A stretch of DNA of 64,000 bases, taken from NCBI GenBank assembly GCA_037576215.1, contig JBANDB010000010.1:3162001-3226000 (forward strand), in the 5' to 3' direction. Position numbers and translations under genes: made by a program. This DNA is from Armillaria gallica (Eukaryota > Basidiomycota > Agaricomycetes > Agaricales > Physalacriaceae). The notes beneath the pieces were generated by a model. The model worked only from the letters and a program-made list of their open reading frames with translations. It ran no database searches and had not been told where the DNA came from. Position 1 is the stretch's first letter. Each line of letters opens with the position of its first letter. Of the stretch, positions 1 through 64,000 are shown piece by piece.

Positions 1-2413
1 CACATAGAGGCTTCATTTTTCCCCCTGAAATTCTGGGGATTCCCTAGCACTGATTTCATATCTTGGCCCTCGAAGTATTTAGTTGTGCGCCAGGTACCGA
101 GGCTAGTCATCACGGATCTGGGTTCAGTCAATTCTTTGTCACCGGTCGGTTGTGTTGCTGAACACTTAACACAAGTTCATGAGCTGAGAGCATAGCGACA
201 GTCCTTCACTCTGGTAAGAAAGTAGATAAGGTAGATTGCCAACAAGATTAAGTGACGAAGGACGTAACAATGATGTCATCAGCGGAAATGGAAGGAGTGT
301 GACCGATTGTGACGGCCAAGTTGAAATCTTTAACATGAACATTGTCATTTTGCCAAATTGGATCACAAGCTCGAGCCGCTCGTACCTCGCGTCGAGCTTG
401 TGCCGGGCCAAGCTATAAGCAGAGTGTAGTGGCGCGCTTTGTTTTGTTTTAGTTGTACAACAGTCGCTCGCCGTGCTTCGCGGCGCCAATAGAATCGCTC
501 CATTCCTCGTCCTCAACCTCATCTCGCAGTCCTCGTAATTTCGCGACCCTCCCACCTGCACCCTTGATATTGGATATTTGTTCGGGTTCGTTTGTCTGTC
601 GCTTCACGCATCTCGCTGTCGGCCAGTCGAGAACTTCCCGAACACCTGGGTCTCCCGCTTCTTCAGTTGGTGACACTTGGTCACCCTTCCCGACTTTCCT
701 CACTTTCGGAAGTTGTCTCCTTCATAAGCGGGATACTCACCCCCAAACCCCCAAGATACAAAGTATCTTGGTTCTCTCTCAGATCACTCTCCTTGATTCT
801 AGTGATCTCAGCCACGTATATACGCGGTCTTAGCTTGGTGTTTCTTTCGACTAACAACAGGCATCCGCCAGCCGCGGTTGGGTCAGAACTTGTATGATCA
901 AAGCTGCCTCTGGACCTCCTTGACTATCATTGCCATCACTGTGGCGTCTAATTCTAGTTGCTCCTCGTGAACCAGTTCCAATTGCTTCGATCACGGCTAT
1001 ATAGTAACACCTGTTCGGCGGACTACGATGTGGGTCCTAATCACTCGGCTACGGGCGATGCTTTATGACTAAAGCGCACACACGCTCTCTCGGCCGTTAT
1101 GCGTCCTACTCGTTACAATGACCCGGAATCAAGTCCGTATCACTCTACTTGCTGTCTTGCCCTGCCTCGGGAGCTGTAATAGAGCTCTACCTGGCATTGC
1201 CTTCTCCTCTGCAGCCGTCTTCAATGACATCGTGGGGACACTATTCGAATCTGTACCGGATTGGAATCGAGGTTAGTCTAGAAAAATAACACCGTTTCTC
1301 CTCGCATTGTTCGTCTTCAGCCTCATTGGGAATCTTCTCACCATCAACGTAGGTGCTGGTCGCCGAGATGGTGAGAGTGCACTCATGATAGTACAACTAA
1401 GTCATCGTAAGAGCAATGGATCAGTCGACGTACTAAGTAGCGGTGGATGACGACCCGTATCCCTGTTTTTTGCGTAAAGAAGGTTCCAGTTATCTTACTG
1501 AATCGCCCTCCTCGCACCACTATCTTCGGCCAGAAGGCTAATCTTCTCGATGTCATATCTATCAACCAAGGTCATTCTCATGGAATTTTCAAACCTAGAA
1601 AGCTCCGTGAGTAAGGGAAGTTGATCAGTTCTTCGTGTTAAGTCCCACTATGGCCTATATCGACATCTGTCATATCTCTCAGCTTCCGTCGTTAAACTTT
1701 CCTGTCTAGGCCGCGTTTTTTTAGATTCGTCAAAATACTTTAGTCCGGATCTCAAAGCGACGGCTTCTCCATCTATCTGCTAGATTGTCGCTTTATTCTT
1801 CTACCTGAAACTTGAAGCCTGGTGTACGACAGCCTAGAACTTCGTAATCCTTCCTCGAGCTCGTCTGGGCGGGACCTGTTTCAACTGCGACCAATCGGGG
1901 GCGTTCCACGTGCTACTGGTGGAAACGACCACAGTTCTTGATCTCCGTCATTAGGCGCCCTGCAACATAAAACATGGTTGGCCTTCACTGTTGTGGTGTT
2001 CAACGCTCGTTTTGTGTAGCATGTCACGCATTCAATGGACTTGTGCATTTCGTGACAGTCTGGGAGTCGGATACACTTGGTGTGAATGATCATCGATCAT
2101 TGCGCGTGATAAGGGCTCTCAGGCTCTCCTTCTTAACCGGATATCTATCACGCTGTTGCTTGCCTCCGGAGATATACTTGTGCCTTACAATAAAGAAAAA
2201 GCAAGCAGTACTGTAGCCACATTTTTACTGTGAGAAGTCTTGGCAATGAGAGCATCGTAACTTTTCAATACCTGGTTGATGACTCCCGGGTGACTTCATC
2301 CGACGCCGTCCCCGTGCCTTCCATATCATTCGAGTTCGAGCTCAGTTCCATGGCCCGTTTTCTCCAGATTAATCAAAGTATTTAAGCTATCGTGTCGCGT
2401 CGGTTTAGTTAGC

Positions 2414-2830
2414 ACTTACCCCCACGAACTGTTTCCACTATGAACGTCTTTCCAGTACACACACTCGTCATTCACAATGCGTCGATACTACTCACTTCTC
2501 TAGGCTGGTTCACGCGTCTCGTTCTTCGACTCGAACGGTCAACTGTTAACCGGAGTCGTACGATCCACGAGTCGTTTGTCGTATGTTAGTAACCCTTTGT
2601 TTCGAAGACTTTGGAGTGGAATGATGCAACTGACATCTTCGAAACAAAGGGTTACTAACATACGACAAACGACTCGTAGACCGTACGACTCCGGTCAAAA
2701 GTTGACCGTTCGAGTCGAAGAACGAGACGCGTGAACCAGCCTAGAGAAGTGAGTAGTATCGACGTGCTGTGAATGACGAGTGGGTGTACTGGAAAGACGT
2801 TCATAGTGGAAACAGTTCGTGGGGGTAAGT
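2414..2830. repeat. Snap-back inverted duplication, arms 193 bp, spacer 31 bp
   Basis: The left arm (2414-2606) is repeated in reverse complement as the right arm (2638-2830), nearly identically. The right arm is absent from intron 2 of the paralogue at 46.2 kb. The extra segment is bounded by TGACATC on both sides (2631-2637 and 2830-2836), which suggests a template-switch or fold-back event using this short homology. The arms cover the leader, exon 1, intron 1, exon 2 and the donor of intron 2 of micro-gene copy a, so a transcript would fold into a very long hairpin. Confidence 0.85.
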
Positions 2831-2980
2831 GACATCAACATATTCAGGGTACGCAATTGGTTCTCGTCAAGCGTGATAATGGGGAGACCGTAATCTTGCC
2901 GTGAGAATCCCGTTATATGTTTTTAGTGCCCAACCTCTTACGAGCGTATACCTACAAGCGTGTTTACCATCAACGTCTAA
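2440..2980 (+). pseudogene. Micro-gene copy a (broken): four-exon family of about 59 residues
   Basis: This is a decayed member of the micro-gene family described at 46208-46550. Exon 1 is 2440-2454 (MNVFP). Intron 1 is 2455-2503 (GTACAC...CTCTAG). Exon 2 is 2504-2584 (starts AGSRVSFFDSNG, ends STSRLSY). Exon 3 is 2848-2900 (GTQLVLVKRDNGETVIL plus two bases). The exon 4 region ends with TAA at 2978-2980. Two defects are visible. Intron 2 has swollen from about 60 to 263 nt because an inverted copy of exons 1-2 lies in it. The intron 3 acceptor, TAG in paralogues, reads TATAC. A TATTTAA box lies at 2379-2385, about 55 bp before the ATG, as in the intact copies. Homology is certain from the sequence; non-function is inferred. 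Confidence 0.8.
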
Positions 2981-4639
2981 TTGGTGACGAGACGAGTGGG
3001 TGGGCGATGGTAGAAAGCGTCTGTAAAAATACCCACGATGTTCTTGATTTGTATGCCAAATGCACCTAGTAGGGTTGGTCAACTAAGAGCCATTAGTAGC
3101 ATAAATATCTGGGTCCGACCCAGGTATTTATGCTACCATTGGCTGTTGATCGTGACTTGAGAGAGAACAGCAAAGGTCCCATACACATATTAGGATCGCG
3201 TCGTGGAAACACTAATCACGAGATCGATGCGTCTTAACCTTGTGTACCGCGTTTATACTTTCTAGAAGAAAGGGTCCAGTCCAGTCACAGAAAGAGCTAA
3301 ATAATTAGCCCTTCGATCACCTCATCTTCGGAGAATCGATGGAACCGTGAATGTGCCTTGTCAGCTGATTATGCACAGCAGGATTCAGGGCTCCAAGGAG
3401 TTCAAGGTTGATATTGCGTCAGAGACAGAATCAATGCTGACGATGCATCTTACTAATTATGCGCAGTACATAGCGCCAAACCGCCCTTCCTATGCGCTCA
3501 ATAGTTACTCTCATAGTGAAGACATCATGTCATAAATCACAAAAATAAGCGCAGTGAATGAACTGAGGGATGTGGGATGCCGTCTCTTGTGTCTGAAGCT
3601 GGTGGTAATCTTAGGAGCGCCAACTCAAAGGAACAATAGCAAGGATTTAAGGTTGTCTTCGCGTGAAGGAATGCTAGCCGTATTAGCGGTAGCACTGGAT
3701 AACCGTCCTCCCTGAATTCGTGTTAGCCATGCGACTCAAAGTCCTGCGGACAATAAATATTATGTCCCTTTGATGGCCCAGACCCTGACAGCGCCTTGAG
3801 ATGCACGTGCCTGTCACAGATAATCCTGCAAAACACGACATTTCCGACGCCTCTTGGCCTTCAAGCCAATAGGGGGATTCTTAGAAAACAAGGGCCGCCA
3901 TCCATCCAAGCACGACGCGGGAGAAAGGAACAGTAGGTAAAACATCACACCTCCAGAACTTTTGTCGTCACTTTAAGGTTGTTCAGAGACGACGTCAGAA
4001 AGACTATCTCCGATGTGGTTCAGTTTTTGGACAAAAGCGGGGATAAATATACTATACCAAGCCCGTTGGGGAGAGGTACGAACATAATGCGGAGAGAGAC
4101 TTCGTTTCCGGCGGCCAGGTCAAGGGACCGCAGGACTCAAGGAAGGGGCTTGACGGATACACGATGCAAATCGAGGAAATCAAGCCAGCACGCCCTCCTG
4201 CTTTGGTCTTAACTACTGAGATATGGTTGGATGGGATTCTTTTGGGAGACAATACTTAGCAGCCTAGTCTCTGAAGCGAGCAAAGAAGGGCCCAGGTCTC
4301 TCAGACGTTAGAGGCTGGTAGGATTCTTGGATTCGCGTTCATCACTGGAACACGAGAGAGTAAGGCATTCCCTACCACCAGAGATCTCCAGCAGTCAAAA
4401 AGGGACGGTTCAGAGTTTTCTTGATTATCGCGACAGTGAACAGCAATTACAACGAACAGAATGAAAGTAACGGAGTAGGGATAATTCGTTCTGTATGACA
4501 TGCTAATTGGTGAGGAGGTCGACTGGTGTAAAGTCCCGATGTGAAAGAACTATGCGTAAAATATCATGATCGGGGGTACGAAGACGACTCCCGGATGAGC
4601 CGTAGTGACCTTTTGGGGTCTTCGCATTGCTATGTTGGC

Positions 4640-4874
4640 GTGCACGTGGGGTCGCAGGCGTGTTTCGAGGTCAGCTGTAAGAAAGGAAATATTGACATCG
4701 TCACGCTGAAATATGAGAACAGAACGCACTTATTCGAGCCTGATCTGTTATAGGGCATGCAAATAGTTCGTATCAGGTGCGAAAATAAAAGGACAGTAAC
4801 CTTACCGTAGCTGATAATCCTTTTTCTTGGTGTTGCTAACCTCGCGTATACGTAGGGCCGCCGGTGTGTTTTGA
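4640..4874 (+). pseudogene. Micro-gene remnants: exon-4 piece, then exons 3-4
   Basis: At about 4650-4690 lies a piece matching exon 4 of the micro-gene family, joined to unrelated repeat sequence exactly as at 31767-31830. Further on, 4754-4806 is an exon 3 preceded by TTATAG (GMQIVRIRCENKRTVTL) and closely matches exon 3 of the intact copy at 50.4 kb. The intron at 4807-4855 ends CGTAG, and exon 4 stops at TGA 4872-4874. Exons 1 and 2 are missing, so this is a truncated copy. Confidence 0.7.
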
Positions 4875-5512
4875 GGTTAGCTGTGGGAAAGGAGAAGTTG
4901 GAATTGTCGCATGGAAATATGAGAACCTAATGAACCCATCGTGGTACCCAAACAGCTTGTTGTTTGGCCCTCTAGTTTTGTGGCGGCAGATACAATAAAT
5001 GTAGTTGAGCGACGAGACGTGGAGTATGCAGCTGGGCTTCTACCGATCTCTTGTGACAAGATCGGCCGTTGAGTATTTTTAGCAGGAGCAAATGACGAAA
5101 GGAGCTTAGTTCTTCACTTCGTCAGTGTTCCAGCCAAGCTCCGGCCATAAAATCCCAAAAGGAGAGAATCGAAGGTGAGTATCATTGGATATATCTGTAA
5201 GGAGAGCCGGTACGATGAAGCAGTATTTAATGAAAGTTTACATGAGAAGTAAGCCAAAAGCGACAGAGGACTTGAAAGCGGAACCTCGTTATCGGCTGCC
5301 ATGCTCAAAGCTGACTGACTGAGCGTTCCGCTGGTCCAAAGGAACGCTGCATACCAGTAAACTCCTGGATCCATGACATCAATAAGGCAGCGAAGCTTTG
5401 CTCATATTGCGCCACATACCACTGCAAGTCTAAAGACATAACTCCTGTCAGCGCACTGAGAATTTAGCTTGATGGTTACGACATAGACTTCAGAATAAGA
5501 AGGATAACAGAG

Positions 5513-5760
5513 TACCGAGGCTAGTCATTACGAATCTGGGTTCAGTCAATTCTTTGCCACCGGTCGGTTGTGTTACTGAGCATTTAACATCAGCTCATGA
5601 GCTGAGACGATAGCGACAGTCCTTCGCTCTGGCAAGAAAGTAAATAAGGTAGATTACCAACAAGATTACTGACGAAAGACGTAACAGGTGGAAAATAAGG
5701 GTATGACAAATGATGCGATCAGCGAAAATGGAAGGAGTGTGAAGGGATGGAAGATCTTGT
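5513..5760 (+). repeat. Second copy of the block start (tandem period about 5.4 kb)
   Basis: The stretch matches 91-330 closely: it shares the run beginning GTACCGAGGCTAGTCAT, the CACCGGTCGGTTGTGTT segment and the GGAAGGAGTGTGA segment. The distance between the two copies is about 5.4 kb, and a similar period is seen between block B and block C. After about 5760 similarity to block A fades. Confidence 0.75.
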
Positions 5761-8720
5761 ACCAATATGTCGGATCAACGAGCTCACAGGAACCAGCTAG
5801 TGTAGAAATATACATCAGAAGGAGCAATAACGCCACCGCGGGAAAACGCACTGTATTGAGAAGCACAATTTCATCAACGAGCGATCGTTGCTTCTTGTAC
5901 AAGGCGGAAGCCCCCATGCAGGGGACATCCAGGAGGGAGGGTTTAGTGAACGATACGCGCTCTGCAATGCGAATTCAACGAGATGTGAATTATTTGAATA
6001 TGTAAACGGAACGTACACTGGCCTCTCCCGTATATGATCCTGCTAGGTATTCTTCTTCTTCAAGAGAAGGCGAGGTGCGGCCAGTCAGCGTGCTAAACTG
6101 GAAGTGTGCTTGTGGTGTAATGCGGGCGTCGATGAATCGTTTGAACTTCATCGCGAGGTCTTGGCTAGAAGAGCAAGACGTATAACATGCGCCTGCTCTG
6201 AATCATTCGGAGAAGGTATTTAAATCAGTGTCGCGTAAATCAAATGACCAAAATAAGTACCGACCCCACAGGATATTTCGTCTATGAATGTTTTATAGTT
6301 ACGTTCTCGGGGTATGTTCAATAGCTCACCAAGTACCACGTCGTCTTCCTAGATAGGTTGGGAAGTTGTTCTTTACGACTGGGCTGACGTCTCGCAGGAG
6401 GCGTCGTCGAGACCACCAGTCGCACGGTAAAGGCACATCTGCAGGAAAAGCAGCGTCCAAACAGAACCAGGACTAGAAAACTGTGTTTTTCTAATTCTGG
6501 CTATCTGGTTTGGTATGCGCGTTGAAGTATCTAGCGATAATCCCTGGTCAGTAAACCAGACAATAGAAAAGCAAGTTCATCACCTCGCCGACGACGGTCA
6601 TTTCTGAATTCAGCCTGACGCGTGTCGTTTGAACCGTGGGGCCGTTTACCAATGGAGGTCTTGATATAAGCGGATCTGTATCGTGCACGTCAGCACAGAT
6701 TTGCACCGAGGCGAAGTAAAGGAGAGTAATTCAGAGATCTGGGTGGAAAAATAATCTCATCGAGTTTACGATACCTTCTGAAGTGACACAGATGATATGA
6801 CATCATGGGAGAAGGGAATTGCCTCAAAATGAAGTTCCTCAGAGATCTAAAACGAACATCGTTAGCTACGTCTGAAGATCTCGGAAAGAGGCGGGGTAAT
6901 CTCAGATTAGAAATTACGGACGCAAAACTTCGCACATCCAGCCCAACGGGGCCGTCCAGTGCAAGGGGAATGTGCGCTTCATCAGACGAGGCTATGTAAG
7001 GAAGGATACTCACGTCGTAACCTTGGAATGAGCAACAGTCATATGAGAAAGGATCCACGACGGGCCACAGCCGCATGCCATGAGAATTCTGAGCTTGAGC
7101 GACAAAGAGCCAATGTTCATGAATCATGCAGAAGCTAACTGTAGAGTCAACGGCCTGTATCTTTGAAAAGAAGCAAATATAGCGCACCTCTGTAGCATTC
7201 GCGTCCTGGCATTCTTCAGAAATGATATTGTAGGAGAGGGGAGCCGTTGACGTAGTATACGACAGAAAATTCAACCGAGCTTAGAGCAACCTGGTTACCG
7301 GACCGGTTATAAGTCGATTTTTGCACGAGCTCGCACACCCATTGTCACTGTTACGTCGACTCAGACCGAGTAAAGATATATATATCCTGATAAAACAAGC
7401 TTCAGTGGGGTATGTCTTGCGAGGATGCTGGCACTCACAGTGCTGTCCTTCTAGGGGCATCTCGATTCTCGATATCCCAAGGTGGCGGAATGGAGACGTT
7501 CGCCGCCATTTCGAAGGTAGCTCAGGCATCGAGGAACTGCGACACGTGTACCAGCGAATCAAACGTCTATGTCCTACTTTCAGTGCGCCACAGGCAGTGA
7601 CCAGTCGCGGTCGTGTAATGGTCGTCGCATGTACGATATCTGGAAGTAAGTGACGTCACAGGAAAACTTCAAACGTGACTATCACGTGAATGTTCAGTGT
7701 GCTACGTCATTGCTGAACAATGACGTAGGGCATTGCAATGATTGTTCTGATTTAGAACTCCCATCACGTCGTGGCGAAAGACTATCTGTACAACAACGGA
7801 ATGGCTATCTGCTTCAGCGTCCATACGCGTGACTGCGGAACTCTTACACGGAGGTGCATTCCACATCTCCCACCGTATTCAAATTCTAACGTGAACGGGA
7901 CCGACTCTGCGCTCATACATGGCTGTCCTATTGGAAATCAATTGGGATCGTAGTAAGCTGTTCTATTGCAGTGTGCCTTCCAATTGCGATATTAAAAATT
8001 TTGGGTAGCTACACAGGAAACTGTGAACACGTCGATTGCAAACAGCAGAGCCGCTGAACACCTGACATACAGGGCCGTTGAACTCGGTGTGAAGTGCCCC
8101 ATCCCTCTCCCTCTCGATGCGGATTTAGACGCTTCAGAACGGGGTATGTGCTCAAAATGACCCGATGTCGGATAAGGACAAATGCTAACGAAGGATTACA
8201 AATATCGGACCTAATGTGTATTCCTAGACTACCTTACATACGACGATCCGGATGTCCTCCCTCGCATCGTCGAATCTTTCAAGCCTGCGCACACCTTGTT
8301 CTATCATTTTGACGGTACGTGTTCCTGTTGAGTCAAGAAAGCGTCGATGTCTAAGTCCTTTCCTGCGAAGACGGAAAACCTCCAAAGTGATGCTGTGTAT
8401 TGACTCACTCGTCCTGTACCTGTTCTCTCCCTCTAATGTTGTATTCCGCATACCTCGCAGCGACTAGGAAGGGTCTCAGTTTCTGTGAAAAAACAGAACA
8501 ACAGAGCAGGTGGGAAATGATATATATCAGAAATAATGTGCTAATCATATCTACCACCCCGAAAACTCAGACGACATAAGTCTACCCAGCGCTCTAATTC
8601 GTTATTCCATGATTGTCATCTGACAGCAACCACAAGAATACTTATGCCATGGCCCATTGTTCAGCGTTAGGCTGTCAACAGGCTATGCATTATAGCAGCA
8701 ACCAGTACAGCCCGGGCCCG
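5761..8720. other. No supported gene; decayed sequence
   Basis: I see no recognisable protein here. A long open frame on the minus strand (about 6690-7274) begins at TTG, has no recognised motif and has no paralogue in the window, so I do not call it. The two structures worth noting are a TGACGTCA palindrome at 7651-7658 and a perfect hairpin at 7702-7728. Confidence 0.5.
7702..7728. repeat. Perfect 11-bp stem hairpin
   Basis: CTACGTCATTG is followed by a five-base loop and its exact complement CAATGACGTAG. The arms contain the TGACGT core and lie 45 bp from a full TGACGTCA palindrome at 7651-7658, the classical site of CREB/ATF-type bZIP factors. No adjacent gene is supported, so a regulatory role is only a guess. 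Confidence 0.5.
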
Positions 8721-8727
8721 GGACGGC

Positions 8728-8734
8728 CTTTAAA
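8728..8734 (+). promoter_or_regulatory. TATA-like box before the membrane protein gene
   Basis: The TTTAAAA stretch lies about 75 bp upstream of the ATG at 8807, a plausible TATA position for a fungal promoter with a short leader. It is a sequence match only. Confidence 0.3.
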
Positions 8735-8806
8735 ATCCACTAAAGATGCTCGTGGCTCGACATCTGTCTTTCTTTGAACTCCCCAATTTTTGTAAAATAT
8801 TCCTCC

Positions 8807-9778
8807 ATGTTCGACACTTCCAATATCACCCTCCAAGCTGCCGGGTTTATCGCTCTTGCAGACGTCCCCCCAGTCATCGTCCGGACGGCTCTTCTTGGAA
8901 CCGCTTCGTATTCTGACGCTCTAGTCATCGCACCAGGCATGCACCACCAGCAAGCCGCGAGCGAGATTAATTGTGGAGAATTCCCCATCACCGGCGCTAT
9001 GACCACCGGATACATCTTCCGCATCGAAAATCCTGCTACCGTGCATTATCTACAAACCATTGGCGTTACGGGCCACCTCGTCACCGCCCTCGTCTACCCA
9101 CGCAATAATATATTCAAAGAGAACACTCCACTCCAGTCCTTCTTCGAAGCTGGTGTTCCCGCCAGTCTGGTGTACACGCTCTGCCCGGTACTGACGATTA
9201 TGGTCGCAGTCTCGCTGGCTCGTATCCGAGATTGGTGGTGCCTGGGAGTTATGGGAGGATTTGTGGTGTCGAGGCTCATCAATGTGGTCGTCATCAAGCG
9301 GAGGGAAGAAAGAGGGTGGAAAGGCCAGAAAGAACCAGGCGTGCAGGGCGATCTGTTCATACTGCTTTGTCATGATCGTTGGGTACGATTGCAGGGCGCC
9401 GTCGACGATCTCAAAACCGTGGCATCGGGTCAGTGGCTGCGAGATATGACCGCGATAGAGAGCTTCGCCGTCACATGTGCGACGATGTTGGTCTACGTAT
9501 CCGCTGCTCTTGCTTTCAATGCCTCGACGGTCGGAAGCATACTTATAGCGTCCTTGCTTCTGTCTACGGCCGCTTTGTTGACTCTGTGCAACTCATCGAC
9601 TCGATATCTGCAGATTTGTGATCGAATTATTCGGAGAGTAGGGGCACCGAAGAAGTACGAGCGGAGGTTGGCGTTGGCTAATGAGCTGATTGCTGAGATG
9701 GGCGGTCGGAATGATTGGGCCATCGGTATGGGTTTAGTACTTCCTAAATCTGGTGAGGCAGGGGTGGTTAATGTTTGA
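8807..9778 (+). CDS. Multi-span membrane protein of unknown function (323 aa)
   Basis: This is a single-exon gene ending TGA at 9776-9778. The open frame extends upstream only through a TTG, so I place the start at ATG 8807 (MFDTSNITLQ). I do not recognise a named domain. Hydrophobic segments are visible at about residues 124-143 (SLVYTLCPVLTIMVAVS), 147-165 (WWCLGVMGGFVVSRL) and 227-268 (two adjacent spans around LLVYVSAALAF and SILIASLLLSTAALLTL), giving roughly four membrane spans. Between the second and third lies a basic loop (KRREERGWKGQK). The C-terminal 50 residues are charged and probably cytosolic. G+C is higher than in the repeats, with normal codon use. A short intergenic region separates it from the nucleotidyltransferase-like genes on the same strand. 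Confidence 0.8.
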   Translation: MFDTSNITLQAAGFIALADVPPVIVRTALLGTASYSDALVIAPGMHHQQAASEINCGEFPITGAMTTGYIFRIENPATVHYLQTIGVTGHLVTALVYPRNNIFKENTPLQSFFEAGVPASLVYTLCPVLTIMVAVSLARIRDWWCLGVMGGFVVSRLINVVVIKRREERGWKGQKEPGVQGDLFILLCHDRWVRLQGAVDDLKTVASGQWLRDMTAIESFAVTCATMLVYVSAALAFNASTVGSILIASLLLSTAALLTLCNSSTRYLQICDRIIRRVGAPKKYERRLALANELIAEMGGRNDWAIGMGLVLPKSGEAGVVNV

Positions 9779-10138
9779 GAGGTGTATGTCTGTTTTATTT
9801 CCTGCTGCTGTATTAGTCTGGTGATTGTTGGTGTAGTTCGCAGCATGGAGCCCCCTCTTGAAATATTTTATCTGCCGTATTTAAAAGAGGCAACAGAGGC
9901 TGGCACTGGCAGGATTCCTCCGAGATAGGGTGTAGTAGAGCTATAGACGGAACACCACTGGTTTCAGAACTAGTGTATGAGCATCTGAGAATTCCACTTT
10001 TTTACAGGGCTTAATTCAGCGAGCCCAATATTTTAAACCGAAGATCGGCTGGTGCCGCAATTGACTCCGAGTCTTCTTTCCTTGTATCGGCCACCATCTC
10101 TTGGTCTCTTCGACTCGTTCTCCGATACAGCCACCCCT
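9779..10138. other. Intergenic region between membrane protein and first NTase-like gene
   Basis: No gene is seen. The segment 10040-10138 is conserved with 12260-12364 upstream of the second paralogue, so it is part of the duplicated unit and probably promoter or 5' leader. A reading frame without ATG runs through it in both copies, so a longer N-terminus through an unseen upstream exon cannot be excluded. Confidence 0.5.
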
Positions 10139-11760
10139 ATGGGCAGAAAGAATGCTAGATTTAGGGCGACTGTCATTCATAAAGCTGCTAAAGTAGCGCA
10201 AGCTCACTTTAGACGCTGGGGAGTTTCCTCAGCTGTTGGTGCTGATCTGGTCTGGTATCTCCTGCTAGATTCGCCTAGCGCTATAAAGGAGGCAAGTGTG
10301 CATTTAATTCTACAAAAGGCTATAAGCCGCAGGTCTCATTTATCTTTGACTTTAGTGGAAACTGGATATTTATATCCAGAAGTACCAAGGATCCGTACTT
10401 TCACTGGCGCAGCGCTTAGCAGCGATCGACTCCAGATTTTCCATCTCGAGAAAGACACCAACCGTGATGTTATACACCCACGACGTGCTTCACGATGGTT
10501 CTCCGCTCAAAAAACGGTCTTGCGATATCATTCTCATCGATGCCATGTGGCCGCTCAGCACCATGATAAAAGATGTTGCGTGTTTTCCATTCAAGCAGCT
10601 TCTTTTCCTGCGCATGAGGGTGTATCCAACTATACCTTCAGCCGCCGAACTTGAACACCAGATGTTGAAAGATGTCGCCGCTTCGAAAGCCTACCTGGCC
10701 TCTAAGACATCAATACGGTCAGCCTCATGCGGGGTTCGAGCAATGGACGAAGCCGAATTTGATGCTCTTTTCGAGAGTTTATGTACCACAGTCCCCGACG
10801 CGGAAGACACTTTTTATAACCTTGAAATTTATAGGTTGAGTTCAATGGAGGAAATACCGAAGCTCGCTATGAATAACCTGAAGATAGCTTATCATGGAGT
10901 TCACGGGCGGGACACAAGGCCCCAGTCTTCTTCTGGCTTGTCCTTCCCGAATATAGCTAGTACTATACTAGCAGTCGGGTCTCGGGCCTCGACCCCAGAG
11001 ACGTCTCTGGCTGGTCCGGTGATTCCAACGCGAGGATATCGGGCTGTGGTATTTCGTGCCGCGAAAGAAGTAACTCGCATCTTGCAACAAGAGCAATACA
11101 CATGTGCGATCTTGGGGAGTACGGCTTGTTATCTCTACGGAAATGGACGCTTGCCAAATGTAAGATCGGCTGCGCTTTTGCTACAGTATATACATGCTAA
11201 TGAGCCAACAGGACGTCGATATTCTGATATCGTCGCATTTCTGCGATCCTGAGCGGCTGAAGGAGTTACTTGTTACTACGAACCCGAATCGTTTCTATCT
11301 TGTGGATGCCAAAACACCCGGAGCTACGTGGAAGGTGCTGTGGTATCGTGATCGTGGTGTGGATGGGAAGTTCGACAAAACAAAGGTCGATATCCTGACA
11401 CCGGGAGTATTACATCTTCCGATGATATTTTCCGAGGCTATCGTCGAAAAGCAGGGACTACCGGTCATTCCCATGTCAATCCTGCTGTTGCACAAACTCC
11501 AGGGATGGAGGGATAATATGGAATCTTCGGAGATGCGACTTTGGAGCAAGCATGATGCGGACGTCGGAGATATATGTTCGTTGTTGAGGATCCTGTTCGT
11601 GGATATGAGTGAAGAGGAGAAGAAAAACTCCATGCATTGGAAACAGTTTGCATTGGAACGATTTGATGAAGAATTCCGAGATGCAACAGAGGCCCGGGTG
11701 GCGTTGTTTTGTAGGCAATATCCGGCGCACCGCGATATGTGGCAGAAGCTCGGCTGGTAG
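10139..11760 (+). CDS. Nucleotidyltransferase-fold protein, paralogue 1 (501 aa, three exons)
   Basis: Exons are 10139-10291, 10356-11159 and 11212-11760, supported by the second copy at 12365. The C-terminal domain has the nucleotidyltransferase signature: G305-S306 in AILGSTACYLYG, D320 and D322 in DVDILIS directly after intron 2, and a third acidic residue D379 in KVDIL, followed by the conserved PVIPMSILLLHKLQGW segment. The N-terminal half repeats the same fold in degenerate form: AVGADLVWYLL stands for the GS helix, WKLDIYI keeps only one of the two aspartates, and CDIILI stands for the third strand. So an ancestral domain duplicated and one half lost its full metal triad. Fungal families of this type are mostly uncharacterised; substrate is unknown. 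Intron 1 is GC-AG and intron 2 GT-AG (11160-11211, branch-like TGCTAAT). Confidence 0.8.
10292..10355 (+). other. GC-AG intron (64 nt) in NTase paralogue 1
   Basis: Only a GCAAGT donor at 10292 with the CTTTAG acceptor at 10355 joins the exon-1 frame (SAIKE) to WKLDIYIQ in the frame of exon 2. The paralogue at 12518-12580 has the same GCAAGT donor and CTTTAG acceptor. GCAAGT is the known favoured form of non-canonical GC donors. Confidence 0.7.
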
Positions 11761-12364
11761 GCATGTATAAAAAATTCTCTCTGATTGCGTTGTTTCCCGC
11801 TCATTCCATTTCCATTCCTTGTTCATGTATTTTGTTGATACTAGTGATACTCAGGGTTTGCTCTCACCTGTAATCTTTAAAGACGTCTGCGAAGCCATAC
11901 ATTTCTTATCGTTCCAAGTAGAGCTCTATGTACATACCCGAAGAATGATTGAAATGAACGGTAATTCTCCAGCCGTTCACTTGGTTTTTATGCGAGGGTC
12001 TTCTTCGTTTGTCTACCTAATTGTCTACACGCCGTGTACACTAATAGAATAACCCAGTGTAAAAGTAAAGCCGAGGAGGACTTAAAAATCTCAGTATTAC
12101 CCAACGAATTTGTTAAAGACGGAAGACAAGCATTTTTGAAATACAGATGAGGGACGAAACGAATTACGCGATAGTTTTCGGGGAGCTGATGGTGGAAGTA
12201 TTTCGATATGAGAATTTACTAAGTCCCCGGCTTGAGTTACCGAGTACATCAGATTGAAATTCCAAGATCGGCCCGGTGCCATTATTGACTCCGCGAGTCG
12301 TCTTTCCTTGTCACGGTCGCCATCTCTTGACCTCTTCGACCAGTTCTCCCATCCCACGACCCCG
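11761..12364. other. Intergenic region between the two NTase-like genes
   Basis: No gene is seen in about 600 bp. The last 100 bases before 12365 are similar to the region before the first paralogue, marking the start of the tandem duplication unit. The remainder is not recognisably duplicated. Confidence 0.5.
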
Positions 12365-13875
12365 ATGGGCAAAAAGAATATTAAGTTCAGGGCAACTGTC
12401 ATCTATGAAGCGGCTAAAGTCGTGCAGGCTCGCTTTGGCCGCTGGGGAGTTCAATCAGCCGTTGATTCTGATCTCGCCTGGTATGTCCTGCTGGATTTGC
12501 CTAGTGCTATAAAGGAGGCAAGTATGCATTTAGTATACGAAAGGCTATAGTCTGCAGGTTTTATTTATCTTTCACTTTAGTGGAAAGTGGACATTTACAT
12601 ACAAGTGCACCAAGGACACATACTATCACTGGCGCAGCGCTTATCTGCGACCGACTCCAGATTTTCCATCTCGAGTAGGAAGCCAACCGTGATGGTGTAC
12701 ACTCACGATGTGCTCCACGATGGCTGGCCGCTCAAAAAACGGAGTTGCGATGTCACCTTCATCGGCGCCGAGTGGAGCCGATTTAGCATGGTGAAAGATG
12801 TCGCATGTCTACCGTTTAAGTATCTTCTCTTCCAGCGCATGAAGGAGTATCCAAACATGCCTTCAACCACCAAACGTGAACACCAGATGTTTCAAGACGT
12901 CGCCGCCTCGAAAGCCTACTTGGCCTCTACGACGTCAATATCGGCAGGCCAGATTGCGTTGCAGGACGAAGCCATGTTTGATTTTATTTTCGAGATTTTA
13001 TGTGCTGCCATCCCCGATGCGAAGAAAACCTTTGATGCCCTTCATATTTTCCCTTCGCGACCACCAAAGCAGCACGTAACCAGTCTGGCTGCACTTGCAT
13101 TCGATGCGAGGACCTCGATTCCAGTCAGTCCGGTGATTCCAGCGCTAGGATCTCGTGCTGTGGTATTTCGCGCCGCGAAAGAAGTAACTCGGATCTTCAT
13201 GGAAGCGCAATACACATTTGCGATCTTAGGGAGTACAGCTTGTTATCTCTACGGAAATGGACGCTTGCCAAATGTAAAAATCAGTCCTACTCTGCCCATC
13301 ACAAATAGTTACTGACTAACCAACAGGACGTCGACATTCTGATGTCGTCGCATACTTGCGATTTAGAATCGGTGAAGGCATTCCTTGTCGCTAAGAACCC
13401 GGATCGTTTCTATCTCGTGGATGCGAAAACACCTGGAGCTACGTGGAAGGTGTTGTGGTACCATGATCGTGGTTTAAAGGGGAAATTGGAGAAGACCAAG
13501 GTCGATATCCTGAAACCAGGGGTTTTACATCTGCCGATGATATTTTCCGAGACTATTGTGGATATGCAGGGACTGCCGGTCGTTCCCATGTCAATCCTAC
13601 TGCCGCATAAACTTCAAGGGTGGAGGGATAACATGGATTCCCCCATAACCCGTCTTCGGAGCAAGCAGAATGACGATGCGGGAGATATATGTTCGCTGTT
13701 AAGGATCATCATTGAGGGTATGAGTACGCAGGAACAGGAAAACTCGACGTATTGGAAACGGTTTGCCCTAGAGCGGTTTGATGAAGAGTTCCGAACTGAA
13801 ACAGAGCGTCGGGTGAGGTTGTTTTGTTCGAAATTTCCAGAGCACCGGGAAATGTGGAAGAAACTCGGCTGGTAG
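12365..13875 (+). CDS. Nucleotidyltransferase-fold protein, paralogue 2 (464 aa, three exons)
   Basis: Exons are 12365-12517, 12581-13273 and 13327-13875. Intron 1 is GC-AG (63 nt), and intron 2 (13274-13326) ends after a CTGACTAAC branch-like site. The protein aligns end to end with the neighbour. Differences include a shorter linker between the two halves (about 37 residues fewer) and substitutions spread through both halves. The C-terminal domain keeps the full set: GS in AILGSTACYLYG, D283 and D285 in DVDILMS, and a later KVDIL. The N-terminal half again has a single aspartate (WKVDIYI). Same order, same strand and same intron positions show a tandem gene duplication. No frameshift or stop is present, so both copies appear functional. 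Substrate and role are unknown. Confidence 0.8.
12518..12580 (+). other. GC-AG intron (63 nt) in NTase paralogue 2
   Basis: Donor GCAAGT at 12518 and acceptor CTTTAG ending at 12580 restore the frame (SAIKE to WKVDIYIQ). Conservation of the non-canonical donor in both paralogues indicates it predates the duplication. Confidence 0.7.
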
Positions 13876-16377
13876 ATTTGCTCAATGGACTCTTTCTCAT
13901 ATGCGATATTTTCCACCGACTCTGTGATTCCGTATTTACTGTGAAGTAGAATCGAAGGGTTAGTCTTTACTTGTAATGTTTATTGCTGTCGATAGTGCGG
14001 TGTATTCCTTTGATGAATACTATGCACTAACGATACATGAATACCGAAATCACTAAATCTATGCCAGGGACAAGATAGGCCCGGAGAATTCTGCGTTCGA
14101 CAGTGGGCACTCGCGTGCGTGTGCGGTGCGTTCAACTTGAACTACATTTGCCTGTTATTGATCGAAGAAGAATAAACAGGCAAATACAAACGGTTACGAC
14201 GAGACCTGACTTCAAGCACTCAGCGTGCTATACTCTTGGATGTTTGTGGCCAAATTCTGGGAGGTACCCTAGACAACTGTCAATATCCGGCTCTCGGTCC
14301 GGTCCTGAACGCCCAATGCACGTGCAAAGATTGATTGGTTTTGTTTGGGAATTCAAACGAATTCGTTTGTTTTCGTAACTCTTCCTTCCTCATCGTCGAC
14401 GAACAAGGTGAAGGCGCGCGGTGATATTTTCTTCTCTTTCTCTGCTCTTGGGCATTGTGCCTATGTCATTCTATTGTCAGTGCTCGACGGCTTCCGTGCA
14501 TGGATCCCCTTCGCAGGCTTGTACGTGCGATACAGTTTCTCTAGGTTGATACATCCTAACACGTCTGAGCGCAGCTAAACCACTCTTGATGAACAAGAGA
14601 TAACTCTTCCAAGTGATTTAATTCCCTCTTGGTTTGTTACAGCTCGGGACGACGATGTATGTCTCAATTAACCCGTCTTCCTATTGTTTTCTCAGTTATC
14701 TTTTTCCCCAGCATATATGCACCTTGATGGCGGTTATCCGGTTAATATGGGCTTCCGGGGGCATGTACGATGGTCAGAGGCTATAGCCTTCGGAGAATAC
14801 AACCCTGAAGGAGCATTGACTTGTGCGTTATGTCCATGAAGTTCCGAGAGAAACGATAATTGATACAATGTGTAGGTAATTTCGAGCTCGTCGTCTGCGT
14901 TTTGGTTGTTGGAACCGCCGCAATGAGGTCAAATGGCGAGTTCTTTTATGGTGCGAGCAGTTTACTGGCATTCGTCCGACATTGTTTACTAATAGAATGA
15001 CCAGACTTGGTAGCTCCCATAAAATCCGACTCGTCATCGTCTCTCCAATGAGTAGATTCTTCTGTCGCTCTGAAGGGATGCCAAGTTATACCTCGCCAGA
15101 CTTTTGTCCATCTATCGCTATCTCAACAGTTTGGGCTACCCGCCCTTCAGGCCGTCAGTTTCTTCGATCTTATTTGATCTGTCGAGTCCTACGTTTTTTT
15201 TTTCTTCTAGTTTTCTTTGTACCTGTCGCATCTCAAGCTGACTATGGTGCACAGATATTTCATACTTTGCCTCGAGGTAGGCCATCGCTTTTTGATCCGT
15301 CGTTTCTCTTGCATGATGTTATATCTTCTATATTTGCTACTTCAGACGACGTACATCCGATGAGACCATTCTACCACCAAGATCTCTAATTCATTCACTT
15401 TGCCCACCTCGTTTGAAAGTTGACCTGTGTTGACGTCGCCTTACAGCTTTAGATTTCCATCAAGACGGGTCCGTTTGGCACCATTCAAGGCGTTTCCATC
15501 GTTTTAGAGGGTCACGAGACACGGCCTTCAGCGGAAAGGATGCCATCTGAGCTTTTCGCTTCCCAGGCGCGGTCTTTCAGTGTCCCAAAATTGCAAATCC
15601 TGAATTTTACCATGTGCATATCCGGTCAAAGCGGAGAAAACGGAAAGCATGTAAGTGTCGAGATTGCGACGCTCGGTATTGCACTGACAAGCATATTTGT
15701 ACAGGTTGGCAGGAGGTGTCTTCTAGCAATTTGAGGATGCATGATTGAACCTGGATCAAAGTACGTAACCTCCAGCTTGCCGATTTTATCCTACTCATCA
15801 CCCTTACATTTCGTCATTAATCACAGACTCATCACATGTACCAAATTGAACATATGAGCGCTTGGCTTTGTTTCTTTGAATCGATGCCTTCGGGGCCGAG
15901 TCATATGTGCTATGATTTTCAGATCAGCGATAACACCATTCGGTTGTAAAAAACTTGCAATCATCACGCCCAGGCCATGCAGCATGCGTGCTTATCATGT
16001 ATGCGGGAGGTTCCATCTTGCAAAACTCGGCTTACCTGTCTCGTGTAAGTACTTACCCGGTGACTATTCATGCCCCTACCTTGGAGTTATCAAAGTTCAT
16101 TCCTGACTTTCTAGCGCAGTAACCATACTGATCCGTACCGATTGTGCTTCAATGGTCGGTATTTCAAACCGGAGACAAGCTTTAATCTCTTTTGCCCGCA
16201 TCAACGCCGAGCGCCATCTCTTTGTTTTCGACACGAATGCCTCGAGTTCGTCCTCACATGGGGTATTGTCTTCATCCACATGCGATAGACCGTCTGCCTC
16301 ATGGTGAAAGGCTTGACTCAAAGCCACTGGACAGAGTCAAAGCCCTCCGTCTGCAGAGCAATGGTACCGGCAGCGCA
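13876..16377. other. No supported gene
   Basis: About 2.5 kb follows the second NTase-like gene. Several open frames of 60-135 codons exist but none has a motif, intron structure or paralogue that supports it. A hairpin at 14146-14185 is the only structure noted. Confidence 0.5.
14146..14185. repeat. Hairpin with 14-bp stem and one bulge
   Basis: ATTTGCCTGTTATT at 14146-14159 is complementary to AATAAACAGGCAAAT at 14171-14185 with one unpaired base. The loop is 11 bases. It lies about 270 bp after the second NTase-like gene. It could be a tiny foldback element or chance; no T-tract follows. Confidence 0.4.
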
Positions 16378-17330
16378 ATGTTCTACCATCTGCAACACTC
16401 TTGGCCTTCGCTTCGCGCCGCCTCTGCGACCAAGTCTCTCACCATCTCGACATCTGGTCAGTCCTTCTCTGCAACGTGGCACATCTCATCCACTGACGTA
16501 CACGCCTTTACAGCCCCGGCAAGTCTCTCGGACGTCTCTGCTCTGGAAGTAGTAGACGACTGTTGTCAACGGCGGCGACGAAACTGTCAAGCTCCCCAAT
16601 GACCCTCGCACCGTTCTCATCTCATGGGCTACGGAGTCCTTCACAATCGTGATTCGTCAAGTCCGCCATAATTTCTGCCGACTTCACGGGTGTTACTGTA
16701 CGCTACATCCTTTCGGTCACTGCCAAGAAGGGCGCCGACACGTTTACTGTCCTCGCACGCGGAGAGTCTGTTTCCGTCACTCACGAGCTGGGAAATCCCT
16801 TCAACTTCACAACGCTGGCGAGAATACCTACACTGTCCCTCTGTCCACCATTAAGGAATGGAAGATGATGGTGCTCTCACGACCATTGTTGCAGACGTTA
16901 CTCTCGCCTATGTCGTACTCTCCGGCTAACTTCCGTCATTCTCGAAGCTCTCCTCTTCCTCCTTTGGTGGAGCTGCAGATCGCCACTTCAGCGCGCGCTC
17001 CCTCACCAACACGCAAGCTATAATTCCTGCTCTTCATTCCGACACAGCATCAACGCCCAGGCGTTCTGACATGGCCAGGCTAGTATCGACCATTTGAAGG
17101 CTAACCAGAGTTGGTCGACTACTCAGATCACCTGGTGCGGCACATTTGCGACCAGCTGGTATACGGAACGTTGAGTGCTTCCGAGGTATGTCACTGATTT
17201 TGTCTTTCTTTTTGAATTGTCTGACAATAAGCAAGGCCACGCCTCGTCACCTGCTTCGTGGACGTACGATTGTTCCTGCAATCTACGGCAAAGTGTACCT
17301 GGGGACCGATGATTATGCACGTAGTATGTA
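16378..17330 (+). pseudogene. Decayed secreted M35 metalloprotease (deuterolysin / peptidyl-Lys type)
   Basis: Fragments of the family can be followed along the strand in changing frames. About 16560-16670 reads TVVNGGDETVKLPNDPRTVL, the propeptide signature of M35 proteases. About 16745-16830 reads LARGESVSVTHELGNPFNFT. About 17020-17050 reads YNSCSS and INAQAF, matching the start of the mature enzyme. About 17065-17185 reads LKANQSWST and TWCGTFATSWY. A GT-AG intron at 17186-17235 follows, then SWTYDCSC, the conserved cysteine stretch. The frame shifts several times, stops interrupt it, and the zinc-binding HExxH and downstream GTxxY segments are not found, so it cannot make an active enzyme. 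The family acts outside the cell in protein digestion. Identification rests on motif recognition by eye. Confidence 0.7.
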
Positions 17331-18132
17331 GGTGCATTTTATCTGTCTTGCATCAACTCATGGTTCGTGGGTGAGACAGTGTGCAAGTCCCTCGCAAAGT
17401 CGAATCCTGCCAGGTCATTTTTAAATGCTCAGTACGTCTTACGTTTGTCTTTCTTTAGTTCAACGCTGATGCAATGCAGTAGCCACGCGTTCTTCTCTGG
17501 CTGTGTATCACTCTGAATGTTTTGTGCGGTAAATCTGTGCGGCTGTGTATGAAAAGAATCAAATGGTATATTGCCCTTGCTTTTTCTTCACCAAAGTTAC
17601 TGTCCTCTATTAGAATAATATTGTGTACTCTTTCGGCCACGTCGCCAATCGTTCAGATTCCTGCCGCCTAGAATCGTCTTTTTGCTCGCCTATTTCTCAG
17701 TTCTTAAATTTCCTCTCAGGGCAAATTTCAGGACTGTATCTATTGTTTTCCGCGGCTCGATGAGTGTGTTAAGTTTATCACTGCTGGCTTGTTCTTTTCT
17801 ATTCCTGCGACTGTATTACAGTAGCATGGCACTTCGGGACGATACGAGAACCTCCCACATTTTAATAACTAGAAATGCTCGCTGTTCGCCCCCCATTATC
17901 TATGTTATCTTCCTTCTCCTGCAAAGAGAACTTGTCTTCGCCCGGATTTGAATACTGGTCGACAGTCCGTCAAGGGAATAGAAAAATGGCAGGGAGTGAT
18001 GGCATGTGATTAGCGATTGGAATTTCTACTAAGGATAGGAGCGGGAGTCTGGAACACGCCCCTTTCGGCATACTATATACTGCAACTCCAGGTCTTACTT
18101 CTTGCATTTACCTTCCTAAATCCCACGTCCGA
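17331..18132. other. Intergenic region before the 2OG oxygenase
   Basis: No gene is seen. A TATATA-like stretch (CTATATACT at about 18072-18080) lies roughly 55 bp before the oxygenase ATG and may be its TATA box. Confidence 0.45.
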
Positions 18133-19515
18133 ATGTCGACTTCTCAAGAACCCGAGCACCCTATCGTAACCCTACTCAGTCTCCAAGAACATCTCGGAAA
18201 TCTAACGAGACAGCACAAAGGTCTGCATGTAAAACGCGATACTTCTGTTACTCAAGCTCTGGACAATGTCATTTCTTATCCATTTGTTTCGTTCAACCTC
18301 CCACCCTACTTGAGTGAATACTCGTTCGAGGGTACGGACGAAACAGCCTTCGGCGCCCTTGATTCCCCAAACACCGATGCTATCCGTTCCCAAAGTTTGC
18401 CTTCTTCCTTCGGAAGGGGCGACCAGACAGTCACAGACCCGACGTACCGAAATGGGCGCGAGGTTCGCGGGGAAGATTTCAAATGGTCCGACTCTCCGCA
18501 CGACGCAGCGGCCTGTCACCGCCTCGCTTTAGAGCTGAAGAATGTCCTAGAAACAACATTGTTCGTCGGAAAACAAGTCGATATCCGGCTGTATAAACTC
18601 GCATTGTACGATAAGGACGGGCACTTTGACTGGCACCGCGACTCAACACACGGGGACGACCATCATGCTACGGTCCTAGTCGCGCTGAACACCTCTTGGG
18701 AAGGGGGCTCGCTTCTCCTCCGCAACAACGGGCAAGAGATGACAGTGGATATGCACCCAAAAATCACATCCATTGCACCTCCAGAGACGTCCGAATCCGA
18801 ATCTGAACACGAACCTGAAACCCAGACCAGTCTCAAAGCGGCGGCGTTCTACACGGATGTAGAGCACAAGGTCGAGCCAGTAACTGAAGGGGTGCGGTTG
18901 ATACTCCAATACGACGTCTTCGTCTCTAGGGAGAAAGATGATGGCCACGATTTTGACGATTCTTCGCATCTCGACAAGATTAGCGGCAAATCGCGTCTGC
19001 ACTACAGCGATAGAAAAATCTATGACCACGAACTTCAAGCTCCCTTTGGCTCCTCGAACGAAGACTCCATCTCGTCTCTTGTGAAGGCCATCCAAGAGAT
19101 CATCGCTAGCGGTACGGAGGAAGTAGGCTTCCCGCTCCGCCACCTCTACCGCCAAGCGAGCATTTGCAAGGAGTATCTCAAGGGTGCTGACGCCATCATC
19201 TACGCGAAACTCAGTCAGGTATTCGATGTTTCTCTCGTTCCGGTGATTCTAGAAGAAAGCTCTTTAGACGGTGAATGGACAGGAGATGAAATGGCTGTAT
19301 ACAAGGCTTTGGGACACGGGGCGATAGGTGGGCATACGAGGAAAAAGGCAAGAACTTCCACTGAGTTCCATCTGAACCTCGTGTCACATGTCATGGAAAT
19401 AAGTAGTGAAGACTACATCGCGTACACGGGTAATGAGGCGCAGGAGGCTGAGTGCATGTACTTTGGAGGAGGAATGTTCATTCGCGAGAAGAGATTGAAA
19501 GCGCAAGTCGTTTAA
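18133..19515 (+). CDS. 2-oxoglutarate/Fe(II)-dependent dioxygenase (460 aa)
   Basis: This is a single uninterrupted exon from ATG 18133 to TAA 19513-19515. Iron ligands fit the prolyl-hydroxylase-like family: H168 and D170 in HFDWHRDST, and the distal H245 in YTDVEHKVEPV. R255 in EGVRLILQYDV is placed to bind the 2-oxoglutarate carboxylate. The N-terminal third (to about residue 145) is a fungal extension with the YSFEGTDETAFG segment. Residues 215-235 are an acidic low-complexity insert (ETSESESEHEPE) inside the double-stranded beta-helix. The C-terminal 200 residues end in the MYFGGGMFIREKR motif, which recurs in a broken copy at about 20.86 kb. The substrate is unknown; many fungal members of this type are uncharacterised. 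No signal peptide is evident, so it is probably cytosolic or nuclear. Confidence 0.85.
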   Translation: MSTSQEPEHPIVTLLSLQEHLGNLTRQHKGLHVKRDTSVTQALDNVISYPFVSFNLPPYLSEYSFEGTDETAFGALDSPNTDAIRSQSLPSSFGRGDQTVTDPTYRNGREVRGEDFKWSDSPHDAAACHRLALELKNVLETTLFVGKQVDIRLYKLALYDKDGHFDWHRDSTHGDDHHATVLVALNTSWEGGSLLLRNNGQEMTVDMHPKITSIAPPETSESESEHEPETQTSLKAAAFYTDVEHKVEPVTEGVRLILQYDVFVSREKDDGHDFDDSSHLDKISGKSRLHYSDRKIYDHELQAPFGSSNEDSISSLVKAIQEIIASGTEEVGFPLRHLYRQASICKEYLKGADAIIYAKLSQVFDVSLVPVILEESSLDGEWTGDEMAVYKALGHGAIGGHTRKKARTSTEFHLNLVSHVMEISSEDYIAYTGNEAQEAECMYFGGGMFIREKRLKAQVV

Positions 19516-20327
19516 GTACATACTGTTTGATTTAAAGACTTGGAATGCATTACTAGCCTTCGTTCAATTTCGTTCTATTGATTCTTCTCGACCTTCAAAT
19601 CGCAACCTTGTGGTACCTACGAGCCTTGAGTCGCATGAAAGACGTACATGGACTGAGACATACTATCAATACAAGAACACAACATATTCCATCGCGTTTA
19701 CTGTCATACAGAAATTCAATCCCAGAAGCCTTCACGAACCTACATTCAACGGATACGAAAGCGGAGGCTAGCTCGTAAACCCCCATAAAGTCACGAATCG
19801 GCGTCAGATGGGAAAAGTTCTTCCCTCTTGCACAACTTTTGCAGCGATGAAATTGAGGGTTTTGGTGATGACGTCTCTGGAAAGGTATCTAGATTTAAGC
19901 GCGATCACTGGGTCAAGTTTAGGGACTCACTGAACAGACGGCGCTCGTTACTCAGTGGAATGGACACTGCTTAAGATATAGGCCCTGTACATATTGTTAA
20001 GAACAGACAGTTTGTACTGTAAATACATCACACCTTGGAAGGATAGAAATCCATCGTTCCCCTGAGAGGATCAGGTACAACAAAAAAATCCGTGGCACCT
20101 TTTTTCGAACACGACATTCACATCCTCCCGGTGGTTGCAAAGAACTCGCTTCGCTGAATTCGAATGTGGGATTGGTTTAACACAATTATGCTGCGCCCGG
20201 GTGTCAAGCCATGATAGAGTAAGACCTCTTACAGTACATACCCCGAAGAAGAGGGAAAGCACCGAATCTGCGTCGCGACAAGTACCCCCACATATGGCGG
20301 GCGGAACGAACCATCACCACGCGAGAA
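19516..20327. other. Intergenic; no supported gene
   Basis: The first 120 bases are the 3' flank of the oxygenase gene and are partly repeated at 20915-21010. Beyond that I see nothing recognisable. Confidence 0.5.
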
Positions 20328-20845
20328 GCAACACGAGCCTATGCGAAACCAAATGCACCCAGCGGAGATGCAATAGAGAGCCGCGCATAGAAACTAGCTA
20401 GGGAGGTAGAAAACTCACTGTCGCCGTAGAGAAATGACGTACGGAAGTGAACCAAGTTTCCGCCGTTCCTATCGCCGGCGTTGACAGGCTATAGGATGTG
20501 TTTGTATTGGAGAAATAGATCGCTGTCAGCGTCGTACTGGATATCCCTTGTTACAACTAGTCATGACAAAAGAAGCGCGCGGCTAGCTGAGTTCCAAGCG
20601 CGCACAGGGAGAATCTTGTTCGCATCTGGAAGTGGTGACCAAGGTAAATACGAACAATCGCCTCACCGAAAATTTTTTCTTGTGTAATAGATCGAAAAGT
20701 TGTCCACAAACGCCAAAGATCCGCCCTTTCTGACAGGTGGGTATTTGGTTGTGTGGCCTCCGGGTGCAGTCCTCACTCGGATCGGTAATTACTCTGAGCG
20801 AGGTGCCTCTGCCATCGAATCAACAATCTATTGTCCGTTAACGAG
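20328..20845. repeat. Duplicated segment, copy 1
   Basis: This segment is repeated at 21055-21562 in the same orientation. Shared stretches include CGCATAGAAACTAGCTAGGG, GAGAAATGACGTACGGAAGT, GTCATGACAAAAGAAGCGCG and GGCCTCCGGGTGCA. Near its end both copies encode almost the same peptide in one frame (VVWPPGA, LTRIGNYSERGAS, ES), with mostly conservative changes. Confidence 0.8.
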
Positions 20846-21010
20846 GGTTTACGATAAATGCAGGTACTTTGGAGGAGGAATATTCATCCGCGAGAAGAGG
20901 TCGGAAGCGTAAGTCGTTAAGGACATATGGTTTGATTTAAAGACTTGGAATGTATTACTAGCCTTCGTTCTATTGATTCTTGTCAACCCTCAAATCGCGA
21001 CCTTGTGTCA
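20846..21010 (+). pseudogene. 3' fragment related to the 2OG oxygenase gene
   Basis: The bases encode RYFGGGIFIREKR followed by a stop, matching the last exon end (MYFGGGMFIREKR) of the gene at 18133. The 3' flank also matches, including TTTGATTTAAAGACTTGGAA and CTAGCCTTCGTTC. Only about 15 codons and the flank are duplicated. Upstream it is joined in frame to the VVWPPGA...NYSERGAS peptide of the neighbouring repeat, so it may be the tail of a different diverged paralogue. Confidence 0.6.
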
Positions 21011-21054
21011 CTAAGAGCCTTGAACCGCATACATAGCACACGAGGGAAGATGAG

Positions 21055-21562
21055 TAACAACACGAGTCCGCGCGAAAACAAACTTTAATCAGCGGCGATG
21101 CAGTAGAGAGAGCGCATAGAAACTAGCTAGGGAGGTAGGAAGCTCACCGTCGCCGTAGAGAAATGACGTACGGAAGTGAACTAAGTTTCCGCCGTTCCTA
21201 TTGCCAGGGTTGATAGGCTATAGAATGTGTTTGTATTGAAGAAATCGATCGCTGTCAGCTCCGTACTGGATATCCTTTGTTACAACCTGTCATGACAAAA
21301 GAAGCGCGCAGCTTGAAACTGATAAAATGCGCGCAGGGAGAATCCTGTTCGCATCTGGAATTAGTGACCGACGTAAATACGAACAACGATCACCTCATCG
21401 AAAATTTTTTCTTGTGTAATAGGTCGAAACATTGTACACAAACGTCAAAGAGGCGGCATTTCTGACGGGTGGGTATGTGGTTGTGTGGCCTCCGGGTGCA
21501 ATCCTCACTCGGATCGGTAATTACTCTGAGCGAGGTGCCTCTGCCGTTGAATCTATAATCTA
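21055..21562. repeat. Duplicated segment, copy 2
   Basis: This is the second copy of the segment at 20328-20845, about 730 bp downstream. It lacks the YFGGGIFIREKR tail: the encoded peptide stops with TAA just after the SERGAS-type motif. Confidence 0.8.
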
Positions 21563-22482
21563 AATTTGTTCGTCAGCGAGGGTGTATGTTGAGTGAGGGG
21601 GAAATCAAGTATCCCGTGTTCGAAGCCATACGATGTCTGCACGCGTTCACCTCAACACGAAGCCCTGTGGTTCTAGGCTAACCAGGATATGTATATCCAG
21701 TCACAAGAGATGGTGTACTGAGCTTCGCGTCGATGTCCACACGCCCTCTAATACAGTACAGAGATGGAGTCCACGCGTACTCAAAGACCTCATGCAGGAG
21801 TGCAGCCGTCTCGCTGAGATGAGATGAGTAGCAGTGTGTATCCGAGAAGTAAATGATCATCAGTGTTGTACCTTGGTATAGGCGCCTTTTATTTACATGA
21901 GAAACTGAATTTAATTAGGCGCGCAAAGCCTTTGCATCCGTGGCAAAATAATTGTGAATGATGCCAACATGAGCGTATTAATGAGCACCGGAGATCCTTG
22001 TCATTGTTCACATCGGCCTAGGCCTAGGTGCGTACCCGAGTATAGCATCAGCTACGATTAGCTTAATCAGGGTGCAAAAAGGCGGCAACGAGAGATAGGG
22101 TACCCAAGGGAACAATGGTAGAGCTTAGAGAACTGTATTGAGAAAGGGTTGTTAAATGAAAAAGGAAGCGTACCGCGGGTACCCAAGTTGGGTGTATCGT
22201 TTGTATGTGACTCTAAATGACTCATATCATCAGAAGCACGAGAAGCATGCGACTGTGGAAGCTTGAATTGAGCAAAGACATAAATGCAAGACATGGTGCT
22301 AAGAATAGCGATGACATCAACGCTGACGTAAAAAAGCCGTGAAAACACGCCATTTGAATTAATTTAGGCATGATGATTTGTAGTGGACGTTCGTCAATTG
22401 AATGTAACATAACTACGAAGATTGGTATGGAGAAACAGAGCATGAGTGAAAAATGGAATATGAGAATGAAACAAGGATAATT
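21563..22482. other. No supported gene; 3' side of RHO1
   Basis: No coding region is supported. A short GGCCTAGGCC palindrome lies at about 22016-22025. The last few hundred bases are the expected 3' untranslated region of the minus-strand RHO1 gene. Confidence 0.5.
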
Positions 22483-23267
22483 CTACAAGACGACACAGTG
22501 GTTGCCCCTCTTCTTCCCGGGACGGCTAAGGAGCGCCGCACGGGTCGCATACTGGAACACCTCCCGCACGCCTTCACCCGACTTGGCCGAACATTCGAGA
22601 TAATGCCTGGCGTTGATCTTCTGTGCGACGGCCATGCCCTAATCCGGGTGTAAGCGAAGGATAAATAAATAATAGAAAGGGTCACACACCTCTTCCGGCG
22701 TCACAGGCCTCTGGCTAGTCTTCCTCAACTCGTCAATAACCCTCGGATCACGCCGCAGGTCCTTTTTGCACCCAACGAGGATAATCGGCAACCCGGCGCA
22801 GAAATGCATTACCTCCGAGATCCACTACACGGGTATTAGCACACGATATAACGCAGTAGACTTTGCGTTACCTTCTCCTGGACGTTATCGAGGGAATCCG
22901 GGCTGTCGACGGCAAAGCAGATGAGGATGACATGCGAGTCTGGGTAACTCAGCGGTCGCAGCCGGTCGTAGTCCTCCTGCCCTGCTGTATCCCACAGCGC
23001 CAGCTCGACATGCTTCCCGTCCACCTCGACGTCCGCAACGTAATTCTCAAACACCGTAGGCACATACACCTGCCACACATGTTAGCACTCGTCAACAGAC
23101 ACATGTCTCGCCACGCACCTCAGGGAACGTCCCCTTTGAAAAGACGATCAACAGGCAGGTCTGCCGCACCCAATCAGCACCGAGTCATAGTGGCGACAAC
23201 GGAGAAAACAAACCTTTCCGCAAGCACCATCGCCGACAATGACGAGCTTTCTTCGGATTTCGGACAT
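22483..23267 (-). CDS. RHO1: Rho-family small GTPase Rho1 (194 aa, five exons)
   Basis: Minus-strand exons are 23214-23267, 23119-23160, 22872-23069, 22690-22824 and 22483-22638. All introns are GT-AG (about 45-53 nt). The protein starts [20 protein letters not shown] with the P-loop split by intron 1. It has the effector loop [18 protein letters not shown], the switch [21 protein letters not shown], the Rho insert region and the guanine-specificity motifs ([15 protein letters not shown]). It ends [10 protein letters not shown], a CaaX box with leucine that predicts geranylgeranylation after a basic stretch. Length and sequence match fungal Rho1, a plasma-membrane switch that activates beta-1,3-glucan synthase and Pkc1 in cell-wall growth. 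The codon before intron 3 and all other junctions keep the frame. It is intact and highly conserved. Confidence 0.97.
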
Positions 23268-24035
23268 GACGTGAGAGAGGGAAGATGGGGTAGTAGGCGC
23301 TGGGTTGGCAGGTGGTGGTTGTATAGGAGCGAGCGACTTGGGCCCGACTCCAGTTTAAAGCGGAGGTTGAATTATCGCACCGCTTTTGGATTACATCACT
23401 GTGTCTGTGCGTGGGATTACCCGGCCCGATGAACGCACAGCCGATCTCTCATCCGACCAGGATACACTCGTTATTATACGATTCTAACTGGTTGGACTGT
23501 CTGAATCTTATTTATTGCACAGCGCAAAGCTCACTTCACACCGGGGACTTCTCCCCGCTTCATCGAATTCTACTGATTCGCCGTCATCTTTTTTACCTAC
23601 ACAGTTCCTTCTATTGCCCAAAAAGGTCATCAAAGAAGTATGTGAAGGTGGTAGGACCTATGCAACCCAAGCTAACGCGATGTATTTTCTTCCAAAAGTG
23701 CAAAACGCGTCATTCGACCGCCTCACATGAAGCCGGAGATCTTCTACATAGCGTGTCCATCAAGCCCCTTTCGTTTTCGTCATGGCTATAAAAAAAGCTG
23801 TGGTGGGGTCTGAAATCGAAATTCCTCTCAGAGCTTTGTTGTACTGCCTAGCGCGCCCCCTGTCCCCAGAAACCATGGGAGACGTCCCTCTCTGACGCCT
23901 TCATTCTTCCCCGCATATTTTACCTATTCAGAACGGCGTATCTCTCCGTTCAATTCAGCCCCGTTCTGAAATGATTGCCTATCGTCCATATTTGTGGTAT
24001 CAAAGGCCGTGATTATTACACAAGGTTCTGGTTTA
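23268..24035. other. RHO1 upstream region; no supported gene
   Basis: This should contain the RHO1 promoter. Pyrimidine-rich runs occur on the minus strand near the start codon side. No clear TATA box or other gene is seen. Confidence 0.45.
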
Positions 24036-24040
24036 GCGCC

Positions 24041-25110
24041 TCCAACCTGCACAGGGTCACAATACGCGCTCTGTCAACAAGCTGTTTCATTTGAGGTGTC
24101 GACCTCCTCGCTAGGAACGTTTAATTCATCCCACTAAAAAAAGGATCTCTCCCCGTTTAGTCGTTTTACCTCCGGGATTACCTGAACAAACGACGCGGCA
24201 TCGTTTATCCGAATAACCGTCTCGAGATTTGCTTGGTTCTGGGGTCGCCAATGCGAGGCTTTGTCTTTTCAAGGTCCAAAGCGTGTGGACCTCACAATGA
24301 ATATAGACGTTCTTCCTAGTGCTCCCCGGCCCCTCAGTGTCTCTTTCATCCGCCAAATCCTTGAACGTGAGGGCGTAATTCTTCCGGCACGGCGCTTAGA
24401 TGGGTATCTGACGTTAAGAGAGTCAACCTCCTCTCACGACGGATAAATTTAGCCCTATACAGTATACCGCTCCTTCCATTCCCTTCCCTTCACACGCCGA
24501 GTCATCTTTTTTCGAGTGCTGCATCTCTGATTGCAGGGGTGGTTAAATTGGTTTCGCACCTGTCATTGGCGGTGCTCCAGCCTCCAACCTGCATACAGGG
24601 AAGGCGCGCTCTGTCTGCGCGAAACCGTTTCATTTTGACGCGTCGACCTCCTCGCTCTGAACGTTTAGTGTCACTTCATTCGTCCCAGGATCTCTTCCCG
24701 TTTAGCCGTTTTACCTCTGGGATTACCTGACCAACACGACGCGCCATCTTTTATCCTTCTCGGTATCGAATACTCATGGGGTCGCCCAAACGCGAGGCTT
24801 TTGTCTTTTCAAAGTCCAGTGCATGTAGACCTTCCCGCTAGTGCTTCCCCGGCGTCGTTGCTTCTTTCATCCGCCCGTCCCTTTAGACGTGATAAGCATA
24901 AGGGTGTTGTTCTTCCAGTACGACGCTTAGATGGGTATCTAAGGCTACCTCACACGGCGGACAATTGCCATGAATTTGGCCTTACCTCCGCTCTTCCCAT
25001 TCCCTTCCCTTCACACACTCAAGAAAACAGCGAATCATCCTTTTTCGAGTGCTGCATCTCCGACTGCAGGGGTGGTTAAAATGGTTTGCAAAGCTTCGCG
25101 CCTGTCGTTG
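24041..25110 (+). repeat. Two tandem copies of a 542-bp unit
   Basis: Copy 1 runs about 24041-24582 and copy 2 about 24583-25110. They share TCCAACCTGC, GTCGACCTCCTCGCT, TTTAGATGGG-type stretches (CGCTTAGATGGGTATCT), CCATTCCCTTCCCTTCACAC and CGAGTGCTGCATCTC. A third, weaker partial copy lies at about 26.96-27.20 kb. The tail of copy 2 grades into sequence related to 31.98-32.2 kb, so these units are linked to the block repeats. Confidence 0.8.
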
Positions 25111-27450
25111 GCATTGTTCCCTCGTGTCCCGGCGATGTCAACGACTTCACGAATCCTACCAGCCTCTCACGCCTCAGGACCCAGAGCTCTTCTTTTCTCC
25201 CTTCACCGTCACGGACCAACCTAATCTTCGAAATCGCCTAATGATGTCTCCAAACCGAATCCCCTCCCACCATATCACGCTGAAGCCTCCTCTCAGTAGT
25301 GAGGGCTCTTAGACCTGGACCTTACTGTCCATTACACCTTCTCCTTCCATTTCGTGACACTCTTCCCTTTCTTTGGTCAATTCACATAGCGTGTCCCTTC
25401 CGTTGCTTTTTAACGTGCGCTGTAGTACTTTGACCTCGACGCTGGGAACGGGAACCCATGCTCGAACCTCTCCCCAATACGCTTCGTATCGGCCCCGCTT
25501 TTTCGCCATAAACTATTGACGTTTAAATAGGCTATCTTGTAGCAGCCTTTTCTCTTGGCCCGCCGCTTACGATGTGATACTTGTGTCTCTCCTTTCATTT
25601 TCCGCCCGCGGAGTTTCGATGAACAGCGCCTTTTACCGCCCAGGAACCCTACCGTACCTCAAAGGGCTAGAGGGATCGCGAATGCCGCGCGTAGAAGGAT
25701 TATCGTCGACTTGGGTGTACCTCTCGGAGCATATCAATGCGGACAATCAAACTTCCGCAGGGGTATCGTGCCTGGGGATCGCGTGTCTAAACAGGCACAA
25801 TTATATGGGCGTAATAGCGTGCAAAAAATCAGGTGGGCACAAGTTGACTTTCAGATCGCAAGTTATATCCAAGTGCGCAAGTTCGTGTCCTCCCGCAAGT
25901 CGAGTGACTTTCTACTATGGCGATATACACATCAGCTTCGGGTGCTATCATAGAGGTCAGGATAAGGTCTGGGGACCGGGTTCTGAGTAGGAACCGGTTA
26001 CCGGAGCCGGGAGGACGATGTGGCCGACTTTGTTTTGTCCCTTAACACGAGTCTTGGCTCTATGGGTCAACTGTGGGTCACTGCAGACCAAAGTTCTTCA
26101 GCGTATTCATTTACTTTACCTATTTATTCATCTCCGTTTCACGCGACAAATTTATAATCCTAGCTTTAATTGTTCTACTGCCCATTACAGACTGTGAGCT
26201 GACGAGATATTGAGCTCAGTGAAACGCACTGAAAACGAATTTCTAATTTCTGGACAGTTAAAAGGTGTACGATAGGACCCACTGAACACCGTAGGTATTG
26301 TATTCCTTCTCAGAAATTTAGATTTTATACCGTACATAAATAATAATCAGTACGCGGCACGGAGATCTATATATCAGATGAAGTGCCGATCCGATCCCCA
26401 AAGTATAGCCAACAGCAAACTTGTGTAGAAGAACCCTTAACTTGCGGAGAATGTAAGCCAACCCGCACCCTAAAAACCAACTTGTGCCTGGAAAAAGTGC
26501 ACTTGCGCATGTCCGATTTATTACACGCTATTACGCCCATACAATTAATACGAAACCCGATTATCTCTCCCTGACGCGAAGCCTTTCTTTTGAAATTTAC
26601 AAGCGTCCCGATCGGACACGTCGACCTCGCTAGCATTCACCCCGAAGATATTGGAATTTCGGGAGAGTTTCTGATGCTCAGAAACTAATCCTGAAACTAG
26701 CAGTATACTATACATGGCCGCGCGCCCTGTCCCGACACAGTCGGGCGGGATATACCCCTCCCAGTTTCATGATTATTTTCTAGCGGTCAGAAACTCCTCA
26801 GAAATGTTCCGTTTTTCGGAGTGATTCTACGAAAGGCTTGCTACTGTTCAGTGTGACGACGAATAATCACTTCGTCTCACAAAAACCGCCATGGCGGTAT
26901 CCTCTCACGGTTTTGTGGATTCCGCGAATTCCGGCTTGGCTCTGGAAAGAACTTGTCCTCCACGAGGCGGCATCATTCATCCGAATAGCCGTCTCGTGTA
27001 CCGTCCATTATTGTGGTTGGTATAGACATTCAGGGTGTCTAAGTTTGCTTTATTAATCAAGGGGTCGCGGAACCTGTTTGACACGAGGCTTTTGTTTCTT
27101 TACAGTACAACGCGTATGGATCTAAAAAGACCTCGTTAACACTACCCGAGGTGATGGTACCCTCCAATATCTCAGTGCCTCGTCCCTTCACTCCAGCCAG
27201 GGGCGATTGATTCGGGAGCTGTCTCTATGTTCGAAGGGCGAATCTTTTTAGTTCTTTTGCAGCGTTACACTGATCTCGCACTGGTCCCGAAAGGAACTCC
27301 CTATATCATGGCGTGCTCAGGATCATCACCCAATCAGACACAAGGGATGACATCCTATATCACGATTGCATGTCTGGTCCATTCACTGTGCATGCTTCTG
27401 TGTTTTATGACGCATGGTGTGCTTATTTTTAGAGGAACTGCGAAGCTAAT
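25111..27450. other. Repeat-derived sequence without a supported gene
   Basis: 25130-25320 resembles 32.08-32.25 kb of block B. A segment around 25790-25990 is repeated in reverse complement at about 26365-26590 (shared ATGGGCGTAATAGCGTG and a CACAAGTT...GCGCAAGT pattern). No domain or conserved exon was recognised. Confidence 0.5.
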
Positions 27451-28033
27451 AGGAAGGGCCTGGGTGGTTGGACGCATGTGAGATCCTTGTCAGTATAGCG
27501 CGTCGCCGAGCTATGCACTAGTGACGCGCGTTTGTTGACCATCACTGTCATTGTCTCCATCTCTGACGCAGTGTAAACCTTGAAGCTTTGAAATTTGAAA
27601 ATTTGAAGCTTGAATTACGCTGTACATATCGGTTGAATCGGTTGAAGATGCACCTTGTCGATTCCCCGATGATGGGATGATCGCACGGACCCACAGTTAC
27701 TATCCGCCGGGCTATCTATGCTAGAAGGGGTGACAGGTACGATTGCCATGTGAGACTTGATTAGCTCTGTCTGAAGCGAGCGAGACTCGACCATTTCTTC
27801 AGAAAGTATGAGCGCGCTACGCAAGGGCTAATACGCGTCGATCTCGATCTCCTGATTAGCCTTTCACGGCGCGTTCCTATTATGTCTATCGCTCTTCGGA
27901 GTTCTCCCACGACCGACAGTCACTGGTTGCATCAATGCCTGCGTCTATTTGGTATAAATCAAGAATATTGAGTATCGCTACAGATGTTTTCTACTATTAT
28001 AACGATGACAGCCGTCGCTCTTCTCATCACAAG

Positions 28034-28370
28034 TTAAGGATTCATGCTAAATACGCTTGCAGCTCTACGCTTATGAGAGGTCGGCAACAAGGCAGAAAGC
28101 GGATTGCTCACGGTAAGGTCACAGTCCCTCCATTGTCGCGCTTGATGATGACAACGATCAGCGTACCCTGCAATACGTCGCTGTCAGTTTATAACTGTAT
28201 TTCGAGTCTTTGAAGCAAGGATACTCACATCCGACATACGACTCGTTGATTGTACGACTCCCGTTACGAGTCCGCCGATCGAGTTGAAAAACGACACGTG
28301 TGAACCAGCCTAGAGAAGTGAGTATCGACGCGCTGTGAATGTATTGTGTACGCACCGGAAAGGCATTCAT
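28034..28370 (-). CDS. Micro-gene copy c: 60-residue protein, four exons
   Basis: Minus-strand exons are 28356-28370 (MNAFP), 28229-28309 (AGSHVSFFNS...STSRMSD), 28112-28167 (GTLIVVIIKRDNGGTVTL plus two bases) and 28034-28064 (AASVFSMNP, stop TAA). Introns of 46, 61 and 47 nt all have GT...AG ends (GTGCGT, GTGAGT and GTGAGC donors). A TATTTAAA box lies at 28434-28441, about 64 bp before the ATG. The reading frame is open throughout. Exon 3 carries one extra codon compared with its paralogues. The protein is rich in alternating hydrophobic residues and turns, suggesting a small beta-barrel, with no signal peptide. I know no function. Support comes from conservation of splice sites, phases and exon lengths with the copies at 46.2, 50.3 and 51.9 kb. 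Confidence 0.75.
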
Positions 28371-30018
28371 AGAGGGAATAGTTGGTGGGGGTAAGTGCTG
28401 ACTGAGTTACCCTAATTCTACGCGACACGTTGGTTTAAATACTTCCAAGCTATAGGACTAATTTTCGAAGAAAGATCTATGCAGCTGACGCGAAACTTGG
28501 ATGATATTGAAGGCATGGAGACTGTTCTGATGAGAAACTCCCGGATCATCAATCAGGGATATCGAAGACTTGTTTTGCTCCCGCCAGTATTATAACGGAT
28601 GTACAATATCGTGATACGAGATAAATGGTTACGAAGGGAAACATGAGAGTCCGTTTTTAAGAACTGCCTGGGCCGCCTGTTTCGAGATACTCCTTGCAGC
28701 GCTGCGCGACCAAAATTACTGTCGCTAAATAACAGGGAAATGAAAGCAACGGCTGTAATCCTACCGGGGGACTAGAGAACCCTCACAGACGCCCTTCCTC
28801 CGAGTCGGAGTCCCTAATTTAAGATCACGTTAAATGAACCTTAGGTAGTCTTGGATACCTAGAAGTTTAAACTTGACTCATAGAGACTTCATCGGCAGCG
28901 TTGTTGTGTGGTGAGTGTGAAGACCACTGGAAAATCTTGACTATGATGTGTTATCCATAATGAACAATTATGACGGGGATCAGGAAGCGTTTCGTACTCC
29001 AGCATGTGAATACATGTGCATCGCGCCTGAGAGGTCGTAGTTGAAACAGGTCCCGCCAAGATGAGCTCGAGGAAGGATTACTAAGATCTAGGCTGTCACG
29101 CACAAGGCCGAAAACTGTAGATATAAGAACAAAGTGGCAGTATAGCAGGTCACTGTGAAGTCCGCGGGTTTGAAGTCTTCTGGCATCTTCAAAAGGGACA
29201 AGACCGAGACCAAGAAGTTTACCGACGGAGTAGTTAGGAAACGGAGAGACATGATGGATGTCGTTGTAGGATACAGCTTTACAGGTTCGCATGATAGTTA
29301 CTTGCGTTAGTGGATGTGACGTCGAGAACACCATTCTGACGAAGATGGCAATACGAGGAGGATGGGTGAGCCAGATGACACGAGTCTTCATTATGCGTGA
29401 AATGGCGGTACGAGTTGTCATCTGCTGATGCTTAGTATGTCCACTGATTCCTTGGCCTATACAATGAGTTCTACGTAGTATCATTTGTGCATCCTCACCG
29501 TCTTAGCGATCAGCGCGCGTCGATGGGGAGAGGATTCCGAAGAGGGAGCTGAAGACCTCGTAGGACGAGCAATGCGATGAGAAATTTTGCTAAGACCAAC
29601 CTCGATACTACTCCGGTATAGATGACGATGCTGTCTCCACGAAGACGGCTGCAGAATAGACGGTAAAACCAGGTAGAGATCTATTACAGCTCCCGAGCAA
29701 GGAAGGCAGTAAAGCATATAGTTCCGGAAACAAGACCAGTAGGCCGCCTAACAGCCGAGATCGCGTGTATGCACCTTAGTCACAAGAGGTCATCCGTAGC
29801 CGAGAGGTTTGACCCTGGCTTGTTTTAGTCCGCCGAGCAGGTGTCGTTACACTGTAAAGTCATGATCGAAGTTCGAAGAAGTGAATTGATTCATGAAGAT
29901 CAACTAGACTCGGACATGACAGTGATACTGATCAAGCAAGGACACGAGCAGTTGGAGTCCTGTATGCGTAGTACGGCCTAGCCGCTGTGCAGAGAAAACC
30001 GTTACTAGTTGGAAGAAA

Positions 30019-30060
30019 TGACGTCAATGTAACGGTAGTGAACATTTCATATTGACGTCA
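30019..30060. promoter_or_regulatory. Two TGACGTCA palindromes 26 bp apart
   Basis: TGACGTCA occurs at 30019-30026 and 30053-30060 at the edge of the conserved block start. In the related block B (about 48.71-48.74 kb) the corresponding sites have decayed to TGTCAA and TGACAGTCA. This is the classical binding sequence of CREB/ATF-type bZIP proteins; no target gene is assigned. Confidence 0.35.
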
Positions 30061-31766
30061 CGGTCGGTCACACTCCTTCCATTTTCGCCATTTCCCCCTC
30101 CGAGTCTTCCCAGCCTTTTTCACTTTCTGGCCGTCGGGAAGGACTATCGCTATCCTCTCGGTTCATGATTTGGTGTTTGAAGCCTAGTTAATGGACCGAC
30201 AAAGAATCGAACGTCTGCAAGATCCAAGCCAGGTCTATAGTGGTCAGTCTCGGTACCTTGTGAGCGACTAAATACTTCAAGGTCCGAGTTGTGAACCGGC
30301 GCCACGGAATGCCGGAAGATTTCCGGGCCAAAAATGAAACCTCTGGGTGAGTTAATATTTGTCTTACTTGGTTCAGTCGACTCGTAATTCGACAACTCTC
30401 ATAGCGTCCGTGACCGTCCAAACATAGAGTCAAGCGACATCCACGACTCGCAACCAATGTATCCGGTTTACCCGTCGCCATGGAGCTCCAAAACGCAAGG
30501 AAATATCCGCAAACCATTCGATATTTCGAGCTCTGCTCGCCGCATACATAATGAGCCGCTTCACTATGCAGGAAGTGAAAAACTTAGGTACGGCCAAACG
30601 CCGGACAACTCCCGATCTGACCATACTATTCCCTCATTAGCTCTGTCCGTGGTATCTGGCCTGCACCACTCCAGCCTTTTACAAACAATAACGACGTTCA
30701 TGCACGGTCCTCCTTTGTTTTCAAATTTGTACTTATGACTGTTGATGACGGCAGAAAAAGCGAGAGTTAAGGGTATTCTTATCAACTCGGGCTACGTCAA
30801 GGTAGTGGTAATCCAAAGCAACTCGCATTAGAAGACCTCATAGCTTCGGAGGTCCGTCGACGTTCACTTCCGTAGCCCGTTCTCTCTGGCTCCCTGAGTT
30901 ACCTTGGGAAGGTGAGGGTGAGTAAGATAGAGCGGGTCTTGTGTGGAACATTAGTCACGTATCATTCTATTCCACGATATGATCCGAGTTACCTTCCTCG
31001 AGCCTCCTTCATGCACCCACCCGCCCTGCATTAGACGAGATGAAGTCATTTTGTCACCAATATCTCAGTCTGTTTTATCGTTCTTATTCTGACATTCATC
31101 TCACGGCCATCAAGCTCAATGCTCAAGGTCCTGGCCGTAGTTATGTCTTCAGACGTGCAGTGGTATGTATCAGAGTCGTTGACGAGGTGATGGACCCGCT
31201 TCTATATCTTCTCTTGCTTACTTCCTGATGTGGATTTTCATTAGAATGCTGCCTTATTGTACTGCGTCTCCCTACCCACGGATTCAGGTAATGCTCTTCC
31301 CCTTCTATTCTTGGCCTTTGCGATTACAAGGTAGAAACACTGACGAATCCCTCGTACAGTAAGAACTTCTTCCACGGTGCCTGTTTGAATTTCTTGAAGA
31401 TGTGATTTGAATAGAAAAAGTCTGTCTTGTTCCTCAAAAGAGCTGCATAATTTGCTGAATCCAGCGAGCTCAAAGGTTACCTTTCATCGTCTGCTCTCAG
31501 TAGTGCCTGCCAACGGCCGCTCGTGGCAAGCAGTGGACGCCGAGCTGAGCGGAAGATAGCAAGGCGGTTTTATACATCTCTGTTGGCACATACCTGTATG
31601 TCTTCTTAAGCTCTATATGTTTTTCTCGAAGGTAGGTGCAACTATTTTTACTGTATCTGATTGGTATGTGATCTAGAACAAACAAGCAGTCTGGACAAGT
31701 ACAAGGATAGGTGCGTTCTGTTCTCATGTTTCAGCGTGACGATGTCAATATCTTCCTTTCTTACAG

Positions 31767-31791
31767 CTAACCTCGAAATATGCCTGCACCC
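31767..31791 (-). pseudogene. Micro-gene remnant: exon 4 only
   Basis: The bases on the minus strand after a CGTAG acceptor encode GAGIFRG and a TAG stop, matching exon 4 of the copy at 50325 (AAGVFRG). Exons 1-3 are absent; upstream sequence belongs to a different repeat, with the same junction as at 4.64-4.69 kb. Confidence 0.65.
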
Positions 31792-33060
31792 CTACGTGCA
31801 CGCCAACCTAGCAACGTCAAGACCACGAAAGGTCACTACGTCTCATCCGGGAGTCGTCTTCCTACCCCTGAACATGATACGCTTAGTTCTTTCACATCGG
31901 GACTTTACACCAGTTGATCTCCTCGCCAATTGGTATGTCATACAGAACGAATTATCCCTACTCCGTTATTCTCATTCTTTTCATTGTAATTGCCGTTCAC
32001 TGTTGCAATCATCAAGAAAACGCTGAACCATCCCTTTTCGACGGCTGGAGATCTCTGGCGGTAGGAAATGCCCTACTCCCTCGTGTGCCAGTGATAATGC
32101 GAATTCACGAATCCTACCTGCCTCTAACGTCTGAGAGTCCTGGGCCCTTCTTTTCTCGCTTCACAGACTAGGCTGCTAAGTGGTGTCTCCCAATAGAAAC
32201 CCCTCTCACCATATCATGCTAATGCTTTCTCTCAGTAGTGAGCACCAAAGCAGGAGGGCGTAGTCGCTTTATTTCCTCGATTTGCATCGTGTATGCGTTA
32301 AGCACCTTCCTTGAGCCCTGTGGTCCCTTGACCTGATCGCTGGGAACGAAGTCCCTCTCCGCACTTATGCTCGTACCTCGTGCTTGGTATTGTATATTTG
32401 TCCCTAATTTTTGTCCAAGAAATCGGCGACATGGGAGACGGTCCCTCTCTGATGTCGTCTCTCAAGAACCTCAAAAGTGACGACAAAAGTTCTGGAGGCG
32501 TGATGTTTTACCTACTGTTCCTTTCCGCCGCGTCGTGCTTGGATGGATGGCGGCCCTTATTTTATAAGAACCCACCATCTTGGTTCGAAGGCCAAGAGGC
32601 ATCGGAAATGTCGTGTTTTGCAGGATTATCTGCGACACGCACGCGCATCTCAAGGCGCTGTCAGGGTTCGGGCGATCAAAGGGACGTAATATTTATTGTC
32701 CGCAGGACTTTGGGTCGCGTGTCTAACACGAATTCAGGGAGGACGGTTATCCAGTGCTACCGCTAATACGGCTAGCACTCCTTCACGCGAAGATAACCTT
32801 AAATCCTTGCTATTGTTCCCTTGAGCTGGCGCTTTTAAGATTACCACCAGCTTCAGACACGAGAGACGGCATCCTACAGTTCTCAGTTCTTTCACTGCGC
32901 TTATTTTTGTCTTTTATGACACATGATATCTTCATTATGAGAGGAACTATTGAGCGCATAGGAGGGGCGGTTTGGCCTTATGTACTGCGCATAATTAGTA
33001 AGATACCTCGTTAGTATTGATTCCGTCCCTGATGCAATATCAACCTTGAACTCCTTGGAG

Positions 33061-33069
33061 CCCTGAATC
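33061..33069. repeat. Target-site duplication, left copy (CCCTGAATC)
   Basis: Identical to 45858-45866. Block A contains the unduplicated site in reverse complement, giving a paralogous empty site. Confidence 0.9.
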
Positions 33070-33248
33070 TAGACCTGTGGCCGGTCCCCTACAATGAGCA
33101 AGCATCGATGTAGGGACCTGTAAAGCTCACTTTTAATTCATAGGCAACATGGTTAGGCATTTGCCGGGGCCCAAAAGGCCATTCGAGTCGTTACGATATT
33201 GGGGTTTTGGTGGTGATCGCATCGATTTCGTCCAGATACCATCGCGTC
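33070..33248 (+). repeat. Left terminal inverted repeat of the 12.8-kb element
   Basis: Matches the reverse complement of 45690-45857, including CGATGTAGGGACCTGTAAAG, the GGTTAGGCATTTGCCG stretch and TTTTGGTGGTGATCGCAT, with small indels. Confidence 0.85.
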
Positions 33249-35639
33249 TCGACGCGCAGCCATGTATTTGTCTTCAAAACCTCATAATACCATCTTTAGA
33301 GCCATATAATTGATATGGAGACCTTCTCACTTGTTAAACCCTTATCTGACACCCTTGCATCCATCCGGAATGCCACCTTCGAGTCTCTTTACCACTGCAT
33401 TACACATGAAGTGGTGAGCCATTGTGGAGCGTGGCATGTCCGAGTCCTGTGTGATATCAAGCAACAAAGCTCAATCTACATGAAATACACAAAACTAAGT
33501 GGTGGAATAGTGTCAGATGATGAAACAGTATAAGAAAGAATGAATACTTACCTCATCGTCCTGGGCAATGAGCATCATGGTCAACACGCCGCATCTTTTG
33601 ACCATCAACCAGCGTTCCAGACTATGACAAAACAATCGTGTCGCTCAACTTCCTTTTTCCGTTCTCCGCATGATCTTCGGTGACCTGCACCATCCCATAA
33701 GATCAGCCTTGCTTCAAAGAAATAGATGTGAGAAGGTTTACTTAACATGAAAGGCATGTCGTCAAAGTCAGCCCACATCTTTCAGGAGTCAGAGAAGCAT
33801 TGAAGAATAGAAAGCATTGAGATTAACCAGTTGAGCATTTGTCAGGGTGCCCACATTAGTGGTGGTGGCATGGCTATCACACTGCTGTGGTAACCGTAAA
33901 TCAAAATTTTCATTGATGATGATATGAAGAACGTGCTTTCAGGCCATTAGCGGGTAGTATCGCCACAGGTTCCTCCTATGATCTGAATTGAAGGATACTC
34001 TTAGAACTCGGGGGGCACATGACACACCTAGTAGTTCATGATAACATCGTTGTAGACTGCATCACCCTCCCACTGTGAGGACTGGTGAAGGATTAAATAA
34101 ATACACGTCAAGAGTCAATACTGACATACTCAGCCTATAGGCTTGTTAGTACCTTCACCCTTGATGTCAGGTAAGGCCTCTGGAGGAGCATTGTTGCCAT
34201 CCAGCATAGTGACATCCCATTTGTCATGAATATCAGTTAAACAGAGGTAGAATAGCTATAATGAGGACCATACTTTCTCCCTCAAGCTGGTCCTTGTCCA
34301 CATCACACTCAAAATCAGGGTATTTCTTCATGTTGGTGGGTGGCAAGGAAATCCTGGATGAAAGATGAATGAAAGAGGCAGACCGACAAAGGTGACCATG
34401 CTCCAAAAGCAACCCAAGAAGTGAACAGACATGCTTAATGTTGCCATCATTGGTGAAAGAGCTTAGAGAATTAATTGCCTTTAGATTTCCTTTCACAAAA
34501 ATAGGTTCCATCCATATACAAACCATGCCATCCAGGTCAACAGCTTTGTAGCTATGGATATTGACCTGCAACATTGTTTTGGTGAGTACAGCACTGTAAC
34601 ACTGGACAAAAGCCAATGTTTTTGTACCTATAAAAATAGAAAAAATATTGAAAGTTTCTTTATGGTTTCTTTAGTGAAAAAAGTACTGAAATCTTTTTGA
34701 AATTTTCAACTGTTTTATACAAAATCTGCAAAATATAGTAAAATGTTATAAATATTTTTACTGATTTCTCAGCAAAATTACTTAAAAAAAACTTTGTATA
34801 TTTTATATATATTTATGGGTAAAAATACTTAAACTTTTGTGCAGTGTAACTGACTACTTACATTGTAAACCCTGCCTTGTCAAGACAGGGTCAATAGAAC
34901 TTATGCCAACATTGATGAAAGATGTCATACTGGGATTCTCACCTATCAACACAAAAGATAATGAACATGTGCTGGCAACCAGGTTTACATCAGTCACTTA
35001 CCACAGGCATGTCTGCAGAGGACACAATCAGCTATTTCCTCTGATTTTATCAAAGCCAGAGACATACCCCATATGTTGTCATCTTGGTGGTAGACTAAGG
35101 TCAGCAAAAGAGTTATTGACTTGAACAGGTGGTTCAAGAAGCATTCAGGACAAGGATTACAAATGTCTGAATACTTGTACATTGTTAGATTTTCTGGGAG
35201 CATTTCATGTACAATATACACATCAATAGAATTGGCTGAGCTGGGTAGTGTCAGGGCTGTTGTAACAGCAGCAATAGAGAGAGAGTATGCATCATCATGA
35301 GTATTCAGACCATCCAAGCATCTAAATCATGGCTACATGGTCCCCTTGAGAGAATTGCCATCTGCAGCCAAAAAACTCTCAAGTCCAGGTGACACATAAT
35401 TATCAAAATGAGAATGGAGGTCCACAATGCTCAGTGACCCAATTGCACCATGTGCAACTACTTCGAGACTGCTACCGTATGCCTCAAGGCAACTGTACCC
35501 AAAGCTCCCAACACCCATAAGAAGGCCCTTGTCAATGAGAGTGTCTGCATCTAGAACCTGCATCCTGTTCTGCAATCCTGTCTATATCTTTGTGTTCTTG
35601 ATGAGGGATGGCTTAGAATTCAGTTGTTCTCGGTCATAT
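33249..35639 (-). pseudogene. Left arm of the 12.8-kb element: unassigned coding remnants
   Basis: Open stretches on the minus strand look exon-like: about 34233-34616 (VNIHSYKAVDLDGMVC, FTNDGNIKHVCSLLGLLLEHG, YPDFECDVDKDQLEGE), 34994-35317 and 35333-35575. A short plus-strand open frame is at 33315-33533. None shows a domain I recognise, and frames break between them. They may be the body of the outer element's own gene or captured host exons. The region is A+T-rich with few CpG. Confidence 0.35.
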
Positions 35640-36289
35640 CTAAGGTAGGGCTAAAAAATGGGTATTAATTAACATCAGTTTATTAACACTGTTATTAACA
35701 CATTAATAACAAGTTAATAACAGGGTACTCCAACACACCTTGTGAATAAAGGTGAATAATTGAGCTTGGCCAGACCTGTGACCACTGTGCCATTCCACTC
35801 TAAAAGTGGTATTCCTTTCCCATCACCTTCGCTACATGGTCGAACTCGAAAAACATGAATCTTGATGCTTCTCCTTCTGAAGCAGATGCTGCTTGAGTGC
35901 TGTACACAGTTGGTGGAGTTTCCAATTTGATGGAGTTGTACACAGCATTGGCAGACACGTCAGGAGGGGCTGAAACTGAGGATCAATTGAGCCAATGTAT
36001 GAGTGATTTTGGATTTTTTAACCAACCTTTTGTTATTAGCTTGTTAGAGAATTCTTTTTTCACCTGTTATTCCAATGTTATTCACATTATTTTGCAAGAA
36101 AATTATTAACTGTTAATAACCTAGTGAATAAATGTCCTCTCATGATCCAATGTTATTGCTGTTTTCATAAATAATGTCAGTCACATTATTTTTATAAAAT
36201 TCTTTTGGACATGTGAGCAGGTGATGTCACCAGGGCATAGGGCTTGGACATGACTGCTGTTATCTACATTGCCTTCCTTCCCTTCCATC

Positions 36290-36318
36290 ATCTCTCCCTC
36301 CCTCCCTCCCTCCCTCCC
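36290..36318 (+). repeat. (TCCC)n simple repeat
   Basis: About six TCCC units lie in the leader of the plus-strand gene of the nested element, some 30 bp before its ATG. The mirrored side has only CTCTCTC. Confidence 0.8.
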
Positions 36319-36876
36319 AGCTACAATTCCCTTTGTCTTTATTTCTCAACATGTCTGCCTCTGACAGTGGTGATGAATATGACACAGATTGTGATGATAA
36401 TGGACCAGGTATGTAAAATGAAGTCATGAAGTCATTCTCCTCTTTGAGCTCATGGTTAATCATTAGATTCAGTATTCAATGACGGCAAGGGTATACAATT
36501 CAATGTCACTTTCTATCCTCTGCAAGCACCCCCCATTCCTGGGCAACAAGGCCATCCATGCACAAAGCCAAAACCAATTTCAGGTGTATTCTATGCACAT
36601 GAACATGACTACTTTATGCTGGTTCTTGAAAAGGCAATCAAGTCAATTGGGCGGGATGATGCTACAATGGAATTTTGGGTTGTTGGTGGACAGCTATGTG
36701 CAAAAACCTTCTCAGCCACCTGGTCAATCAAGCACATGAGCAACAAGGGTATCAGCCTTGATCACTCTGACTCCTATGACGATATGATTGAGCAGGCATC
36801 AAAGCTGACACGAAAGCAAGTTGATGTTGTTCTGGAGATAACAGAGGCTGAGGTGTGTGGTCCTGACTTGCATGTA

Positions 36877-37244
36877 TAGGGATGCCCACTGTACCGTATA
36901 CAGTTACGGCCATATAAGTTACAGCTGTACACCGTAAGGTAAAAGTGCCTTGATGGTACGGTATGGGTTTGGCCCGTATCCCATACCGTATTCCATATAT
37001 GGAGGTCATAGAGGAGCATGATGTCCTAGGGCAGGTGAGTTTTATAGCTAAAATGATTCGTTTCATTAATCTAACTCATTACATACTAAAAAGAACAGAT
37101 ATTGGCACAAATTTGGCCTACCTGTCTGGTACCCATACAAATATGGCCATAAAAATTGGTTTTCAGACCACCAATGGTATGGGTATGGGCCCATATATAC
37201 AGTACCCATATCCACTGTATGTATGGGTATGGTGGGCATCCCTA
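36877..37244. mobile_element. 368-bp hAT-type MITE
   Basis: Perfect 13-bp terminal inverted repeats (TAGGGATGCCCAC and GTGGGCATCCCTA) are flanked by identical 8-bp direct repeats TGCATGTA (36869-36876 and 37245-37252). The internal sequence has no gene and carries several inverted ACGGTA/GGTATGGG-type motifs. Eight-base duplications and TAGGG ends are typical of hAT elements. It lies in an intron of the gene that starts at 36351. Confidence 0.92.
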
Positions 37245-38044
37245 TGCATGTATGCACAGCTGCTCAACCCTTACATCAGAACAGTAGTAATAGGCAAGCA
37301 ATGAGAGATCATAGTGATGATATAATAGAGCAGGAGCCTGAACATGAGAATGGTTGCCCAAAGAAGAAGCAGAAAACGGTGAGTTTGTTTCTCATCTCTA
37401 ATGGACGTTCTGATGATTCATCAGGCCAGTGAGAGGTCACTGCATGAGATTATGATTGATGATAGTATCATTGAAATCCAGGCCAAGACTGCATGTGAGG
37501 ATATAGCATGCAAGTCGAAGTTTTGCTGGGTTGATGCCAGCTCTGGGAAGCACATAGCATTGACATCTGTGCACTTTGGGGCTTGGGTGGCAGCTATTGT
37601 ATGTGACTACACTTTCTCATGCAGAAGTACTGAACTCATTCAGCTAGGTTGAGGGTGTTGATGGTGTTGACAAGAACAATCTGCCTGACAGCAACATGTT
37701 TCATTTGTCACGATCTCCAGCAGATCTAGCCCTGCTCAAGCAATGGAACATGAACCTCTCACATACCTCACCTGGCAAACAGTCTGTCAACATAGTATTG
37801 CCTGGTCTTGGTGACATCCTTGGCATTCATTCAGTTTCAGAAGCTCCTGCAGAGGCTGCACCATTAGCGGAGATACCAACCAACACCTTGGCAGCAAAGA
37901 TAAGCCTCGACAAATTCTGCACCCAGTACACACTGACCAACAACATTCACCTCAAATTGATGGTCTTCAAAATCACCAGTCCCCATTCACTCCGTTTCCT
38001 CAGTGACAATGTTTTGGCAGAGAAGGTGAAGCTGGATCCAGCGG

Positions 38045-39364
38045 TGATGAGCCTCTAGGCTCTGTACGCTCTGAAATCATGAACACCACTTACAATTTAT
38101 CGCCTATCTCCCTCACATGGACTTTCAGTAAACCAAACGTTGCAAGTCTGGCACAGGTCAAATCATATTAAATCTCCCACTCCATGTGAACTTTCACTTC
38201 GATATCCATGAGTCATTGTGCCTCCAGGCACATTGATTGCCAATCCTTCTGCAGTAAATTAGACACATGTCATTATTCTAGGCCTTTGCACATGGACAGA
38301 GCCATATGGTCATGTGGTTTAACTATGCGTAGGCTATGCCTAGCTACAGATTCTCAAGAGGCCATATGGATATGCCTTTACAGCTTAGAAATATAGTAGA
38401 GATTAGTGAGCCATTAACTGTGGCTGAGTAAGTAGTAAGTAAATTAGTAAACCTTCTGTAGCTTTATTAGGCTACGCAAACTTTTAATAAGTATGCACAG
38501 TAGAGTAGCACACAGTATAGTGAACTATGGTTACAAATAGTTTGCTACGCTCACAAATCATGTACTGTGGTTATCAAGCCAAGGTAAAAGTTCACTTACT
38601 TAGCAAGTACAATTCTGTAGTATAAAAACCGATGGACTGTAGATAGGGAAGAAGAATTCTCCCTGGAGGATACATACACCACACATACCACCCAATACAC
38701 ACAGATTAAAGTTAATATCTCTACGTTCTTAAGAGATATAACACTTTGCAAAGTTTCTCTAAACTTGCTAGCTACCAAGTGTTCAATAACTTGATTCATA
38801 TCCTCTTGTCCAAAACACAAATAAGGATATCCTAAAAAGACCACCTTGTTTGTCATTCTCATCTCATAAATTTGCATACCTGAAGACTTCAAAGGGGTAA
38901 TCCATAGCTAGGATTCTGAACTTAAGTCTCTAACACCAACAGCATACTGTTCCTATAAGTTAGGGACAATACTAATTCTAGTTTCTCTAGTTAAGCCAGC
39001 TCCATCTCTGTGTTTTTCTGAGAAAGTATGTGAGTATAGGAGAATACCTTCTACTGGAACCATAGTCAGGATTCCGACACCACATAGTTCACGCTGCATC
39101 TAGGTCACCCCCACTCAGCATACATCCACGTTTATGCATCTTTTCCCTCCCAGGAAAGTTCGTGTACATACTTTGAGCCTCTGAACAGCCTTCAGAGAAT
39201 CATAACAAAGTGTAGCAATCCTTCACTACATCACCAGAAGCTACAGTCATCACACAGAGGTGCAAGACTAGACTCACTAGAACCTGCCTTCAGATTCTGT
39301 GTTTGGTTACACTTGCCGTTACAGGTCTTGTGTTTTCTGCCCACAGGAGTCAATAGGTTCATTA
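38045..39364 (+). repeat. 5' long terminal repeat
   Basis: Its last 280 bp (from CACATAGTTCACGCTGCATC) match 42920-43200 closely. The middle part is more diverged from the 3' copy, which carries additional TGCACAG-type short repeats at about 42.06-42.15 kb. Confidence 0.85.
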
Positions 39365-39551
39365 TTTTGGAGCCCACCACAAGGGTGTAATAGTCAATTT
39401 GACTCTTGCATCCTAAATATATTCCCCATACCCTTGCTTGTCAAAGCACCGGTTCCCACCAACACACTGTGCACTTGCAACTCAAGCCTGCTGACACCCC
39501 GAATTATACTCTACATTGATACACCTTTTTCCTACCCCATAAATTCGCAAC

Positions 39552-41609
39552 ATGGCTATGTCTCATCCACAGATGCCTGCTGTTACTATGAGTACACAGA
39601 TGCCATTTCAGAGAGAGCACAGTGCACCTTCAATTCTTGATGAAGCCAGTCCTGGACATGAACTTTCATGTTACTTCCAGGATTTGGAAGCTCTCTTCAT
39701 TCATCATCACATCACCAACGACCATGAAAAGAAGTGCTGGCTGACCTACTATCCTGGAGTCACAGTTACAGACTTCTGGGAGAGTTTGGTTGAGTTTAAC
39801 AATGCCAACACCACCTACGAGAACTTCAAAACCACAATCTTGAAGCAGTACCCTGATGCAGATACCAGTCACAAGTATGAGCACATAGACCTTGAACAAG
39901 TTATTGGAAAATATGCTTGTGAGGTCACCTCACTTGCTGCATTAGGAGCCTACTATCGAGAGTTTTATCCTAAAGCCCATTTCTTGGAGACCAAGGATCA
40001 TCTTGCAAGTTCAGAAACTGGAAACCTGTTCAGTAAAGGTTTTCCAACTCGCATTTGGGATGCTATTATGCATCGTCTCCAAATCAAGCTACCAGATCAC
40101 TACCCTTCTGATCCCTACTTGCTAAATGAGATTCATGAAGCTGCGCAATTTGTCCTTCAAGGGACAAATCACAGTGAAAGTCTCTATGCTACTACACCCC
40201 AGTTCTATTACTTCACGAACCATCAGCTATCTATGCCTCAGCCAGCTTCAGATCCAATTACAATAAAATCTGAAACTTCTGAACTTTCTCTTCATCTCCA
40301 ATCTATAGAAGAGAAATTTTCGCAGTTGGCACAGTTCCAATTACAGAGCCAAAAAGATTGCTATAGTTCTCAACAGCACCACCAGAATCTTGACCAGCAA
40401 AATATGGTTTGGAATGCCCAACCACTTGCATCTTTTGCCCAGTCCCAAGTACCAACAAAAATTCGGAACTACCAACATCAAGGACCAAAAGCTAGACCTT
40501 GCAAAGCTGATACTAGGCAAAGACTACAAAATCTCCTTGCAAAGTCTAAAGCAATAGAAGCAGAGATAAAAAGCCTACAGCAATGCATAGCTTTTTCTAT
40601 TCCAAAGCCAAAAGTTCACTTAGAAACAGGCAAAATTTACAAGGCTAGGTACCAAAGGAATGCAGACCAGGGTCCTCAATCTGAACCAAGAACTTCACAT
40701 ACACCCATTCTTGATTCTTTACCACCAAAACACAAACTTTATATGCCCAAACAAGTTTGGAAACTTTCTAAATTACTGTGCAAAGCAGCTAGACCTATTC
40801 TGAACCTAGAAAACCAGTTTTCTACTACGGAAAATGTGCAAAATTTGCAAACTTTGCCTTCTAAACCTAAGAGAGATGTTAAGTCATCTACTCCGAAGTT
40901 TATAGCAAAGGAAACTTTGCAAAAATTCCCCTTGAAAGCCAAGAATCAATACAAGGATTCAACACCATTACCTCTGTATTATGCACCACCAACTATGTGA
41001 AATATTGGAGCCAAACCAGATGTCCGCAAGCGACCAAAGGACAGAAATTTGACCTCCTTACTTTGCAAACCAACCAATACTGTTTCAACCTTGAAACAAT
41101 CCCATGTTTGCTACTCATCCAATCGACCCAAAAGTTCACTTCCAGTCCATAATTCAACCCAGACTAATGGCAAGCAAACAGACAAGGCCTTGCGACTTAA
41201 ATGTGCAAGGGAATCTGCTCCAATTCGCTTGATATACCCAATCATAAACCATCAGCTTGAAGTTGAATGTGTTTTTGATTTAGGCTTACAAATCATCTCC
41301 ATGTCCAAAGCTATATGCTAGCAGTCAGGCCTAGCTTATGACCCAACCATGGTGGTAGAAATGCAATCCTCAAATGGTACATTGAATAATACTCTTGGAA
41401 TAGCTCATGATGTCCCATTCATTGTTGGTGACATTACACTCTACCTCCAAGTACATGTCATTCGTGAATCAGCCTATGATGTTCTACTTGGCAGGCCATT
41501 TGATATTCTCACCCAGAGCATAGTTCGCAATCATGCAGATGAGTCTCAGAGTATCACTATCCATGATCCAAACACAGGAAAAAGAGCCACCATCCCTACT
41601 CATCCTTAA
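39552..41609 (+). pseudogene. Gag plus retropepsin-like protease of the LTR element (broken)
   Basis: The first open stretch, 39552-41000, encodes a Gag-type protein (482 codons). It has an N-terminal capsid-like helical region (LEALFIHHHITNDHEKKCWLT, TTILKQYPDAD, FPTRIWDAIMHRLQI) and a Gln/Lys-rich tail without a clear CCHC knuckle. It stops at TGA 40998-41000, a codon that could come from CGA. Coding resumes in frame-compatible pieces at 41049-41321 and 41349-41609 with a retropepsin-like domain. The active-site motif reads FDLGLQIISM where D-S/T-G is expected, and YDVLLGRPFDIL is the conserved second half. A TAG separates the two pieces. No reverse transcriptase, RNase H or integrase follows. 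Confidence 0.75.
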
Positions 41610-41808
41610 GAAGAAAGATATCTTGCAATGCAAGGTCTAGGTTAATAAAGCCTAGTTCCGACTACCTTAAACTTTGCAAACCCCAGGACAACTTTGCAAA
41701 GTCAGAATCACCTATGCCTTTGTAACTATAAAAATCTGCACCCACCTCATTTTCTACAAAAATCAACTACCATGTCAACTCAATCAAAAATTATAGTTAG
41801 GGGGGGGA

Positions 41809-43200
41809 TGATGAGCCTCCAGGCTCTGTATGCTCATAAATTTGCAGATCTATAAAGATCTAGTGACATTCTGCCCCTTCCGAACTTTCATATCAAAGCA
41901 CAGCCATGATTATCAGGCACTTTGATCCTGAATCCTATTATGCAACTCTAATGACAAGTTAGCAAACTATTATAATTCACTACAGTCAGCAGCAGTTAAA
42001 GCCTTACTAAGGCTGTTTACTTTGCACAGTTCATAGCTTAGTAAATGCACCAGAAGTTCACGTTGCAGCAGCATTGCACAGTAACTGAAGCTACATGCAC
42101 AGTTATGCACAGCTATGCACAGTTGCATAATTCTTGGAGTTGCACAGTTGCTGACAGATCTCAACTCAGCATTAGTAAAGAAAGGACAAGAATACTCTAT
42201 TGCATAGTAAATAGTTTGCTTGTGTTGTGAATTAACAGGGCAAGGACAAATGTAGCTTACCTACAAGGAATTCTCAAAGTAGTATAAAAGTAGCTAACTA
42301 AAAGTATGAAGAGGAAGGAGGAGGAGACAAACTCCAGGGAGTTACTTACCCACAAGTCCACTACCTTACACATCTCCTAGATCCAATACACACACCCAAA
42401 GTTATTGCTTCTCTACTGTTCATTAGAGAAATAACACTTAGCGAACTTTCCCTTCGCTAATAAAAGTTTGCTATAACTTCGCATGCCTACCTCTGCTCCA
42501 AAAACTTCGCTAGGAAACCTTTACTGGTTACCCTTGCAAAGCATTCTTGACGTTTTAAGTTTGTTTACATACCTGTGCACTTTAAAGAGCAATCCACAGC
42601 TAGGATTGAAGCCTTTAGCCACTAACAACCCAGTTCTACTGTTTCCAAACTTAGGAAACAACACCACTTAACTCTTATAGAGTTAGACACCTTGGGGTCT
42701 TAGCTACCTTTCTCATAGAAGAGAAAGTTCACCACAGTTGCCCTTGTGATTCGACTCAAGATTGATACTGACTTGCTTGATATTAGGATCATTTAGAGCT
42801 ATATCTTGTTTGCACGTATTTCATCTTGGACAAAACTTCGCTCACACCTGGAGCACCAGCACCACTTAACTCACATAGAGTTCCCCAACTGAATCTGCAG
42901 CTAGGATTTCGACACCACATAGTTCACGCTGCATCTAGGTTGCCCCCGCTCAGCATACACCCACATTTATGCATCCCTTCCCTTCCAGGAAAAGTTCACA
43001 TACATACCTTGAGCCTCTGAACAGCCTTCAGAGAATCATAACAAAGTGTAGAAATACTTCGCTACCTCACAGGAAGCTACAGTCATCGTATGGTGGTGCA
43101 AGACTAGACTCACTAGAACCTGCCTTCAGATTCTGTGTTTGACTACACTAGCTGTTACAGGTCTTGTGTTTTCTGCCCGCAGGAGTCTCTAGGTTCATCA
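41809..43200 (+). repeat. 3' long terminal repeat
   Basis: It starts TGATGAGCC right after the polypurine tract and ends TTCATCA, directly before the resumed exon of the disrupted gene. Confidence 0.85.
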
Positions 43201-43405
43201 GTGGAGATAGGAGATGTCCGTGATGCACAGGAGAAGTGGTCCACAAGAGTAGAGTCTTGATGTGGATGTGTGTATTTTCTCTGGCTTCGTCTTTGCTATG
43301 AACCTTGCACCAAGCCCATCACCGTTTTTATACCTTGCTTTCATTCTCATAAGGATAATAATTCATCATTGTATTCATACATCATGTCAAGATTGTAGCT
43401 TCTAT

Positions 43406-44471
43406 TCAATGTAGTAACCAGAATTGTGAAAGAATCCATGTCATTTCCTCCATAATTACTTCACAAGCAAGGTACAATTCGTAGTACTGGAACTTTGACT
43501 GAAAAAATGCAATACCCTGGCACTGCAAATGAGATTTGATGATGGAAAAGGCCTGCTCAATCAGATTGTAATCAGGTGAATAGGGTGATAGATATTCAAT
43601 ACGACAGTCTGCAGATAGTCAAATCAATATACCTGGAAAGAAATTGATACCAACATACCATATGCATGAACAAGGTCTTCAATTTCCTCAGAGTGATGGA
43701 TGTGAGCATTGTCCATCACCAGAACACTGCGAGGTGCCAGATATCGATTCATATATGGCAACTAGAGAGAATATCAATTTTTGATCAAGTGCCGCTGCAA
43801 CAATAATAGAATGCACCACATCATCTCTGAGATATGCAATAAACTTCTCTCGGTCAAATGAGCCTTCAACAACCTTTGAAGCTATGATCCCTTCTCCCAA
43901 TGCCATTGTTACACACATAGAGAACCATGTCTTCTGAACAAATGGCTGGCTAACAAGCGCTCTCTGACCTCTGGGTGCTGGGCAAAGAGTCTAGCATATG
44001 TTCGATCATCCTTTGATACTTTGTCCATGCACAAGAGATATGATGCTGGATACTGGGAGATTCATCAAACGAAGCTTGCACATTTGATAGGGCAGCATTC
44101 TTTGGCCATCTTCTCAATCTGTTTGACACTGAAGCCAGCACGCTGGAAAACACAGTGAATAGTAGCAAGCGAAGTGTGGACAAGACGATATCGTTCAAGC
44201 TGTTTCTGGTACTTGTCAAGAAAGAGAGCAGGATTTCGCTTGCAAGGGAAACAAGATAGATTGCATCTACTTCTACAAGGATCTGAGGATGCTTATGTCC
44301 AAGGACCTCAGCCTTGGCAACATCCCCTGTCCTACAAAAGCGAGCCTGCATGCGATATAGAGTCTGAATGTGAAAGCTGACAATCTATTGAATCTCTGCA
44401 TTGGTGTCCTTGCCATGCCATTTGAGACAGAGAGCAGCCATTTTCAGATCATCACTGATATGTCGATTCAC
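43406..44471 (-). pseudogene. DDE_3 (Tc1/mariner-like) transposase, decayed
   Basis: Read on the minus strand, the N-terminal part has HTH-type sequence (NRHISDDLKMAALCLKWHGKD, TLYRMQARFCRTGDVAKAE), followed by LATIHCVFQRAGFSVKQIEKM. The catalytic core shows the first acid (CMDKVSKDDRTYARLF), GEGIIASKVVEGSF, the second acid (LVMDNAHIHHSEEIEDLVHAY) and the final motif SPYSPDYNLIEQAF with the catalytic glutamate at 43556-43558. Introns with GT-AG ends separate DDV from LPYMNRYLAPRS and AY from CRIEYLSP. It is inactivated by an in-frame TAG early in the HTH, two adjacent TGA codons (44062-44067) where the family has two arginines, and at least two frameshifts. It ends TGA at 43406-43408. The start codon has become GTG. 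The enzyme would cut and join element ends in the nucleus. Confidence 0.85.
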
Positions 44472-44708
44472 TATGGTGAGATGAGGCAGAAGGCGGGAAT
44501 GGTGTGGACAAGGTAGAGAGAGATGGTGGAAGGGAAGGAAAGCAACGGCGGTCGCATCCAAGCCCTACACTCCAGTGATGTCACCTGCTCACATGTCCAA
44601 AAGAATTTTATAAAAATAATGTGACTGACATTTTGCTGACATTATTTATGAAAATGGCAATAAATAACATATTATTAACAGGACCGGAAATTATTAGCCC
44701 TGCCTTAG

Positions 44709-45093
44709 GACTCATATCATAAAAATTTGGGGGAATTCCCAGGGAGTTCCTGCAGATTTATTGAAAGAACTGGCATCGGGCAATTGTCGCTGCAGCGTGT
44801 GTATATGGGTGTGGTGACAGGGGGGAGAAAGAGCAACAACGTTTAAAGCAAGGGCAAAGACTGACCCTTATCCTGAAATTCCAGCTGAGAAATGATGTTG
44901 GGCTTGCTGACTAACACTGGCAAAACCCGGGATAACCAAAATGCACTGCCACTGAAGACCTACCCCAAAAACCACATAAGACCAAGCCTGTATACACAGG
45001 ACTTGGAAAACCATTGATTCTGACCATGTCCCCTTCGCTTACATCTGCTCGTTACCAAAGGATCAACAACTTGTCTGTTATTGCTTCATTCTC
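44709..45093. other. Right arm of the 12.8-kb element before the helicase fragment
   Basis: Nothing recognisable; low CpG. This is presumably the 5' flank of the helicase fragment. Confidence 0.4.
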
Positions 45094-45105
45094 TTGGAAT
45101 TTTTG

Positions 45106-45440
45106 ATGACATGTGGCCAAGAAGTTCCAAGAGAAGTCCAGCTCCATGCTGCTCTTGCTTCTTATGAGCATCGAGACTGCACAGTCATTGCAGGGACAGG
45201 ATCTGGAAAAACTCTCATTATTGCACTTCTTATTTTGATGGACAATCCATCCGATGGTGTAACAATTACTGTGTCCCCATTAAAACAGCTACAGCTGACC
45301 CAAGTGCATATTTCTAATGTCTTCCTATCATCATCAACCAATAAGCTTACAGGCCAATGACTTCGTCAATAAATACAAGATAGAAACACTAGCTATAAAC
45401 GATGATACTTCAAGGACTCCCACATACTGGAATGTAAGTG
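45106..45440 (+). pseudogene. N-terminal fragment of a RecQ-like DNA helicase
   Basis: The first exon (from about 45106 to 45303) encodes the Q-motif-like PREVQLHAALA, the Walker A loop AGTGSGKTLIIALL and ITVSPLKQLQLTQ (motif Ia). A 49-nt GT-AG intron (45304-45352) joins it to ANDFVNKYKIETLAINDD, the expected continuation. Homology ends near 45440; motifs II to VI are absent. The sequence type matches the RecQ-like helicases that are abundant in mushroom genomes. Lying at the edge of the element, just inside the terminal repeat, it is either the last piece of an element-encoded helicase or a captured host fragment. Confidence 0.75.
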
Positions 45441-45689
45441 TATCTGAACGAGGCTACTGGGTTGTGCTCTTTCCGTCTCTTCCTTGGCTTTGCGGCTACA
45501 GATTTCGACACAGCCACCTTCTTGGGCTTTGTATTGAGGATGAACTGGGTTGATGAGCTAGCAGCTGTTGGCACTGCTGAGGATGAAATGGGAGTATAAA
45601 AGACATGTATAGAGCAAAGAGATTCATCTGGTAATGAATTCGATTGCTGGATCATGGCTAATGAAATGTACAAAGCAAAGTCGCGTCAA

Positions 45690-45857
45690 GCGCGTCGAGA
45701 TCAATGCGATCACCACCAAAACCCAATATGGTAAGGACTCGAATGGCCTTTTTGGGCCTCGGCAAATGCCTAACCATGTCGCCTATGAATTCAAAGTCAA
45801 CTTTACAGGTCCCCTACATCGACGCTTGCTTATAGTAGGGGACCGGTCACAGGTGTA
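45690..45857 (-). repeat. Right terminal inverted repeat of the 12.8-kb element
   Basis: Reverse-complement match to 33070-33248. The outermost bases are GGTCACAGGTGTA, followed directly by the duplicated CCCTGAATC at 45858-45866. Confidence 0.85.
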
Positions 45858-46207
45858 CCCTGAATCCTGCTGTGCATAATCAGCTGATAAGGCACATTCA
45901 CGGTTCCGTCGATTCTCCGATGATGAGGTAATCGAAAGGGTAATTTAGCTCTGTCTGACACGGGACTGGACCCTTTCTTCTAGAAAGTATAAACGCGGTA
46001 CACAAGGCTAAGACGCGTCGATCTCGTGATTAGGGTTTCCACGACGCGATGCTAATATATATATGGGACTTTTCTTGTTCTCTCTCAAGTCACGATCAAC
46101 AGCCACTGGTAGCATAAATATCTGGGTCTATTTGGCATACAAATCAGGAACATCGTGGGTATTGTTACAGACACTTTCTACCATCGCCCACCTCTTCTCG
46201 TCACTGT

Positions 46208-46550
46208 TTAGACGTTGATGGTAAACACGCTTGCAGCTCTATGCCCATAAGAGGTTGGGCACTAAAAATATATAAGGAATTTCTCACCGCAAGGTTACGG
46301 TCCCCCCATTATCGCGCTTGATGAGAACTAATTGCGTACCCTGAAATATGTTGATGTCAGTTGCATCATTCCATTCCAAAATCTTCGAAACAAAGGGTTA
46401 CTAACATCCGACAAACGACTCGTGGACTGTACGACTCCGGTTGACAATTGACCGTTCGAGTTGAAGAACGAGACGCGTGAACCAGCCTAGAGAAGTGAAT
46501 AGTATCGACGTGTTGTGAATGACGAGTGTGCGTACTGGAAAGACGTTCAT
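46208..46550 (-). CDS. Micro-gene copy b: 59-residue protein, four exons (family reference)
   Basis: Minus-strand exons are 46536-46550 (MNVFP), 46406-46486 (AGSRVSFFNSNG...STSRLSD), 46288-46340 (GTQLVLIKRDNGGTVTL plus two bases) and 46208-46238 (AASVFTINV, TAA). Introns are 49, 65 and 49 nt, all GT-AG, in phases 0, 0 and 2. A TATTTAA box at 46605-46611 lies about 55 bp before the ATG. No stop or frameshift is present. The predicted protein has strand-turn-strand spacing (RVSFF, TGVV, QLVLIKRDNGGTVTL) like a small beta-barrel, with no signal peptide or membrane span. I cannot name the family or a function. It is probably missed by gene callers because exon 1 has five codons and exon 4 ten. 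Confidence 0.75.
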
Positions 46551-46604
46551 AGTGAAGACAGTTCGTGGGGGTAAATGCTAACGAAACCGACGCGACCCAA
46601 AAGC

Positions 46605-46611
46605 TTAAATA
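46605..46611 (-). promoter_or_regulatory. TATTTAA box of micro-gene b
   Basis: The same box at the same distance (about 55-64 bp before the ATG) occurs before copies a (2379-2385) and c (28434-28441), which suggests a conserved core promoter. Confidence 0.55.
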
Positions 46612-49600
46612 CTTTGATTAATCTGGAGCAAACGGGCCATGAAACTGAGCTCGAACTCGAGTGATATGGAAGGCGTGGGGACGGCGTCGGATGAAGTCAA
46701 TCTCAAGTCATCAACCAGGGTATTGAAAATTTACCGTGCCCTCATCACCAAGACTTCTCACAGCAACAATGTGGCTACAGTATCGCTTGCTTTTGTTTTG
46801 CTGTAAGGCACAAGTACATCTCCTGAGACAAAGAAGAGCGTGATAGATATCCGGTTACGAAGGAGAGCCTGAGAGCTCGTGTTTAAGAACATTGTGATCA
46901 GTGCTGGGCTGCTGGTTTCGACTCCGAGATGGTCCTTGCAGTAGCAATCTTGTACTGAGTGACTCATCATACTGCCGCTAAAGAAAAGACATAGTACTGA
47001 AGTGAGCGTGAAGGCTATAGGTCGGAAGGACTCCATCAATCCTATTGAGAGACGTGAGAAACTCACAGTCGCTCCTTCCTCCGACTCGGTGTTTGAGATC
47101 AACTACCTTCGGCGGTCGTTAATAGGTCTGATTCAAAGTTTTAAACATCTTGTGGGTATTGGGGGCGAATGTGAAGACCGCCCGTCGCCGCCCATAATTG
47201 AATAATTTTTGACTAGGATGTGATATCGAAGCTGTATTAAGACGTGCCAGAGTAAATCCTGATGTATGCCATGGTAAAATAGCGGAAATGGTGGTACTAC
47301 ACTACTGTAGATGAAATTAATGGATATACACCATACAAGACGACAGGAATGATAGGTAGTATCAATTGCTCATACCGACTTATACTCGATGTCCTAGCTG
47401 ATAACCATCTCATCACGCACAATAATTGGTGATCATTCATACCAAGCGTATCCGACTCCCAGACTGTCACGAAATGCACATGTCCATTGAATGCGTGACA
47501 AACTACACGGAACGAGCTTTGAAAATCATCACTTTGAAGGCGAACTATGTTTTTATGGTACAGAGCGCCAAATGACGGGGATCAAGGACTGTGTCGTACT
47601 CCAGCCCGTGACTGTCAGTGGGAGACAGTAGCATGTGGAACGTGCCCGATAGGTCGCAGTTGAAATAGGTCCCCCAGACGAGCTCGAGGAAGGATTACGA
47701 AGGTTCTAGGCTGTCATACACTAGGCTTTAAGTTTCAGGTAGAAGAACAAAGTGACAATATAGCACATAGATGGAGAAGCCGTCACTGTGAGATCCGGAT
47801 TAAAGTCTTTTGACGTATCTAAAAAAACCTGGCCTAGATAGAGGGGTACAACGACCGAAGCTGGGGGATATGACGGATGTCGATATACGCCACAGCGGGA
47901 TTCATCACGAAGAGCTGATCAACTTCCCTCTCTCACAGAGCTTTGCAGGCTTGAAAATTCCATGAAAATGACTTTGGTTGATAGATATGACATCGAGACG
48001 ATTAGCCTTCTGGCTGAAGATAGTGGTGCCAGGAGGGCGAGTCAGCAAGATAACTGGAGCCTTCTTTACGCAAAAAGCGGGGGTACGGGTCGTCATCCGC
48101 CGCTACTTAGTACGTCGACTGATCCCTTGGTCTTACAATGACTTATCTGTAGTATCATGAGTGCACTCTCACCATCTCGGCGACCAGCACCGCGTTGATG
48201 GAGAGAAGACTCCGAATAAGGCTGAAGACGAACAAAGCGAGGAGAAACGGTGTTATTTTCCTAGACTAACCTCGATACCAATCCAGTATAGATTCGAATG
48301 GTGTCCCCACGATGTCATTGAAGACGGCTGCAGAGGGAAGGAAAAACCAGGTAGAGCCCTATTACAGCTCCCGAAGCAGGGCAAGACAGCATGTAGAGTG
48401 ATATGGACTTGGTTCCGGGGTCATTATGACGAGTAGGATGCGTAACGGCTGAGATAGTGTGTGTGCGTCCTAGTCATGAAGGGTCGTCTGTAGCCGAGTG
48501 ATTGTGCCCTGCCCTCATCGTAGTTCGCCGAACAGGTGTTCACTGTTATATAGTCGTGATCGAAGCAGTCGGAACTGATTCACGGGGAACAACTAGAATT
48601 AGACGCGGCAGTGACGGCAATAATAGTCAAGCAGTTATAGAAGCAGCGTTGATCATACACGGTCCGACCCAACCGCCGTTGGCGGATACCTGTTGCTAGT
48701 TGAAAGAAACAATGTCAATCCTCATGTTTAAGATTTCAAATTGACAGTCACAATCGGTCACACTTTCGCTGATCGCATCGTTTGTCATTTCCCCTATTTT
48801 CCAAGTGTCGTCAGTAATCTTATTGGCGATCTACCTTACCTGCTTTGTTACCAGAGCGAAGGACTATCGCTATCCTCTCAGCTCATGAGCGGGTGTTAAA
48901 TTCTCAGTAACACACCCGACCGGTGACAAAGAAATGACTGAACCCAGATCCGTAATGACTAGCCTCGGTACCTGGTGCGTAACTATATTCTTCGAGGACC
49001 GAGATATGAAATCAGTGCTAGGGGAATTCCCAGAATTTCATGGGAAAAAATGAAGCCTCTAGGTGAGTTTATACTTAGGGCCGGTCTGACTCGTCATTCG
49101 ACACCTCTAATAGGCTCCCTGACCATCCAAATATGGAGAGTCAACCGGCCACCATACATCTCTAAAACACGGAGAAGGCTCCAAAACTCATTCCTTATTC
49201 CACGCTCTGTTCGCCGCACAGAATAGCGTCACTATGCAGGAGGTGAAGCGTTGAGGTACGAGCGCATGGCATCTGATTATACTACTTCCCTCATTCGCTC
49301 TTTTCTCGACCGCAGCCTCTAGTCTAGACTTGAAGAAAAAAATTATGAGTATGTTCATGCACCGTCTTACTTTGTTTTCAAACCTCTACCCACGATCACA
49401 GATAACTGGAGAAAGTGAAAGTTGAGCGCATTTTTATCAGCCCGGGCAATGTAAGAAAGCAATCAAGAGCTCGCATTAGAACGCCTAATTTCTTGCGACA
49501 TATCCGTCGACCGTGCACTTCCGTGGCCCGTTCTCTTTCTCTCTCTGAGTTCTGTTGTGAAGGTGAGCAAGATTAGAGCATCTTCTCCCGAATATTAGTC

Positions 49601-50324
49601 CCTCCTCATTAGATTCTACGATATGGTCTGAGCGAACTTCCTCGGGCGTCACCTCCTACTCTGTTATCGTTCTTATTCTGAAGTCTATGTTGTAATCATC
49701 AAGCTAAATTCTCAATGAACTGATAGGAGTTATGCCTTAAGACTTGCAGCGGTATGTGGCATAATATGAGCAAAGCTTTTCTGCCTTATTGATGTCATGA
49801 ATCCAGGAGTTTGATAGTATGCAGCCTTTCCTAAGACCAGCAGAATACTCACTCGGTCGGCTTTGAGTGTAGCAGTCGATAACGAAGTGCGCCTCCAAGT
49901 CCTCTCTCGCTTACTTCCTCATGTGAACTTTCATTAGATGCTGTTTCGCCTTACTGGCTCTCTTCACCCACAGATCCATCCAATGACCTTCACCTTCGAT
50001 TCTTGACTTTTGAGGTTTCACGGCCGGAACACTGACGAAGTAAAGAACCAAGGTTCCTTTCGTCGTCTGCTCCCAGTAAGACTACTCGGCGGTCAATCTT
50101 GTTACGAGATATCAGTGCAAGCCTAGCTGATGCCAGGGAGATAGCAAGACCGCTTATACATAACGGTTGGCACATATCTTCCTCGTCGTCTCGCTCAACT
50201 ATATTTACTATATTTGCTCGCCACGAAATCAAGAAGTACAAACAAAAGGCTGATTGAGTAGGACGATAGGTCCGTTATGTTCTCATATTTCCATGCGACG
50301 ACCCCAACTTCTCCTTTCCCACAG

Positions 50325-50645
50325 CTAACCTCGAAACACACCTGCGGCCCTAAGTACATGCGAGGTTAGCGACACCAAGAAAAGGGTTTATTACCTACGG
50401 TAAGGTTACTGTTCTTCCATTTTCGCACCTGATACGAACTATTTGCATGCCCTATAACAGATCAGACTCAAAGGTTTGTTATTTGAGAAAGCGAACTCAC
50501 GTTTTCCATGGTACTGGTCGACTCGACAATGCCTCCTGTGAGACGTCCGTTCGAGTTGTAGAAGAAGATTCTGGAACCAGCCTATAAGGGTAACATAGTA
50601 ACGAATTATGAAAGATACGAGGAAACGTACCGGAAGTGAGCTCAT
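50325..50645 (-). CDS. Micro-gene copy d: 57-residue protein, four exons
   Basis: Minus-strand exons are 50631-50645 (MSSLP), 50501-50581 (AGSRIFFYNSNGRLTGG...STSTMEN), 50399-50451 (GMQIVRIRCENGRTVTL plus two bases) and 50325-50349 (AAGVFRG, TAG). Each of the three introns is 49 nt with GT-AG ends (GTACGT, GTGAGT and GTAGGT donors). The frame is open. It is more diverged from copies b and c than they are from each other, especially in exons 1, 3 and 4. The AGSR, FFYNSNG, TGG, STS and TVTLPAA positions hold. Exon 4 is six bases shorter than in b and c. Remnants at 4754 and 31767 belong to this subgroup. Confidence 0.72.
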
Positions 50646-51895
50646 TGTATATGAGGGACTATTCACCGGAATTTGGATGGGCACGATTCATCGATATAAG
50701 TACCTTGTCTGTCGGGGAGTATCAATGAAGTATGAACATCTGATGAAGACACGCCACCTTGAGCTGAAGTAGCCGCTGTTTCGGAAATTTTTCTTTGGAT
50801 AGTAAGCAATAAGATGAGTATATACATAATCCCGCGAGCATCAACCCGACATGCCCGGTATGAGTATATTATCTTTACCGTTATTATCGTAGCTCCACAC
50901 TCGCTTCGATATGTTTCCGGGAATAAACAAAGATGAGATGTTGCGATACTACTGTCGGAATCCATGTTCTGGCGAGTGACCAGCCACGCTACCTTTGGTG
51001 ATTAAGTCGTACTCAATTCCAGTGATCGCTGTACAAGATGTGGAAACCCATACTATGGAATTCATTCGACGTCATGTAGATATGAATGCCACAGGAGCTA
51101 GAGTTAAAGAATGCTGTACTGAAATGCCGATGGCAAACAAGGCTCTTTGGATATTAATCATGAACACTGGACTCTCATATAGCTAACAGTGATCTCAAAA
51201 AGATGAACATGCGAGCTGTTCCCGCCACAGCTCGCGAGTGAGTATAATAGATTGATAGAGGACAGGCGCAGATTCATCTCCCTATCGCTAAACCGTGAAC
51301 TCCTTTCGTCCATCTGACAAAGCAACACTGCGACTGTGCCATGCAGTGGCATGCACAAGGCCGAGTTCAGCATCCTGGGATTGTCGATCACGGCAACGGC
51401 TACCTAGCTGTGGACACGCCCGGAAATGGACTTGTTGTGGCTTCCCAATGTGCGTGCAGGATATTACGTTCTAGACGCAGAAGCTCATGTCCGGAATCAG
51501 GATGCTTAAGAAGCACCTCTATTTGAGGCATATGATTCAAATTGTTCCCTATCCAGTCCCAGGCGGGAGTACACTGTGCCAAGACTGTACTTCGGAGATG
51601 AAATGAAGATTATATTAAGTATATTCGTGACTGATTAAAAGTGGGCGACATGATTTCTTTGAGGGGAGGGGTCACCATGATAGGATGTACGCGTCAGTCC
51701 TCCGATCATTTGGGCGTGAGTGACCCGACTGAAAGAAACATTCTGGAAAATGGTGCGAAACTTTTTATCATCGTCAAGAGGTGCCTACATCTCTCTTGTG
51801 TAACACTCAGAATATTCGAGCCGCTTGGACGCCACAACTGACCCGTTCCGCCGTTTATGCGTGAAGACTCCCATCCTTATCGTTGTATTCTCATA
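50646..51895. other. No supported gene
   Basis: A 63-codon open frame at 50995-51186 (HTMEFIRRHVDMNATG) has no support beyond being open. No paralogue in the window was noticed. Confidence 0.4.
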
Positions 51896-52237
51896 CTAAC
51901 CATTAGACACACCCGTGGCCCTAAGATCTGACGGGGTCAACGGGTCACTACCACTACGCAGCTGAATTACTAACGGTAAGGTTACAATTCCTCCACTGTC
52001 GCGTTTGATGACAATCATGAAAGTACCCTATTAAAGGCAGTGAGAGGACGCATCCTTCAAGAAAAATGATATTCGCGTCGGACATGCGGCTCGTCGACTC
52101 CACGACGCCTCCTGTCAGACGTCCAGCGGAATCGTAAAAAAAGACGCGCGACCCGATCTAGAATTAGGACACGGTCTTTTGTAAGCTACGAAAAGGGGCT
52201 GAAAAATGCGAGGAGAGCATGCTGTAAAGACGTTCAT
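51896..52237 (-). CDS. Micro-gene copy f: 57-residue protein, four exons, two GC donors
   Basis: Minus-strand exons are 52223-52237 (MNVFT), 52077-52157 (IGSRVFFYDSAGRLTGG...STSRMSD), 51975-52027 (GTFMIVIKRDSGGIVTL plus two bases) and 51896-51920 (ATGVSNG, TAG). Introns 1 (65 nt) and 2 (49 nt) start with GC (GCATGC and GCGAAT) instead of GT; intron 3 starts GTTAGT. All end in AG. The protein frame is fully open and the core motifs are kept, so coding constraint seems present, but the weak donors may reduce or prevent splicing. If unspliced, it is a recent pseudogene. It lies outside the clearly recognisable block repeats. Confidence 0.6.
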
Positions 52238-55200
52238 AGACGAAATGATATGCTGCAAAGTACTTATCCGATATGGTTATCTAGGCGACGCCGCGATATA
52301 GATGCCTTCTCAAAACAAGTCATGCTTTCGCTTTAAAAGGTCACACATGTGAACAGAGTCAGAAGCCGGCTCCGGTGGAGACCATGGGCTCGGCGTTGCA
52401 GGGACAGAGTGAGGTAAAGAAAGGACTGTGTGTGAACCCGTTGTTGTAGATTTCTGAGAGCGCTTTTCTTCTGTCGAAAGACTTATACCGATGTTGGTAG
52501 TGTATCGTGTTGTTTTCTAGAAAACTAGTGCGAGAGTGCAAAGATTCCTGGCCCAAAGTGAGCTATGAACAATGAGAAATTATGGCGAGACCTCAAAACC
52601 TTGCATTTGAGCTCGTTCATGAGATCGCGAGGGACCGGACAGCGCCACCGCTCCTTATGTCGTGACTCGTGAAGTCAGATGCGCGACACAGAAGCAAGTA
52701 CGAAGATTCCAAGGCTTCCTGGCAAGGTGCAGTACTCTTTACCTGACAACCTCGTAACTTCTGTAAACCTCGCTGACTGGGAGTTCCCTTACAAGTAAGT
52801 ATTCCGATCTTTTTCGCACGAGGTCAGTAACGATACCCACGGAATCGGGGACGGGAAGTTATAAAAAACTCGGACAGCGGAGTGATTACATCCGGTGTAT
52901 TCGGCACGTGAAACCACGATTCTGGGTCAGATACTCCAAAGATACTCCATAAGGGCCGGTGCGACAATTTTGGAACAACGAAGAGTTCCAACATGCGACC
53001 TCTAGAATGCCAGAGAAACACATATCTCGGTGCAAAACGATGTGAATTATACTAGAATTAGAAGATATGGAACATGATATTGAGATATGTATTGCTATCT
53101 TTAGAAGTTGTAGCTTGCTTGAATATTCTGGCTCGTTCTCCCGAGTCCATATTTTACGGGAAAATGACTCATTTCCGGGTGAATCTGCTCCTTTGACAGC
53201 CTATTAATTCGACGGCATTATCCCAGAGGTGTTCGGATACCAATGTGATATTCCCCCATCCACCAAAACCACTACAGCCACTAGCGATTGATGTACCACT
53301 GATTGACTGAAATAGGTTTAAACTTTTCACAAGGCTGGGAACTCTTAGTAAAATGAATAGAGAAACAGTTTTTAATTTTCCTTCGAGTGATGATATGATG
53401 CAGATGTCAGAATTAAAGAAAACACGCTTACAATTGACCATATAACGCCCGATCTTGACTACTTGATGCGTCGGACGTGGCTAGAGCGTAATATATAAAG
53501 AGAGTCATCGTAACATCGCAGACGGCTGTACTTAGTTGATAGGGGGATACATATTATAGTTCCTGAGTCCGAGAGTGCGGGTAAAACAGTGATAGTATGA
53601 AAATTAAAAGCGCCCGGCGTCAGTGGGTATACATGATGTTGAAGTGTAATGTCCTCCCTGTGCACAGGGAGAGGGGGGCAATCATTATCATGTACCTATC
53701 TCGTAGCTCTGGCATCTCCGGAAGTCGAAAAGGCACGGTGTTTCAATTTCGGATGAAGAGGCGCCGGGTTTGTGTCATCTTTCCTCTTCGGCACCAAGCA
53801 GCGACCCCGGACCTGTGATGATGTACACACCACTTTCACAACGGAACCAAAGATGCCGACGTCCTAGGGTGGATATTATGCAGTCTGCATGACATACGGA
53901 CATCGAACGTTCTACCTATACGCGCAAATTGTTTGTATTGTCCGTGTATGTCTCACCTTTGTTCCTTTAACTTAACCCAGATGCACAGTATCCTGGCAGC
54001 CAAGCCCTCTGACAATGGCTCATAGAAGCCGTTTAATTTGGGTCTAATGCGCATGACATGTGCCGACTATACATTTCTGTAATGTAGCCGTAGTGATCTA
54101 AGAATTATAACTGTCTCAGAATAATGTAGGTGGCGTATCTGAGAGGGCCAGAAGGGGACTGTGACATTGAACATAGATACCACGGACCACCGGAGCTTGA
54201 ACAGGCATCCCGAAAAGAACTCTCGCGCAATCGCTACCCTGCACAAAATCTCTGCTAGGACTTCGTCTGAAACAGAACCAAAAAGTCTTCGTCGTGTGAC
54301 ACGATGACTGCATGCACCGACGCCATGTTCTGGCATCTGCAAAATCCAGAAGTAGCCTGTCAGTTGTGTAGTATCTGAATCCATATCGTCAATAGGGTAA
54401 AGCCTCTCATCATCAGACAAAACAATACCGTAATGATGCTGTGAGTACCAGGTGACTGCAACAACTGCTGAAACCCCATTCTTGCTCCTTTTAAATTAAT
54501 GCAGTCAGCCCGACACAGAATGGGTTTATCTATCGAAATCCATCACGAAAAACAGTTTTCTTCGGCTTGCATCATTCTCGACATAATCTTTAACCCCGCA
54601 AGTCACTTTAGATCCGATGTATCTTATGTCTCTTTGAGTGTCGGCATATGTAGACCATCACACCTCATTAGGACGGTTACACGGGGAACTCTTTCGAGGA
54701 CTGCCACAAGGTATCAGAGTGGTACGCCTGCCACGCCTATCGAAAGTCACCGAGATTCTGTCCATCAGTACAATAAGGTTCCGAGATCAATACAGCCAGG
54801 CTGCGGAGGAAAAAAGCAGGGGATGACAGACAGGCGCTATGTGAACCAATCGGAGGACGGAAGAATATCGTCGTGACTGTAGTCTGCGACACGAAATAGA
54901 ACGAGATGGTAAGTTCCCCGAGGGTGAGGATATAAATTGGGGTACGGATCACTCCCCGAGGAGCCTGGGTGCATGAGGAATGAGTCCCCAATCCGAGTGC
55001 CAGATTTCCCAAGTCCTCCCTGGGAACACCGATCGTAAAATTGAATTTGGTCCGTCATGATTTTGAATAATGTGTAAAAGAAATATGCACGAATTTTAGA
55101 GTGATATGAGTAAGGAACGGCAGGGACGATGCAAGAAAATGGTAATCGTGGACTTCGTTAGTCAATTTTACTCGCTAAGCTGGAAATACGGGTCTCAAAA

Positions 55201-55780
55201 ATGATGTAGACAGCATAGCCTCGCGAGAACTTGGAAGGGGACTCGACGTCGAACAAATACTTGGACTCGTTCTCCCCTGCAGGGAATATAGCCCGAGATG
55301 ACACGAATGGTGAAGCAGGACCTAAAATTCGGCAATCGCGTGAAGAGATGGTTACATTCGCCGATGCCTGATTTTGACATAATGGAAGTAGCGTATGAAT
55401 CAATCCTTCCAATGAGAGGAGAGGGTACATCTATTAATGACGAACAGGAACAGTTACCGAGACCCCCAGTCATGCGAGTTCTGAATGAATACAGTCAGCC
55501 CCGAAACGAAATGGTACCGCACATATCACCCACCCCAATTTCGCATCGAACAGACTCTTTGTTCATCAATATGCTACCAACAAAGGGTCTCGGGAGTGAT
55601 AACCTTAAGCCTGGGGCTCATATGCCTGCTTGAGAGACGGTGATGTCAGGACCTTGAATCCGAGTCGTTGTCCTTCCGTAAGAGTATTGGCTGAGGGCGT
55701 TACCTGACCAGGATGGTCTGCGTTCACTTCCCTTCAGTAGATGTAAGGTATGACCACATCCTAGAGTGTAAGAGGTCAGA
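52238..55780. other. No supported gene
   Basis: Several open stretches occur, including minus-strand 54067-54420 with a SVSDEVLAEILCRV segment faintly like an F-box start, but no ATG-anchored, spliced model could be supported. The plus-strand 55298-55633 frame lacks any motif. Confidence 0.35.
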
Positions 55781-56448
55781 ATGTCGATTCAGATCTTACA
55801 TGCTCTCGTATCCAAACACCTCGTCAATAAATCTGCTAGGGCTGCGGAGAAAGGTTCCGTGATAATGGCCAACTGGGGTGAGAAAGCCAGGGAAACTCCT
55901 ACGCTTTCCCTCCAAGCCCGGAAAACATCCTACCTGAATGACCTTCATGAACATACCGAAGAGGTGCTCGGAACTACATACGTGGTCTACCTCAGGCGGT
56001 GTAACGGGGCTGGATATTTAGGGTCCGAATTCGCGTCGTTAGCATCTGCTTCTGTGAAACAGCTCAAGAAGGAAGGCACAGGTATAGGTACTACCTACAG
56101 AGTGAGTTAACGCGCATGCTATCGTGCATAGCCTCGAGATCTTTGAACCTGACCCATTGGGACGCGATAGGAACTTTTCCTACCGAGGCGCGAGTTCCCA
56201 GTAAATTTTACAAAATCGGAGGAACTGATGAGGGGTATATGGCATACCATGCCCGAATCAAGCTCACTATGAGCGGCAGCGTTAAGCACGGGGATCTAAA
56301 GAAGCTTCAGCTACAATTGATCATGGATGTTGTGGCTTCTTTTGATGAAAATAAAGCTAATACGTACACTGAAAAACAACATGAGGATGATTCTCCCAGT
56401 GCAGTATCCCGTACAATCCAGCCGGCATTGAGTCTGACGTGTTTTTGA
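55781..56448 (+). pseudogene. Two adjacent coding-like stretches of unknown type
   Basis: 55781-56110 reads through 109 codons (ILHALVSKHLVNKSARAAE, LQARKTSYLNDLHEHTEEVLG, VVYLRRCNGAGYLG, VKQLKKEGTG). 56116-56448 reads through 110 codons in another frame (LTHWDAIGTFPTEARVPSKFYKIGG, LKKLQLQLIMDVVASFDENKAN). Amino-acid make-up looks protein-like and both lie on the same strand 5 bp apart. The only splice pair between them (GTGAGT to ATAG, about 30 nt) is too short and does not keep frame, so one gene with a frameshift is more likely. I do not recognise a family. Confidence 0.35.
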
Positions 56449-58532
56449 GGCGACAGCGGGGAACACGAAGAATTGCAAATTGACGGAGAAGCCTGCTTGG
56501 TCTTATTTGGTAACTCGATCCTTATTTCCTTCCCTTGATGACCGATACGTGATGATCGTCTTCCTATGATCTGAGCCCTCTGGAGGCGAGACTACACCAT
56601 GTGATTGGGAATACGACAACGGTCTACATTGACCGCGCACCCATTCAGTCACCGCCCTGTTCTGCGCAGCATTGTCCGGATCTCACAGGTGTGCGATCAA
56701 AACTTTCAAAGTTCATGCCTGGAACCGAGGATCAGCTTGTGATAGAGTTGGCCAAGTAATACCCAAGGGAAGAAGAGCCGGAATTTGTCATGACGAGATT
56801 GCTGCAGGATGCTGGGCGGGGAGGTGCTATGACTCCGATTTTGTATACGCTCTGGCGTCGTTCTAAGGTGAATTAATGACCGCATTTTGGAAGAGCTATG
56901 ACTGACTACATTACCGGTGGATCTATTTGGTTGTCGCTTCTGACAGTCCCTTCGTATTTCTCTAAGGCAGGCTCCAACGCGCAGAAAGAGCTGGTCCTAT
57001 GGCTCTTGCTTTGTAATGTCTGCTCGCCCTCGTAAGTGGGCGCACGGAGAGCCGGAGCTGCACTGTAGAAGAAGATGGATCGCCTGAGCTAGGCAGTGGA
57101 CGCTATTTGGTATATATGCATTTGCGCTGCTTTGATTACTTTGCACTTATTCTTGAGAAACATCAGGGTCAGACTCCGAACGACTGGGGGAATGCGGATG
57201 CACCGTCGACCGCTTCCCTTCGGTGCTCACAGAATTAGAGAATGCTCTGCATAATGAGAGGGAATGAAGAGACTTGGGATTGTCTTACGACTGCGATCTG
57301 CAAGCAAACAGTTAGGCTAACCTTTTGATAGACGCCGACGAAGCCGACGTACTCAATTATCAAGAACACCTCTGGAAAGTTGTGTTGCTCCTGGAGTCCT
57401 TCCTTTCTACCGGGATATACATGCTCCTCAGAGGTGAATCATGCAGATGCCGGGAGGAACGAGGATGAGGCACGCTTCTCCGTAGCGTAGGACGCGTATA
57501 GTCCACGGGAGCTTATCGATGTCGGCCTGGAACCGCAAAGAACGGGTTGACTTCACGGCTACGAGAGAATGTGCACACAAATGCAGTCGGCGGGATGCTA
57601 GGGTACGTCGGCTGTCTTGCACTGTATTCCAGTGTGCTAACCTTTGAGCTTAAGCACAAATATGCCGGTGGCTAAGACCTGTTTAGTCTTTCCTATACCA
57701 ATAGATCTTGCGATCAGGTTGCGCAGTGTTGTCTTGATAGCGGGGGGACAGTTAAGTACTCGCTCTTGGATGCCACTGAGCCTGAACGTAATAAAAAACC
57801 GTCAGATATCGTCTTCTCCCTCGTCACTCCGAACTCCTGAGGTGCACATCCTTTATCGAGGGATTACAACGGTACGTTAAATGTACAAAACGAGTATATC
57901 GACCAGTTAATACCATATCCAAAAGGCCGACGCAGGCGTACGGTCCGAAGTGTGTACCGTTCCCATAGTTTATGTGCCGTCTCTTATAGAATTTCTGGTT
58001 TAGTACGCTGTTAAACCCCACGCGGTGTCTTCGACTTGGAAGGAGGGGGACGCCGGGCTCCGAAAACACCACGGGAAGATCGCCTATGTTGTATATCGAC
58101 TCTCCATCTTTCCCATAAACTGGCTAAGGACACGGGAAACCCTTCACCACCACTCCAGGTTCTACACGGCCGCTGACGTTGGTTCCGCTCGATATTCCCT
58201 GGCCCTTGCAGGTCTACGGCGCTGCGAAGAGGAAGCACGTCTTGAATCATAAGTTGCACATAATGAGGTCATCCAAAGGAAAGAGATGGCAACATTTGTG
58301 GGCTATGCCATTTGGTATGTATTCATTCGTGCTCAGTCGATTCCTGTGCGCTTACTCTCAAAGACAGTCATATTTGCGCCTGCTGCTACTAACTGGGAGT
58401 AAATTGTGTAGCGATAAAGCTGATAGCTCCATCCCGTCCGGCAAACCTTTCTGACGACGAAGTCATTCAAAGCACCCATCCTTCGGGGTTATTCGATACA
58501 TACTTCTTTCCGTCGATTTTGGGATGGAACCG

Positions 58533-58553
58533 GCTCTCTCTCTCTCTCTCTCT
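58533..58553 (+). repeat. (CT)n microsatellite
   Basis: About ten CT units occur without interruption. Confidence 0.85.
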
Positions 58554-60599
58554 GTGTATGGCCAGAGCATTTGGCTTATCTCTTTCAATGAACTTCTCTA
58601 CCTCAATCATCAATCAAATCACATTGTGTGTTCTCTCCCGTCATTTTCATTCTCTGGCTAATGATAGAAATAGGATCTTCTTCCACCGGCGCTATCTTCT
58701 TACAAACCACGAATTTGAGCATTTCAGGCCGCTGTGTTTCATACCGCGCTGTGTGTGCGTAGGCCTTCGCGCTATTCCTCAAGGATAACGGGATTGTTGG
58801 ACTTTTGCTATTTTCCGAATCATAATACGTGCACTGCTACGGTGCCACGATTTTACTCTCGGTTCAAACATGGTTTAGGCGCGAAGGTAAGGTTCGTTTA
58901 TCCTAGGCATTATTCAGCATGGTCCAGCCTTTTCCTTTCATGTCTCCCTTTCTTATGACTCAAATGTAACTTCTGGAAATCTGTATAGGCATTCTTCTTA
59001 CTCGAGCCGATGCAGGAAATCGTAAATGTTCACGTTCTCGAGATCAGCTAGATCTTCAGAGCTCGGCGTCTTCTCCACTAGCACTACTTCCGTTCCCGGG
59101 CACTTCGTACCCTTATCTTTCCTTTCTGCTCTTCCTGTCAGCGAGAGGTCCCCTAAAAATCTGTAATCCATTTTCATGCAGACATTTATGCGTGCAGTAC
59201 GTACAACAGGACCTCTTCTCCTTTCGTGCGCTAAATAATTCCATCCTAGCCGATTTTGAAGCCCACCGATTCCCTTTCGGGCGCGGATTTCTCATTTTTC
59301 TTCGAAGAAACCTCTTCCAAGTTTTCAAGGGTCGAGCGCCGGACGTTGCCTCGCCAAGAACTACAAATCTGTCCTGGGAGCGCACATAAAAGAATCGCTG
59401 GGTGAAATAGAAGATTTTGGGCTGCAGTCGAGGATGGAAAACCATGTCCGCAATGTCCTTGCGCAAAGCGAGAACATAACGTTCGGGAATCCCTTGCTGA
59501 CTTTCTTCATTCCCTTCCCTCTGGTGAAACTGAGCATATTTAGGCGCAGGCTGCCGTTTCTTGAGAGAGCTGTGCATACGCATGCTAGAATCGAGCCCTT
59601 GCTATTACAGGGCTTCGATTTTCAATCTTCCCGAATCAAAACCCGTCGACTTGGCGTAGAGGCTCATTGAGCTTAGAGCAATTCTACATATTGACCGTGG
59701 ATAGACAAAGCTATGTTCTTCTAGCATGTACTGTTACAACGAAGGTAGAAAGGAATACCTACGTTTGCCAGTACGTACGTCGTGGTAAACGGCAAAGAGA
59801 ACGTAGTAAAGAAAATTTCTACGTATATTATGTAATTGGTCCAGCCACGTGCTATCAGTCCCGCAAGCTCGCTCGCAATATCCAACATGTACATCCTTCC
59901 TTTTGTCGGGCGTAAATTTTGGAAGCAGTTCTTTTGCTGGAAATCGTACGTCCCATCCAGCTCTGTCTTTCTCACGAGCGAGCGAGTCCCCGAAAACCTG
60001 CAATCCAGAGCTGCTGATACATGATCTTTCCTCCTTTCGTACGACTTCGTTTCTTCTTCTTCGAGTCTGCCGTTTCCACTGTTACGAGTTTTGACAGTTC
60101 AAGGCTGGACGGTACCTGGACACAGTGCGAAAAAGTCAGAGCTTTCCCTAGGATGCGCGGAAAAACCAGCTAACGAACGAACAGGTACGTCCCTCTTCGT
60201 TCCCCCCACTCCTTGTTTTGTTCACGACGTCTTCACATATATAGCTGACGGCCTCTCCTCCACTTTCTGGCATCATTAGCCACGAGTTGACCTCCTGTAT
60301 TCCGTGATTCTGAAGTTCCAGGCCTCATGGAAAAGGTATGGTAAGGTCGTGGTTTCATCCAAGGGCGAGCTCAAAACGGCCACCGTGACAGGGAGAGATA
60401 TCGAAGATTCTCAACATGTTTGGTGCCGCAGGGGTGGGAGAAATGGATTTTTCGAGATAATTTTATCATTATTGATACAGGAGTTGTCGATTTAATGTCA
60501 ATAAGTCCCGTGCATTGTCGAGTCAGCGGTACGGGGAACAAACGGGGACAGTTTATCGCCAGTACACCAGAAGCCTAGAGCTAATAAGGACTTGAATAT

Positions 60600-61600
60600 A
60601 ACAGATTATGCTACAATAGATCAATGGTAGATCGTCAAATGAGAAGCTCACGGTTCAACTCCGTGTCATGGCAATCACTCCACACCATGATACCTTTTTC
60701 TTATGAATCTCAACATCCGAACCATAAAATAATCATGGTTCTTTCCCCTCAGTATATACTCACTCCCAAGTCGTAGTGCATGTTAGAAGAGACTCGCTTC
60801 AAATTTCACGTACAAAAGAGATTCCTTCTAAACGATACTGGGTGGAGTCGACCAGTGGAATTGAGCCACGGACACAACAAAGTGCGTATTGAGCTACGTC
60901 GCCATGATAGATTGGGTTTTGTTAGATACTACATGAGCATGCATCTAAATATACCATTCAAGCGATACAAACCTTCCAATGTTTCAATTTTTATGAATGT
61001 AATACGTATCCCTGAAGCCGAGGTGTGAAGACCAGTTTCAGTACATCGGAGCTCCGCAACTTACAAGGTGGGAAAGTTAACGGGGACCACTTATGAGAGC
61101 TACTCCGGTGTCGTGTACATTGAAAAGGAATAGACAAAAAGTAATTAATAACGGTTTCGTCCTCGGAAGCGACACTCGTCAGAAAGTGTGCTGAAATTTA
61201 TAAAATAGTAGTTATATGAAACGTTCAGTGTACTGTCATAGGGAATCGAACGGTTTCAAGGGAAACCCTTCCCATGATCTATAACAGCACACCGGAATCC
61301 AATTTTCAGCTACTAACTCAAGTACACGGTCCAGATACAGTGAACATTTGAATGCCAATGTTTAACAAGGCCAGTGAAATACATTTACGTAGTCATACGT
61401 CCGTGGAAGGAAATCGGAGAATGATCGAGGGACTTCGGTATATCGAGAAAATGAAGAAGGAGAGGGCAACATCGTCCGTGATCCGACATCTTTCCAAAGG
61501 CTTCATCTTCGACCGCTGCTAGAGCACAATAAGTCAATAGCAGATCTTCTGTTATATGGTGAAAGAGAGTCACAGGGCAACTCCGTGTCGTGGTATTGTC
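60600..61600. repeat. Possible diverged direct duplication
   Basis: A stretch at about 60616-60680 (including CAACTCCGTGTC preceded by a TCACGG/TCACAG run) resembles 61522-61600. The match is short and imperfect, so it is listed only as a possible duplication. Confidence 0.35.
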
Positions 61601-62366
61601 TAACGTAGGAGCCCTGATTTTTCTGACATTCAGACATCAGATTTTCTTGCTGTTTGTGTAACGTACCGAAGTTTGGCTGAAAATTTCGCTATCAGACTTT
61701 GAGAATTGAGACATCAAATTTCAATCACCTATATCATGCAGCAGTCCGGCCAGGGATCAGCTCGCTTCGTTCTTTTGTCTGTCTCCCAATATCTGTAGAC
61801 TTCCTCGTTGAAGTCTAAGCCTCAATCCTGAAAAGGACAGAAAAAATGAAATGCGCGCGATTGCCATAGTGCCAATGGATGGATTCGAACCGTTCGTTTA
61901 TAGAAGTATTACCGCTAATCGACCGGACGGCAGTAACAGACAGATTGGGTTCATGAAGCTATGCCCTCGGGTCACCACGAAGGAATCCTCCCTGTCGTCG
62001 CAACAGACACTTCATATTGAAGATCGCTTATCAATAAAATGTTCAACCTTCCATTCCGCTAATATCTTTTACAGCCACCTTCCTTTTCTCGTAGCATATG
62101 TCCTAGAGCTATAATCGCGTTGCCCTTCGCTCACCGTATCTTTGAAATAGGCGCGGCATCTTAGATTAGATCGGTGGCGCCGCCAGCACCAAAATCATCC
62201 ATCATGTGGTCTTCGACCTGATGCATTGATGCCCGATTGTTATGATATCCCTGCTTTCGTCGTTCCGGAAGAAATAACTACGCTTCCAATTCTCTATTTC
62301 GGTGAAACATGCTTTCGCTTATATATCACCTTGCGCCTCGATTGACCGTCATTCCTTCTGCCATCC

Positions 62367-62900
62367 ATGGCTCAGCCGGCTGTTTTTGACCTGCGCTCCT
62401 CCAGCGCTAGGTCCAAGTCTCCTTCCTCAGAAACCATATATTACCCCATCATGAGCGTGCCAAAACCGCGTTCATTTCTTTCTGTCCTCAACCATATTCG
62501 CCGGAGGGTCTTCAATAGCCTCCTCTCCCATCCTAGTCCATCCAGAATCCCAATACCAGCACCGCCTGTTGAACCCAAGGTGCAATCTGAAGTGATGGTC
62601 ATGTCGCAACCTGTGAGTGCCCAGGTGCGAGTCCGACATGTGGTGCCAAGGAAGGTCCACTACGAGACAGTCCGACGACGACAACATCGAGAAGTGTCTG
62701 TTCTTCACACTTTCCCGTCATCTGTGGCTCGTTCTCGGGCATTCAAGCGCCCGTCCACAGCACCACAGTTGCAGAATTACGTTTCTGGAAATCGCTTCAA
62801 TGGGTTTGTTCGAAGGAGGGAGAAGAAGCCAGCGTGGAGCGGCGAATGGAATAGGACGGATATACGGGACGTCATTAAAGACTTGAGAAGCTTGAGGTGA
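62367..62900 (+). CDS. Small basic protein of unknown function (177 aa)
   Basis: The start ATG 62367 has a good fungal context (CCATCCATGG), and a TATATAT stretch at about 62318-62324 lies 45 bp upstream. It is a single exon ending TGA 62898-62900. The protein is rich in Arg, Ser and Pro. The first 80 residues are low-complexity with PKPRSFLSVLNHIRRRVFNS. A basic middle contains RVRHVVPRKVHYETVRRRQHRE. The C-terminal motif KKPAWSGEWNRTDIRDVIKDLRSL looks like a conserved helix-forming tail. There is no signal peptide or membrane span. Function is unknown; nuclear or cytosolic location is a guess from the basic make-up. Confidence 0.6.
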   Translation: MAQPAVFDLRSSSARSKSPSSETIYYPIMSVPKPRSFLSVLNHIRRRVFNSLLSHPSPSRIPIPAPPVEPKVQSEVMVMSQPVSAQVRVRHVVPRKVHYETVRRRQHREVSVLHTFPSSVARSRAFKRPSTAPQLQNYVSGNRFNGFVRRREKKPAWSGEWNRTDIRDVIKDLRSLR

Positions 62901-64000
62901 TTTCAGCTCTCTGTTGTACTACTTGGTGTCGATGGTGGTCCTCGTATCTCTTTAGGCAGATCTCCGTTGTTGTACTTTTACAATTTATCCTTTTATTCTC
63001 CTCTTCTCTGACCTTCTTTCCTTCATGGCTACTATTGATACAGGAACTGTGTTGATGCACTGTACATTGGTATATTATCTGTTCGGTTTCGACGCGACGT
63101 CTTCCATTTAATATTTGACAGATTTATATTCATAGCATCTCATGATCCCGGAGTGACTCATGTCATCTCTTGATAGCGAATGCCAACTGCATATCGCGCT
63201 AAAAAAATTCATCAAGCGCCATTCCATGTTGACTGAGCTTGCCTTATCTTCTTCTATCAGGGTTTCCCAGTTTTTTCTGCACCTGATACTGGAGCAAGGA
63301 TGATCCTATTATAGACCGTCTGGATAGGAGCTTGAGATAGTAAAAAAACTCTGACACGTATTTGAATAAGTACGGGAATGAAAATCGCCCGAATTTACGA
63401 CATATATAGATGACTGGATTGTCGCTATATAGTACAATATATGCATGATAACCCCATACATTTTTTTGTCTCATCTGATTCATCGACGTTGAGCACTATG
63501 ATTTATGCAATGCCACTGAGACCGTCAAATTCACAACCAGAAGTCGCATGCAAGTCCTACTTCTTCTCTTACTGTTAAAAAGTACATACGCACTGGCAAT
63601 ACTCCTCTATAGTGAAACGAACAAACACAACAGGGAATGCTATAGCACCAGTTACATGGGTTGTGGTATAGCTTCTCTAACTTGCCCCTTACACCCATCG
63701 GCCGATACTCTTCCAAGTTCTCCAATCCATCGCACATCTTCACAACAGAAATCGTGTCTACGACTCGAACAGGATCCCCTCCGGATTGCAATACCCAGGC
63801 ATTTATGGAACGAAGGTTACGCAAGGCCATTATATGGACGTAATATGGTACAAACATTCCCCAGTCTCGTAGGCGCAACACCTACGATACCGGAACTACC
63901 ACTGTGTCATCGTGTCCTCGCAGCTACCAGATGAACGCACCCTCTCCAGTCCTTGCAATAGTAGTCCCTTCGTGTAAAAATGAGGGTTTCCCGATTGGAG
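62901..64000. other. Window end; one weak minus-strand open frame
   Basis: A 116-codon minus-strand frame (63531-63881) starts only at GTG or at an internal ATG (MFVPYYVHIMALRNLRS). It could be an exon of a gene (GGDPVRVVDTISVVKMCDGLENLEEY), but the upstream side shows stops and no clear splice acceptor. I do not call it a gene. Confidence 0.3.

What the first reader, a model, noticed from the sequence alone, without database searches (positions are those of the whole stretch)
46208..46550. A family of tiny four-exon genes (57-60 residues) hidden in repeat blocks
Four copies (28034-28370, 46208-46550, 50325-50645, 51896-52237, all minus) keep a five-codon first exon, an 81-nt second exon, a 53-56-nt third exon and a 25-31-nt last exon, with the same splice phases and 46-65-nt introns, while surrounding sequence and even amino acids have diverged. 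Conserved core: AGSR, FF(Y/N/D)S, TG(V/G), STS, (G)xxIVxIKRDNGGTVTLP. Exons this short escape normal gene prediction. The alternating hydrophobic pattern suggests a small beta-barrel. Function, and whether it belongs to a known small-protein family, I cannot say.
Basis: partly seen in the sequence, partly recalled or inferred. Interest (0 to 1): 0.88.

Follow-up and report, generated by a model that had tools for sequence, protein, structure and literature searches.

The report
Amplified mini Tudor-like genes in Armillaria
Four tiny four-exon genes in this mushroom genome look like real members of a widespread, unstudied family of about 58-residue Tudor-like barrel proteins that honey fungi have multiplied, often near chromosome ends, while losing an aromatic pair that most other relatives keep.

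The parts
28034..28370 (-). Copy A, four-exon gene, 60 aa (A type). Exons 28370-28356, 28309-28229, 28167-28112, 28064-28034
46208..46550 (-). Copy B, four-exon gene, 59 aa (B type), Arg at the mostly conserved Pro50. Exons 46550-46536, 46486-46406, 46340-46288, 46238-46208
50325..50645 (-). Copy C, four-exon gene, 57 aa (C type). Exons 50645-50631, 50581-50501, 50451-50399, 50349-50325
51896..52237 (-). Copy D, four-exon gene, 57 aa (D type); introns 1 and 2 have GC-AG boundaries. Exons 52237-52223, 52157-52077, 52027-51975, 51920-51896
28434..28441 (-). TATA-like element of copy A (TATTTAAA, 71 nt before ATG)
   Evidence: 23 of 26 intact copies have such an element; pattern chosen after seeing the sequences
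46604..46611 (-). TATA-like element of copy B (TATTTAAG, 61 nt before ATG)
50695..50702 (-). TATA-like element of copy C (TACTTATA, 57 nt before ATG)
52297..52304 (-). TATA-like element of copy D (CATCTATA, 67 nt before ATG)
2440..2980 (.). Rearranged B-type copy: exons 1-2 on + (2440-2637) and again inverted on - (2635-2804), 3' part on + (2827-2980); no canonical model
4754..4807 (+). C-type exon-3 fragment
6388..6423 (+). D-type exon-2 fragment (weak, E 0.01)
50259..53692 (.). Duplicated block holding C and D, similar to C13, C11, C9 and to C10 just left of the window (76-91% over 1.5-3.5 kb)
45858..48069 (.). Duplicated block holding B (80-89% to C19, C21 twice and C9; shorter matches to C13 and C22)
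27344..29819 (.). Duplicated block holding A (90% to C19:165070-167538; one edge set by the fetched flank)

Best explanation
The four copies are protein-coding members of an old Agaricomycete family of stand-alone SH3-like, Tudor-like mini-barrels (about 58 aa, introns at fixed positions). In the lineage of Armillaria, Desarmillaria and Guyanagaster the gene changed, and in this genome it was multiplied, largely by duplication of kilobase blocks near contig ends, into several sequence types (A, B, C, D, E, a C12 type and single ones). More than half of the located copies are intact and, as a set, under purifying selection; others decayed. SHOWN by computation: gene structure, constraint, duplication, family spread, absence of the Trp13-Tyr21 pair in the clade. 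PREDICTED: the barrel fold. INFERRED: the proteins work inside the cell as small binding modules that hold a peptide, a modified side chain or another small partner on the face of the first hairpin; Trp13 and Tyr21 sit opposite each other there and form the binding site in other Agaricomycetes; in Armillaria the fold was kept and this face was changed, so the copies have changed or divided their partners. The partner itself is not known.
Against: No RNA data for this organism were reachable. That P0092 comes from RNA is inferred from its lacking the inserts. Foldseek found no PDB match at E 0.001 or better (best 4.3e-3), and SH3-like barrels are common, so fold says little on function. Subfamily B alone: omega 0.62, p 0.07, and two within-type pairs reach 1.02. 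Copy B has lost a mostly conserved Pro and copy D has two GC donors, so these two may be weakening. That W13 and Y21 face each other is deduced from strand register, not from coordinates. The structure was predicted for one B-type relative only; a second job did not run.
Confidence: 0.6

Rival explanations
1. Chromatin reader: the protein binds methylated lysine or arginine as PHF1 Tudor does, and the Armillaria copies are extra or altered readers.
For: Many of the top structural neighbours are methyl-lysine readers; 101 of 104 readable relatives outside the clade carry an aromatic pair on the first hairpin.
Against: PHF1's cage is W41, Y47, F65, F71 (passages of PMC7492083). By the VIA ranges (model 1-59 to chain 28-83) and PHF1 letters recalled from memory these fall near positions 14, 20, 40-41 and 46-47, which are rarely aromatic in the family. 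All Armillaria-clade proteins that could be read lack the W-Y pair. The mapping is inferred.
Confidence: 0.2
2. Metabolic regulator like Cryptococcus Hva1, acting on the NADPH pool or a metabolic enzyme.
For: Hva1 is a 75-aa, three-exon stand-alone protein whose reported neighbours (2RK1, 4BD3, 3P8D, 3QII and a TDRD3 Tudor, 3PNW; PMC5008624) are also high for this model (2rk1 8.8, 4bd3 8.6, 3p8d 8.6, 3qii 8.9, TDRD3 as 6v9t 8.6). Some relatives bear automatic Hva1-type names.
Against: 0 of 57 members match PF11160 at E 1. The NADPH link of Hva1 is indirect in the passages read. Many folds of this class share these neighbours.
Confidence: 0.12
3. Passengers: copies carried along in duplications near chromosome ends, mostly on the way to decay and of no function in themselves.
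For: Nine C20 copies have no canonical model and a rearranged copy exists; B type omega 0.62, p 0.07.
Against: C, D and E types are constrained on their own (omega 0.44, 0.24, 0.37; p 0.021, 1e-4, 0.006). B, C, D and E types also occur in other Armillaria species (sorted by eye).
Confidence: 0.1
4. Secreted effector family.
For: Amplified, diverging, near contig ends in a plant-associated fungus.
Against: No signal-peptide-like start (by eye, no predictor run); relatives occur in fungi of different lifestyles (lifestyles recalled).
Confidence: 0.04

Closest known systems
Uncharacterised 57-62 aa Agaricomycete proteins (e.g. Tricholoma L208DRAFT_1402881, Laccaria LACBIDRAFT_316028, Coprinopsis CC1G_05100)
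   Same: Same length and sequence pattern, and intron positions where visible; one family by profile search
   Different: Outside the Armillaria clade 101 of 104 readable proteins keep Trp13 and Tyr21; the searches showed few entries per such species, though entries are clustered and copy numbers were not counted there
Cryptococcus neoformans Hva1 (PDB 4P5N; PF11160 Hva1_TUDOR)
   Same: Small stand-alone fungal protein with introns, same reported structural neighbours (PMC5008624 abstract, passages and section 37)
   Different: 75 aa, three exons; no profile match to PF11160 in 57 members; direct structural superposition not made. That 4P5N founded PF11160 is taken from the family's name
PHF1/PHF19 Tudor domains
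   Different: Domain of a larger protein; four-residue aromatic cage not found at the mapped positions (mapping inferred)
R67 (type II) dihydrofolate reductase
   Different: Sequence identity 15-18% only; assembly into a four-chain enzyme not tested

Membership tests
Agaricomycete mini-barrel family (this one) | Sequence similarity over most of about 58 aa | tested here: met
   profile of the four window proteins finds relatives with E down to 1.7e-29. Deviations: C starts MSSLP and has ENGM for DGT, D starts MNVFT, B has LR for LP
Agaricomycete mini-barrel family (this one) | Introns after codon 5, after codon 32 and behind the LP codons | tested here: met
   for the window; introns 1 and 2 also visible in environmental relatives; intron 3 outside Armillaria only as reading frames that end at LP
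Agaricomycete mini-barrel family (this one) | Trp13 and Tyr21, kept by most relatives outside the Armillaria clade | tested here: not met
   101 of 104 outside, 0 of 39 inside. The family is drawn here by sequence and introns, so this marks a divergent branch
Tudor / Royal superfamily fold | SH3-like barrel superposing on Tudor domains | tested here: met
Tudor methyl readers | Aromatic cage | tested here: inconclusive
   mapped positions rarely aromatic, but the mapping is inferred
Hva1_TUDOR (PF11160) | Match to the Pfam profile | tested here: not met
   0 of 57 members at E 1, 0 of 4 window proteins at E 10 (filters drop most matches above 0.1). Genome search by this profile uninformative: its controls did not ring
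Hva1_TUDOR (PF11160) | Superposition on 4P5N | tested here: inconclusive
   4P5N not among the 50 rows shown; only shared neighbours seen
R67-type DHFR | Catalytic residues and tetramer | not tested
   only fold similarity

The most novel reading that the evidence does not exclude
Armillaria took a nearly invariant mini-Tudor protein of Agaricomycetes, dropped its Trp13-Tyr21 recognition pair and amplified the remaining scaffold near chromosome ends into a set of interaction modules with different surface residues, maintained by selection: a family of intracellular one-domain adaptors or decoys.
Probability: 0.3. Interest if true: 0.65.

Novelty: new variant of a known kind. Interest (0 to 1): 0.47.

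Why it matters
It gives an unnamed but widespread protein family of Agaricomycetes a predicted fold, an intron signature and one testable site. The Armillaria branch is a natural experiment: the same barrel, many copies, the near-invariant pair gone. If the pair binds something, relatives outside the clade should bind it and Armillaria should not. It also shows that 57-60 aa genes split over four exons can be real and are sometimes misannotated.

Tried and rejected
Transposon reading: duplicated stretches run up to 3.5 kb, but alignments often end at the edge of the fetched flanks, and a common edge at window 45858 is peculiar to the window copy (C19 against C10:3165 runs on), so they look like segmental duplications. 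Boundary repeats were not examined.

Chance ORF reading: rejected.

Pfam: only sub-threshold names. In one search (57 relatives, no cut-offs printed) the most frequent were FLgD_tudor (10 members, best E 2.3e-3), DUF1408 (5), BAHCC1-like_Tudor (3, 2.6e-3) and CSD_RNase_II (2, 2.3e-4). PDB sequence searches: best E 0.13. Rfam at gathering scores: 0 matches in the window. Viral structure library: best E 5.9e-4, an uncharacterised siphovirus protein, then other phage and giant-virus proteins; taken as common fold. PF21744 in the genome: one sub-threshold place on C8, no family locus, controls rang in 0.

Papers: of nine searches, eight were for this family or its neighbours; judged by titles and abstract starts none is on this family. 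The library lacks most subscription journals. Seen: abstract, outline, passages and section 37 of PMC5008624; passages of PMC7492083. All others were seen as listings only.

Rows dropped and choices made: one search uses 26 of 46 exon-2/exon-3 pairs, those with canonical exon lengths; this favours intact copies. One search counts the rearranged locus twice; the 48 loci count it once and add three C12 loci (two intact, one broken). One GLR-type copy (C10a) may be intact with a shifted acceptor and is not counted. A C-type piece at C11:103512, a C20 piece at 1069010, a D-type exon 3 at C10:3159035 and the window pieces at 4754 and 6388 are not among the 48. One search leaves out 10 of 153 proteins whose two positions the pattern could not read, and 40 of the 160 matches were never listed; it sorts proteins into the clade by their names, so unnamed environmental proteins count as outside. 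The 200-kb and 250-kb limits and the TATA-like pattern were chosen after seeing the data; an earlier grouping into 16 clusters gave p 4.0e-4.

Full report
Observation. The four models are present exactly as described. One search lists every open four-exon reading (607 to 3371 per copy); one reading per copy agrees with the other three: exons 15/81/53-56/25-31 nt, introns 46-65 nt, proteins of 60, 59, 57 and 57 aa. The same readings come out best against the family profile, which includes these four proteins. GC at intron 2 is shared by all four intact D-type copies.

Genome. The window is C10:3162001-3226000 of an 86-Mb, 28-contig genome. DNA and protein searches and short fetches led to 48 loci with a recognisable exon 2 and usually exon 3; the tool scores only its best candidates, so this is a lower bound. 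Twenty-eight have the full structure (26, two on C12). Of the nine modelled copies on C20 none has it. Intact types: A two, B six, C four, D four, E six, C12 type three, and single copies on C18, C4 and C10. Twenty-six of 48 loci lie within 200 kb of a contig end. Grouped at 250 kb into 14 clusters, 8 do, against 13% of the genome (p 1.2e-4; limits chosen after seeing the places). TTAGGG arrays were seen at the C4 left, C9 left, C10 right and C11 left ends (the listing was cut at 100 places, so the C13, C19, C21 and C22 ends were not checked). The window copies lie about 91-115 kb from the C10 right end. The C-D pair recurs about 1.5-2.3 kb apart on C10 left of the window, on C13, on C9 and, with a broken C, on C11.

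Selection. Pooled within-type pN/pS ratios are 0.17-0.44, with single pairs up to 1.02. On a tree of 26 intact copies parsimony gives 220 synonymous and 222 nonsynonymous changes, omega 0.40, p 5.7e-21; wrong frames give 1.66 and 1.35 (one search is the same count with three stop-involving changes included). By type: D 0.24, E 0.37, C 0.44, B 0.62 (p 0.07, not significant). Between types, introns differ at 29-63% of aligned sites in the twelve comparisons with a window copy, and amino-acid-changing sites differ less. The p-values treat changes as independent. The set was chosen for intactness, which removes stops but not missense change.

Promoter. A TATA-like element lies 53-71 nt before the ATG in 23 of 26 intact copies; shuffled upstream sequence gives 1.3 on average and at most 5. 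The pattern was written after seeing the sequences, and copies within a type are related, so this is descriptive.

Family. Profile searches found 32, then 90, then 160 proteins (120 of the 160 listed). Those listed with an organism name are, as far as checked or recalled, Agaricomycetes: Agaricales, Boletales, Atheliales, Russulales, Gloeophyllales, Amylocorticiales. Neighbouring locus tags in A. mellea (1069943 B type, 1069944 D type) and A. ostoyae (18184 C type, 18185 D type) suggest that the cluster is older than these species (inference from numbering).

Splicing. P0131 and P0076, from contigs of 1.0-1.4 kb, read MNAFP, then 20 extra residues that begin with V and end with Q, then exon 2 ending MAD, then 18 extra residues beginning V and ending Q, then exon 3 ending LP. 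P0092 has nearly the same protein without either insert and with the fourth exon. The inserts fit introns 1 and 2 retained in frame at the window's positions. That P0092 is transcript-derived is inferred; how the source predicted its proteins was not shown.

The aromatic pair. In 28 relatives outside the clade Trp13 is kept in 28 and Tyr21 in 27; in the 26 intact paralogues position 13 is Y 14, F 10, H 1, W 1, and position 21 is T 9, G 8, N 6, R 3. Over the readable proteins of three searches: 101 of 104 outside, 0 of 39 inside; four of the 39 keep W13 with R or H at 21, as the C12 type does. Mucidula, of the same family Physalacriaceae, keeps both, so the change probably came after that split. 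By strand register 13 and 21 pair across the first hairpin and face outward (inference). PHF1's cage residues W41, Y47, F65 and F71 map near 14, 20, 40-41 and 46-47, which are rarely aromatic in the family (F41 in one copy); so a canonical cage is unlikely but not excluded.

Mechanism. I commit to an intracellular binding module whose ligand face is the first hairpin and whose partners changed in Armillaria. Gene reality and fold class I hold at about 0.9, the binding role at about 0.6, the changed face as an adaptive event at about 0.3. Rivals are the methyl reader, the Hva1-like metabolic role, passenger copies and the effector.

Known or new. The proteins are in databases as hypothetical proteins with conflicting automatic names (Hva1 Tudor, LSM, SLA1 homology, DCD, cyclophilin-like). 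No Pfam family covers them over its cut-off, and no paper on them appeared in the eight searches named under Tried and rejected. The nearest described thing is Cryptococcus Hva1: same class of fold and similar size, but no profile match.

Noticed in passing
window 44980-45360 (+): ORF with a P-loop 'AGTGSGKT' and a helicase-like look, next to the B block; may be a helicase fragment (by eye, not searched)
   Followed up: no
window 39053-39362 and 42888-43198, with ORF 39552-41000 (+): Direct repeats of about 310 bp, 3.8 kb apart, 85-88% alike, around a 482-aa ORF without a Pfam match; may be an LTR retroelement
   Followed up: partly
window 10464-11760 and 12587-13875 (+): Two tandem related ORF sets with shared motifs (AAKEVTR, YLYGNGRLPN); the three ORFs scanned (10464-11252, 11194-11760, 13342-13875) had no Pfam match
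   Followed up: partly
window 18133-19515 (+): 460-aa protein with a 2OG-Fe(II) oxygenase domain (PF13640, E 3.9e-8)
   Followed up: partly
G000 C20:907000-1228000: Nine family copies and a further fragment, none with the canonical structure, spread over 320 kb: a region where the genes seem to decay
   Followed up: partly
G000 C12:2.02-2.21 Mb: Cluster of four copies of the C12 type, three intact (two of them without Pro50) and one broken, with W13 kept, away from contig ends; perhaps closest to the founder
   Followed up: partly
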